The translations under genes and the position numbers were made by a program. 64,000 bases of DNA. It comes from Hysterangium stoloniferum (lineage: Eukaryota; Basidiomycota; Agaricomycetes; Hysterangiales; Hysterangiaceae). The stretch is from contig WHVD01000046.1 of the NCBI GenBank assembly GCA_015178975.1, forward strand, positions 62,001 through 126,000, in the 5' to 3' direction. The notes beneath the pieces were generated by a model. The model had not been told where the DNA came from. It did not search any database and saw only the letters and a list, made by a program, of their open reading frames with translations. This document shows positions 1 through 64,000 of the stretch, one piece after another. Position 1 is the first letter of the stretch, and each line of letters starts with the position of its first letter.

Positions 1-25
1 CGCCCCGGACTAACCCTTTGAACAG

Positions 26-2321
26 ATCCGATCCCTTTTGCATGACTATCTAACGGATGAAGAGCGTGGCGTCAGCTCTGGCCGCAATTCGATAAAATCG
101 ATCAGTGAGGTACTCCGGGAAGGGAGAATAACACGCGATAAAACAAAAGTCAGTGTTCAATTATCCTTGCCTTGTTGCAGCTTTCTGATATGTTCCCTTA
201 TTAGCCCGTTTTCCGCTTTGCCGATTCAGATTCCAAGCTTGCTACCAGGAGTCTAAAGCAGCATGAAGACGAACTTATTCGTGTGTTGAAGCAGTCCGTT
301 CCAGGCTTAGTCCAAGGGACGGGCGAACAGGCAGCGCAGTCGACACTGACACAGATAGGAACAGATGAACGCTTCCTTGAAGTTGGTCGTCATCGCGTCC
401 TCGTCAGACCAGACGCATTCCATGTCGGCGTCCTATTCCAGCCTACTTTGTCGTTCCTTGACAGGGTTGTCGAAATCTTGCCGACAGGGGTGGATGCTGC
501 TCGAGCTTCCAGTGCATTCTTGGACGAATTTGTCTTGAACGTGTATCTACCACAATTGGAAGAGAAAGTTCAGTCGATATTCACCCACGCTGTGTCAGGT
601 ATGTTCCATTCTTGCCGTTGGGTCGGCTTCACGTGTCTGTTTTTTTTCAGATCCTGACGCATTCCAACCTGATGCGATATCAACTGCTTTATCGGCTCAG
701 CCATTGGTCAAGGTGAGCCATTTGACTCCTTGTGCCAGGTTTGAAACTGAAGGCTGCGTGTAGGCAAGTACACAATTAACGGGGCTAACGAGTTCGCTTT
801 GTGCGATGTTACGGACTACTCCTTTCCATCGTGAAAACTACTCGCGTCTCATTTTGGGCGTGATTATCCAATTTTATCATCGCTGTAGTGACTACTTCCG
901 AGAGCTTGTGTCAAGGCCGGGCTCGAATAACATTACCGACGAAATGCAGATATCCACTTCTGCAGTATGGGCCCAACGTCCAGAAATTACCGCATGTCTG
1001 TCTGCTTTGTATAGTGATATGGTATGTGATGGCGATATTTCGAGGTTGGAGCAGTGATTGATGGCCACATAGGTGGAGGACCCTAAGAAGAGACAAAATC
1101 TGTGCCGGCAAGAAGCTCGAGTTGAGCTTGGACTTCTTGGAAATGATACAATCCCGTACGATGACCTGATTACTGCAAATCGAAAACTGGAAGCGTTGGG
1201 TAACCTGTACCACAGTCTGGTTAGTGGGGCAGTCGTAACAATTTCACCTAATGTCTTACAGTTTTTCGAAGAGCTGGTTCATTCAGCAGCTATCTGCCTT
1301 GAAGATTTTATCGGAGGAGCCTGTTTCTCCCGGCAGTGGCGATGTACTCGAACCACCTACTGCTCGAACGCCCTATACGCCCCGTATACCCATGATACCG
1401 CCCGTTCTTCCTCATGAACAACCACGATTGCCACTCACTCGGGCTATGGCATTGTAAGTACCGCGGAGGTGGCTTCGCATATTACGGACTGATAAATCTG
1501 TATAGGCGGTTCGATGCACTGCTCAAGACATATGAACAATTGGCAGAAATGGTGCTGTTCACTTTTCGAACGGACATACGCTGTCGGGCCATCCATTACC
1601 TTAATTTGTCTCTTCGTCGGGTAAGCAATTTCACGCTTTACCAAGATCTCTGCAAAGTAAAATTTTTTCGTATGCCGTATCTATAGGGTAATTACCAACT
1701 TGAACATGAGCCAATCGAGCCAGATCCACATATTGTTGAACTGAACATCGAAATCGGAAAGTGTGATGATGCTGCGGTCGCTTCTCTGCCTGAAAAAGAA
1801 AGAAGGTACGTTTTTTCTGTCCTGTTATGCTGTGCAATTTTTAATGAAAACGTAGATTCGTCTTTGAAGGGCTAGGAACGCTGATGGAACAAGTTTTAAT
1901 CTCCGGTTCTCGCCAGCTCCGTTTCGTGAACGAACATGGTGTTAAGAAGATTCTGCGAAATGTCGTCTCTCTCCAGCAAAACCTTAAGACTTTGACAGAC
2001 GGTCCAAGAAACACAGGTCTTGAGCGTGCCAAACAATATTATGGATTGTATTCGATCACACCTTCTGTGAGTCTTTGACACCAGGGTTTCTGTTATTCGT
2101 GATAATCATATGGAACTGGCTTTCAGGCGATGCTCGAGGGCATGAAGAAGAAGCCGCAATTTACTTTCGAGGAGTATCGGTCCATGCTGAATTTTCAATG
2201 TGGCGTTGACCAAGCGCTTGGTGAGGCAGGGGCCGCACAAGCGACGGATCGAGAGTATAGCTCATATCTCATACAATTACATGAACTCGCCGTGGGCGAT
2301 ATCATGGATGATGATTCATGA
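26..2321 (+). CDS. SEC8: Exocyst complex subunit Sec8 (C-terminal ~600 residues)
   Basis: Sec8/EXOC4 is a subunit of the exocyst, which tethers secretory vesicles to the plasma membrane. Ten exons can be joined in phase: 26-148, 205-598, 651-712, 764-1021, 1073-1219, 1272-1453, 1506-1620, 1687-1805, 1856-2066 and 2127-2321. They encode about 601 residues ending in IMDDDS. Bases 1-25 are the end of an upstream intron, so the N-terminal part lies outside the window. Segments I recognise as Sec8-like include HEDELIRVLKQSVPGL, FQPTLSFLDRVVEILP, LRTTPFHRENYSRLI and NLYHSL joined to SWFIQQL. All introns are GT-AG and 51-66 bp. The joins are supported by phase and by my recollection of the family; no alignment was run. 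The last exons are duplicated in broken form at 5591-6055. Confidence 0.9.
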
Positions 2322-2671
2322 GCTATACGAGATGACGATCTTCTTCACTGTAGCCAGCCTTCGTTCCTTTCTACGGTGACGCTGACCTCTTGTGGATTCA
2401 AATGCAAAATTTTGGCATAACATTTTCGACCCTCGGGCATGTTTTTAATTATTATATTTTCGCATTATCTGTGTTTTTTTTATGACATCTGTTTTAATGA
2501 GAGCATTTACATTTTAAAAGGCCGGTGATGTTAGCTCGTATTCTCAACAACATCGGAATTGACTCTGTCACTATGGTGTTGAAATGAACCGGTGTGTTAG
2601 TTTGGCGGTAGAGCAAAGGGGGGTAGTACAAATATGATAGAGCGAACTGGATCTAGAAAAGATAAGTTCCC
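2322..2671. other. Intergenic, convergent
   Basis: AT-rich stretch between the SEC8 stop and the end of the minus-strand zinc-finger gene. I see no coding potential. The same sequence recurs in duplication copy B at about 6056-6407. Confidence 0.6.
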
Positions 2672-3372
2672 TCAGGCAACCCTGCGTTTTTTTCGCGGTC
2701 TGCCGCGGCTCCTTGGTGATTGTTCGCCCTCATCCTGATTTTCAACCTGGCGTTTCCTCGTGTTGTCTTTGGGCCTTGTGACGTCTTCCTCTTTATGATG
2801 GACGGTCCTCCAATGTTCACTCGTCATCCAAGATATTTTTTTCTCGCATGTCGCATTACATTTTGCACCACTTTCTGGATCAACGTAGGGACAACGTCGA
2901 GTAGGGGGGGCTGTTACGGTCTTTCGACCCCGGCCGGTGCGACCTCGCTTTGAGGGTGAACTCGAACTGTGGTTGGCCCGAGCACCGGAATGGGAGGCTT
3001 GAACCTCCGTCGTGCTACCACTAGCTACAGGTTGAGACTGGCGTCCACAGTCTTCGAGGCATTCCGAATCGTCAGCGGAAAATTCTTTACTCAGGGTAGT
3101 ATACTCACCGCATTCATCGTCGCTTTTCCACAAAAAAACGGGTTGATACGGGCTTTAAGGGAAATGAGGCACACATACCTAAGGTGGTCACATCCAGCGG
3201 CTTTCCTGTCAAGACGCCTCTTCACTTGGACAAAATCATGGAATACCTCGCACGGATTAACCGTACCGGTAGAGCCGTAGGGTAAATTATGAGGCTCCTG
3301 AATATGTCTAAGGGCTTCCTTCCTGTGCCACAAGCATAAGAGGTTTAAAGGAAAGATAAGGGGGACAAGCAT
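2672..3372 (-). CDS. Small basic C2H2-like zinc-finger protein, copy A
   Basis: Two exons join in phase: 3372-3179 and 3122-2672, with a GTATGT donor and AAAAG acceptor, giving about 214 residues. The C-terminal half has a possible zinc site, CPYVDPESGAKC followed about 20 residues later by HWRTVHH. A very basic tail with RGRPRKKRR looks like a nuclear localisation signal. The middle is rich in Ser, Gly and Thr. A second short intron may start at the GTGAGT after TGCG near 3108; the frame stays open with or without it. I do not recognise the family; nuclear DNA or RNA binding is only suggested by composition. The paralogue at 6408-7218 shares exon 1 and the SQPVA..GSTTE segment but has a different finger. 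Confidence 0.55.
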
Positions 3373-4666
3373 ACCGTTGCCACTCAAAAAAAAAGAGAGG
3401 GGGGAGAATACCGTTGCCACTCAAAAAAAAAGAGAAGTCGGGATCTGACATTTAGGAAGGTGGGATAATAAAGAAAAAAGTGCGTGGTTGTAGTTGCAGG
3501 AAGGAAAAGTGTCGCGCCTTTATACCAACAATTTAATTTTGACAGTGGCTCCGAGCTTTGTTAATAAGTCCAAACTGGCCAGATTATTGTGGCTATATCA
3601 ACAATAGGAAAGCAAAATGCACTCCCCAAGCCACTAGAGTGTGTGGGTTGTGGAAGCCTGCGCATACACATCACTCTTTGAAGCAATAATAGGTAGTTTG
3701 AAACATTATGTACCCACAAGCGGTTCAAGAATGATAGGCATAGGAGACCGCAATGCGACAAGCCAGGCCGACGGCAGACTATACATTAGGAAATAGTGCT
3801 TGAACAGCGTAGCTGAGCTACTTACTCGCATATTACCTTACATTCGGTCGGAGCTTTCTTAATTTTGACATCAAATCCCATTTCCTGGGATGTGAATGTC
3901 TTAGCTTATCCAGGAAGCCCGGTGTTGTTTGTTGTACTTGCAAATACTTAAATCGGATGTGAGTTTCGCAGGCTAAATTGACGGATGAATAAAGATACAT
4001 CGCTATTCTCGATGTTCGAAAACTCCTACTAGAATGCTGGATATCATGTGAATGTATTGGCAACTCTTTCAAATCCTACACCAGCTAAGGAGTCAATTGG
4101 ATTCAGAAAATAAATGTTTTGCCAATCCAACGAGTATTCAGACCGTGTAGCATGGGCTTCCGTTCAAATTTAACACCGTTTGGAGAGCGCGGGAGCACAA
4201 GCACCAGGAAATAGGGAAATGTATATTTACCTTAGCTAGCTTGTATAAATAGGCCTAGCGCCAGCTATAAACTAATCAAGACACCGCACAATAGTGCTCC
4301 TTTGTTAGACAGGGCCGCCTATAATGAGAGCCGGGGTTTTGATCACAGTGAACACAACGCCTTCGTTCCACCCCACGCCCCTTGTTACTCCCTTTGTTCC
4401 ACCTTACTCTCTTATGCCACATTTATTGCCATTGTTTTAATATCACAAAAGCAGCCTCTTAGTGTAGAACTCACAAGACTGAGGTAAGTCAACTTACACA
4501 AGACAAATACAACACTAAGGAATCTGGTTGCCTGATGTAGCCGAAAATGCCCAGCTCTAGTATTAGATCCATCAGGAATTCCGAATGCGATTTTATGTAT
4601 ATTTAATTTGTTGTAACCTATATTCACACCACTTCTAAGATAATATATTCTATTTACGTACAGCCT
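3373..4666. other. Intergenic part of duplication A
   Basis: Upstream of the zinc-finger gene there are two near-identical A-rich direct repeats (about 3380-3430). The rest matches 7219-8820 in copy B. At 3819-3824 the sequence TACTTA marks the site where copy B carries a TIR element. No coding region is convincing; 4100-4660 could hold eroded 5' exons of the phosphotransferase fragment. Confidence 0.5.
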
Positions 4667-5128
4667 TTGGACAATGACCCTCAAACCGGTGGGCTTATAT
4701 CGAACCTTGGCTACAAGGCGTTTAATGACTTCTGCCTCGCACGATTTGACCGGTTTATGTGGGATCCCAAAACACGCGATCGAGTCAACGCTCTACGGCA
4801 CCGCATTGTCTTCACACATGCGGACCTGGTGCCTCGCAATGTGTTGGTCGACAAAAATAACAGGGTTATTGCGATTATTGTTTGGGCGATGGCTGGGCGG
4901 AGGCCGGAACAATGGGAATATGGGAAAACGATGTGGGCTCAAAACGGTGGAGGATCGCCCGAATTTGTACGAGGATTCCTTTCTGACTACGGTGACCAAC
5001 TTCCCCTTCACGACGAAATGTGCGACCTTTACGGAGCTTCATTTAAATTATCATTAGATACCACCTCCCACTACATCACACTTAATTTTTTAACCTGTTT
5101 CTGCTGGGGTTGGCTCGGGTCGATTTGA
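4667..5128 (+). pseudogene. Aminoglycoside phosphotransferase-family C-terminal fragment, copy A
   Basis: The reading frame carries the catalytic-loop signature HADLVPRNVLVD (family pattern HxDxxxxN), followed by AIIVWAMAGRRPEQWEY. In fungal APH-domain proteins the second segment normally reads like IIDWEMAG..P..WEY. Here the metal-binding Asp is Val and the following Glu is Ala. There is no N-terminal lobe in frame upstream. I therefore read it as an inactive relic of an APH/kinase-like gene. The copy at 8821-9282 lacks the same Asp, so the loss is older than the duplication. Confidence 0.65.
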
Positions 5129-5590
5129 AGCTTGAAAATTGATACTTTGCGGGAGCCATGGTATACAGGGGGTTGTGTAATAGACGTAGTAAACCATAAT
5201 ATATATGCTATGCTACTCAGTTGATAATTTGTTAATGAAAGCGTCGAAATATCCCTCAGCCTAGCGGATTCTTACTTTTTTTACGTTGGTGAAGACTGTA
5301 CATATATTTTTTCGAAAGAGAGTTGTCACGAATATCAACAGTGACATAATATCATAGCGGTGGTCCATTGGAACTGGTTGCTCCTCACGGGTTGCCTTTG
5401 GATTAATATCTGGTTACTTTGTGCTTATGGTTCAACCAGAATGGCATCCCCCTCAGCGGCAAGTCCACATGGTCCGAACACCCACGGACGAGGAAATACA
5501 CTGAATTTAACAATTCACTTCATTTCCTTAGCTGGCATGGCAGTCCGAAGAGTACCCAATGCGTCTACATAATAATATGTGACATACCAA
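5129..5590 (+). repeat. ~460-bp interspersed repeat at the duplication junction
   Basis: It runs from just after the phosphotransferase stop to the start of duplication copy B. It matches the reverse complement of 10655-11100 over nearly its whole length, for example the GGGAGCCATGGTATACA block and the TGTACATATATTTTTTCGAAAGA block. No ORF is shared convincingly, and no clear terminal repeats are visible. It may be a short non-autonomous element or a solo LTR. Confidence 0.7.
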
Positions 5591-6055
5591 TGCTGTGTAA
5601 TTTTTAATGAAAACGTAGATTCGTCCTTGAAGGGCCTCCGGTTCTCGCCAGCTCCGTTTCGTGAACAAACATGGTGTTAAGAAGATTGTGCGAAATGTCG
5701 TCTCTCTCCAGCAAAACCTCAAGACTTTGACAGATGGTCCAAGAAACACAGGTCTTGAGCATGCCAAACAATATTATGGATTGTATTCGATCACACCTTC
5801 TGTGAGACTTGACAGCAGGGCTTTTGTTATTCGTGATAATCATATGGGACTGGCTTTCGGGGAATGCTCGAGGGCATGAAGAAGAGGCCGCAATTTACTT
5901 CCGAGGAGTATCGGTCCATGCTGAATTTTCAATGTGGCGTGGACCAAGCACTTGGTGAGGCAGGGGCCGCACAAGCGACGGATCGAGAGTATAGCTCATA
6001 TCTCATACAATTACATGAACTCGCCGTGGGCAATATCATGGATGATGATCTATGA
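5591..6055 (+). pseudogene. SEC8 3'-exon pseudogene
   Basis: It repeats the SEC8 sequence from the intron before exon 9 to the stop codon. A 28-bp deletion (not a multiple of three) removes the start of the exon after GAAGGGC. The final intron has lost its acceptor: TTTCAG in the true gene reads TTTCGG here. The last exon is still open to its stop. There is no upstream SEC8 sequence, so it cannot encode Sec8. Confidence 0.88.
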
Positions 6056-6407
6056 GCTATACGGGATGACGATCTTCTTCACTGTAGCCAGCCTTCGTTC
6101 TTTTCTACGGTGGCGCTGGCCTCTTACGGATTTAAATGGAAAATTTTGGCATAACATTTTCGACCCTCAGGCATGTTTTTAATTATTATATTTTCGCATC
6201 ATCTGTGTTTTTTTATGACATCTGTTTTAATGAGAGCATTTACATTTTAAAAAGCCGGTGATGTTAGCTCGCATCCTCAACAGCATCAGAATTGACTCCG
6301 TGACTATAGTGTTGAAGTGAACCGGTGTGTTAGTTTGGCGGTAGGGAAAAGGGGGGTAATGGTACAAATATGATAGAGCGAACTGTATCTGGAAAAAATA
6401 TGTTCCC

Positions 6408-7218
6408 TCAGGTTCCGTTTTCTGCTGTTCCGCGGCACTTCCTTCGTGGTTGTTTGACCTTGCTTTCCTCATCAAAGGACGAATGGGAATATTCATATAT
6501 GAACATCACCGCGGGGGCCTCACTGCGCGGATCCTTCTCCCTGGAGGTAATCAACGTGCCTTGTCCGACTACGGGGTAGTCTTTGGATGTTGTGGCGGCA
6601 CTGCCTTGTGGTTGTTTGAGCGAATGCTCATCCTTAATATGGCGATTCTTCGCGCTGTTTCGACTGAAGCGCGACCCGCAATATTCGCATTTGAACGTCA
6701 GCGCGGGGACGTTACTGCGCTCGTACTTCTCCCTGGAGGTAATCAACGTGCCTTGTCCGACTACGAGGCAGTCTTTGGGCGTTGCAACGGCTTCGCCCGT
6801 GCCTGGTGCTTTTACAGTCTTTCGACCCCGGGTGGTGTGACCTCCTTTTGAGCGTGAACTCGACCTGCGGTTGACTCCAGCACCGGAACGGGAGCCTTGA
6901 ATCTCCGTCGTGCTACCACCAGCTACAGGTTGAGACTGGCATTCAGTCTTCGGGGCCTTCAGAATCGTCAGCGGAAAAATTCTTTACTCAAAATAGTATA
7001 CTTACCGCATTCATCGTCGGTTTTCTACAAAATAACGGGTTGATACGGGCTTTAAGGGAAATGAGGCACACATACCTAAAGGCGTAAACTCCATGCCTGT
7101 TAATACCACGTATCATTTCTTCATAATCATGGAATACCTCCTGCGGTTGAACCGTTGCGTGGAGTGGACCATGAGGCTTCTGAATTTCTATATGGGCTGA
7201 TAAGGGGGACCAGTTCAT
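6408..7218 (-). CDS. C2H2 zinc-finger protein, copy B
   Basis: Exons 7218-7076, 7024-7006 and 6935-6408 join in phase through GTATGT and GTAAGT donors and give about 229 residues. Exon 1 encodes ATVQPQEVFHDYEEMIRGIN, close to copy A. The third exon carries a classical finger, CEYCGSRFSRNSAKNRHIKDEH (C-x2-C-x12-H-x4-H). This is followed by a second, degenerate copy of the same unit in which the Cys residues have become Tyr and Ser. Each unit opens with VVGQGTLITSREK, so the exon contains an internal tandem duplication. The one-base insertion relative to copy A near 6975 falls in what is here read as an intron, so the gene may be intact. Confidence 0.5.
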
Positions 7219-8820
7219 ATCAGAAGAAGAGAAGGAGAGAAACGATATTTAGGAAGATGGGATAAGAAAGTAAAAAGAGAGTGGTTGTAGTTGCAGGAAG
7301 GAAAAGTGTCCCGCTTTTATAGCAACAATTTTCTTTTGCCACAACGTGACAGTGGCTCCGAGCTTTGTTAATAAGTCCAAATTGGCCAGATTATTGTGGA
7401 TATATCAACAATAGGAAAGCAAAAGGCACTCCTCAAGCCACCAGAGTGTGTGGGTTGTGGAAGCCTGCACATACACATCACTCTTTGAAGCAATAATAGG
7501 TAGTTTGAAACATTATGTACCCACAAGCGGTTCAAGAACGATAGGCATAGGAGACCACAACGTGACAAGCCGGGCCGACGGCAGACCAGTGCTTGAACAG
7601 CGTAGCTGAGCTACACCGGGATAACCCCCCTCTCCAAAAAAATTTAGGATGCTTACGTAGAGCCTTATTTTATATAAACTCCAACAATCATCCATTAAAT
7701 CCTTATGAGTTAAAATTGGTTAGGGATCTTTTGAGGATCCTAAAGTTCATTGGATTCTAAACCCTGTAATCACATGTTAGATCCTTAACCAATTTTAACT
7801 CGGTTATGGATCTTTTAAGGGTCCAAAAGTTCGTTGGATTCTAAACCCGCCAAACAGATATTGGATCCTTAACCGACTTTAAATCGGTTAAGGATTCGAT
7901 GAGTGATTGGCGGAGTTTATGTAAAATAAGCCTCTACTGAGGATCCTAAATTTTTTTGGAACAATGGCTTTTCCCAGTTACTCGCATATTACCTTACATT
8001 CGGTCGGAGCTTTCTTAATTTTAACATCAAATCCCATTTCCTGGGATGTGAATTCTTTAGCTTATCCAAGAAGCCCGGTGTTTGTTGTACCTCCAAATAC
8101 TTAAATTGGATGTAAGTTTCGCAGGCTAAATTGACCGATGGCCCATAAAGATGTATCGCCATTATTGATGTTCGAAAACTCCTACTAGAATACTGGATAT
8201 TATGTGAATGTATTTGCAACTCTTTCAAATCCCACGCCAGCTAAGGAGGCAATTGGATTCAGAAAAGAAATATTTTGCCATCCAACGAACATTCAGATCG
8301 TGTAGCATGGGGTGCCGTTAAAATTTAAAACCGTTTGGAGAGCGCGGGAGCACAAGCACCAGGAAATAGGGAAATGTATATTTACCTTAGCTAGCTTGTA
8401 TAAATAGGCCTAGCGCCAGCTATAAACTAATCAAGACACCGCACAATAGTGCTCCTTTGTTAGACAGGGCCGCCTATAATGAGAGCCGGGGGTATTGATG
8501 ATGGATCACAGTGAACACTTCGTTTTATTCCACGCCCCTTGTTATTCCTTTTGTTCCACCTTACTCTCTTATGCTGCCATTGTTTTAATATCACATAAGC
8601 AGCCTCTTAGTGTAGAGCTCACAAGACTGAGGTAAGTCAACTTACACAAGACAAATAACCACAACACTAAAGAATCTGGTTGCCTGACGCAACCGAAAAT
8701 GCCCAGCTCTAGTATTAGATCCATCAGGAATTCCGAGTGCGATTTTATGTATATTTGTGGCAAACGACATTCACACCACTTCTAAGATAATATATTCTAT
8801 TTGCGTACGGCCTTTGAACA
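7219..8820. other. Intergenic part of duplication B
   Basis: Counterpart of 3373-4666. It contains the TIR element at 7614-7978 described separately; otherwise I see no gene. Confidence 0.5.
7614..7978. mobile_element. Non-autonomous TIR element (MITE-like), TA flanks
   Basis: Present in duplication B and absent at the matching site of A. The ends are imperfect inverted repeats of about 65-70 bp: both arms share CCAAAAAAATTTAGGAT and an inner (A)AGCCTTATTTTA-like block leading to AAACTCC. TA flanks both sides (7612-7613 and 7979-7980). The interior contains two tandem units of about 86 bp, each with GGTTA...TAACC inverted repeats and TTGGATTCTAAACC. There is no transposase ORF. TA targets suggest a Tc1/mariner-type source, which is inference. 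Confidence 0.75.
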
Positions 8821-9282
8821 ATGACCCCCCGAACCGGTGGGCATAAATCGAACCTTAGCTACAGGGCGTTTAATGACTTCTGCCTCTCACGATTTGACCG
8901 GATCCCAAAATACGCGATCGAGTCAACGCTCTACGAGACAAGGTGTCAAATCAGCACCGTATTGTCTTCACACATACGGACTGGTGCCTCGCAATATGTT
9001 GGTCGACAAAAATAACAGGGTTGTTGCGATTATTATTTGGGCGATGGCTGGGCGGAGGCCGGAACAATGGGAATATGTGAAACGATGTGGGCTCAAAACG
9101 GTGGAGGATCGCCGGAATTTGCACGAGGATTCCTTTCTGGCTACAGTGACCAACTTGCCCTTCACGACGAAATGTGTGACCTTTACGAGGCCCCATTTAA
9201 ATTATCGTTAGATACCGCCTCCCACTATGTCACACTTAATTTTTTGACCTGTTTCGGGTGGGGTTGGCTCGGGTGGATTTGA
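8821..9282 (+). pseudogene. Aminoglycoside phosphotransferase-family fragment, copy B
   Basis: Second copy of the 4667-5128 relic. Relative to A it has lost one C in the segment before LVPRN and one A after the WEY codons, so no single frame spans it. The DWE motif reads IWA. Two frameshifts plus the missing metal-binding Asp make it a clear pseudogene. Confidence 0.75.
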
Positions 9283-9871
9283 AGCTTGAATCTGGCCAGC
9301 GATGGCTTCAAAGCCCCTCAGAGCCGAATTCCGTCAGAACTGGTAATATTGGTTGAATTACATGCATCGGAACTCGTGTGATACACTTAACTTAAACTGG
9401 CAAGGTGCTGCGAGTCACAGCATACTAACCTACCTTGTTCAATGTTCACTGAGGATTTATAACGTACTCTTGATTTCACTTGTGTGATTCTTCCCCTTCT
9501 CTTCATCTATACTTTAAACGCTCCCCCCAATAATGCTCCGTAGCGAAGGATTAGCATCAAGAGAGAGCATTGATATGTGACAAAAAGGATGGCAGACAAC
9601 CACTTGAACCGTCGACGCAGGGAAGTCGCACCGCTGCCGTGCAGGACCCGTTGGTGGTGCCACGACACACATGTCCCAAAATTAAAGCGTGACAGACACT
9701 ACGTGTCATGATGATATCCCGAGAGACCGCTAAAACAGCAGATTATTCCACAAAATGGGGACGTTGAAAGTGAGTTGGCAGAGCTGGACTATGGTAATAT
9801 GATCATAGAGTCTGCGGATTGAACTTGTACGTATGTGACTCAAAAACCGTATATGACGACCAACTAATGTA
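9283..9871. other. Intergenic, no gene seen
   Basis: Sequence past the end of duplication B and before the tRNA. I see no ORF or repeat that can be named. Confidence 0.5.
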
Positions 9872-9966
9872 GCCGCGCTAGCTCAATCGGTAGGGCGTAA
9901 GACTCTTACAGTCCCTCTGACCGGGTAGGAGTCTTAAGGTTGCGGGTTCGATCCCCGCGCGAGGCT
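9872..9966 (+). tRNA. tRNA-Lys (anticodon CTT) with intron
   Basis: A cloverleaf can be drawn. The acceptor stem GCCGCGC pairs with GCGAGGC except for one G-A mismatch. The D arm is GCTC/GGGC and the anticodon stem TAAGA/TCTTA is perfect. The anticodon is CTT at 9905-9907, and the T arm is GCGGG-TTCGATC-CCCGC. An intron of about 22 nt (roughly 9909-9930) follows position 37, as is usual for nuclear tRNA introns, and contains AGG able to pair with the anticodon. The T-loop gives the B box GGTTCGATCC. Confidence 0.85.
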
Positions 9967-9969
9967 GAA

Positions 9970-9976
9970 TTTTTTT
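9970..9976 (+). terminator. RNA polymerase III T-run terminator
   Basis: Seven T residues four bases after the tRNA 3' end, the usual Pol III stop signal. Confidence 0.8.
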
Positions 9977-10654
9977 GGAAGTCTCCATACACCACCATAA
10001 TGAATTTTCCCACGGCCCCAAAGGCCAGTGTCAGAGTATCTCCCCCACACCTCCTACTGAACTCAGTTCTCTCTGAAATATATAGCGTTATCTCTCCATT
10101 ATTTGCCCACATTGAAAATGGTGCCGTAACTATGGACTGCCCTCTTCAGGGCACTTTCCAGTCCCAAAATGGCAGCACAATGTTAACATTCGAAATAAAA
10201 GAAAACGCAACTTGTGCCAAAGTCCAGGCTGATGAATGGGCTAGAGAAATCAAGCCCTAATGCGACTGTACCCCAATGAACCTATGCAGTGGTTGCCCAC
10301 AGCACCCCGTCTGACATACTTGATGATGCTGGAGATATCTGACAGGCCATTAGATCAATAGAGAAACAGAACCATGAATCTGCTCTCCCCTATGCTATAG
10401 CAGTGACAAATTCAAATGCAGGCCACTTATGATAAGTTTCAAAAACAGAGGAGCTGCTAGTCTTGCCTTCAGGGTGAGATAGAGATGTGCCGGAAGTCCG
10501 CGGTTTTCTTTGCCTCCAAATATTTATAGCTTTCTGTATAACTTGCTAATAGAGCATGATTTTGGTTCATATCTCACTCGGATGTATTTTTTGAAGGTTA
10601 CATTGATTGGAGGAGCAATATTAATCTCGACACTCAAAAGGGCCTTAGTAGGAC
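9977..10654. other. Intergenic, no gene seen
   Basis: One open frame continues out of the tRNA to about 10260, but its start lies in the tRNA and its protein shows no recognisable domain. Nothing else is supported. Confidence 0.5.
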
Positions 10655-11100
10655 ATTTGGTATGTCACATATTATGTAGACGCATTGAAAACTCCTCGAG
10701 ACTGTCATGCCAGCTAATGAAATGAAGTAAATTGTTAAATTCAGTGTATTTCCTCGTCCGCGGGTGTTCGGACCATGTGGACTTGCCGCTGCGGGGGATG
10801 CCATTCTGTTTGAACCATGAGCACAAAGTAACCAGATATTAAGCAGCCCGTAGGGAGCAACCAGTTCCAGTGGACCACCACTATGATATTGTGTCACTGT
10901 TGATATTCGCGACAGCTGTCTTTCGAAAAAATATATGTACAGTCTTCACCGATGTAAAAAAATAAGAATCCGCTAGGGATATTTCGACGCCTTCATTAGC
11001 AAATTATCAACTGAGTGGCATCGTATATCTACTATGATTTACTATCTCTATTACACAACCCTTGTATACCATGGCTCCCGCAAAGTATTCAATTTTCAAA
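10655..11100 (-). repeat. Inverted copy of the 5129-5590 repeat
   Basis: The reverse complement aligns with 5129-5590 from GGTATGTCACATATTATGTA at one end to the TTGAAAATTGA block at the other, with scattered substitutions and small indels. Confidence 0.75.
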
Positions 11101-11397
11101 GCCAATGAAGCTGCTAGATTGTCATAGGATGTCCATTTGAGCGGCTGCGCGTACCGATTTCCGTCTCGTTGGATGCGAAGTATTGGGCAATATCCTGCTG
11201 CTGGAGGGGAACCGGATTCTCGGCGCGGGTTGCCATAATCAGCACTGGCAATTCAAAATTAGATTATGATCAGGCTTCATCCATCGACAGTAAATAATAT
11301 ACAAGAATACAGTATTTTTAATATATCAAGTACCAAGTTCACAGATTTTCCAAGCTGGAAGCGCGGTTCCGTGCTCCCACCAGATTCAAGTACATTA

Positions 11398-12574
11398 TTA
11401 TTTTCGGTTTGTCTCGGGTTTCACAGTGCCTGCTTTGATAACCCAATCTACATCTTCTTCAGAAGCCTGCCCAACCCGCCACATGCGAGAGGAATTTGAT
11501 AACGATAGTGGTGATAGTGAAGTTTGTCCACCATACTTTCCTTCGGTATCGGGTGTTAAAATCGGAATACGACTAAGCAGTTCGCGGTATCTTCTGCGCA
11601 AGAATCTTTTGGTAAACTGGGAGTCAGATGCGGCATGCTGTAAGGGGTTCTCCGAGTCGCCAGGCTCCGCAGCCTTGCCACGTTGTCTTCTGGGTACGGG
11701 GGAAGACATGTGCCCAGAACTAGCAAGTTGCTCGACTTCTTTAAGGAGGCTGAGCCCTTCTGCGCCTGTCTGACGAAACCTACTTGTTTCTGAAACCCCA
11801 TTAGGCTTCGTTAGCTCAAGTGGGTAATATGTCTTCTTGACCTCCGCCACGTAGTAGCGCCAGCGAATATTAACCTCTCTGCGACGACTGAGCGTTCCCA
11901 ACAAACGAGCCTCTTCTGACTTGGGGTCGGCGCGCTCAGGTAGTGTAGGCGGTGTCACCAACGCAACGGGCTTGAGAGGCTTCGTGATAGTTCGAGCATG
12001 CGCAGATACGAGAAGTGTGGAAAGTTCCGGGGAGTAAGATGGAGGCCGGGATCGCTCCACCCCCGGAATAATTCGAGGTGGTGGCGGGTCGAATGGATTT
12101 GTCAGGAATCGCTATCGGTGTAAAACATTAAAAAACTGGGCTTTACATTCCGCTAATTGAAGAAAACCTGCGCACCTTCATCAGCTCGTGTTTCAGTTTT
12201 CCTTTCCTTCCGTAGGCAACATCCAGTACATGCTCCATAGCCTTCTTTTCTCCGTTATTGGCTCGCCGTAATCGACGCAGTTCCTGTGGCAGTTCAGAAC
12301 ACGTTCCAGCCACACAAACCGGGAATGCTGACCTTCTTCGCTCTGCTCAGTTTTGCATTCACTAAAGTCAGATTGCACCGCCTGCCTACAACGTTTTCGC
12401 GAAAATATTGCTGTATTGTCACATGAAAGAATTGCCTTGAGCCAAACAAAGAGTCCATCAGGATACGCGAGTTAAATGAGGTTGACGGGCCTACCTTACG
12501 TATAGATGCGGAAGCCGCCGTGCTTCACGAAGCAAGGATCTGTAGACCGATGAAATGACGGAAAACTCTGGCAT
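11398..12574 (-). CDS. LYR-motif (Complex1_LYR superfamily) protein, probably mitochondrial
   Basis: LYR proteins are small mitochondrial adaptors that bind acyl carrier protein and assist assembly of respiratory complexes, ribosomes or Fe-S machinery. Four exons join in phase: 12574-12500, 12410-12333, 12283-12176 and 12111-11398, about 324 residues. The start is the ATG of MPEFSVISSVYRSLLREARR, which has in-frame stops just upstream. The VYRSLLREARRLPHLY segment is the LYR signature with following Arg residues. Helical segments ELRRLRRAN and EKKAMEHVLDVAYG follow. The long C-terminal part has a second basic helix, LRRRYRELL. The length is much greater than a single-domain LYR protein and resembles the fungal Cup1-like subgroup as I recall it; that subgroup assignment is tentative. 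The gene is divergent from the F-box gene at 13041. Confidence 0.72.
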
Positions 12575-13040
12575 TAGTAATCATCAACCCCTATTCATCA
12601 GGAGGTTGTCCCAGGAAAGTCAAGCTGTTTGGAACTCCGCGAAGCGGCCCGCCAGAGAGTCATTCTGCAGAGCTTCGTGGCAGACTACAACCGTGGTAAT
12701 AACTGAAGAGGGAAGTAATTTCCTTGATTTTAATACTATTCACCACTGTTTCTCTTTATTGCCTGAGTATGCTTGTCCCCTCGATCCTCCTAAAGAGAAA
12801 GGGGTTGGGTTTTTCTAACTTTAACTTATTCGTGTTCGCTCAGGAGAATAATGCATATATCAAGAAGACGTGATGTTTTTATTTCTTGTTTTATTCCAAC
12901 CCTTGTTTTTTATGTTGGTCAAGTTCATATATAAAACCCGAGCTTGAGTACTATACCCTTGGCCCCACAGCACACATTGGTGCCGCACCACGTCGGGTTT
13001 TGAAATTCCGTCATTACATCCTTTCTAATACATTATTCTC
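12575..13040. promoter_or_regulatory. Divergent promoter region (LYR gene / F-box gene)
   Basis: A 466-bp spacer separates two divergent start codons. A TATATAAAA box at 12928-12936 lies about 105 bp upstream of the F-box start. No TATA element is obvious for the LYR gene. Confidence 0.5.
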
Positions 13041-14799
13041 ATGGGCCATTTTGCACGATATTCAAGCATCCAGAGCCAGCTCCGACAACTGACACAGGTC
13101 ATAAACGATGTTCTGGAGTCACCTAGGTGAGCAATTATCATTCGGGCGGTCCGTCGTGGCTTGTGATTCACAGATTATCAGGGACTCCTTATATGCTTAT
13201 GATGAACAAGCTAAACTGGAGAAACTCCTTGTGGATCTGGACACCGTGTACAATTCAGCCAAACTGGTACTGAAGTCCCACCATAATCAATTATCTCTTA
13301 TCAACAAGCTCCCGGACGAGCTTCTTCAAATTATTTTCACCCACGCCTTTAATGATAAAGCCAAGATGCCAATGTTTCAATACATGCATTTGACATGGGT
13401 TTGCCGCCGTTGGCGGTCATTGGCCCTAGACTGCGCTGAACTATGGACCTTTCTCAACTTAGATTGCAGAAACTATTTATTAATCCGGGAATGGTTGTTT
13501 CGTTCCAAGTTCGCCAAGCTGTCCGTAACCCAAGGAACCCTCGAAAACGTCGACCACGATGCCGTAGGCCAGGAGATTGTGATGCTCGAACAGTTGATTG
13601 GTCCTCAGCTTTGGCGTGTCGAATCGTTGTCGTTGAGAATAAATGCACGTCGATTGAAAGATATCCGCCATTTTCTTCAGCAGGAAGCTCCGTCCCTTAC
13701 GCATTTACACTTTTCTCGCGCAGTCGAAGTCGTACCATGGGTGCCGACAAACCAGCATACAGTCGGCACCACAGTGTCTTCCGTCAAACTTCCGAAACTA
13801 TTCAACGGTGTAGCACAGCTGCATTCCCTCTCCTTTGAAATGCCATCAATCCCACCTTGGGACGACTTTATTCCTTTAATGCAAGACCTCCGAGAGTTGA
13901 GAGTGGTTACCATACCACAGGATTACTACCGAAAGTGCTCGGCGCCGGAGCGACTTCTCTCCATTCTCCCGTCCTGTCCGTCCCTGGAAACCCTTGATTT
14001 CAAGTCGACGTCGGATGGAGAGACCGTGGCGGCTCTTCGGGTGACCACCCCTTCAGTCTCAATGCCTAACCTCCGGCGAGTGACTCTTCGAAGCGACCGA
14101 GATGTTCGTATTTTACCCCATATCGACATGCCGTGTCTTCAGCATCTCTCCCTGCATCTCGAACAAAGGAACCCCCGGGCCCTGGAGTCCCTCATAGGAT
14201 CAATATCGAGCGGGTTCGATCTGGCCTCGTTGAAGGAGGTGATCATCAATGGCAACGGGGACGTCTCAGGAACGACAGAAGGCCTCGAACACACCCCACC
14301 CTGCCTGGGCTCTCGCAGAAAACTACTTTCTGTTTTCATTCCGCAGCGTGGCTTCTCAAATTCGTTCACGCCCGCTCTGCTCTCAGTCTCGCGCAATATT
14401 TCGTGCCTCATATTGCGCGGCCATATGCATGGCGGCCCGCCTCCCGGCACACACACACTCAAGCAAATGATATCGGGTGCGAAGGGGCTAACCCACCTCG
14501 TCATCGCATGGCCCGCTGCGGCGTCGTCTCTCCTCAAAATACTTGAGGATCCACTTATTTTGCCTAATCTCATGAAGGTGACGTGTGTTGGATGCGGTAC
14601 ATCTTTGGAAGCACAATTGCTAGCCTGTGCTCAACAGCGGCCGCTTTCACCGCTCAAAGAAGTCGACATAATTGATTCTCCACTGCTAAGCAAGTTCTTC
14701 TTGAAGGTGATGGGTGAGCTTGGGATAAAGGTGCTCGCGAGGGCATGGGATCCCAGATGGAAAGCTACATACTACGGTACGGCTGGTGATTGCAGCTGA
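13041..14799 (+). CDS. F-box protein with leucine-rich-repeat-like C-terminus
   Basis: F-box proteins are substrate receptors of SCF ubiquitin ligases. I start at the ATG at 13041 (MGHFARYSSIQSQLRQL) and splice 13041-13126 to 13182-14799 through GTGAGC...ATCAG, giving about 567 residues. This yields a coiled coil running straight into ESPRDSLYAYDEQAKLEKLL, typical of basidiomycete F-box proteins. The internal ATG at 13108 also gives an uninterrupted frame but a less sensible N-terminus. The F-box is LINKLPDELLQIIFTHAF at about residues 70-87, with WVCRRWRSLAL and LW following. The rest has irregular Leu-rich repeats such as LRELRVVTI, LETLDFKS and LRRVTLRS. The substrate is unknown. Confidence 0.8.
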
Positions 14800-15148
14800 A
14801 GGGAGGTCTTACTGGAATTGAGATTTGAAATTTCATTATAATTGGTGTCACTGTAATATTCTATCGAACGCTATAATAGTGTTGTAGTAAGGCTTAATAC
14901 ATAACTGGTTGTTGTATTATTTATGCCATTGTCTTATCAGCAGGAACGTCTAGTGCCCGGCGGGCAACGCTGGTACATTGTCCCTCAACACTTCAAAGTT
15001 ATTTGGTGGACGGTTCTTAGAGAAAGATCATACTCTGTGATAACTGTATACAATGCAACTACATGGTAATTACACAAATCTGTTTGATATTATCGTGCCA
15101 TTATATGTCAGATTATCATAAGACATCACACTTTTTGAGTCGGGTGCA
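14800..15148. other. Intergenic, convergent
   Basis: Between the 3' ends of the F-box and lipase genes. AT-rich, with no gene seen. Confidence 0.5.
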
Positions 15149-17294
15149 TCATGTCCGTGGGATATCGGTTGGTCGAGTATCTGCGCAACTTCCTGCCTTC
15201 GCATCAATGTCCTCGCGCGACTCCCTATCTTGCTTCGCAGGCGACGTGTCTATCCCCTCCGGCGACTCATTTTGGATTACCGACGAGGACGCATCTGCCT
15301 GTCCTTCGACCACGCGCGCGAGATGGTCAGCGATGCCGAGATAGAACGTGGCGGGTTTGAATGCGATCTCGTTTCCCGTCAACTCTGCCCACTTGTATCG
15401 CGCAGTGTTGGTCCACCCGACCTGCGTGGGCGTTAGATGTGGTAGCCAGGGGCTGAAATGCGGACTCACGAGGTCGAGATGGCTGACGTTCTCCAATGTG
15501 CCCAAATATGTACCCTGGGCAGGACGTGTGTGAGGGTCATAAACGGCAGAACGACGAGTGTCACGGACCCATTTAGAGGACTCCACAGAAACAAGACCAT
15601 CGTTTGGACCCTCCTTCTCTAAAACAACGGAATGCGGCCATCTAGGTGTATCAGGAAACATGTGCATAAATTGGGCGCGTTAGATTTTACCTCCAAGTAT
15701 CTATTAATCCGGGAACATAAGTCGCACCCCAACTAAAATATTTCACGCCTGCGACGTCTGGTGTTTCTTCGTTAAAACGGTGCATTCTACCTACCGTGAG
15801 GGATTCGAATGCCTTCCCATCACCACCACCGTTAGGCAACATTTCTAGAAGGGAGACGACGGACGGCAGACGATCACCTGAAAGCATGGAAAGGCTTGGG
15901 TTTAGTTGGCGGCTTCGAGTTATGAAAACATACGGCCAATGGTTTGTATAAAGTGGTCGGCAAACGTTGATCCTAGAGAGGTTGTGTGGTAAATGCAGGG
16001 GGCACAATTCACTCATCTTCTCACCTCTGTGAGGGGTCGCAATCGTCGTGATTGATAGGATCTTGTAATTTCTCTTCAGATGTGTCGTCAGATATCGACA
16101 ATCTAGTCCTCCCTAAACACGACGGGCCGGAAAATCGGAATTAAAGGCGGCTTGCTACTGTAATTTCGGCTCACCATACTGTGTCCTGAAAAATGTGGGT
16201 CTAGTCAGAAAACGGAGGCGGTGGGTTGGAGTGAAGACCAACCTAACAGATGGATTTCCCTCCCAGGATAAACCTCTGATATCCTCTCGTCCAGAACTTT
16301 CGCTCTCTCGTCAATACTGCTAGTGGCCGGAACGCGCGTAATTAGAACTTCGGCGCCGTTGGCTTCAAGAACCTCCATGATGCCTCTCCAATGCGATACT
16401 TGGACTGGCGCAAATGACGCGCCGAGCTGTATCGAATCAAAGCCAAGAAGACCATGGCAGAATACGATGGGATTGCGGGGGGATCGATCTACATCGGGCA
16501 GGTGGGTCAATTATAGTGCCGTCCGTGATAAAATTGGCTGTACATTTCTGACGGAGCTGATCCGCCGCCTTCTGCACCACTTCTGCTCGGTCTTCCTCAT
16601 CCAACAAGCGGTATACGCTCCCTTTGTCCTCCCGACGGAACCAGCTGAGGCTGAAATTTGGGAAAGATTCGATGGGTGGGGCAGCAGGGGGTGTGTGCAT
16701 CCCGCGGTCTCTCAAAGTCCGAAGCGAATCTATAGATGTTCGTGTGGGGGGGGACTGACTGACTACAATAGGAATATTCGAAGCCATCTCTATGCCAGTC
16801 GACGGATACGATGCTGGGAGTGTCGATCGAGCCAGAGAGTTCATGGAAGGCGGCGACTTTAAATAGTTAGATGAACCAAAAGGACGATACGGAGAGCTCG
16901 ACAAGTGGCGCATGTGTGCTCGCGCGGGGCGAATTGGCAGCTGTTCTTGTATCGCTTGTTGGAGTGCTGCCGACGTTTCTAGTCTCTCTCTATCCCCTTG
17001 CTCCACTTCTTCTGGATCTGTAGTAAATATAGGGTTCTGTTGCCCAAACCAACGTATTGTGGGGATTTGGGACGTGGATGGTGGACCCATTGGGGATTGC
17101 TTTAGGGTCTGAAACTTGGGTGGTGCCATGCTGCATGTGGCTGTCTGTGCAGAACTAGTACCTTCTGCTTCAGGTGAGGCAGTCGGACGAGCCTGCGGTA
17201 AAATGAGGCTCCCTAATCTCTCTTCAAGTGGCTTGCGTGACTGTTTAAAGAGCTTTATTTTGGAAGACGAATCACCATCGCTGTCAGAAGACAT
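15149..17294 (-). CDS. Alpha/beta-hydrolase lipase (fungal triacylglycerol-lipase type) with long N-terminal extension
   Basis: Nine exons join in phase: 17294-16553, 16488-16243, 16185-16175, 16112-16025, 15972-15934, 15877-15691, 15641-15569, 15514-15470 and 15421-15149, about 567 residues. The first 250 residues are low complexity, rich in Ser and Pro. The hydrolase begins at NPIVFCHGLLGFD, an HG oxyanion-type strand. The nucleophile elbow is GHSMGGLDCRYL, and the elbow Ser is encoded by an 11-nt micro-exon. TIATPHRGSTFADHFI, GVKYFSWGA, EGPNDGLVSV (likely acid residue) and ENVSHLDLVGW (likely catalytic His) follow in the expected order. The order matches the fungal triacylglycerol-lipase/PGAP1-like hydrolases I know. 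Substrate and location are unproven; there is no obvious signal peptide. Confidence 0.85.
16175..16185 (-). other. 11-nt micro-exon (lipase exon 3)
   Basis: Flanked by an acceptor TTTTTCAG and a donor GTGAGC on the minus strand. It supplies two bases of Gly and the codons for His-Ser-Met of the GHSMGG elbow. Skipping it would remove the catalytic Ser and shift the frame. Confidence 0.85.
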
Positions 17295-19414
17295 ATAAAA
17301 ATTAGGAGACGGTGCCTTAAGTTCGTGGTTGGTGCATGGGCGTCTATGATAGGAGCGTGATATTTGTGATATTAGTTAACGCCACCTCTAACTCAGACGA
17401 CCTCCAAAATAATGGCCAGCCGTCCGTATCTTCCTTCAACGTTGCCTTCGCGCCCCGCGCTTCAAGATTGTGTGTACAATGCTATCATTTTATATTACTT
17501 TATTCATCGATAAATATCAGTGGAGACAACTCCCCAGCAAATTAATTCGATGCCTGGTCGCATAACTAGCCCAGAAGAGTACTAATCATTCGATATGTCT
17601 CCGTGCTTTATTTCCAACTCATATTTCATTTTTAGAACAGCCATATTCATCTGTGCTTTTGACAGTGAGCAAAAATTACATGGATCATTTTGTCATAATG
17701 TTGAAAGCATAATTCCAAGAATGCTTTCGGCTATTTCCTTCCCAAGATAAACTACTCATGCATAAGAAACGCGATCATGGCTCCGATGATGCGACCAATG
17801 ATATACTCACTTGGAACGATTGACTGTCCTACTGTCCCTAGTAGCAGCTTAACCCAATCATCATCCTGAACTGGTTCAGTCATCAAGAGGTAGCAGTAAT
17901 AAATTGTAACAGTGAGACACAGTTCTGTATATTAGAATTGGAGCTCTATAAAGGCATATCAATACTTGGGGTGAGGGTGCACCGTCGGATCTGCCGAGGT
18001 GAAGGAAATATTGTCGGAAATCATTGAATACATCTGAGATACTCATATTGTTAGTGTTGTTATCTATTTTTTTATCCCATCAAAGTGGATGTCGTGTGAA
18101 GTAACGGTACATCAGAAGAGGCACTATGTAAATATGAGATCACGGCACTTAGTTCTAAATATACCAGTCAAGTCTATGTACAACCCGTTATATCACTTGC
18201 CTGCGGGTGTTTCGATAGTTTACATGACCCTCATGCTTTGACACAACTCTTCAACTGTTGAGAGGGTTACTTTATAATACGAAAGTTTTCTGGCACAACA
18301 ATAATTTTGTCTCAATATATCCCGGTTGCCCATTCGAGTGGGCACAAAGTCTTCAGCAAGTCTGGCTGCTTAGATTTTGAGTTGAGATCAATAGAGTTTA
18401 TTGATACATCCAATAATGGGCGAAATGCATGGCTGTCAGTGCCAGATCTCACCCACTCCGTTGGCATGCTATAAACGCCCCAGAGTGCAAAGTGTTTTCA
18501 TCCAGTCAGTATACCAAATTACACTCGCAGGCCTTGGGTTGTTGGATATCCCGACTCTTCTAATAATAATATCTAGATAGGATCGGGACGATGACGAAGC
18601 TGGTGAGAAATCCACAGTGATAGCCAGGAGTCAGCGAACGGGATTACACGTGTGTGTCCGAGGATGAGTCAGCCCCGAGCTACTGGAGATACTATAGGGG
18701 GTGCAATGTCAGCAACCGAGAGTAATCTTCACCAAGGAACGTATGAAGCTGCTCGGCAGCTCCGGCGCGTATTGGCGCAGCACAAAAGCCAGCAAAGATG
18801 ATTATCGACATATGAGTAAGCGCCGCCCGCCCAGACTCGGAACACTGAGAGTTGAAGTCTTACTCGAGCTGAGATGAGATGCCAATTACTCGTCTTTTGA
18901 TGATATGGTTGACATACGGTTCAAATTTTGTCCTCTGGGTGTTCGTTGAAGCTGGGTAAAAGTTACAGCAGTAGACCAGAGGGGAGCGCCATTGGCGATT
19001 TGAAAAGTGGTTGTGAAGATAGTTATAATACTTGTAATAAGGATTATGAAGTGATTCCCAGAGGCAGTGCCCTCATGAGGCGGGAGCACTTGAAAGTTGA
19101 GGCTGGTCAGGTGACAATCATGTGACAGCTGCCTGAGTCAGCATATTCTCCCTTCAGCTATCCGCTCACGCTACTGCTCCTTTCTTTTAACCACGATCCC
19201 GCCGTCACCCAAACAGGCTATCTCGACATTCCTCACACTCTTACGTTTTTGCCCATCCTTATATAGCATAATTCTCACATATTATCAACTCTGCTGTGTG
19301 GTGGCAAGGCTCCGATAATAAAGTTCCACGTGACCCTTCTTTGCTTTCTTCTCAAAAGCGATTGAAAATCGAACTAGGACGCTGTCCGCATAGGCGACAT
19401 CTTATTGACCTTTT
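17295..19414. other. 2.1-kb intergenic region between divergent genes
   Basis: It separates the lipase and SNF2 ATPase starts. I find only short overlapping ORFs (for example at 17336 and 18886-19125) without domains. It probably holds both promoters. No repeat is obvious. Confidence 0.5.
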
Positions 19415-22400
19415 ATGCCCGCTAGCACGGCTTTTGACATCGTTGAGCTCGATCACTCGAGAGAGCCGTCAATGTCTATGAGCCCAAGTACCTCTTTTCC
19501 AAGCACGCCGAATCAGACTATAGACCTTACTGGTGTGGACGATGACGACGACGACGACGACGATATGGACGAGGTAGATACGAGTGCTGTAGATCAGAGG
19601 AATGTGAAGAGAACAAGACTGGGCGAGTGCCACCGTCTCTTGAGCTTTTGTACGACTTACATTTCACTTTAGAACCTCCCGGTTTTGCATCTCAACCTCA
19701 GTCTTATGGTTCGCCTCCGCCTCCGCAATCGGCACGAGACAGGTTCAGATCGCAGTTCGCGACAAATTCAGCTGCTTTTTTCCCAAATCGGTCCACCTCA
19801 GCAGCGCCCTCTTACTCCCAACATCCCTCAGCGTCACTTCCGAATCTTCATCATCCAAAACCACAACAAGCACAGAAATCTAAAAGTCGGCGCGGTCACG
19901 TTCGGCAGGTTATTGATCTCACGTCTTCGCCTTCGCCACCACCTATTATTACCCCACATCAAAATCAGACACAGCATCCTGCGATGCACCCTCACATGCA
20001 TCAGCAGCAACATCAACACCACGCGACATTGCATCAACCGCAACTCCCTCCAGAGGTTCCGCCTCGGACACCCGTTTGTATCGGACAGCTCACAGTCACC
20101 GCACTAGTACTCTACCCCACACCATATGTCAACCACCGGCCGCCCGACCCTTCTAACCCCGATTGTGACGAATTTGCCGCTGTTCGTTTACGGTATGATC
20201 CGTTGGCAAAAGAGCGTTCGCCCACAGCGGAAGAGACCATACACATTTCAACACCGCAGACAAAAACCGGCGAGGGTGCAGACGAGCGGTCTTTCGGCGG
20301 CGATAACTTTGGTGTCGTCGAACAAAAGGTCGCTTCAGTGCTAGGTCCGATGCTTGGTAAGGGCCTCATTCGTGTCGATGCCAAGGTTAGACGGGGCATG
20401 CCAAACGTAAGTACAAAGAACTGATTCTTCTCACAAACGCCAACATTATAGACGCATTCAGCTTCCCATTTTGCCGCTTCATCTCCTTCTGTTTACGCCA
20501 AAGGGCAACATTCCCATTGTCTCGACGTATCTACATACTGCGGCGCTCATGCTGGATCACCCTGCACCGCCCTTTGACCTTAATAATACACGTTTACAAA
20601 GCGTCCTTTATTCAAATCCGCACAATCCACCGCCTGGAGGGTTTGGTAGGAGCGGTGCCTTTGCACGAGCGCCATGTCTACCGGGAGCGAGACATGGGTG
20701 GGGAGGCACTAGATGGAATACTGTCGCGCCGAGTGGTAAAAGTGTCGAAGTGCAGAGGAGTCAGGTGGATGAAGTTTTTAAGAGCTTAAAGAGTGGAGAT
20801 GAGCTCGAGGAGACTGAAGCGCGTGAGTCGTGACGATCTATTTCCGCCTGGTAACGCTGACTTTTTTTAATTTTCACAGCCATCGACATACAGACAAAAT
20901 TGTATCCGCATCAGAAGAAGGCGCTTACCTTTTTGCTAGAACGAGAAGGGGAAATCAGCGGTCCCGCTCGCGACCCAGATTCGAAAGACCTGCAACCGTT
21001 GACTGCACGCTGGGAGGGCAAATATTCATCGTCTTCGCTCTGGACAGTACGCAAAGATCCTTCGGGCAGGATCGTGAGTTGGATGCATGCCGTCACGAAT
21101 CGAGAAGTATACAGTGAGCCGAAAGAATGTAAAGCGGCGTTGTTGGCAGATGATGTAAGTTTTCAGGATATTGCCTTTTCATGACATGCTGACTACTCTT
21201 CACAGATGGGTCTTGGAAAGACTATTACCTGCGTTTCTCTGATTGGAAGCACCATCCCTGTCGCCCGTGCATTTGGCAATAACCCTGTTAATCCCCCACC
21301 ACGTATGCCTGTCACACACTCTTCGAGCGAGCCCTCTCTTACAGCAGGCCACTTCCAAGGCTCGGTATGGAACATGCCCGAAGGCACCTCGTCGTCCTCA
21401 TCCGGGAAACAAAAGGGCAAAGGCAAGCTTGAAGAAAAGCGGGAGGCGGAGGAGTATACTCGCGCCTGCCGACTTAAAGTAAAAAGTAGGGCTACGCTAA
21501 TTGTTTGTCCGCTCTCGACGGTCGTGAATTGGGAAGACCAGTTTAAGGAGCACTGGGCGGGTGAAGTGTCTGTTGTCGGCGGGGCAACTGGGACGTATAC
21601 AAGCCCAAAGAAGAAGCCTAACGCGACGGCAATACGAGTGTATGTTTACCACGGCAACGCGCGGAACTCTGATCCTCTCTTTTTGGCGGATTTTGATGCA
21701 GTTATCACGACGTTTGCGACTCTGGCTAGTGAATTCTCGAAACAGAGCAGGAGTGGGGATGATGGGGATGATGACGAGAGTGATGGGGAGACGACAACAA
21801 TCGATGAGTATGGGCAGATGATGTCGATTAATGGAGGGAGTTCAGGTGCGAAGAAGGGAAAGAATAAGAAGCGGAAGAAGGGTGGAGGGCCGGAACAGAG
21901 TAGTCCATTGCAAATGGTACATTGGTTCAGGGTCGTGCTTGACGAGGCACAGTACGTCTGGTTTATCGTTTTAGCTATCCGGGTGCGTATTAACCGTCCA
22001 AAAGCTCCATCAAGGAAACCTCCACAGTTGCCAGCCGTGCTTCATGTGATCTCGTCGCTGACCGTCGCCTTTGCTTGACCGGTACACCCGTACAAAACAA
22101 GCTGGACGATGTCTATGCGCTTATCAAGTTCCTCCGTTTGGAGCCCTTCGACGACAAGGCAGTTTGGACGGAATACGTGGGCGGTCCTGTCAAGTTCGGC
22201 CAACCGCTCGGCGTCGCGCGGCTGCAGACGATAATGAAATGCATAACACTTCGTCGGACGAAGGAGACCAAGCATGCTGATGGCACCAAGATCTTATCGT
22301 TGCCTCCCCGCAGAGATGAGCTGAGGTTACTCAAATTCGACGAGAAAGAGCAGAAGATCTACAACGGGTTCTACGACGAGTCAAAGGCCGAGTTCAACCA

Positions 22401-23864
22401 GATGTCAGAGAATAACGAAGTTATGAAGAACTACGTCGGGATTTTACAAAAGATTCTGCGCTTGCGTCAAATTTGCGATCATTTTGAACTCGTCAAAGGC
22501 AAAGGCATCCTGTCTGACGAGTCTGAGACGGTCAACTACGAGGACCTTGTCAATGAGATTGCGAGAGAAGGCATCAACGCCCAGCGAGGTACGGCGATCT
22601 TTGCGCTCTTACGTGAATCAGGAACGGCGCAATGCGTCGAATGCGGGTTTGAGCTTGCACCTCCCGTGGACGATATCAAGGAGGAGGGTGTCGACGAGGA
22701 AGCCGGCGCAAAGCGTAGTCGCAAGATCAAAGCCTCGTTACCAAACTCTCGCAACGGCACACGCCAGAACAGCCCCATGGTTCCACGTCCCGTCCTCACG
22801 CGATGTCAACATCTCTTCTGCATCGAATGTTTCCGCACTTGTATCTGCCCCGGCTGGCCCAATGTCCCGAATGACATCCAGCGGGGGTGCTCGGCTTGCC
22901 AGGCTGGGCTTGCACCACAGGACGCTGTTGAGCTGAATTTAGACGCGCCGGCAGCTGGAGATGTGAAGAAGAAGCCTGGCAAGCGTGAGAAACGCCAGAA
23001 GGGCATGCCATTGCAGAATTTGTATTTCTCTACAAAAGTCAAGGCACTGATGGCGGACCTGGTGGAGTTTTCAAAGTCGAATCCTCACTCGCGAAATTAC
23101 GATCCCGATTCGCTGGAAGTGCAGATGGTGGATGAGGAGGGCAACGGTATTAACGATGGAATTGTAAAGACAGTCGTATTGTGCGTGTGTGAGATTGTGC
23201 TCGTGTCTTTTTGCTTGCTAAACTTATCGCAGTTCCCAATGGACAAGTATGCTTGACAAGTATGATGTTTCGAAAAAGGAATAATTACCCGTCACTAACT
23301 TCCTCTTCAGGATAGAAGACGCGCTCGAGACGGCGGATATCCAATATGATCGTCTAGATGGTACGATGAAGCGTGACGATCGCACACGTGCTATGGATGC
23401 CCTCAAGTTTAATCCAGCCTGCGAAGTGCTGTTAGTCAGTCTGAAAGCGGGTGGCGTGGGTCTGAACTTGACTGCCGCCCAGCGAGTGTATTTAATGGAT
23501 CCGTATTGGCAAGTAGACGCCCGTTATCGACCGAGACCAAAAGTGTAATGATCTTATCTGACGATTATACAGGAACCCTGCTGTCGAGAACCAGGCCGTT
23601 GATCGTATTGTACGTGCCCCCTGCTTCTTTCTCCGGCTCAGCCGCCGTGCGCCTTTTTACTAAATTAACTCCGTTCAGCACCGTCTTGGCCAGAAGAAGC
23701 CCGTCACGACGGTAAAACTCATAATCGAGAACAGCATAGAGGCCCGGCTGCTCGAGGTGCAGAAGCGGAAGACTGCACTGGCGAACATGACGTTGAATCA
23801 GAATATCAGCAAGGCCGAGCTGATGCAGAGACGTCTAGAAGAGCTCAACCAGCTATTTGGTTGA
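19415..23864 (+). CDS. SNF2-family ATPase with RING finger (Rad5/Rad16/HLTF-like)
   Basis: Such enzymes remodel or unwind DNA-protein complexes and act as ubiquitin ligases in post-replication repair. Ten exons join in phase: 19415-19622, 19673-20406, 20462-20822, 20880-21154, 21206-21951, 22005-23180, 23233-23259, 23311-23508, 23573-23609 and 23679-23864, about 1315 residues. The N-terminus is acidic (TGVDDDDDDDDDMDE), then rich in Pro, Gln and His. Walker A is DDMGLGKT (about 525), split by an intron; motif II is LDEAH (about 774); LTGTPVQNK follows at about 798. A RING-like region with CVECG (about 983), CQHLFCIECF (about 1041) and CSACQ follows. The helicase C domain has FSQWTSMLDK, AGGVGLNLTAA, DPYWNPAVENQA and HRLGQKK. 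Two introns (19623-19672 and 23509-23572) appear to be GC-AG. I see no HIRAN domain, so Rad5 versus Rad16 versus another class is open. Confidence 0.88.
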
Positions 23865-24206
23865 AGCGCTACCACCTTACCTACATATATTAGAATATCA
23901 ATGTCTTCTGGTTGGTAGTAATAAATGCAGTCATACGCAATATCACTTTTTTTTTAAAAATTGTTACGCATCAGTATATTCGACTGCTACATGGTTTATG
24001 TGTAAAGATAACGGCGAAGTTGTAAAAGATAAGATACACTCGTCCCCAAGTGGAATGGAAAGCGCCAAGGCTAACATGGGAACCACCCCGTCAAAGAAGG
24101 CATCATCGGCTCAGCATTTAATAGCGGATGTCGGGTGGGAACTCCGGAGATCGGTCTGGGATGGGGGTATGTGTATTCGTGTTTCGGCACCTTTATCGCT
24201 TTTTTG
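23865..24206. other. Intergenic, convergent
   Basis: 342 bp between the stops of the SNF2 ATPase and the Zn2Cys6 factor. No gene seen. Confidence 0.5.
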
Positions 24207-27200
24207 CTACCAGATTTGGGGAAGAGCCTCTTGTTGCTGATCATATCTACGCGAAATAACACTTCGTAAACGGCACGCCAACAACAGAAAACAACACGCC
24301 GCGTCTCCCCCCCCCCCCACCGAGACGCTGCACAGTTCACACTTACCCTACAGGAATCATATATGCCTCCATCCCATTATTCATCACTGCGCCCGTATTC
24401 AACTCCATGGTCGCCCACGTCTGCATCTCCGGCTCTGTGTACGGGTCGTACCACTGTATCGGCGGTCCGTCGTGGCCTCCCGTGGTGGCGGTGGTCATGG
24501 TGGTTATCCCCCCAGGAGCGGGATACATGTTGCTGTCGTCCTCTCGCATGCGCGGGTGCGGGGAGTAGGTCATGGTAACGTGTGGCTGGTAGTGCTGCGT
24601 CGGGGAACGCGATGGGGTCCCGTGACTGCGCTGTTGATCTGGCGAGATGAGCGGACGGCTGGGCGAGCGCCCCGGGAGCACTCGCCGTTCCTCAGCGCGG
24701 CGTAGCATGTATCGAAGGCTGCGGGCGTATCGGCCTGAGGGAGCTGGTTGACGGCGAGAGAGTCATTCAGTAACGTGACGGCAGAGGTTGGGGTTGCGTG
24801 CGACATACTCTGATCTAGCACGTTAGCCAGCTCCTCAACATCCTTCTTGATAGCGTGCAAGTCGCATTCTTGCGGCCTACGCGCGAATGAATGGATAAAT
24901 AAAAACTAAGAACTAATACTATGCAATACAAACATTAGCCTTGCAAGACGAATCAAAAGCGAAGCAGCAAACGTCGCTGTCGCATGCGTATAATGAACCG
25001 CTAAGGAAAAAAAATTGATTAGCTAGGAAAAAACAAGAATCCCACACAAGCACTCGCCGTATTTCAAGTTTTCGCGGTATGCCGACGCCTGCAAGGTCGT
25101 CTCCAAACCAGCCTTTGCAAGTCGGATAGACTTGACAAGGACATGCCTCTGCGCCGTAGGCATATTCGCCACGTCTTCCGGCCCGCTAATGCCTCGCAGA
25201 GCGGTCGCATTATGAAACAACTCTGCGAAGAACTGCTGAATCTGCAAACTCTGCCTATAAAACCCTGCCTTCAAAAAGACAAGACGGAGACAAAGTTAGA
25301 ACATGGAACACACGAACACTAGCCAGAAAAGCAAAAGCACACAACAAACAGCAAGAAACAAAAAAAAAACAGGAGACAAACCCCCCCCACCGCCAACCTC
25401 AAGTGCACACTCACATCGGAATGCTTCTTCGAGAACTGGCCATCCCACTTCTGGAACCACGTGCGGAAATCCGCATCCGCCTCGCGGAGGCACAGGAACG
25501 TCTCCTCATCGATCTGGTGCTCGCGCTGCGCGAGGCGGTTGTGCACCTTCTCGCGGATGATGATCAGCTCCACCGTCGACACGAGGCGCATGTCGTCCTC
25601 GATGGATAGCGGGTGCTTGAGAAGGAGACGGCAGTCGCGGATGGACTCGTCGAAGCGCAGGATGGCTGGGCGGCCGACGCCGTATGATAGTCTGAATGGG
25701 CAGGGGTGAGATGACGGCGACAGTGGGATGAGAGTCTCGTTGTTTGACGTACTGATGCTCAAATAGATACAGAACAAACCACGTCCGAGCCGAAATGACG
25801 AGCTCGCGCTCTTCCTGCGACTTGGACATTTTGTTGGCGTGTATGCGACGCAAGAGGCGCGGCCATGCTTTATTCATCCCCAACTCCAATGCCATCCGCA
25901 CCGCATGACCTTTTTAGAAAAACGACGACCAAAAAGAGGAACAATAAGACCGCGTCTCAACTAGAGCACAATCAATTCGGTATTTACCTCCGCTCAGCCA
26001 TCCATTGTCCGACCATCCAGATACAACCACTATAAAGTGCGAGTTGGGTCACCAAAAAGGCCACCAAAGTGAAGATTATAAGATAAAACACACCCATGGC
26101 CTGCACTGCCTCCTGCCTCGACACCGGCGAAAACAGCGTAGCACAACATATCGACTGGACCTCCTCCAAGCACCGCTTGAACACCTCCGACGGCGGTCCA
26201 CCCCCGCACTGCACACGCGCCGCGACCATACAAATACAATCCACTGCGAACGGCGAGCGCTCGTGCAGGGCGTCAAAGGTATCCACCTGGGAATCAAAAA
26301 CCGGCAAAAAGGTATTGCAGCCCTGATAAAATCTACAAACGGGGGGTACAGGTCAGTTTAACAACGAAAGCAGAGAGAACGAGAAGAGACCGCCGCTGTG
26401 CACATTTTAAATAGCTCGCGTGCTTCATGCTCAGTTATGATATTTTTCGTGACGACTGTGGGGGAGGGAGCGACGACATTTAAATAAAGTCCCGCGAAAA
26501 TGATCAATTTTTGAAAGAGAAACGACGTACCGTCCGGGAACGCAAGCGTCCGGCCGTGACGATGATGCGTCTTCCTTCGCTTCGCAGGCTTCGGTTGTCC
26601 ATTAAGTTCTTCATTCCCAGAATGGCCCAAGTGGAAATGGGGCGGGACGGGGAGGGGCGAATGGGATCTAGCCCTACTAGACGGGTCCGACGATCCATTC
26701 TCCTACAAAAAAAAAACAAACATGTAAACTCATACTCTTCTCTTTTTTTCTAAAAAAAAGCCCCCACTCCCCGCGGCTTATAAATCACTCACCTTCGCCG
26801 CCCTCTCAGCAGCCGCATCCGCCAACCCTCTCAAAACCTCCCAGGGGGCTACCAACCCCTCAGCAGGCAACTCCGACGTCTCCTCCTCCTCCTCATCGCT
26901 CGAATTCGCCGACGTGACATTAGACGACGACGGCGCCGCCCTCTTCCCATTATCATTCTTCCCCCCCGATCCCGACCCCCCCGACGGATTCCGATGGTGA
27001 TAATGATGCTGCGGCGTCAGCGAGTCCTGCCGCCGCGGCGGGGCCATCACAATATCCGACGGCGGGGGGAGCGGCGTGCCCGCCATGTTGTGGTGGTGGT
27101 GGTGGACGTGGTGTGGGGGCGGGAATGGCCCGGGGAAGCCTGCCGGCGGCGGTGGCGGCAGGGGGTATGTGGGGGGCGGACGCTTGAGCCCGGGACTCAG

Positions 27201-28240
27201 CATGGGGGGGAGGGTGGTGGATGGGGCGGGGGAGGAGTGACTAGGAGGACCGCGGGCTGGTCCTGCGCCTGCCAAGGAGGGGTCCATCATGGGCACTGCG
27301 GTGGACGCGCCGCCGAGGCTGGATGCGGGGGAGTGCATGTGGTACGGGGACGCACCGGCGGGAGACTGCCCCTGGTGCGGGCGGAACTGGTGCGGGGTCC
27401 CGCGGAGCTGGGAGACGAGCTCGAGGAGGGTGTTGTGGATGTTGTGTTGCGAGTGCCGGATGTCGGTGACTTGCGCCTCCAGATTTCGAATGCGTCTTTG
27501 AGGACAAAACGGGACAAAAAAAGCGAACGATGAGGACCCGAGGACGCGCAGAAAAAAAAGACACGGCAGAGTTTAAAATGTATGCTACTCACTCGAGACC
27601 GGCTTCACCCGTAAGCGTTGGCTCACGCGTGGGCTTTTCAAAGAGGCACTCTAAGCCTGTATGTCGACACCGTCTACAAGGGGGATTCTCCGCACCCTCG
27701 CAGCGCATTTTCTGCTTTCTGCATGCATTCTAAAGCGCACATGGGTATTTTTTCGGGGATAAAAAAAGTTGGGACTTACACAGGCACCTGGCAACATGAA
27801 AATGCCAGTGAGACATTATGACGATCTGGCGAGATCGAAAACAAGTACGCACGAGGAACACGATTCAGAGTCTTGCCCGATTTTCCTGGGCCTTTCTTGT
27901 CGTCTGCCGCGGCCGCTCCCGCTCCCGGTCTCGGCAGCTCTCCTGGTGGACTAGCACCCTCCTGCTTCTGCGCGGATCCTGGGAACTGCGGGTTCTGGTT
28001 CGAGTCGATCGCAATGCGGTGGATGGGCTGCTGATTCGGATCTGCGGGATACGACGGGTGGGGCTGCTGTTGCGGGTGGTGGGGCTGGGGCTGCTGCGGG
28101 GGCTGGGGCTGCTGCGAGGGCTGGGGCTGCTGCATCTGCATCTGAATGTGAGGAGTGTGCTGCGCATGGGTGCCGCTCATGTCGTCGGTGAAAAAAGAAA
28201 AGTCCTGGTCGTGGTGGTTTGGAAAGAACCCGTTTAGCAT
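24207..28240 (-). CDS. Zn2Cys6 fungal-specific transcription factor
   Basis: A DNA-binding regulator of the Gal4 class. Fifteen exons join in phase: 28240-27853, 27787-27780, 27729-27593, 27495-26793, 26702-26531, 26455-26404, 26332-26094, 26029-25988, 25909-25753, 25691-25415, 25268-25058, 25000-24934, 24876-24809, 24734-24347 and 24246-24207, about 982 residues. After a Gln/Pro/His-rich N-terminus the zinc cluster RACNACRKQKMRCEGAENPP continues to CRRC and LEC (C-x2-C-x6-C-x7-C-x2-C-x6-C, about 131-160). A short coiled coil RIRNLEAQVTDIRHSQHNI follows, then a long Pro/His/Ser-rich linker with an acidic patch, then the middle homology domain (about 487-830): FYQGCNTFLPVFD, GGHAVRMALELGMNKAW, FEHQLSYGVGRPAIL and KYAVHYTHATATFAASLL. 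Exon 2 is only 8 nt, and one intron appears to be GC-AG. The last 13-codon exon is the least certain. Targets are unknown. Confidence 0.85.
27780..27787 (-). other. 8-nt micro-exon (transcription factor exon 2)
   Basis: GTGCCTGT on the minus strand, bounded by acceptor TTGCCAG and donor GTAAGT. With the last base of exon 1 it encodes Arg-Ala-Cys, including the first zinc ligand. Without it the next exon cannot complete the cluster. Confidence 0.8.
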
Positions 28241-31184
28241 CTTGAGCGCCCTGCGGAAATACTAGGTTAGCGCGCCGCGTTTGTGCTTGGACACTAGCTC
28301 GCAGTTGTTTTCGACGGTGAGTCTGGAGTGGATCTCGACGCTGTTTTACAAGTGGATTTGGAACTGTATATGTAACATAGCCCGATGGACTTATTATACT
28401 TAATCGCTTCGCAGTTCTTATTAGTTCTTTCCGCTAATGGTTCAAGTTCTCATGGTCACAGTACTAATACTCAGCGCTAGCGTACCCTGAGGGACTGGCA
28501 ATGAGCCTCGTGTTCGTGTTCGTGTTCGTGTTCGTCGGCAGTTCTATGAATTTCCGTTTCCTTTATGTTTCCAATGCTCCCTGGCAGGCGAATCCCTCAG
28601 CTTGTTCCATATCAGAGAGGACGGATATATCGACTAGTATTCTCCGCGGCATTTCTTTCGCGTGCTTTTAGCGGGTTATTTAGAGGCGGCTCGTTCTCAT
28701 CACCCATCACCTTTCCCACAAGATCTAGTTCGATATCGTGGTGTTGAAAAGAGGTAGGCGTCGACGTAACTCTCGAAATAACTTGGCAAGCGAGCGTGAC
28801 CGCGTCTTTTGGGCAGTGGACGCATGACCTCCTGTTCTAATTAGCCTGATCAAGTGCCAGGCCACTTACGTCTCTTCCTCGTGGTGTGCTGGCTATATGA
28901 TTCAGTTATTCCCCCCCTGGAAGGACGACACGGCTCTTCTCGAGCTTGCTGGATGTCCACCTCCACCGAGTCTGTTACGTACCGACAACGTGTCCCCGCT
29001 CTCCCACTCGGTGATGAATTCTCAAGGACCTTCGTCGGCTTTAAGTGATGTCCATCTCCGATTACCACTGGAGGTATACACGCTCACCGTCATTCACAAA
29101 TGGATGATACCATTTTGCCCACTGCCACAAGTAGCTCGAACGACATTAATCGACACTCTTAGCTGGCACATCGACATTAATCCGGTCACAGTCACATTCC
29201 ACCCATGAGCGTCCACAACCTGCTATGTGTGCCCCCCTATGACTGCTCATAAATTATCCTGCTCATTTCATGTAGATATGATTAGATCTCGACGAGTGTA
29301 CAAATCTAGATACGAGATCTACCTAGGGCAGGTGCCCGATTTAGGCCCATTCAGTTCTTGGTTCCTGACAATCGTTACGTAAGGTTCTCCATCGATGCGT
29401 AGGTGCTTGGTGCACACATTCGTACATATACTTGGCAAGGCTGCTAGACCACTAGTGCCCAGTCGTGGCGCACTTTAATTTTTGGTCGTCTGCTTCACGA
29501 TCGATCTACAACAAAGATGCATATACTGAGTGGCACAAGACCTCCTGCAATATCACACAGTCGTGCTTCCCCAGACGTGCGCTTCGTACGTATACAGACA
29601 CAAGTGGGAAGTGCTTCCAATCCCACGTGACTATCTCCATAAGTACTACATCCATCCTGCAAATATACCGCAGCTCGTGTCCTTCCTCGGAGGCCGCAGC
29701 TGGCAGGGATGTATGCCACCGGAGTAATATTTAGTAGTGAACTTCACATTACCTGAGAAACAGTCCTAAATGATTGTGAGAGGCAACGGGCTTATATACA
29801 GACATCATTAATCGAGCCGCTTGTCACACGTGCCCGCGTGTGCACATGATATACCACTTCATATCGCTGCTCAACACCAGATTCGGTAGTGCACAGTGTC
29901 TCATATAAACACCAATTCACGTTCATAATTCTCAACTGGCTGCATGTAGCATTGAGTTCACGCTCACGCCATCCCCCAGCGCAATGCGTTGTGGCCGCTG
30001 CTAAATGTGACGTAACCCCATCTGCCAAGGGAATTATCGACGTACCTCCGTAATACATCCGTCCTAGCAACACTGCGATGGTTCGAGCCGCTTACAATCA
30101 GCCTTCCGAGGTCGGAGTTCTCAGCCCGCCAGCGCCAGCTTGGCGAGAGATCGCTTTCCCACAAGTGTGTGTTCACCATCTATCTATAACATAGTGATGG
30201 ACAGAGATTTGCGTCATAAGAGGGTAATTAAAGCTCGAGCGTGGACACGACGGGCGATCATGATAGCCATACATCACAATATTTATCATTCAGCTGCCAG
30301 TGAGTGCTTCGTCGGAAGATTCGCCCACAGATGCCACCGTAAATCCTAAAGATCAAATGAACCTCGAAGGTTATGGATGATTGTTCACTGCACAAGGTTC
30401 GAAATAAATCATCGTACGTACCTTTGGGATGAAAATCATTCAGAAGTAATCAGCGGGGACCCATCCATTGTTCCGGGTACCTTAAGCGGGGTTTCAAATT
30501 TGTCCGCTCACAATATCCTGTTGAAATATAACAATACAATAGTGTAAGTATTTCTTGTCATTTTCTCCTAATTTTCCAATAGCTATTTAGGAATATTCTA
30601 AGGTAGCGTAAATAGTTAGTATCCATATGTAAGCTGTCATTATATTTTTAGACCCCTTATCCTTTTCTCTTTGTATATCCCTCTGCTAGGTAAGTAGTTT
30701 TTCATCCTTATATATTAATACACTTTGGATATCTCCACTAGCTAGCCTTGTGTGAGTACCACAGGGTAGCCCTTACATGTCCAATTTCAGATGGGAAACC
30801 CAGAGGCTCTGAGGATATGTTATGTCTCAGTCAGAGCGCCTGCAGGTTCTGAGAATACACTAATGCAAAGTTGATAGAAAATGACTTAGTTTAGATATTG
30901 CATGAATAAATCTTTATTTATTTAATTATATATTTAAAGCCGGGGCTGGGGCTCTCAGGGCCCCCCTGCTCGTAGTTAAGTGCATGTAAACTTTCTGACT
31001 CGGGTCTTGAAACACACGACGTTCCGGGACATAGAAAACCCCGTTGGTTGCTGCATTTCATTTTGTTTCGTTTATAACGGAGCAATTCACCTATTGAAAT
31101 TGTCGTATTTATAAACACCTAGACGCACGTGATCCAATGTACACGTGATTACAGCGGCATCTATTCCGGTTTTTAACTACCAGT
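28241..31184. other. 2.9-kb intergenic region
   Basis: Upstream of two divergent genes. An acceptor-like CAG ten bases before the factor's ATG suggests a 5'UTR intron. A (TGTTCG)4 microsatellite lies at 28509-28534. A stretch near 30700-30900 resembles fragments of the LTR family seen at 39.7 and 41.9 kb (TGTCCAATTTCAGA...), so an eroded solo LTR is possible. ORFs here show no domains. Confidence 0.45.
28509..28534. repeat. Hexanucleotide microsatellite
   Basis: Four perfect copies of TGTTCG preceded by CG. Confidence 0.85.
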
Positions 31185-31865
31185 ATGATTGGCCTCAAAG
31201 GCAGGCTCAATGTACGTACAGAATCTCTAACCATTTTTAGAGCTAATACTTCGTTGCTTATTCTCACAGGTAATCGATAATACAGGAGCACTGATAGCTG
31301 AATGTGTCAATGTGCTCAAACAAAAGGTCAATAACGGTTGGGGGTCTGTCGGGGATGAGATCGTGGTGGTAATAAATAAGGCACGACCTATGCCTGTTAC
31401 CAATGCTACCAGGTAAGTTGTCAAACTCACCGTGAATCAGTGCGGATCCAATTGAAGTCAGACCGGTCTTTTCAATCTTTCTGAGCCTATTTCTCTGCAT
31501 AGCAAGCTAATTTCCCCCTAATAGTAACGCCGTCAAAGTTAGGAGGGGTGACGTTAGAAGAGCTGTTATTGTTCGAACGAAAAAGCCCGTGCGACGGCCG
31601 GATGGCAGGATAATCAGGTGCGCAATAGTCTCATACCGACAATTATTCCGTTTTTAACATAATCGACCATTTAGATTCGATGATAACGCAGCTGTTCTCC
31701 TTAATAATAAGCGTGAGATGTTAGGAACACGAATAGGTGGTGTGGTGAGCGCGGATTTGCGGATGAAAGGGTGGGGCAAGATCGTCAGCTTGGCACCTAA
31801 GGTGAGTATATCATACTTCGCTGCGAAATATTGACATACCTTCTTTTATCTGCTAGGTTGTATAG
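31185..31865 (+). CDS. Mitochondrial large-subunit ribosomal protein uL14m
   Basis: Structural protein of the mitochondrial ribosome large subunit at the subunit interface. Five exons join in phase: 31185-31211, 31270-31412, 31525-31617, 31675-31801 and 31857-31865, 132 residues. The sequence follows uL14 throughout: [78 protein letters not shown] and [10 protein letters not shown]. The first exon has nine codons and the last only three including the stop, so no single long ORF marks the gene. The length equals bacterial L14 plus about ten residues. Cytosolic uL14 differs clearly. Confidence 0.92.
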
Positions 31866-33459
31866 ATATCCATAGAATTAAATCGATAGCAAAAAATGCG
31901 TGGATTATTGATCATCACCATTTCCTAGCGAATTGATATCCATTAGTTAACCCTACCGCCTTGGACCGGAGGTTTCTGAACGAGTTGCATCGACCTCTGC
32001 TCGCTTCACTTATATGTTTGATCTTACCTTTCTCATTGAACAATGTGATTCTGATCCTTTTAACCGCTTCAACAAGGCCTAGTTTTATTCATATTCACTT
32101 TGCCCTTGCGACCAGGACTAGGGTATATGAAGGGTGTTCAGAACCAAGATCAGACATTTATCATAATAGACTGATCAGAGGTAATAGTCAGCATCTCTTG
32201 TCGTTATGGTACTTCCGGAAAAAAGGCTACAAGGTACTAAACCTCTTTCCCTGAGCAGATCCGTACCCCAGAATCCAGGAAGAGTGGAAAATGAGTCATA
32301 ATGTTTTGAAAATGCCGATCCAAATTGTTTTTGGGAGTTGACAAGGCTGGGAAAGGGGATCACGGGATCGCTTTTTTTTTTTTGTCGCTTTCGACAGAGC
32401 CCGTCCGCCTCAGGCTGTCCATATTTATGCCCCCCTTCCCATGTCGCCTGCTGAAATTAATTTACTTTTAGTGGTCATCACCCAGTGCTTTCCCTGTCGT
32501 CAACGTGGCGATTTTGACACTGAGTAAATCACTGCCCTTGAAGGCTCTGAGTCCTTCCCCCATATTTAGATTACTCTTGGCTTTCATAATCAACAGTCTA
32601 ACAGATATCAACCGTATGTTATCGTACATATTTAGATAATAGCAGCATAGAGTGCTAGCTCACGCCAGGGGTCACTGCCTGGCATGCTGGTTTGATCAAA
32701 TGCACAGTCAGACTTTGGAACGTGGTAATTCGCACTTTTAACCATCCGTGTTCACACAAGGAATACCAAAGCTTGCGCGAAGCCGTCGCTTTAGGTGTTT
32801 AAAAGAAATGCATCGATGTGGCCATGTGATTGATACTCCTCTTCCGAGTGCGTCAGTCCAATGTGAGACCCTCCCGACGTTTCTGGTCTCTCTCACTCTC
32901 TCACTTTTTTTTTTTCCTTTTTTTTTGCGTGAAGTGTTGCATCAGATAAGCCGGCCGCAGTAGCTCTCCTTATCCGCTAACAGTAGCTCTCCCTATCTGC
33001 TAGCAGTCAACGGGAGACCTGTGGAAGAAAAGGACAAGAAAACGAAAACTCCAGAGTATTACATACTTAGGAATCTAAATCATTTGAGAATTGTTTCAGA
33101 ACAAGAACTGGAAATTACGGGCAATCTATAGGAAGCGCCTGGATGAGAAAATTTAGTAGCATTTGTGTAACTAGCTAAGATACCCTCGCGATCGGCAATC
33201 ATCCGAGGAAACGCTTTTATGCACGGCCCTTTTCCTGGTTTCTCTTATCGACTTGAAATTGAATGTAAGAATCATGACATTCAACCACAAGAAACATCTA
33301 GAGAAGCCAATGGAGCAAATATACTTATGGTTGCCCTATCTACTATCTACCCTATCTACTATCTAGCATATTCCTCGCTCGATGATAATCATTTCAAGTC
33401 CTGGCCACATTGTACTTGCCTTGATATGACATTGGAGAGTATTTGCAACTAATATATAT
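31866..33459. other. Intergenic, no gene seen
   Basis: Contains pyrimidine tracts (about 32370-32382 and 32880-32930) and a short CTATCTACTATCTACC duplication near 33340. ORFs such as 31961-32254 look like chance. Confidence 0.5.
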
Positions 33460-33576
33460 TAGCCTCCACTGATCGCCTATCTTTGTTGGCCTGTAATGAA
33501 ACAGAGCAGAAAACAAAGTGTAGATAACAAGTGATGGCGGAAAACTCACTTCCAAAAGAAATACACCTGCCTAACT

Positions 33577-34049
33577 TCATGCTAGTTGGTTAAGTATGTT
33601 GAAGGAGTTTATTCTATGTCTTATGTACATCGCCCCTTTGCGCTTATATATTAGTGAGTTTGTAGATAATGTATCCGTTTGTATTCTATTTTCTATAGCT
33701 TTAATCCATCTGTCCGGGCTTCTTCTTTGATGGGTACTACTTGCTTGACTAATTCTCCAATCACATCTTATTTTTCCAAATAATGTGAGCACTGTCCATC
33801 ATCAACCTCAACAATAGCCTATCATTCCCCCTGTCTGGCTTCCCCTTTTTTAGTCCTGTGGTCTGCCAGTCCACTGCCAAGGATGGTCCCCATTGTTCCC
33901 TCTGGCCGTGGTTCACCTCTCCTTTTCTGGGCTTGTTCAGTAAGTCTCCAGGATTCTGCCTGTCCTGAAGCCCGCGTGATGTAGCAGGACATGATCCATG
34001 GACTCCGTACATAGACACAATGGACATTGCCATCGGCCTGTCCCCACAA
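33577..34049 (-). pseudogene. Non-LTR retrotransposon C-terminal tail (left arm)
   Basis: Fragments read LLLRLMMDSAHIIWKNK and, in another frame, RWIKAIENRIQTDTLSTNSL. They resemble the C-terminal region of fungal LINE polyproteins, where ESxHLIWKLRCERxI is followed by NRW...NxRLxxD. Several frame breaks. No RT or endonuclease is present. Confidence 0.5.
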
Positions 34050-34116
34050 CGTTGGACATCCGGCCCTGCCAGTAGCTCATTAACAGTTGACTCAAATTAC
34101 ATATTCTAATTTCTAC

Positions 34117-34232
34117 TGCGAAACGATCAAGTTACCAATAAGTCGTAAATAAACCACAGCTAATTTGTACAAGTTGCTGTGAATTTCTCGGATGAGGCAC
34201 ATGGCCTGAAGAAGTGGCGAGTGCTCGACGCA
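34117..34232. repeat. 116-bp segment, flipped relative to the palindrome (left)
   Basis: TGCGAAACGATCAAG...GAGTGCTCGACGCA. It lies in direct orientation with 38040-38155 although the surrounding arms are inverted. Its outermost bases form TGCG...CGCA. Confidence 0.88.
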
Positions 34233-34506
34233 TTCAGAATTTAGGGTTCTCTAAGTTTAAGATCAACCACATGTATAGAGGATAAAACTTATCCTGGCAA
34301 TATCATGATTAGTGAATCGAATGATGACACGACAGTAACTATCTACGCGACCAGGCATTGAAACGGATTGACACCAGCCCAACCTACGATATAGTTCGGA
34401 AAGATTGTAAGCACTATTAAGTATGGCTATCGCCAACGTGGCATAGGGAATCTGACAGTCGTCGTCCAGGTTCCCAGCTGGGAAATAGTCTTATCTACTT
34501 AAGGGA

Positions 34507-36088
34507 CTATCTGAATGGATACTCAACATCATCCCCCAAGGGCACCATTGCATTTGCACACCAACCCGTCGAGGGGACCCAAATCCACTTGTGCTCAGTC
34601 GATATCCATATCTCCTCAAGGTACATATGCCCTTGGGATTTTAGAGTAGGAACAGCATCTACCGATTTGTTCCACATTTTGTTCCATGCGTTCATCAAAT
34701 TTGGGTCCCACTTCACCATGTCCAAAACCACGGATGCACAGAATATCCGTAATTTCGGGAAAATTGAAACTGATTCCAGTATACTCCGTAAGATCTATAT
34801 TAGAACATCAATTTCTGCATATGGACAGCCGTATGTGCGTACATACTTGTTGGGGTACACAGTCGATTTCACGCCCGGGCGTAGGCCAAACGAACCTCTG
34901 AGTATTGCGCAGACTGCCCACCATCAAATGTGTCAAATTATGGAATGCAGCGGATACATTCTTCAAGTCATCTTGTGACACGTAGCCATCCGTGTCAATC
35001 TCCAGACAAGATACCAAATCGAGATGTCCCCATACTTGCAGATCTAAGAAGTCGGGCAGAACGCGAAACCTAGTGTGAGAGACTCGGACGGTTTCCACAG
35101 GACGGTGGCGCAGGATCTCAGTCAAAGTACTGTAATTCGCGGCGACAAATTTTAATTTGGGCAACGACGTCGGTGAGGGAACTACAGTAGGAAGGCTCTC
35201 GGCCATCTCTAGTGTCTGGATATTCGGACAATGGGCCAGTAAAAGCGACACCGCCGTAGGGATCTTAGGCCTAGGCCCATCGATATAATTACCGATGACC
35301 AAGTGTCGAATGGAGTAGAACGGTTCCAGAGATAAAGATGGTATATCCATCCAAAGTCCGACATCTGCGGCGACGGCTCGGACACCTATGAGATCCTGTT
35401 GTGATTGCTTGAATATATTTCGGATGTACTGGTGTTGCATCTCAAGATCGCCGTCATCATTCGAGGTTGTATCGTAGTCTTGAAGAAGGCGGAATCGATA
35501 TTTTTTATCCTCCGGAAGTTCGAGCGCTAGCGAAAGGCATTGTTGTTTCTCGCCTGTCCAAGCTTTGTGACCACATGGGTCATACGAATGTAAATAGTTA
35601 TAAGAACGAGGCCACTCCGAGTCGGGGGGCGTATGGAAATCGCACTCAATGAAAGCGATGGTCCTCAATCTGGGAATGGAGGCGACGAGGGTCGTTAGGT
35701 CGGCGTAGGTCGACTTCCACGTACTAAATAGGTCGTCGAACGTCATGTCGAACGCATCTAGTGCCATGGAAACGTCGATCGAGTCGGGAAGATAAACCCA
35801 GTTTTGAATCCAAACATGGCGAGTGTGACCAGTTAAATGTGGTGATTCTAACAAATATCGGATACGTTTCTGCGTTCGTTGGAGGCGATCCATGTATTCT
35901 CTCGGTACTCCTATTTCCCCATGTTGACGACAAAAGGGGTCGGAGCCTTCGAATGTCAGTGTTTTAAAGACTAAGGATACGAGAGATGAACGAATATGCC
36001 GGTTGATGCATGCTAAGTTTGAAATGTCCTTCTTTCCTAGACACTGATTGGCGATTCGCATCCATAGCTCACTTGGAAGATCTGGCAT
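34507..36088 (-). CDS. F-box protein, palindrome copy 1
   Basis: Two exons, 36088-34847 and 34794-34507, joined through GTATGT...ATATAG in phase; 509 residues. The start is the ATG of MPDLPSELWMRIANQCLGKK, and the F-box covers residues 3-45 (LPSELW...ISNLACINRHIRSSL). The remainder has dispersed Leu-rich segments such as LRTIAFIECDF, IRHLVIGNYI and IQTLEMAESL, so substrate recognition by LRR-like repeats is likely but unproven. The open frame is intact. It is almost identical to the gene at 36269-37859, with a few substitutions such as HTPPDSEW/YAPPDLEW. A TATATAAAG box lies about 52 bp upstream in the spacer. Confidence 0.82.
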
Positions 36089-36134
36089 CTTTTCTTCGAA
36101 GTGGCCCACTAAGAGAACAAGGGGGTGTGGCAGT

Positions 36135-36221
36135 CTCCTTTATATATCTGTACAACACGGTGATTATGTAATCACGTAAAACTAAAGGGTCCGTGCGTAA
36201 GACTGGGGGCACCAGGATTAC
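36135..36221. promoter_or_regulatory. 87-bp palindrome spacer, shared promoter region
   Basis: The only unique sequence between two divergent, near-identical genes. It holds CTTTATATATCTG (36138-36150), which reads TATATAAAG toward copy 1, and an ATTACGTGATTAC-like inverted motif (GATTATGTAATCACG) at about 36161-36175. Confidence 0.5.
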
Positions 36222-36268
36222 ACTGCCACACCCCCCTTGTTCTCTTAGCGGGCCACTTCGAAGAAAAG

Positions 36269-37859
36269 ATGCCAGATCTTCCAAGTGAGCTATGGATGCG
36301 AATCGCCAATCAGTGTCTAGGAAAGAAGGACATTTCAAACTTAGCATGCATCAACCGGCATATTCGTTCATCTCTCGTATCCTTAGTCTTTAAAACACTG
36401 ACATTCGAAGGCTCCGACCCCTTTTGTCGTCAACATGGGGAAATAGGAGTACCGAGAGAATACATGGATCGCCTCCAACGAACGCAGAAACGTATCCGAT
36501 ATTTGTTAGAATCACCACATTTAACTGGTCACACTCGCCATGTTTGGATTCAAAACTGGGTTTATCTTCCCGACTCAATCGACGTTTCCGTGGCACTAGA
36601 TGCGTTCGACATGACGTTTGACGACCTATTTAGTACGTGGAAGTCGACCTACGCCGACCTAACGACCCTCGTCGCTTCCATTCCCAGATTGAGGACCATC
36701 GCTTTCATTGAGTGCGATTTCTATGCGCCCCCTGACTTGGAGTGGCCTCGTTCTTATCACTATTCACTACATTCGTATGACCCATGTGGTCACAAAGCTT
36801 GGACAGGCGAGAAACAACAATGCTTTTCGCTAGCGCTTGAACTTCCGGAGGATGAAGAATATCGATTCCGCCTTCTTCAAGACTACGATACAACCTCGAA
36901 TGATTACGGCGATCTTGAGATGCAACACCAGTACATCCGAAATATATTCAAGCAATCACAACAGGATCTCATAGGTGCCCGAGCCGTCGCCGCAGATATC
37001 GGACTTTGGATGGATATACCATTTTTATCTCTGGAACCGTTCTACTCCATTCGACACTTGGTCATCGGTGATTATATCAATGTGCTTAGGCGTAAGATCC
37101 CTACGGCGGTGTCGCTTTTACTGGCCCATTGTCCGAATATCCAGACACTAGAGATGGCCGAGAGCCTTCCTACTGTAGTTCCCTCACCGACGTCGTTGCC
37201 CAAATTAAAATTTGTCGCCGCGAATTACAGTACTTTGACTGAGATCCTGCGCCACCGTCCTGTGGAAACCGTCCGAGTCTCTCACACTAGGTTTGACGTT
37301 CTGCCCGACTTCTTAGATCTGCAGGTATGGGGACATCTCGATTTGGTATCTTGTCTGGAGATTGACACGGATGGCTATGTGTCACAAGATGAGCTGAAGA
37401 ATGTATCCGCTGCATTCCATAATTTGACACATTTGATAGTGGGCAGTCTGCGCAATACTCAGAGGTTTTTTTGGACTACGCCCGGGCCTGAAATCGACTG
37501 TGTACCCCAACAAGTATGTCCGCACATACAGCTGTCCATATGAAATTGATGTTCTAATATTAACATTATAGATCTTACGGAGTATACTGGAATCAGTTTC
37601 AATTTTTCCGAAATTACGGATATTCTGTGCATCCGTGGTTTTGGGCATGGTGAAGTGGGACCCAAATTTGATGAACGCATGGAACAAAATGTGGAACAAA
37701 TCGGTAAATGATGTTCCTACTCTAAAATCCCAAGGGCACATGTGCCTTGAAGAGATATGGGTATCGACTGAGCACAAGTGGATTTGGGTCCCCTCGACGG
37801 GTTGGTGTGCAAATGCAATGGTACCCTTGGGGAATGATGTTGAGTATCCATTCAGATAG
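36269..37859 (+). CDS. F-box protein, palindrome copy 2
   Basis: Exons 36269-37513 and 37572-37859 join in phase through GTATGT...ATTATAG; 510 residues. It has the same domain layout as copy 1, with one extra codon in RSYHYSLHSYD. The F-box is at the N-terminus. No stop or frameshift is present, so both copies may be expressed. The nearest TATA-like sequence is about 120 bp upstream, in the spacer. Confidence 0.82.
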
Positions 37860-38039
37860 CCCCTTAAGTAGATAAGGCTATTTCCCAGCTAGGGAACCTG
37901 GACGATGACTGTCAAGATTGCCAATCCGTTTCAATGCCTGGTCGCGTAGATGGTTACTGTCGTGTCATCATTCGATTCACTAATTATGATATCTATACAT
38001 GTGGTTGATCTTAAAACTTAGAGAATCTTAAATTCTGAA

Positions 38040-38155
38040 TGCGAAACGATCAAGTTACCAATAAGTCGTAAATAAACCACAGCTAATTCGTACAAATTGC
38101 TGTGAGTTTCTCGGATGAGGCACGTAGCCTGGAGAAGTGGCGAGTGCTCGACGCA
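38040..38155. repeat. 116-bp segment, flipped relative to the palindrome (right)
   Basis: Partner of 34117-34232, in the same orientation on the plus strand. The flanks AATTCTGAA and AGTAGATATTAG match the reverse complement of the left-arm flanks, so only the segment is turned. Confidence 0.88.
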
Positions 38156-38187
38156 GTAGATATTAGAATATGTAATTTGAACTGTTA

Positions 38188-38680
38188 ATGAAGTACTGGC
38201 AGGGCCGGATGTCCAAGGTTGTGGGGACAGGCCGATGGCAGTCTATGTACGGAGTCCATGGATCATGCCCTGCTACATCGCGCGGGCTTCAGGACAGGCA
38301 GAAGCCTGGAGACTTACTGAACAAACCCAGAAAAGGACAGGTGAACCACGGCCAGGGGGAACAATGGGAACCATCCTTGGCAGGCAGACCATAGGACTAA
38401 AAAAGGGGAAGCCGGACAGGGGGAATGATAGGCTATTGTTGAGGTTGATGATGGACAGTGCTCACATTATTTGGAAAATAAGATGTGATTGGAGAATTGG
38501 TCAAGAGGGAAACACCCAAGTAATACCATCAAAGAAAAAGCCCGGACAGATGGATTAAAGCTATAGAAAATAGAATACAAACGGATATACTATCTACAAA
38601 CTCACTAATATATAAGCGCAAAGGAGCGATGTACATAAGACATGGAATAAACTCCTTCAACCTACCCAACCAACCAGCAT
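38188..38680 (+). pseudogene. Non-LTR retrotransposon C-terminal tail (right arm)
   Basis: Mirror copy of 33577-34049. The frame RLLLRLMMDSAHIIWKIRCD is longer here. Stops follow. A relic carried along in the palindrome. Confidence 0.5.
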
Positions 38681-38797
38681 GAAGCTAGGTAGGTGTATTT
38701 CTTTTGGAAGTGAGTTTTCCGCATCACTCGTTATCTACGCTTTGTTTTCTGCTCTGTTTCATTACAGGTCAACAAATATAGGGGATTAGTGGAGGCT

Positions 38798-39650
38798 CTC
38801 TGGGACAGAGCAAAGAACCGCGAGTTCAAATGCGGAAGTATTGTGTGAGTTGGAGTGGTGAGACAAGGAGGAAGCCAGTGTCTGAGGTCCGTTTTCGCTG
38901 CGCTTTTGAACGCAGTCATCGTCGCATATTATCACTTTGCACGTATACAGAAATTGTAATGAATCCACCACCACCGGCACCATAGAAACTCACACCCAAA
39001 CCTGTGGCATCGACACTATCAACAATTTGATATCGTCCACCTGCAACGCTCTCTACCCCGATCTACGACACATATCCCGCTGTGCTGAGTTCATTTCGAG
39101 ACGCAGTTACTTGAAGTGCCACTGCGACGTTACAATGCACTCACAGTTACACCCGAGCAATTGCAAGAAGCATCTTACCTGCCCACCGTGTTTCTCCATT
39201 TATCTGATATTTATGAACAGCTTTCCTCTGTTTGTTTACCAGTCTATTATTTTCTCATTGTCTTCCTTATCAAGACAATTGTATCATATCATATCATTAT
39301 TGTGTTGTTGCATTATATTTTTGTTACTACCTATGCTCCCTTATGTATAGAAGGGCCTCTCCATTGCCCATCAAGAAATTCATTAGATCCTCTTTTTAAA
39401 GCTCATTCTTAAGAACAGTCTCTTAATCTTAATCTTACTCTTACTCCTATGACCAGCGCTAGGGATATTGCTGTATCTTTTTCTATAGAAGTTCCTGCAT
39501 CATACCACATCAGGTTTGCATCAGCCTTGTGTATACATCTACATCTATGTTATCCAGGGTATGACCTTTAGCATCACCCTCTATGTGTGTTTAGTTATAG
39601 ATTGGTTATACAAACTACTGTATTAGTGACTGTCATAACATCTTAACTGT
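38798..39650. other. No firm feature
   Basis: The outer flank of the palindrome. A frame near 39110-39240 (LRRYNALTVTPEQLQEASYL) looks coding-like but has no identifiable family, and upstream frames are broken. Confidence 0.4.
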
Positions 39651-40700
39651 TTGTTACATGCAGATTATTAGGTCTCATTCCTAATAACAAATGTACAACA
39701 GGTGAGATTTTTAAGCTCTGGTCTCACAAGTAGGACTTGGCTTCAGCTTATGTGCTGTGCCCTCACATGATTGTTGTGTCCAATTTCAGACAGAGTGAAT
39801 GGGAAGTCCAGGGAGTCTGGGAGGAGGGAAGGATGATACTAAGTCTGAAAGGGAGTTGAGATGGGAAGTCCCAAAGACTCCCAGTCAGAGGGCCCATGGG
39901 CTCCAAGGATATGCTGGGGCAAGTTTAACTGATAGAGTGTACTGGGGGATAACTAAGTTGATTTTCTGATTGGATTGTAAATACAAATTAGTCTAGTTAT
40001 ATAGATGAGTCATACTACAATCCTGGTGGAACAGATAAACAAATAAATAGGGAATGGGCAGTAGCCAAGGTCTGGGAAAGTCCAAGATGAACCAGGAACA
40101 TACACATGGAACATAATAAACTAACTGACAACCAGGTCCCAAAACAGATTGAGACAAATATTGCATACATATATCTGAAGGGCCAAGATGTCCAGATGGG
40201 ACAAACAAATCAAGTTGGAATATCCACAGATATCCAATATCACCTGGAAATGGATCCTAATACTATAATAATTAAGTGTGTGTATTTCTGGGAAAACCAC
40301 AGGCTCTGGGCAGGTTGGAACATTGGCATAGAGAAGTGATAAGGGTTGGCAGGGATGATCAAGTGAAGGTTGGGTCATGGATTAAAAATGTATATAGAAC
40401 AAATGTAGGGAGTCCAGCTGGAGTCCAGGTTGGGAAATGACTAAGGACACTTGGAGATACTAGGTGGAAAAGGGCAGAGTCTGATGGGTTCCAGGACATA
40501 AGATAAAGCATCTAGTTGTGAGTGGAAGATCTGACTGGGGACTGAGGTAAAGGGTACTTGGTCAGGTTCTGGTGGATTCCAAATCTTGCTACTAGTCCAG
40601 AAGATGGTTTGGAACCTGATATTGTATCCAGGAACTACTCTGTGGAGTTCTTTGGAACAGATCTTCACAGAGATGAAGATTCACCAGAGTTTAATTATGG
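39651..40700 (+). repeat. Degenerate LTR-like sequence, left inverted arm
   Basis: It starts TGTTACATG and shares the GTAGGACTTGGCTTCAGCTT and TGTCCAATTTCA blocks with the solo LTR at 41929. Bases about 40210-40695 match the reverse complement of 41390-41855 (for example GGCTCTGGGCAGGTTGGAACATT). CpG is nearly absent. Confidence 0.6.
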
Positions 40701-41004
40701 ACTTCCAGTGGTATACAATGTATATCTAATGTTCTGAGTCACAAAATCTAACATTAAACTTGACAAGATAATTGGAAACTCACTGGATATCCTTCATTTG
40801 AGTGAGGTCAGTTTATATTCCACATTGGTCATTTGGCTATATACATAGTCCAAGATTAGTGTCTAGTACTTTGACAAATACATCTCAGTCATCAAGTCAA
40901 ATAAGTAGATATTCCAGAAATTCCAGGTTCAAACCAATTCTAAATGGACTCCTTACAGCTGTTTGCATTATGTAAGGCATGTGACACAAATCAGATTTTT
41001 CTCA

Positions 41005-41395
41005 ATAAAGTCAAATCTTCCTAAACAATTGCAAATTGCACTGTATCCTCCTGAATACTTGTGAATTGTACCGTATCCTCTCAAATATTTGTGAATTGCA
41101 ATGAATCACATTGTATCCTCTTGAATATTTGTGGATGGCACTGAATCCTCCCAAACAATTGTGAGTCACAATAAAGTGAATTGAATCTTCCCAAACAATA
41201 GTGAATCACAATGAATCACACTGTAGCCTCTTGAATATTTGTGAATTGCACTGTATCCCCTCAAATATTTTTGAATCACACTGAATCCTCCCAAACAATT
41301 GTGAATTGCAATGAATTGAACTGAATCTTCCTAAACAATAGTGAATTGCAATGAATCACACTGTAGCCTCTCAATTATTTTTGAATCTGAATCCT
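41005..41395. repeat. CpG-poor minisatellite between inverted LTR-like arms
   Basis: Repeated units of about 30 bp built on TGAATCCTCCCAAACAATTG and TGTGAATTGCA variants, grouped in larger units of about 130-140 bp. Confidence 0.75.
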
Positions 41396-41928
41396 CCAGT
41401 GAAGATCCATTCCTAGAGACTCCACAGAGTATTTTCCAGAAACCATATCAGGTTCCAAACTATCTTCTGGACTAGTATCAAGATCCAGAACCCACTGGAA
41501 CCTGACCCTCATTCCTCAAGTACCCTTCACATCCCATTCTGGTATTCTGCCCTCAACTATGTAGACATATCCTGCTATGTATGACCCGGAATCCATAGGA
41601 CTCCACCCTTTGACAGTTGGCATCTCCACATGTCCCTAGCCATTTCCCAGCCTGGACTCCTGGCATTTGTTCTAGATACTTTGGTCTGTGACCCAACCTT
41701 CACTAGATCATCCTTGTCAACCTTCTCTATGTCAATGTTCCAACCTGCCCAGAACCTGTGGCCTTCCCGGAAATATGCACACTTAGTCATTATAGTGTTA
41801 GAATCCATTTTCAGATAGTATCAGATATTTGTGGATATCCTGACTAACTTCCTTTGTTCTGCATTTGGTAACTGACTGGTTGACAGATGTTCATTCATCT
41901 GTTTATTGTTCTTGCCCTTATTCCCTGA
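41390..41928 (-). repeat. Degenerate LTR-like sequence, right inverted arm
   Basis: Reverse-complement partner of about 40210-40695. It is interrupted at its right end by the solo LTR at 41929, whose right flank continues at 42769. Confidence 0.6.
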
Positions 41929-42768
41929 TGTTAGGATACACACTCAGGCCGGGTTTCCGGAGAAACCTGCAGGATATCCGGTAGGACTTGGCTTCAGCTT
42001 ATAGGCTGCGCCCTCGCTAGATCGTGTTGTCCAATTTCAAACGGACGGACGGGGATCCCGGGGAGTCTGGGTGGGGTTCGTGGGTCGTAGGTTGTAAGTC
42101 GTGGGTCGTGGGTTGTAAGTCGGAGGTCGTGGGTCGTGAGTCGAGTTGGTTGAGAGAGATAGATGCACCGGAGCCCGTGGGCTCCGACTAGTGCGAGCAA
42201 TGTGAATCGAGTAAGGTTTTAGAGCGGAAAATATTATTAGATTACTGGGGGGAATCTAAGCTAATTTTCTGACTGGATTGTATGTACAACATCTGCCAGT
42301 TTATATAGACCGTGGAATGCATGACATACCAAATCCAGTAATAACGAAACGAAACTAACAAAACATGAAACGGGAATGGTAAACACCAAATTGGTGTTAG
42401 GAACGGAACGGAACGGAGCAGAGTCTGAATCGTGACAAAGCATAACCCATAATGGGAAACGGAGCGGGAGCGGAGTCCTAAATCGTGACAGGTCATTTGA
42501 CTAAAACGGGAATGGGGCTCGATTAGAGCGGTGACGGGATTCTAAGCGGGGACCGGTGACTGATGCGTGGGACGAAGATGGACATAGACAGAGACGGAGT
42601 CCGGGGGAAGTCCGGTGACTGATATGTGTTGTAATGAGGTCGAACGTAACGAGTCTTGACGTAATGGAGTCCGGGCGGGAAATCCTATAAACAGACGATT
42701 GGTGCTTGTAGCATGTGGGGGCGTATGGGTTAGTGCCCGGAGTCCGGCGGGATTGTCCGGTCGTAACA
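41929..42768. mobile_element. Solo LTR (family 1), 840 bp
   Basis: Begins TGTTAGGATAC and ends GTCGTAACA (TG...CA). It is flanked on both sides by CCTGA (41924-41928 and 42769-42773), a perfect 5-bp target duplication. It contains a GT-rich mini-repeat (GTGGGTCGTGGGTTGTAAGTC variants) at about 42079-42143. Related copies lie at 57949-59169 and 61600-62405. Confidence 0.88.
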
Positions 42769-43269
42769 CCTGATCTGTCTCCATCCTTGTCTCCTCATTT
42801 ATCTGACTCATTATTATATCCTTAGTTTGGAAACAGTTCCAAATATGTCTTATTATACTCCCAGACTTGTAGTACAATAATTGGAACATCTATACAGGAG
42901 GATATCTGAAAACTATTAGGTATACCAAATTCTAATATACTCTAAAGGTCATTTAAACATCTGGGATGTGATTCAAACATAATTTGGTTTTTAAAACTTT
43001 AGGAATGTTTAAAACTTATTGGTATATTATTAAACAAATCATCTTTCAAGACCTGAATAGATTATGAAAGAGCTTAGTAGATTAAAACATTAAGACTTTT
43101 AAAAAGCATATCCTTTTAAATGGTCCATTTCATGCATATATATGCCATTGACATCTCTAAATACATATGTATTACATCGGAATGGCTCTGTCAATCTGAA
43201 CAGATTTCTACTTGATTCAACATACCCAGAATATATAGGTGGTTTAAGCCTGCCCACCTCTTAACAGTA
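42769..43269. other. AT-rich sequence between LTR and Gypsy fragment
   Basis: It continues the target of the solo LTR and leads to CTCTTAACA directly before the Gypsy leader. An eroded LTR of the following element may be included. No gene. Confidence 0.4.
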
Positions 43270-45840
43270 TTTTCTGACCAGGACTTGCAGATTGTGTCAA
43301 TATACCACCAAGAAAAAAAGCACCCATACAGGCATCATTACCTGGACCCTCAACTCTTCATTCCCCAATCACTTTTACCAGTCAAACACTCACAAACCAG
43401 CCAGACCCCACAGTCAAATCCTATATTGAAGAAGTTCCAGAAAACCCAGACAATTCAGAGCACAAGGATGAGTCTGTGGCCCCTGACAAGGGCAAGGGTG
43501 TCAAAAATCCTCCATCTACCCAGCAACTGCAGCTTCCAGATCCCACTTCTGAATTTCTAGCAAACTCTTTAGAAAAATTAATGAATCACATGTTAGATGA
43601 CAAAAAGAAAAAGGATCAAGAACCTCTGCAGTCAAAAGTCAACATTCCAGAACCTTTCACAGGTTCCAACTGCAACAAACTTTCCACTTTCCTCATGCAA
43701 TGTCACTTCAATTTCTGGGATCAATCTGCCACATTCTCCACAGACTCCTGAAAAGTCAACTACACACTCTCATACCTCTTGGGATCCACATTGAAATGGT
43801 TTGAACTGGCTTTTAGTGGACTTTCCAGGGAAGAGCCGATCTGGCTTGAAGATTGGAATGTGTTTGTTGAAGAGCTAGAGACAAACTTTGGACAATATGA
43901 CCTGACTGGAGAAGCCGAGAACAGCCTCACCAATCTTTGTATGAAGGACAACCAGCACATCATGGACTACATTGTCCAATTTCACAATCTTGCAACTCAT
44001 TGTTAGTGGGATGATCCCACTCTCTGCCACCAGTTCTATGCTGGTCTGCCATCCTGCCTCAAGGACAAAGTCTCAAAAGGAGAAGATGGCAAACCCAAAA
44101 CATTGTCCCATATGCACCTCAAGGCTCAAAATGCAGACACATGCTATTGGGAACATCACATGGAAGGTGCCCACAAGACCTCCATGGACAAAGTCAACAA
44201 GTCCACAGCCAGCAAGCCTAACAACAACACCCCATCTACCAGCAACCAAAACTCCACTCACTCAAACTGGAAGAATGACAAAAAGTCTTCCAACAATAAC
44301 AAAGGTTAGCAATCTGGTAAACAAAATGGAAAAACCAACCTTACAGGCAAGCTCGGGCCCAATGGGAAACTTACCCCACAGGAAAGGCAGCATCATATGG
44401 ACAACAACCTTTGTCTCTTGTGCTGAAAACCTGGTCATCGAGTCCCAGAATGTCCATTGGCGAAAGCAAACTCTGTGAAAGGTCATGTAGCCAATACTCC
44501 TTCCATGGAGTCCCCATTGAAGGACAAACCAGCTTCTGATCCAAAAAAAGGGTAAGTAACTCCACAGTCTCCATGCAGGTTGGGGGTTGCATTACCTCTC
44601 CATGCATTCATACTTGTCTTAATACATCTGCTCTTTTGAACTCTGACTCACTTTTTATTAAACTTATGTCTGATATGATCCCAAAATTCATTTCTTCAGC
44701 ACTCATAGACTCCGGCTCAACTCATTGTTTTGTAGATACAAAGTTCACACAAAATTATCTTTCTTTGTCAACTTATCTGATCAACCTGGTTGGACTCCAA
44801 CTTTTTGATGGTACAAGCAATTCAGTTATCACCAAAGCTTGTGATCTTTCTATCCAGGTCCTGTGTGGAACATCCCAGTTGGTCACTTTCTATGTGACCC
44901 AGTTAGACTCAAGTTGCTCAGTTGTCCTAGGACATACATAACTGGCTTACCCAATACAATCCATTGATTGACTGGGTATCAAACAGTATAACTTTCTGGA
45001 CACCTATGGTGCCCAAGATAACTGTATCTGACACGGCCTCCACAGCACCTGCAGCCTTGGTAGCTCCTGTGATCCTTATGGCACCCCCAGCCATTTCAGC
45101 ATCCCTGGCCATTTCAGCATCCCTAGCCTTTCCAGCACCTGTGGCCTCGGTGGCCCCTGTGATCCCTACAGCACCCATGGCTTCCCCAGAACCTACAGTA
45201 TGGCACCTCCATCTATTTCTCTTATTAATGCTGCAGCATTTATCAGAGCTATGAAAATGGATGGATCCTAGGCATTCACTATCAATTTGAAAATTGATGA
45301 AGCAACTGGCTGTTTTTCAACCCCAGCATCTGAGCAAACTGCAGACCTAGAAGGGGTCCCTGAGAAATACCATGATTTTATGGATGTTTTTAGTAAGTGT
45401 AAAGCTGACTGGCTTCCACCCTACAGAGAGTATGACCTAAAAATTGACCTCAAAGAAAGCACCCAGCCACCCCTTGGACATATCTACCTGCTGTCCTCTA
45501 TGGAAATTTCCACAATCTGGGATTTCCTGGATGAAGATTGGTCTATAGGTTTTATCTGACCCTCAAAGTCTCCTTTTGGAGCACCTATTTTGTGTGTTAA
45601 GAAGAAGGATGGATCCCTTTGACTGTGTTGATTTCAGAGGACTCAATGCTGTTACATGGAAGGATAAGTATCCACTCCCATTTATGTATATCTGACCTGC
45701 TCAACACTCCACAGAATGCCCAGATTTATACCAAGATAGATCTTAAACACACCTACCACTTGGTCCAGATCTCCATGGGAGACAAGTGGAAAACCACTTT
45801 CAGGACCTATTATAGGGCTTTTGAGTGGTTAGTGATGCCC
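43270..45840 (+). pseudogene. Ty3/Gypsy gag-protease-RT fragment (old, CpG-depleted)
   Basis: The order gag, zinc knuckle, protease, RT start is readable in pieces. Gag has CHFNFWDQSATFSTDS and LKWFELAFSG; the knuckle is CLLC-stop-KPGHRVPEC. The protease is ALIDSGSTHCFVDTKF (DSG active site). The RT start has HDFMDVFSKCKADWLP and YTKIDLKHTYHLVQI, then breaks off after FEWLVMP at the junction with the minus-strand element. At least four internal stops lie in gag. Compared with the copy at 56009-57948 many CG sites read TG or CA here, including a CGA to TGA stop after the ATFSTDS codons. Confidence 0.85.
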
Positions 45841-46177
45841 AAACATTGCTGTCAGCCTCGTTCCTGCTTATCACTGTCTCCCGGACCTCCAGTTCGATTG
45901 GCTGAGAGACTCTTTGTGTCTCGTGGGCCTTTTCGCTTGAGGGAATAGACATGGAGGGTGGCTCGATGATTGGAGGGTCAAGGATTACAATGTCGCAGGC
46001 CTGTTCCAATTGGTATGGAGCTGTCAACAGCTCGCGAGTAGTGGCAGGCATAGAAAGCTGAAGGTTCAGGGGATGGTCCAAGGAATCTCGTAGCTGTGGT
46101 GGCGCATGCTCCTGTAACTCTGGGATGGGAGCAGATAGAGGGGGAGGTGTGGGAGAGGGTTGGATGGGGTTTTCCAT
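45841..46177 (-). pseudogene. Pro-rich C-terminal ORF of the Gypsy element
   Basis: Frame starting MENPIQPSPTPPPLSAPIPE, rich in Pro and Glu. It runs across the junction near 45840 into antisense RT sequence, so its true end is lost. Function unknown. Confidence 0.4.
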
Positions 46178-46235
46178 GGTGATAGCGGTTAAGGTCTTGT
46201 TTGGTCAATACCCACGCCATATGCTGACAGTTGGC

Positions 46236-47348
46236 TTAAGTTCTCTTTTGATTCGGATCGCTAGAGATGAAGTGTATGGGCCTTGGTAGTAAGAACCCTT
46301 TGAGCGAGTCCTCCCCCAGATACTTCACCCCGTATCGTGGATAGGTGGTGTCACTATCTTCCGAGTCTGAAGAAGAGTTGGTGGGGCCGACCCGAAACCT
46401 TTTCTGTGCAGGTCCCTGAGGAGGATTGGTCCCTGAGGGTGGTTCCTTTTCATCTCCTCGAGTCAGCTTGATACTTCGGAGTTTAATCCGTCTGACCAGT
46501 TCCCAATCGTAAAAGGTAGTACCATCCTTCCCTTTCCAGCTTTTAGCTCCAGCAGCGCGTATGCAGGGGGTTCCATTATCACTCTCCTCAGTCTCTATGA
46601 AATCTGCCCATTTCTTCCCTGGGGGAGGGGGAATTGGTGTGATAGGGGCGTAGCCCTCCCAAATCCTGCTCTCTCTCCTTTGGGCTTTTGAGGGTACTCC
46701 TTCCATTCCTCCCCTGGCTATCCGATCTTGCACGAACTTCTCTCTCCTCTTTCTTTTAAGCTCCCTGAGCTCCTGTTGGTTTCGGGCGTGACGCTCCTCC
46801 TTTTCATGACATTTCTGGGCTACTTCCTCAGGTGGAGGGAATGGGGAGGTTCGAACGGGGGGTCCGTCCCAAGGGATGTCCTTTAGGTCCCAACATCTGG
46901 AGGGAGGGGCCTGGTTACAAGGAGTGGGTGTCTCGACCATTGCAGTGTGAGGTGGCCCTTGAGAATCGTGGATGACCCTCGGGGTAGTCTCTGTTGATCC
47001 CCAGGCTCGAACCGAGGGTCCGTCCCAAGGGATGTCCTTTAGGTTCCAATATCTGGAGGGAGGGGGCTGATTACAAGGAGTGGGCATCTCGACCATTTCA
47101 GTGCGAGGTGACCCTTGAGAATCGTGAATGACTCTTGAGGTAGTCTCTGCTGGTCCCCAGTGTATTGAGGAATAGCTGGAGGAATTAGAGGTGGAGGCCT
47201 CGTGGTAAGAGAAAGGGCACTCGACTGCTTCAGTGTGAGGCAGTCCCAAGGAAGTGGTGGCAGGATTCCAAAGATGCTCGGTGGTGGGTGTTTGTGGGAT
47301 CCTTTTGAACTTCAGGAATTTGGACTTCGAGAGAGGTGGTTGGGACAT
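46236..47348 (-). CDS. Accessory ORF downstream of the Gypsy integrase
   Basis: An uninterrupted frame of 370 residues starting MSQPPLSKSKFLKFKR, on the same strand and 3' of pol. It contains two imperfect repeats of about 50 residues, each with ETT.RVIHDSQG..., PTPCNQ.PPSR and LKDIPWDGP. A charged helix (EEVAQKCHEKEERHARNQQE) and an acidic Ser/Asp patch (NSSSDSEDSD) follow. I recognise no domain. Its intactness stands out because the pol frames are broken. It may be an extra gene of this retrotransposon family. Confidence 0.55.
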   Translation of the reverse strand: MSQPPLSKSKFLKFKRIPQTPTTEHLWNPATTSLGLPHTEAVECPFSYHEASTSNSSSYSSIHWGPAETTSRVIHDSQGSPRTEMVEMPTPCNQPPPSRYWNLKDIPWDGPSVRAWGSTETTPRVIHDSQGPPHTAMVETPTPCNQAPPSRCWDLKDIPWDGPPVRTSPFPPPEEVAQKCHEKEERHARNQQELRELKRKRREKFVQDRIARGGMEGVPSKAQRRESRIWEGYAPITPIPPPPGKKWADFIETEESDNGTPCIRAAGAKSWKGKDGTTFYDWELVRRIKLRSIKLTRGDEKEPPSGTNPPQGPAQKRFRVGPTNSSSDSEDSDTTYPRYGVKYLGEDSLKGFLLPRPIHFISSDPNQKRT

Positions 47349-47568
47349 GTTATGATTGTGGGTCGTACGGGTGTTGTGTGGGTGGTGATTGAAGGTAAAG
47401 AGAGGTCAGAGATTTTAAGCGACTTTACATCTTTCGTATCCTTAGGGATTAGGACTCCGCTCAGTTACTGGCACGAGGTGAGGAGGCGATAGACTAGAGG
47501 TTGGTGGTCATGGAGTGAAGGCGAGGTGACCAAAGTTGAATTTTGGAAAAAGGAAATAAAAGTTAAAA

Positions 47569-49524
47569 TTAGAGTTGATTGTCGAGTAGAGTAAAGAAAA
47601 TAGACTGCATTCTTGGAAGGGAAATGGTTCTGGGTTCTTGGTGAGACTGCATATACCCATCATCAAATCCGATGCAGTGTCTTGTCTTGTATGCTCTGAG
47701 TAGAGCTGGGGCATTTCGGAGGTCAGTGCTGTTTAGCCAGGAGTCCTCCTCAGGTCCATAGCCTTTCCACCTGATTCGAAAAAACAGATGATTTCGAAGT
47801 TTCCTGTGGCCAGTAATGGCTTCAACTTTGTATTCTTCCTCATTTGAACCTAACTCTCTGGGGTTCTTGAGTAGTTCCCTAGGGCCAAACACTTCCAGGG
47901 ACGAGTGATATTTCTTAAGGTGGGCTCAATTGATGACGGGGTGCATTTGGTACTCTGGGGGTATTTTGAGTCTAAAGACTTGGGGATTAATTTTTTCCAG
48001 GACCTGAAATGGTCCGATGTGTCTTTGGATTAGTTTCCTTCCACTACCCTTAATTTCTACCAATTCTAAGGAATGGGGGTTGACTAATACTAGATCCCCC
48101 TCCGAGATTTCCTCGACCGGCTTTTGATGCTTGTTGTAGGATCGAGCTTGGGTTTCTTGTGCTTGGGCGATTGAGTCCCTCACCATTTGTCTGTGACTTT
48201 CCAATTCCACAATCCATGAGTCTGCCATAGGACTTTCAGATAGTTCCCTGGGGACTATAGGATCGTCTCCTCCTAGTACCCTGGACATCCCCCTCAGTAG
48301 GTACCCCATTAAGAGGAAGGCAGGAGCGTAGTTAGTCAGACTATGAATGGTGGAGTTGTAAGTGTTGGCTACTATCCCAATCCATTTCGACCATTCTTCC
48401 TTGGCTGATGAGCAGTAAGCCCTCAGCATTTGTTCGAGGGTGGCATTCATATTTTCTGTCTGCCCGTCCGTCTGAGGGTGGTGAGAAGAAGAGACGGCTA
48501 GAGTGGTTCCATATATCTTGCAAACTTCCCTCCAGAATCTACAGGTCCACCTTTTGTCTCTATCGCAGATAATTCTGGAGGGTAGTCCGAAAGGAGACGC
48601 TACTTGGTTTACGAAGATCTGTGTGAATCCTTCGGCGGACAAGTTAGAAAAAGTGCATTCACAGATAATGAAGTGTGTCAGCTTGTCGACTACCACGAAA
48701 ATGGCCGAATAAGAGTCACTGCCAGAAGTTGGCAGTCTGGTTATGAGATCCATGGAGACTACCTCGAATGGCTTAGAAGGTACATCAGCTGGTCTGAGGG
48801 CTCCCTGCAGTGTGGAGTGATTGATTTTCGTCTTCTGACAGGTGTCACAACTGCGAGCATACGCCGTGCAATCCTGTAACATTCTAGGCCAGAAGAAACA
48901 GTCTTTCATGAGCAGGAATAGCCTACACCCTCCTGTGTGAGCTCCTTCGAAGGGATTATCATGGATCAGCTTTAGAATTGTGGTTGTCATATTGTTAGGA
49001 ACACAGATCTGACTTTTCCAGTCCAAATCGTGAAAATACAACAATCCCTTTTCTCCAATGAAGAAATGTGAAGGGGTAGCTACAGCATTTGGGGATTTCA
49101 GTTCCTCGATGTAGTAGCTTCTGAAGGTGGGGTCCTTCTGATACCCTTCTGAGAACTCTTCCAGGAATCTTTTGTTGATGCTTACGAGTAGCTGAGGGTT
49201 TAACGAACAGAATAGCGATTCATCCACTTCATCATCTCTGGGGAGGTTATACAAATCCCATTCGGTTTGTGGGGTGTCCCCTGGGGTTCTGATGGGTTCT
49301 ACAAGTTCTCGTTGTGTGACAAAGACAGCTCTCCTCGTGGGATTATCCTCTTGTGGTTTCTCCTCAGTTCCCTTGCTGAGCGAGCTTGACACGATTGTCG
49401 GGATATCATCTCCAGCTGGACTCACTGAGTGGGGTACTTGTGGTAGTCTAGATAGGGGATCAATGTTACTGTGTACTCGTCCAGCACGATGTAGTATTTC
49501 GAGGCCTGGGTACGCTGCATACAC
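47569..49524 (-). pseudogene. Gypsy integrase and chromodomain
   Basis: The N-terminal zinc-binding part has HTGGCRLFLLMKDCFFWPRM and CDTCQKTK. The catalytic core shows VVSMDLITRLP, ICDRDKRWTCRFW and HHPQTDGQTENMN (D, D, E). HIGPFQVLEKINP then MHPVIN precede a TGA at 47926; the frame continues AHLKKYHSS into the chromodomain FFRIRWKGYGPEEDSWLN at about 47750. Chromodomains steer integration toward heterochromatin. The stop separates the chromodomain from the integrase. RNase H lies upstream across another TGA at about 49540. Confidence 0.88.
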
Positions 49525-49542
49525 TGCCCCCCATGCAGCCAG

Positions 49543-50198
49543 TCATCGATTGGTGTTCTCGTATGACCTGGCCCATTGTAAAGTGGCATGGTCCATGATT
49601 AGGAGTATGTGTTCCCCTTCCATGAATGGTTGAAAATGAACCAGGCCTTCCTTAGCAGCTAATGCTTCCCGCTCTGTGGCTGAATAGTTGCGTTCTGGTT
49701 TCTTAAGGGTACGACTCCAGTAAGTGATAACCCACTCTACTGTAATGCAAGTATCTTCAAATGTTTTTGCCCAGGAGTCCATCCAAGTGATCTTGGGAAC
49801 CTTGGTCTTAAAATGGGTGATGAACATTGGCACTGGTTTTGACTGCTCGAATGCTGATTGCGCTTGGGTATAGATCTTTGTGTTCTTTAGATCCCGTAGA
49901 GTCATTTTTTGCACTTGCTGCAGACAGCAGCCTAGGGCGAAGTCAGAGGCTAGAGATGGTAGGGCATTCCGATCGCGGGATGTGCTAGAACTGGAGAAGA
50001 GCTCAGGGCTGCCTTGACGTCATTAAAAGCTTGTTCCTGGTCTACTTCCCAAGACCATCACGTGCCCTTTTTGAGTAGTGAGAAGAGCGGGGATACAGTC
50101 CATGTGTAGAAGGGTATGTAGGCCGAGAAGTACAATACCATACCCAGAAAATGTTGAAGCTCAGACACCTTAGTTGGGGTTGCTAGTTCCAATATGGC
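49543..50198 (-). pseudogene. Gypsy RNase H region
   Basis: Readable from WVITYWSRTLKKPERNYSATE through REALAAKEGLVHF to ILLIMDHATLQWA, typical of Ty3/Gypsy RNase H. A stop follows NTNR, and stops occur in the connection domain (about 49920-50190). Confidence 0.75.
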
Positions 50199-51097
50199 TC
50201 ATACCTTCTCTTGGTGGGTCGAAAAACCTAATCGTGACACCTTGTGTCCAAGAAGGAGAATAGAGTTGTAGCCTACATAGCATTTTTTGGGAGAAAGAGT
50301 GATGCCAGCTGAAATTATTGCTTGTAATACTCGATCCAGGTGTTTGATATGATCCTCCCAGGTCTTAGAAAATATTACTATATCGTCTAGGTAGACTAGA
50401 CAGAATATCCACAGATAGGGTGCCAGCATGTTTTGCATGACTCGCTGGAAAATGGAAGGTCCGTTCCTCAATCCAAAAGGCATCCTTCTAAATTGCCATA
50501 GTCCTCGATGTGATCGAAAGGCCATTTGTGTCGGTCTTCCTCCAGCATTTCTAGTTGGGTAAAACCAGCTAGGGCATCAAACAAGGATAAAATGTTGGAT
50601 CCCAAGAGCACTTGCATAATTTCTGATTGTCGGGGCAAGGGGAACTCATCTGGAATAGTAAGGCCATTCAGCTTTCAATAATCAATGACCACATGAGGCT
50701 TATTATTACAATAGACTACGAAGGCAGGTGCTCCCCAAGGGCTTTTTGAAGGCTCGATGACTCCTTGTTGGAACCAGGTGTCCATTTGCTCATCTATGAC
50801 CTTCCTGTTGGCAGGGGAAATTGGAAACATTGGTACAGACACTGGTTGCACATCGGTTTTCAGCAGGATAGTGGCCTTGCTGTCTACCTGGCCCAGTCTT
50901 CCATCAACTCCAAACGCTTGCACGTTCTTAGTCAATATTGAGCTAAAGCGAGGCATAACGTCAGGAGGGACGTCAGGCCCTAAGTTGACCAATTTATGTA
51001 GATCCTCTGAGGAGAGCATCTCCAAGGAAGGAACTTCCGAAGTCTTTGGACCTGCGGGATCAAAGTCATCTACCGTCTCATTCCCTGAGGATACCAT
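50199..51097 (-). pseudogene. Gypsy reverse transcriptase
   Basis: FPISPANRKVIDEQMDTWFQ, GVIEPSKSPWGAPAFVV, WQFRRMPFGLRNGPSIFQR and the catalytic CLVYLDDIVIFSK are present. Frame breaks lie between 50525 and 50675. Confidence 0.88.
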
Positions 51098-51199
51098 AGA
51101 TGGTTGGGGACTGGAGGTGTTATCTGCTTCCAGCTTAGAGATGCTTTCTATGAAGTGGGCAATCTTCGAGCTCGTGACTCACATCGATTCCTCTTCCAC

Positions 51200-52136
51200 T
51201 CAGGATTGAGGCTTTTGGGCCCAGGCTTGGGCGTCGTGAATCAGACCTACGATCTCTCCTCTTCTGATAGTCTGAAGAGTTAAGGTCAGATTAGCCAGTG
51301 GCACCACACCCTTTTCTTTATAGATAGCAGTTGTGGGAGCGGTGAGGATAGTCCCATCTTCATTCTGTAAAACTATGCCCTCCACGATCCATTCCCCGTC
51401 CTCTAGGTCCCCGGTAAAGATGGGTATTAACCTAATTGCCTCGGGCTCTATCGTGCAATCTTCTAGGGCTCTTGCAACTCTCAGCACGCATGCCCTTGTT
51501 GGGTTTGGATGTCAGATTAGTCGGTGTGATTAGTTTGTCTTCCAGAGAGATCTTGTTGACTGAAAAGGTCAACAGGACTGGTTCATTGGAGGAGCTGGCA
51601 GGAATGAATCCTGCTCTCCCAGGGAGGATTAGTCTTGATCCCAGGGGTTCATCTCGCAACATTCCTATCTCATAGTTGATATGGAAGTCTTCTCCTAAGA
51701 GGATAGGTACGGTCATCCCTCGTACTACGTAGGTTTCTGTGTTAAATCACAGCAGGGTTCCTTTATCGTCCCTAAGGTAGATGGGAACGTTAATATAACC
51801 CAGTACTCGGGCACTCCCGGTAAGCTGTATTAATCGCAGCTTAAGTCCTTGCTTCAGCTTAGGCTGATCCTTCAGTTCTCGGTAGAATTCCTCTAACATG
51901 AGGGACAAATCGGCTCTGGTATCCAGTCTAATTTTAGTTGGTTCTTCCCAATCAGGATCCCCTACTCCTCCGAGTATATGTAGTGCTGAAACACCAACAC
52001 TAGAATATCCTCCTGGTGGCTCCCTCTTTCAGTACATGATTGAGGCGTCTTCTTTCATTAGCTTACTGGATCGGGGATATTGTATTCTAGGTTGTTTCAC
52101 CTCTTTTCTAAGGGCTAGTTCAGCATTCCGACAGAG
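51200..52136 (-). pseudogene. Gypsy aspartic protease region
   Basis: IRLDTRADLSLMLEEFYREL near 51900 corresponds to the retropepsin active site, normally DTG or DSG. Here it reads DTR, which fits a G-to-A change and would inactivate it. It continues through VPILLGEDFHINYEIGML. Confidence 0.7.
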
Positions 52137-55100
52137 TCATCTGTTTGAGATGGTCACATCAGTTTCCCCCTCAGAGTCCGATTCATCACCGATCAAGAGG
52201 TCGGGAGGAAGTCCAGGGTCAAAAGGGAAGGTTTCCTCCTCCGTATCATTTCTTATGTCCTCTATTAGATGTTGCTCGTTAAGGCAGGCAACCTGATCGA
52301 TAGACATTTCCTCATCTGTGATTTCTTCAATCGATGGTGGTATGTTGTTTGAGGAATTCTTAAGCCCTGACAGACCTTCACGGTGCTGACAGTGCGCTTC
52401 CAAGCGATCTCCCCTTTCAACGAAATCCTCATGAGATACATATAGAAAGGTATACTTCCCCACACTGGGGTTCCTCATCTCCGGGTGGCCTCTCAATTCT
52501 TTCGTGATTTTCAGGGGTAGTGTCACGAATTGAATTTTACTCAATAAAGTCGAATAAACAATCGAAGAATATTCAACAATATTGAATAAAGATGCCTCAT
52601 TCGATGTATTAATTCATCCTGTTGATAAAGCATGAGGCAAAGATAGGACACAGAGGCTCACGAATAAATAAGTCAAAGAAGGACTCAGAAAAGTTCGACG
52701 ATTATGTAATACAGTAATAATATAATATAATACAGGTTTTCTGACTGACTTCCTTCATTCCTATCATTGCCCTTATACATATACTATATATCATTTACCT
52801 ATGATGATAATATGATATCAAAGTGAAATCATCAATGACATCAACCTGAGACAAGTCAAAGATATTCGAGATTGTTGAAGATATTGTTGAAGAATAGTCG
52901 AGTTGGAAGTCGAGTTGGAAGTCGAGTTGGAAAGTCAAAGAAATGTCGAAGAAATGTCGAAGAAATATTAAATTGAATATTATCGAAATTTGAGCTTGTA
53001 CATTCGTGACAGGCAGCGGTATAAGCAGGAATGAAAATTGATTCACTTTCGACATTATATACTTGTGTTCCTGTACTTAGTCCATAAACTGCCTCATATA
53101 GTCTTTGCTCCTCCACTTCCTCTGAAGGATTCTGCCCGGAGCATAGATTTAACGAGACATAGTGAGCCATTTTACCTGAGTGGGGACAGTCAATTTTGAA
53201 GTGTTCTGCTCCCACAAATCCAACACTCCTTGGGGGGTCTAGTGCTACTCCTTTTGTCGCTCCTCTTGAAGAAGAGCTTCCCATGTCGTTTCCCTCACGT
53301 AGGATCAGTCCTTCCTGCTCTGGGAGTCTTCATCATGCCCTTGTCATCTACTTCACTGGTGAGGACCTGATGGGGGTGGATGGAAGTTGGAGTATGCTCC
53401 AGGGCCTCGAATTCTAATTCGTTCTTTTCCACTACCATGACCCGAGGTCTAATGGGGCGAAATCTATCTCTATGTGTTTGATTCCAGGCATTAATTAGAG
53501 CTTCCTGTAAGTTATTGGCATGTGCTTGGAGGCTCATGACGTCATCTGGCTTGCCCCTGTATTAAAGATAACCATTCCGTGGGCAGGGTAAGTATTAACC
53601 GGCGAGTCTTTTTTTCCTTTTCTTGGTAGAATCCGTATAGAAATCTGTTGAGCTTAACTCTTCTTTGAATATACTGCATGGGGGTTTCACGGTCGTGGTG
53701 GGGCTGATGAAACCTCATTTCTTCCCATTCTAAGGACAAAGATTCACACCATCGCGTACCTAGTAACCCTTCGACTATGCTCCAAAGGAAGGACCTGTGT
53801 GATCGACTGAATTCAGTGCGATGCTCATGATCCAAAGTAGTCCACCAGACCTTCACGTTTCCTTTGAGTCATCTGGGAAGAGCAATGCCTAGAATCATCA
53901 TCATAGATTCTGAGATTTCCGACAAGCTCATAATGTCCATTATGTAGTCCAGTGCCTTAAATTGCGAGCCATCATATTCTGGGAGATCTGACCATTTGAT
54001 TTTGAGATCTTTGGTGTTCAAAGTCAACTTCCCAGTTTCGGTCTCAGGAGCGGCACTCCTAGTGTTCTTACTAGTACCTGCTGGGCCTGCTGGGTTTCTT
54101 GGGTTTCACCTTCTCTCGTCCCAGTCTCTTCTGTGGTCCGAATCACTGGATCCATCAGAAGAATCCCCGGGCTGTCCTCCTGGGGAAAGAAGGGGGCCCG
54201 CGAAATTGGCAAAGGTGGGAGAGTATTGTTTGGGTAAGAAGTTCCCCTCCTGGGTATTTGTCCAGTGATTCCTTCAATGAAAGTGGTAGCAAAGGAAGAA
54301 TGGTTTCGGTTTGCAATGGATCTAATAGGGACGTTGGAATGACTAACCGTCGTAAAGGGGGAAGCTACTTCAGACCCAAAAGCAACTCAACAATGGGGAG
54401 TATCTGGCTCTTCGTTCCTTCGTGGTCTGTTTGAAGTTCCTGGTTTGTAGTCGTCCTGGGGTGATATGCCGAGGGTCTTGATTCTGCTGGCCAGAAGGAC
54501 GGGCCCAATAGATTTCTCGTGGAGTCTTCCCAAGATCTCCTCCCTTGTATCCTGGGGAAAACTCTCGAGGATAGATTTACAGTTGAGAGAGTGCAGAAAG
54601 CTAGTGCCAGGGGATCCTTGGAGATCTCGAATGAAGGTTTTGGACATGTGAGCCGGGGAAGCAGGTACCTGGGTATTATCGTCATATGAGTGGAGAACTT
54701 CCATGAACAACTTGTCTCGTTTCTCATGGCAGTGAATGAGCCTATGTCTCAGGCTGTGATAGGCAAATGGGAGGTTCGGAGAAGCTTCGTATAGGGATCT
54801 TTCCAGTGTATGCGTATAAAGATACCGGTAATCCACCTTAGGTACTGTTCCACCCTGATTTAGGATCACATGTAAGATTTGTAAAGTGTCGTCGTGCATG
54901 GCCACTAGGTCAAGAATCCGTTCGAATAACACTAGCCTTATACATCCTCTTCTGGCGACATCAATAGTGACAAGTTCCTCAGACCACTCGGGGAGTTGCT
55001 CGGCTAGCTGATCCATAGTATCGGTTTGGGAAAAGAAAGAATCAGTGATCACGATGCTATTCAACCTGCTTAACCAGACGGACACCTCCTTCGGCATGTT

Positions 55101-55535
55101 GGGGTATCTATCTGAGTAGTCCGTAGCTACTGTGTCAACTTCCTTCTCTTCAATTTGTTCCGAGTAGTATTTGTCCCACTTGTCATTTGCTGATTCAGTG
55201 AAATATACCTGACTCCTGAAGGGATTCTGCAGCATTACTTGAGGTGGTGGAAATTTTAGACCGGTGTCATTTCTGTTTGATCGAGTGGTAAGGAGTCCGA
55301 GAGTTTCTGATGACTTAAAATAGGAGTTATCCTTGCTCATTCCGGCAGAATCACTCACGGGAAGCCCACGTTCATCTTGTGAGGGCTCCAAGACAGTATC
55401 GGTCTCTTGAGTCATTAGAGATGACTTTTGTGTCATAACATTACTGGGTAGCCCCAAGCCGGGATATTCCTTTCTAGTTCGTGGGGCACCTGCGGGCATA
55501 GGAATTTGAGTGGTTCCGCCACTGGTTAAGGTCAT
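52137..55535 (-). pseudogene. Gypsy gag region, interrupted
   Basis: The longest frame is 55535-54387, starting MTLTSGGTTQIPMPAGAPRT. Further pieces are 53856-53542 (RFHQPHHDRETPMQYIQRRV), 53537-53295, 53284-53020 with a weak knuckle remnant (AEHFKIDCPHSG) and 52520-52137 (LPLKITKELRGHP). The solo LTR 52521-53011 interrupts it. Confidence 0.7.
52521..53011. mobile_element. Solo LTR (family 2), 491 bp, inside gag
   Basis: Starts TGTCACGAAT and ends ATTCGTGACA. The flanks GGTAG and GGCAG are a 5-bp target duplication with one mismatch. Removing it rejoins the gag frame FLLIPLP to LKITKELRG. Confidence 0.82.
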
Positions 55536-55597
55536 AATACTACTAGTTGATTATACATGTGGATTGCAGTGAATGAGGGTCCAGCTCGGATCACCAC

Positions 55598-56008
55598 TGT
55601 AAAGGGTCGAGTAGTTTACCACTCAATGTGTGATTGTTATCGACTAGCAATAGTACGAAATACAATCGACTAGTAGTTTTAGGTATTTGAGGTGTAGATT
55701 ATGATTGACCCTTAAGGTGCAATCGGTAGATAATTACAAGGACAGATCAACCTTATGGTGCGATCTGACTGTGTAGCTAGCAGGGCCGATGGCCAAGTAA
55801 ATAAGAGAAATTATATATTGCAAGAGAGAGGGAGAATATCCTAAGAAAGTGAGATACGATGGATATTCTTACCATGGGAAGCAAGAGCTTGAAGTTGAGT
55901 CAAATAGTAGTAACTGACTTTGACTGTTTCAGTGCAAAGTGTAGTTACTACGAATCTATGAAAAGAGATAGAGTGAAGGTTTGTTTTAGACAAAACCCTA
56001 AACCCATC
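55598..56008 (-). mobile_element. 5' LTR of the chromodomain Gypsy element
   Basis: On the minus strand it ends CCCTTTACA immediately before GTGGTGATCCGAGC. It contains a TATA stretch (CAATATATAATTTC).  The outer boundary near 56008 is inferred from where similarity of the neighbouring gag-protease copy stops (after KMDG). Confidence 0.6.
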
Positions 56009-57948
56009 CATCTTTGAAGCCCTAATAAAAGCTGCAGCATTAATCAGAGAAATGGATGGAGGTGCCGTGGGTTCCGGGGAAGCCATTGGTGCTGTAGGGA
56101 TCACAGGAGTCTGTGAGACTGCAGGTGCCAGGAAAGCCATGGGTGCCATGGAGGCCGAGACAGGCACAGTTTCCTCGGCTGCCGCGGGAGTCTGGAATGT
56201 TATACTGTTAACTATCCAGTCAATCAACGGATTGTAGATTGTAGTGGGTAAGCCAGCTATGTCCTAGGACCACTGAGCAACTTGAGTCTAACTGGGTCAC
56301 ATAGAAAGTGACCAATTGAGATGTTCCACATGGGAAACAGATGGGTAAATCACAAGCTTGGGTAACAACCGAATTACTTGTGCCATCGAAGAGGTGGAGA
56401 CCGACAGGATTTATCGAATAAGTTGACAAAGAATCTTTTTGTGTGAATTTTGTATCTAAAAAACAATGAGTCGAGCCTGAATCTATAAGAGCTGAAAAAA
56501 CAAATTTCAGGATCATATTAGACATAAGTTTAACAAAAAATGAATCAGAATGTGAAAGAGCGGATGCGTTGAGATGGGTAAACTCTTGAATGCACGGAGA
56601 GGCGATGCAACCCCCAACCCACATGGAGTCCACGGGGTTGCTTACTCTTTTTTCGAGTCAGAAGCCAGTTTGTCCTTCAATGGGGTTTCCGTGGAGGCCT
56701 TGGCTGTTTGACCCTTTGAAGAGTTTGCTTTTGCCCGCAGACATTCTGGAACTCGATGACCAGGTTTCCTGCACAAGAGACAGAGGTTATTGTCCATGCG
56801 ACATTGTCTTTCCTGTGGGGTCAATTTGCCATCGGGTCCGAGTGTGCCTGAGAGGTCAGGTTTTCCGGCTTGCTTGCCGAACTGTTGACCCTTGTTATTG
56901 TCCTTGTTGTTGTTGTTGTTTGAAGACTTTTTATTGTTCTTCTTGTCGGATTGCGTGGAGTTTTGGTTGCTGGTTGACAAGTTGTTGTTGTTGTTTTTAT
57001 TGGCCGTGGACTTAGTGACTTTGTCTGCGGAGGTCTTGCAGGCAACTTCCGCGCAATGTTCCCAATAACATGCATCTGCATTTTGATCCTTGAGGCATAT
57101 GCGGGACAGGGTTTTTGGCTTGCCATCTTCTCCTTTCGAGACTTTGTCTTTAAGGCAGGATGGCAGACTGGCATAGAATTGGTGGCGGAGAGTGGGATCG
57201 CCCCACTGACAACGAGCTGCAAGATTGTTGAATTGGACAATGTAGTCCATGATGCACTGCATGTCCTTCATACGAAGATTTGTGAGACTATTCTTGGCTT
57301 CTCCTGTCAGATCATACGGGCCAAAGTTGGTTTCAAGCTCCTCAACAAAAGCATCCCAATCTTCGAGCCAAAGCGGCTTTCCTCGGAAATCCCGCTAAAA
57401 GCCAGTTCGAACCATTTCAGTGCGGATCCTGACAAGTATGAAAGTGTGTAGTTGACTTTTCGGGAGTCCGTGGAGAATGCGGCGGATTGATCACAGAAAT
57501 TGAAGTGACATTGCATGAGGAAAGTAGAGAGCTTGTTTGGGTTGGAACCCGTGAAGGGTTCCGGAGCATTGACTTTTGACCATGGAGGTTCTTGTTCCTT
57601 TTTCTTTCGTTCTTCAAGCAGGTGCGTCATAAATTTATCTATAGTGCCTGCTAAAAACTCAGAAGTAGGGTCCCCCAAGTGCAGTCACTGTAAAGGTGGA
57701 GGATTTTCGACACCTTTTCCCTTGTCGGGTGCCATGGATTCATCCTTGTGCTTGGATTCATCCTGGTTTTCCAGAACTTCTTTGATACGGGCTTCTTCCA
57801 TGGGTTCCGGTTGGTCCAAGAGTGTCTGACTGGTATACAAAGTTAACGGGGAATGAAGAGTCGACAGTCCAGGTAATGATTCCTGTGCACGCATTCTTCT
57901 TCTTGGTGGCATAATGAAAATGATCTGCAAGTCTAAGTCAGAAAATAC
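56009..57948 (-). pseudogene. Second Ty3/Gypsy copy: gag and protease
   Basis: Same family as 43270-45840 but opposite strand and better preserved. The start is MPPRRRMRAQESLPGLSTLH at about 57913. Gag continues through LKWFELAFSG, where a frameshift follows near 57385, then CLLCRKPGHRVPEC (CCHC knuckle) and ALIDSGSTHCFLDTKF (protease). An in-frame stop lies after ENPPPLQ. RT and everything downstream are missing, cut at about 56008. Confidence 0.85.
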
Positions 57949-59169
57949 TGTTAGGATACGTACAGGGCGGGTCTCCAGAGAAACCCGTGGGATATCCAGT
58001 AGGACTTGGCTTCAGCTTATAGGCTGCGCCCTCACTAGATCGTATTGTCCAATTTTCAGACAGGCGGACGGGAATCCCGGGGAGTCTGGGCGGGGGTTGT
58101 GGGTCATGAGTCGTAAGTTGGAGGTTGTGGGTCGTGAGTTGAGACTGGTGAGAGAGTGTGAAGAGTGGTTAGATTCTGACCATTCTATATACGAAGAAAT
58201 GAGTAGAATGGGAAGATGGATGATTTGAGTGGAGGCCTCAACTGTTACAGTTTGAGGCCAAAAGTGTTAGATAGTTTAGATATTGCTACCTATGTAGTAG
58301 CTGACATGTTACCCTGATCACTGCTCGTAGTAGACCTAGTTTATGTCTTACGAGTGGTGGTTCTTGGGTAAAAGTGTGTCTGAGTTTCATTTGGTGCCAA
58401 GTGCACCCACAAGTATACACAATGCTTCGAACTAATGAAATATGCAATATTCAAAGAATATAAAAGATAGAAAAATATGAATAGAATGTGTAAAATATAA
58501 ATAAAATAAAAGGAGTGTTTTACCACAATGAAACTGTGGTAAAAGCATACTCCTCACAGAGAGATAGATATGCTGGAGCCCATGGGCTCTGACTAGTGCA
58601 AGCGGTGTGAATCAAGTAGGGTTTTAGAGCAGAAAATGTATTAGGTTACTGGGGGAGTCTAAGCCGATTTTCTGACTGGATTGTATGTACAACATCTGCC
58701 AGTTTAAATAGACCGTGGAGTAAATGTCATACCGAATCCAGTAATAATGAAATGAAGCAAGCAAAACATAAAACGGGAATAGTAAACACCAAATTGGTGT
58801 TAGGAATGGGATGGAACGGAGTGGAGTCCGAATCATGACAAAGCATAACCCATAACGGGAAACGGAGCAGGAGCAGAGTCCAAATTGTGACAGGTCATTT
58901 GACTAAAACAGGAATGGGGCTCAATTATAGCGGTGACAGGATGCTGAGCAGGGTCCAGTGACTGATGCGTGGGACGAAGACGGACATAGACAGGGACGGA
59001 GTCCAGGGGAAGTCCGGTGACTGATATGTGTCGTAATGAGGTCGAACGTAACAAGTCTTGATGTATGGAGTCTGGGTGGGAAATCCTATAAACAGACAAT
59101 TGGTGCGTGTAGGGCATGGTGGCGTACAAGTTAGTTCCTGGAGTCCAGCAGGATTGTCCGGTGGTAACA
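57949..59169 (-). mobile_element. LTR (family 1), 5' LTR of the adjacent minus-strand Gypsy copy
   Basis: It reads TGTTAGGATACG...GGTGGTAACA on the plus strand. The gag leader of 56009-57948 starts directly at its edge, so it serves as that element's 5' LTR. The outer flank is AAGGG and the inner AATAC, so it is not a solo LTR. Its length is inflated by a 402-bp insertion. Confidence 0.78.
58157..58558. mobile_element. 402-bp TG...CA insertion inside the LTR
   Basis: Starts TGTGAAGAG and ends CTCCTCACA. It is flanked on both sides by GAGAG (58152-58156 and 58559-58563), a perfect 5-bp target duplication. The sister LTRs lack it. Probably a third family of solo LTR. Confidence 0.82.
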
Positions 59170-59454
59170 AAGGGTTCCTAAGCTTGTCATATAAGTTAAT
59201 TCATGTTGGTGGGTCCATGGGCACTGCTTAGTCACTAATTGGTCAGCATTAGGTCAGCATCTGCAAGCGAAGCGAGCAGCCAGGTTCCCATGGTCACCTG
59301 CAAGTGAAGTGAGCCTTGGTTTTCCCACGCCCACAATAGCACCCCGGTTACTGTCATGCACACTCCAAGGTGTGACACTCCATCTGCATTCGTGATGTAA
59401 TATGCTTGGTCGCGTGACATGCTGCTGTTCAAACACTTTGTGATGAAATTCACA
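59170..59454. other. Spacer, no feature
   Basis: Between the LTR and the tandem repeats. Nothing recognised. Confidence 0.4.
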
Positions 59455-59905
59455 TGATGCACCGCTTCACTCACATCATGCCACCTCACTCAGGTCACGC
59501 CACCTTACCCACATTGCACCACTTTGCCCATGTCACACCACCTCACCCATGTCATGCCATCTCACTCACATCGCATGACATGCTGTTCATGCACTTCGTG
59601 ACAAAATTGGCACAACACACCGCTTCACTCATGTCATGCCACCTCACTCAGGTCACATCACCTTACCCACATCACACCACTTTGCCCACATCACACCACG
59701 TCACCCACGTCATGCCATCTCACTCACATCACATGACATGCCATTCATGCACTTCGTGATGAAATTGGTGCGACACACCACTTCACTCACATCACACTGC
59801 CTCACTCACATCACGTCGCCTTACCCACATCACGCCACTTTGCCCATGTCACACCACCTCACCCATGTCACACCATCACTCCCTCACCTTGCGTGACCAG
59901 GCGCA
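59455..59905. repeat. ~158-bp tandem repeat, nearly three copies
   Basis: Higher-order units begin CGCTTCACTCA at about 59463 and 59621 and CACTTCACTCA at about 59779. Each is built of about 18-20 bp subunits such as CCACCTCACTCA(G/C)(G/A)TCA. Open frames across it are repeat artefacts. Confidence 0.85.
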
Positions 59906-59934
59906 TTACGTCACAAATGTTTTGATCATGTTTT

Positions 59935-60650
59935 TGATTTTCTTTGTATTTAAATTTCGCATTTTTAATGTTTTTTTAATATTCTTTTAAGAAAACTTCT
60001 GATGTTTTGATTAGTATTTCATCTCAAAGCTTCTTCAAAACATCCAGGACAATTTCAGGTGAGTTTTGGATGATTCTGTTTATATTTTTCAATTTTTTGT
60101 ATTTAAATTTTGTGTTTTTAATGTTTTTTTAATATTCTTTTAGGAAACCATCTGATCTTTGGTTAGTATTTCATCTCAAAGCTTCTTCAAACATCCAGGA
60201 CAATTGGTGAGTTTTGGATGATTCTGTTTATGTTTTTTTATTTTTTTGTATTTAAATTTCACATTTTTAAAGTTTTTTTAATATTCTTTTAGGAAACCAT
60301 CTGATCTTTTGGTTAGCATTTCATCTCAAAGCTTCTTCAAAACATCCAGGACAATTTCAGGTGAGTTTTGGATGATTCTGTTCATATTTATTTAAATTTT
60401 GCTTTATTAATGTTTTCTTAATGTTTTTTTAGGAGACCTTTTGATTCTTTGGTTGTTATTTCATCTCAAAGCATCTTCACAATATTCAGGACATTTTCAA
60501 GTGAGTTTTATGTTATTTTTATCATGTTTTTGTTTTTTTTAATGTTTTTTGAATATTTGAGAGGGATTTCTTATTTCTTTGATAGTCTTTTCCTCTTACA
60601 ACATCCTTCCAATATTCAAGACATTTTCAATTATCAAGTGAGTTGTGAAT
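59935..60650 (+). repeat. Tandem array of five ~145-bp exon-like units
   Basis: Each unit has a T-rich tract ending (TTCT)TTTTAG, a segment of about 65-75 bp containing ATTTCATCTCAAAGC and CATCCAGGACA, then GTGAGTTTTGGATGATTCTG. GTGAG marks fall at 60059, 60207, 60361, 60501 and 60638. The layout imitates acceptor-exon-donor repeated in tandem. Confidence 0.8.
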
Positions 60651-61073
60651 TCCCTTATATGATGGTATTCTAAATACATCTTCTTTTCACTTTTCTTTAG
60701 GATCTTTTACTCACTGTAGGTATGTAAGACATGATACAAGTACCATTTAATATTTCTGATGCTTTTGGACTAGACTAGGAACATCAGACATATTGCAAGT
60801 GAGTGTTTAAATGATATCTTCATATTTTAGCATGTTTTTTGATTTCTTTTGAGTATTTTAGATTCTTTTCACATCAATTAACTCCAGGATAGCTGGAGTT
60901 CCTCAAATGCAATTCAGAAGGTATTTTATAAGGGTATGTTTACAATCTTTTCTATGGTTACTTGGTATTGACTGAATATTGTCAGGTTTCACTTTTTTGC
61001 TTATTGGTGGCTTGCATAGTAATGTAAGTCTATCCTATTTTTCATTCAATGCCTAATCTATCCACTATTTTAG
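60651..61073. other. AT-rich leader of the Helitron ORF
   Basis: Contains several pyrimidine-tract/AG and GTGAG-like signals but no clear frame. Possibly 5' introns of the replicase gene. Confidence 0.4.
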
Positions 61074-61254
61074 GGATTTACCTTCAGAACCTTCCACACC
61101 TGAATGCAATCAGCAGAATGTATGTGCTCAGGACCATCAGCAGCGTTTGGTAATGACCCCACACACTGAGCATCGCCGCCTGAGACATGATGGTGTTTCT
61201 CAGCAGCATGCTATTCCTACTCCTGTACCATTTCTCTTGGCCCCTCCTGCCAAT

Positions 61255-61430
61255 CCATTTGCTATTGCTGGATCATCATGTAATATTGTCCCTCCTGCCA
61301 ATCCTCTGCCTAACAATCAGCAGGATCCATTTGCTATTGCTGGATCATCACATAATATTGTCCCTCCTGCCAATTTTCTGCCTAACAATCAGCAGGATCC
61401 ATTTGCTATTGCTGGATCATCACGTAATAT
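61255..61430 (+). repeat. 72-bp in-frame repeat in the Helitron N-terminus
   Basis: Two and a half copies at 61255, 61327 and 61399, encoding PFAIAGSS.NIVPPAN.LPN and so on, 24 codons per unit. Confidence 0.88.
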
Positions 61431-61599
61431 AGATGGTCCTGCTCTTACTCCTGGCACTGTTGTAGCTAATATACATGCACAATTGGCAGATGGACCACAG
61501 CTTGCATCATCATCTACTGCATTACAGCATCCTGTTGCAGTGGGCAGGAGAGCAGTGAGAGACTTATTTGATCAGGCTGCTAGGGTCCCTGCACCTCCC

Positions 61600-62405
61600 T
61601 GTTAGGATACACACACAGGGCGGGTCTCCAGAGAAACCCGTGGGGTATCCGATAGGACTTGGCTTCAGCTTATAGGCTGCACCCTCGCTAGATCGTGTTG
61701 TCCAATTTCAAACAGGCAGATGGGAATCCCGGGGAGTCCAGGCGGGGTTCGTGGGTCATAGGTCGGAGGTCATGGGTCATGAGTTGAGATAGTCGAGAGA
61801 GATAGATGTGCCGGAGCCCATGGGCTCTGACTAGTGCAAGTGGTGTGAATCAAGCAAGGGTTTAGAGCGGGAAAATGGATTAGATTACTGGGGGGAATCT
61901 AAGCTAATTTTCTGACTGGATTGTATGTACAACATCTGCCAGTTTAAATAGACCGTGGAGTAAATGTCATACTGAATCCAGTAATAATGAAACGAAAGGA
62001 GCAAAACATAAAACGGGAATAGTAAACACCAAATTTGGTGTCAGGAACGGAACGAAGCGGAGTCCGAAACATGACAAAGCATAACCCATAACGGGAAACG
62101 GAGTGGGAGCGGAGTCCTAATAGTGACAGGTCATTTGACTAAAACGGGAACAGGGCTCGATTAGAGCAGTGACGGGATTCTGAGCAGGGTCCGGTAACTG
62201 ATGCGTGGGACGAAGACGGACATAGACAGGGACAGAGTCCATGGGAAGTCCAGTAACTGATATGTGTCATAATGAGGTCGAACGTAACGAGTCTTGATGT
62301 ATGGAGTCTGGGTGGGAAATCCTATAAACAGACATTTGGTGCATGTGGGGCATGGGGGTGTACGGGTTAGTACCCGGAGTCTGGCGGGATTGTCTGGTTG
62401 TAACA
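61600..62405. mobile_element. Solo LTR (family 1) inside the Helitron ORF, 806 bp
   Basis: TGTTAGGATAC...GGTTGTAACA, flanked by CTCCC on both sides (61595-61599 and 62406-62410), a perfect 5-bp target duplication. Removing the LTR and one duplicate restores a continuous frame from VPAPP into LNNRWLRG. Confidence 0.9.
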
Positions 62406-64000
62406 CTCCCCCTCTTAATAATAGATGGTTACGGGGAAGAAATGTAGCTCCACCTCTCTCTGAATTGCCACTTCATATTGGCAGAAGAGCAGTCACTGCT
62501 TTACAAGTTCAGGCAGCTGCCCTTCCATTACAACAGGCACCCTCCCAGAATCCTCAGATTATTCCTGCTCTTCCTATCTTACCTTTAGATCATGTTCCTA
62601 TTCCTCCTATTGTTCCTGTACCAATGGATGAGGATGCATTACCATTACCACATATTCCTGAGCCTGCTGAACCTGTTCCACCACCTCCTGGACCCCCTGG
62701 GCCACTCCCCCTGGCTAGGTGTCCAATTGATGAGGATAATCCACAGCTGCAGCCACATTATCTGGGAACAATGACTGTATTGTGTTCAAAATGCAATGCA
62801 TTACATTGGATGGCAGAGCATCTTCAGCATTCCTCTAATAACAATCCACTTTTGGAAGTTGTTGTCTATCTGGAAAGATCAGATTACCTATACTTGAAGA
62901 TGTCCCTCAAAAATTACATCATCTACTAGAGAATCCTGAGGATGCAGATTCTAAAGAGTTTCATAAAAATATCCGGGCATATAATTCTGCTTTAGCATTT
63001 ACTTCCCTGGGTGCTACAATGGACAGGTCATTGCTTGATGGGGAACATGGTCCTTATGTCTTTAAACTCCATGGGGAACTTAGACATAATAATGGTGCTC
63101 TGATTCATAATGAGGGTCAGATTCCTTCCTATCCTCAGCTCTACTTTTATAAAGCAGATGCTGCATTAGAGTATATATATGCACGTAACAGCCAGGACAA
63201 AAGAATCAATGCTACAACCCTTTCTGGATTACAGGATATGATGTTAGAATTTAATCCTTTTGTTCACAATCTATAAACAAGCTATGACACATCTGAGAGA
63301 CCAACCAATCACTCCTCAGCTTCAGGTCAGGCTGACATATAAACCTCATACAGATCCAAGGTGATACAACATTTCAACAGGGGATGAGTTGGCAGTCATT
63401 CTCCCAGGGGATGGTACTTCTACTGATAGAAGAGACATCGTGCTTAATTATCAGGGTGGAGGATTTAGAAGAATCTTTGAAACTAATCCTTTGTATGCTC
63501 CACTCCATTATGTACTATTCTTTCCAAGAGGAGAGTGAGGCTGGAGCTGGGATATTCCCTATGCAAATGAACCACTCCCTGCTGAGATAGTCCCAGCCCC
63601 AACAGCCATTGAGGAGATTGCTCCAGAGCCAGAAGTCCTTGAACCAGCTCCTGAGGAGATAATACATACCTGACTTGCCAGAGGTAGTGATTCCTCAACC
63701 TGAAGTAGTTCCCCAAGTTGTACCTCTCCCACCTGAGCAAAGAGATATTCCAGTTGATGATGCTGTACCACCTCCTGAGCCAGCTATGGAGCAGGATGAG
63801 GTGCAAGGAATTACGGAAGAACTTGAACCTGAACAAGTGACAGAGAATAGGCAGAAGAAAATGCAGACAAAAGTCTCCCAAATAAAGTATTATGCTTATC
63901 GACTCTTTTAATTAATTGGTGAAGCAACTACAATTCTGAGGGGTGGAAAACTGCTTCAGCAATTGTAGATGCATGGGCAGCAGCAAAGCAGGCTATCATG

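Follow-up and report, generated by a model that had tools for sequence, protein, structure and literature searches.

The DNA analysed here is a window of 64,000 nucleotides from Hysterangium stoloniferum (contig WHVD01000046.1, positions 62,001 to 126,000). It contains a palindrome with a left arm at 33461-36134 (2674 bp, reverse strand) and a right arm at 36222-38797 (2576 bp, forward strand), separated by a spacer of 87 bp (36135-36221), the length given in the original prediction. The arms are 96.4% identical, with differences at 91 of 2531 aligned sites, and matches so long and so similar are far beyond chance. The palindrome is real and the observation is confirmed. Its two open head-to-head genes and the repeat pieces at its ends were also found as described, but the arms are not inverted throughout. 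A 116-bp stretch with TGCG/CGCA ends (34117-34232) lies in direct orientation relative to its right-arm counterpart (38040-38155), while the flanking sequence is still inverted, and the two copies show mismatches at 6 of 116 sites. An old interspersed repeat in the left arm (33583-34028, forward strand; right-arm counterpart 38285-38674) has matches of 70-77% at C323 and C187. Inverted repeats of at least 100 bp were absent from 48 of 59 loci, the 11 overlapping the palindrome or its flanks having been left out; these 48 (175,396 bases) are partly overlapping and non-random, and the result has little bearing on frequency.

The left F-box-like gene (34507-36088, reverse strand) consists of exon 1 at 34847-36088, an intron at 34795-34846 and exon 2 at 34507-34794, encoding 509 aa. 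The right gene (36269-37859, forward strand) has exon 1 at 36269-37513, an intron at 37514-37571 and exon 2 at 37572-37859, encoding 510 aa; the two start codons are 180 bp apart. This two-exon reading, with ends at 34507 and 37859, fits better than ORFs that run into the intron, and a paralogue at C212 has an intron at the same place as the right gene. The genes had been called nearly identical; both are indeed open, and their similarity amounts to 44 coding substitutions plus one in-frame codon indel. The alignment of the arms proposed with the original prediction, counting synonymous and non-synonymous changes, gave a synonymous divergence (dS) of 0.042 between the genes. Indels were found at 1 of 1530 coding sites (in frame) vs. 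15 of 889 non-coding sites (p = 3e-6), leaving out three of 18 non-coding indel events at the cut edges of the flipped stretch; with these included, p = 2e-7. Since coding indels are so few relative to non-coding ones, both reading frames seem to have been kept since the duplication. The first 104 codons contain no non-synonymous change vs. 30 in the rest (p = 0.002), and conservation relative to the C212 paralogue is likewise higher there (62/104 vs. 177/378, p = 0.027). Codons 171-340 carry 12 non-synonymous changes and 1 synonymous change, which is not significant (p = 0.32).

The F-box identity of both genes is plausible. With PF12937, the left copy scored 11.2 bits, the right N-terminus 14.5 and the C212 paralogue 14.7-17.7, so that the N-terminal motif stays below the curated Pfam cut-off of 24.3. 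The longer ORF of the right copy gave no F-box match, EF-hand_8 appearing instead at E 0.18, and the Pfam profile did not match the paralogues L004 and L006. For a repeat-type C-terminal region of the F-box/LRR kind, comparison by hhalign with the F-box protein of 13108-14799 gave E 0.00023 and a probability of 44%, and in a PDB profile search E was 0.5 for 6vcd_B, an F-box/LRR 5 chain, and 0.66 for one that is unrelated.

The spacer derives mostly from a dispersed LTR. The LTR fragment (36150-36222, forward strand) is the last 73 bp of the 216-bp LTR of a small, TRIM-like LTR element, identical at 73 of 73 positions to 144-216 of the LTR at L025, and it ends 46 bp ahead of the start codon of the right gene. 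Between it and the left arm lies a piece of 15 bp (36135-36149) at the central junction, which has a single occurrence in the genome even at a tolerance of 3 mismatches. On the reverse strand, upstream of the left gene, this piece contains TATATAAA, read by eye as a TATA element. The LTR fragment accounted for 36 of 45 match rows in one search, and the family is abundant, with 553 first-look candidates, the 40 scored being 98-100% identical. At family level, although the window has the LTR end only, the structure is that of TRIMs: short direct terminal repeats, TG...CA ends, target duplications and a short internal part. In line with the description in PMC6934838, two 216-bp LTRs surround a short internal part, about 0.9-1.2 kb in four elements, whereas the palindrome has no more than a 73-bp end fragment at its centre. 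The two LTRs within each of these four full elements differ by 2.8-5.3%; since some are 3-5% diverged, old family members exist. Target-site duplications of 5 bp flank 9 of the 10 LTR insertions with both ends readable, L020 being the exception; 8 of 9 were scored by computation and L029 by eye, L021 was unreadable, and L019 and L022 have common flanks and may represent a single event. No matching target-site duplication was found around the 5'-truncated spacer LTR.

At the left outer junction, a palindromic MITE is cut after its first 29 bp (33435-33463, forward strand), which are identical at 29 of 29 positions to the full MITE of locus L039 (103 bp). MITE-type stretches made up 53 of 58 match rows in one search, and the seven displayed copies all run past the point where the palindrome's MITE is interrupted. 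The MITE match ends at 33463 and the arm match starts at 33461, leaving a 3-bp microhomology, AGC (33461-33463). A 409-bp interspersed repeat (38700-39108, forward strand) crosses the right arm's outer end; its matches at C550, C37 and C241 (76-77%) each cover its whole length, while a left-arm counterpart exists only for 38700-38797. Against three of three fetched family members, with gaps scored as differences, identity is 71-75% inside the arm and 76-78% beyond 38797. The left arm ends within this repeat and is joined there to the cut MITE. Because the repeat matches its family on both sides of 38797, the right arm lies in its native context and is unbroken with its own outer repeat, and the left arm is the one cut by a new junction, the arrangement looked for in a fold-back duplication. 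We infer, with good support from these ends, that the right arm is the original and the left arm its inverted copy. The right arm as the duplicate was rejected, the outer repeat being continuous at that end. The spacer LTR and the junction MITE are unrelated to each other. LTR-to-LTR recombination was discarded as a cause because the LTR has matches in the window solely at 36150-36222, and MITE-to-MITE recombination because the sole strong window match of the MITE is at 33435-33463.

Palindromic artefacts are known from long-read data, and the locus might in principle stem from a chimeric read that folds back or from the head-to-head joining of two haplotypes. A fold-back read would give near-identical arms, unlike those observed: with the flipped stretch set aside, mismatches number 85 over 2415 aligned sites, indels reach 76 bp, and there is a local inversion besides. 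Such a read was rejected on the arm divergence, which amounts to 4.9% in non-coding sequence (33461-34507). In addition, the outer ends are unlike each other, the left one being the microhomology joint, and neither a second haplotype of the flanks nor a second near-identical copy of either flank was found among the scored matches. An assembly artefact is very unlikely.

The same 4.9% falls within the range seen between the LTRs of the four full elements, and it does not bear out the very recent origin that had been suggested; a fresh duplication was rejected. The other suggestion, gene conversion between the arms that keeps the genes alike, is compatible with the remaining explanations and rather doubtful. 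The region 35801-36088 shows no difference in 288 sites, where the remaining bins, coding and flanking, have about 3-7%; the first 104 codons differ from the rest over all sites (p = 0.0009), and there is a weak trend towards more mismatches further from the centre (Spearman 0.07, p = 0.0005). However, synonymous changes in the first 104 codons are not significantly fewer (1/70 vs. 13/273, p = 0.32), and since the C212 comparison, too, shows this stretch to be better conserved, N-terminal selection suffices to account for it. Simple arm-to-arm conversion should leave the flipped sequence uncorrected, but this stretch is about as diverged as its neighbours (p = 0.63), and its divergence does not significantly exceed that of the rest (p = 0.21); against other non-coding sequence, 7/124 vs. 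39/791 sites differ (p = 0.66), few changes that give the test little power. The overall identity also stays under the >99% reported for mammalian sex-chromosome palindromes under frequent conversion (PMC8981503).

The structure had also been described as hairpin-prone and normally unstable, which is fair in general. Rearrangements are reported to be >10,000-fold more frequent with perfect or interrupted Alu-type palindromes (PMC8053094), and interrupted palindromes are likewise called unstable in PMC10766186. According to PMC8053094, however, breaks fall by 80% once the spacer measures 9 bp, a level that stays the same up to 12 bp. The present palindrome has an 87-bp spacer and diverged arms; imperfect as it is, it has persisted while its non-coding sequence diverged by about 5%, and both of its genes are still open.

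The locus probably arose by a single inverted duplication, from the right copy to the left copy, through fold-back or template-switch repair. The ancestor would have had one F-box-like gene, on the right, flanked downstream by an old repeat and upstream by an LTR whose end lay 46 bp from the start codon. After a break or stalled fork inside the LTR, a strand would have folded back or switched to a complementary template, copying about 2.6 kb outwards, the gene included. This copy would then have stopped in the downstream repeat and been joined through the 3-bp microhomology to the other broken end, in the MITE, with the LTR piece becoming the loop, now the spacer. Later, ordinary mutation, indels and the 116-bp local inversion would have followed, both genes staying open. 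What the DNA itself displays is the anatomy, the junction sequences, the divergence and the scarcity of coding indels; a break, a fold-back step and this succession of central events are proposed to fit them. An inverted copy adjoins the original across a short unduplicated spacer, as fold-back demands, and the MITE interrupted after 29 bp with the AGC overlap also speaks for it, as do the 5'-truncated spacer LTR without paired target-site duplications and the lack of a further near-identical flank copy among the scored matches. Against it, the symmetry of the arms ends just 1 bp into the LTR, which would be a coincidence under fold-back and is equally explained by a later LTR insertion.

In that alternative, which is possible but clearly less probable, the palindrome came first, with a shorter spacer or none; the LTR then inserted in the right arm near the spacer side, and a central deletion took away the first 143 bp of the LTR together with some of the central sequence. 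The LTR end 1 bp from the arm boundary fits this order, with CTGCC beyond it as the would-be right target duplication, and so does the central junction being unique in the genome. The 73 LTR bp of the spacer are identical to many family copies although the arms are about 5% apart in non-coding sequence; yet zero changes are not unlikely for an LTR of the palindrome's own age (half of 4.9% would predict about 1.8 changes, P~0.17), and old family members exist. The alternative also requires two extra events, the insertion and the deletion. Under the fold-back model, it is conceivable, though improbable, that the LTR end became a shared two-way promoter and that two ubiquitin-ligase adaptors, co-expressed but differing in their targets, originated in one step; the pattern behind this idea is a fixed N-terminal part with a diverging putative recognition part.

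The preferred fold-back duplication is an event of known kind whose anatomy is unusually readable: a clear natural inverted gene duplication, with its likely direction and its junctions legible from transposon remnants. The locus is useful as a worked case and leaves ideas on palindromes unchanged. With the fold-back inverted duplications described in PMC7467729 and PMC3907307 it shares a copy beside the original, an unduplicated loop and junction microhomology, but it is small (2.6 kb), interstitial and old enough for divergence. In yeast, the median loop is given as 36 nt in repair-proficient strains, and the events reported were all further rearranged at chromosome scale (PMC7467729), of which nothing is seen at the present locus. 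Inverted microhomology of 2-8 bp is given for 13 human junctions in PMC3907307, and the human spacers reported there, 766-70,466 bp, are much longer than the present one. For ODIRA junctions in yeast, PMC10766186 gives inverted repeats separated by 40-80 nt, just under the 87-bp spacer, but the present locus is a duplication and not an inverted triplication. As in the gene palindromes of sex chromosomes, genes lie in facing arms; there, according to PMC8981503, conversion holds the arms >99% alike, unlike the arms described here.

The 5.3-kb inverted repeat was borne out, with a left arm at 33461–36134 and a right arm at 36222–38797 separated by an 87-bp spacer (36135–36221), each arm carrying one F-box-like gene. 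The locus represents a known type of event, inverted gene duplication, and is not very recent. Of 2415 aligned sites, 85 differ between the arms, with 66 transitions and 19 transversions; a flipped 116-bp stretch, which has the same orientation in both arms, is left out of this count. Non-coding divergence is 4.9%, and coding divergence between the gene copies is 2.9% (44/1527 sites). The very recent origin offered as one option in the original prediction does not agree with this non-coding divergence or with the dS of 0.042 between the genes. CpG was enriched among the arm differences (23 of 85 mismatches vs. 252 of 2413 sites), the pattern that deamination of methylated C would give.

The gene in each arm is best read as two predicted exons: 36269–37513 and 37572–37859 on the right (510 aa), and 36088–34847 and 34794–34507 on the left (509 aa). 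The predicted introns, of 58 and 52 nt, respectively, start with GTATGT and end with TAG. This model is supported by a 50% identical paralogue elsewhere in the assembly (C212), in which an intron sits at the corresponding position and the second exon also matches. Protein search of the 111.1-Mb genome assembly (554 contigs) gave 14 matches, including both palindrome copies, six of them with internal stop codons. The F-box label is a weak one: Pfam F-box-like scores were 11.2 bits for the left copy, 14.5 for the N-terminus of the right copy and 14.7–17.7 for the C212 paralogue, none reaching the cut-off of 24.3. The sole Pfam match of the right copy's longer ORF was EF-hand_8 at E 0.18, and two more distant paralogues gave no Pfam match. 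Elsewhere in the window, a protein at 13108–14799 scored above the F-box cut-off.

The sequence comparison suggests that both frames were constrained for much, if not all, of the period since duplication: coding indels are scarce, no stop was gained and splice signals are retained in both copies. After dropping 3 edge events, 15 indels were counted in 889 aligned non-coding sites vs. one, in frame, in 1530 coding sites (p = 3e-6), where the non-coding part includes an old repeat and is possibly more indel-prone. Substitution rates, however, differ far less between the two. The count of synonymous against non-synonymous changes suggested in the original prediction (14/343 vs. 30/1184 sites, dN 0.026) gave a dN/dS of 0.61, by itself no departure from neutral (p = 0.14). 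Using the C212 paralogue as outgroup, 16 of the 43 changes examined fell in the right copy and 18 in the left, with 9 not assigned.

The flipped stretch (34117–34232/38040–38155) has TGCG/CGCA ends and differs at 6 of 116 sites between arms. It is interpreted as a local inversion in one arm, later than the duplication, and no copy outside the palindrome was found among the best 40 of 201 candidates scored. Arm-to-arm conversion should bypass a wrongly oriented stretch. Its divergence (7/124) showed no excess over other non-coding sequence (39/791; p = 0.66, small counts), so there is no sign of homogenised arms, and the proposal that gene conversion keeps them alike was not substantiated. There are no differences in the 288 sites of 35801–36088 and no non-synonymous changes in the first 104 codons, and mismatches increase weakly outwards from the centre (Spearman 0.07, p = 0.0005). 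The identical stretch can be explained by selection on the N-terminal part; local conversion near the palindrome centre is a further possible reading.

At the spacer, 36150–36222 corresponds to the final 73 bp of a 216-bp LTR (start TGTAATCC, end GGATTACA). This fragment lacks its 5' side, and the sequence across its boundary with the neighbouring 15 bp is found only once in the genome. The family comprises solo LTRs and small two-LTR elements (four seen, about 0.9–1.2 kb), with 5-bp target duplications in 9 of 10 insertions with readable ends. The element (L018–L030, 216-bp LTRs) looks young and abundant; 553 first-look candidates were found in the genome, and the 40 scored were 98–100% identical to the query.

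A 409-bp repeat (38700–39108) spans the right arm end, and three sites elsewhere in the assembly (C550, C37 and C241) match either side of that end. The left arm ends inside the same repeat and joins a MITE cut after 29 bp, AGC being common to both. This palindromic MITE (L036–L042; 33435–33463 here) is ~103 bp long, and near-identical versions of its ends occur dozens of times across the genome (53 of 58 matches). Most simply, the right arm would be the original and the left arm the copy, since the repeat runs through the right end and is cut at the left end against the MITE. Less simply, the copy could lie on the right, its end having joined a different member of the repeat family in register; this needs an extra event and would make the repeat a composite, with its portion inside the arm coming from one member and its remainder from another. 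The arms are only 7% apart at this end (14/199), whereas the window and the family members differ by ~23%.

Other repeats were also observed in the window. A long tandem-type direct duplication occupies 1901–9290, pairing 1901–2676 with 5636–6412 (94%), 3447–3779 with 7244–7586 (91%) and 3822–5136 with 7978–9290 (89%). To the right of the palindrome, an older second inverted repeat (40220–40683/41382–41838, 74%) flanks a 30/70/140-bp tandem array. A diverged inverted repeat (43262–45049/56142–57953, 78%, ~11 kb apart) flanks a gypsy-type integrase ORF at 47926–49524 and could represent two opposed retroelement copies. A dispersed repeat occurs three times (41929–42769, 58558–59169 and 61600–62406; 85–89% alike). 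The ARAGORN tRNA call at 9871–9967 (bacterial code, stop anticodon tta) is perhaps false.

With the right arm taken as the original, fold-back or template-switch repair would fit the locus, since the copy adjoins the original, the LTR piece would have become the loop and the microhomology joint lies in the MITE. Excerpts of PMC7467729, PMC3907307 and PMC10766186 describe such repair in yeast and human. In those excerpts, the human events have spacers of 766–70,466 bp (PMC3907307), compared with 87 bp here, and the yeast ones had been rearranged further (PMC7467729), which counts against an easy match. As for stability, the portion of PMC8053094 consulted reports a strong rise in rearrangements for interrupted palindromes too, but 80% fewer breaks when the spacer was 9 bp. 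The present palindrome, unlike the cases in that portion, combines an 87-bp spacer with diverged arms and is probably fairly stable at present.
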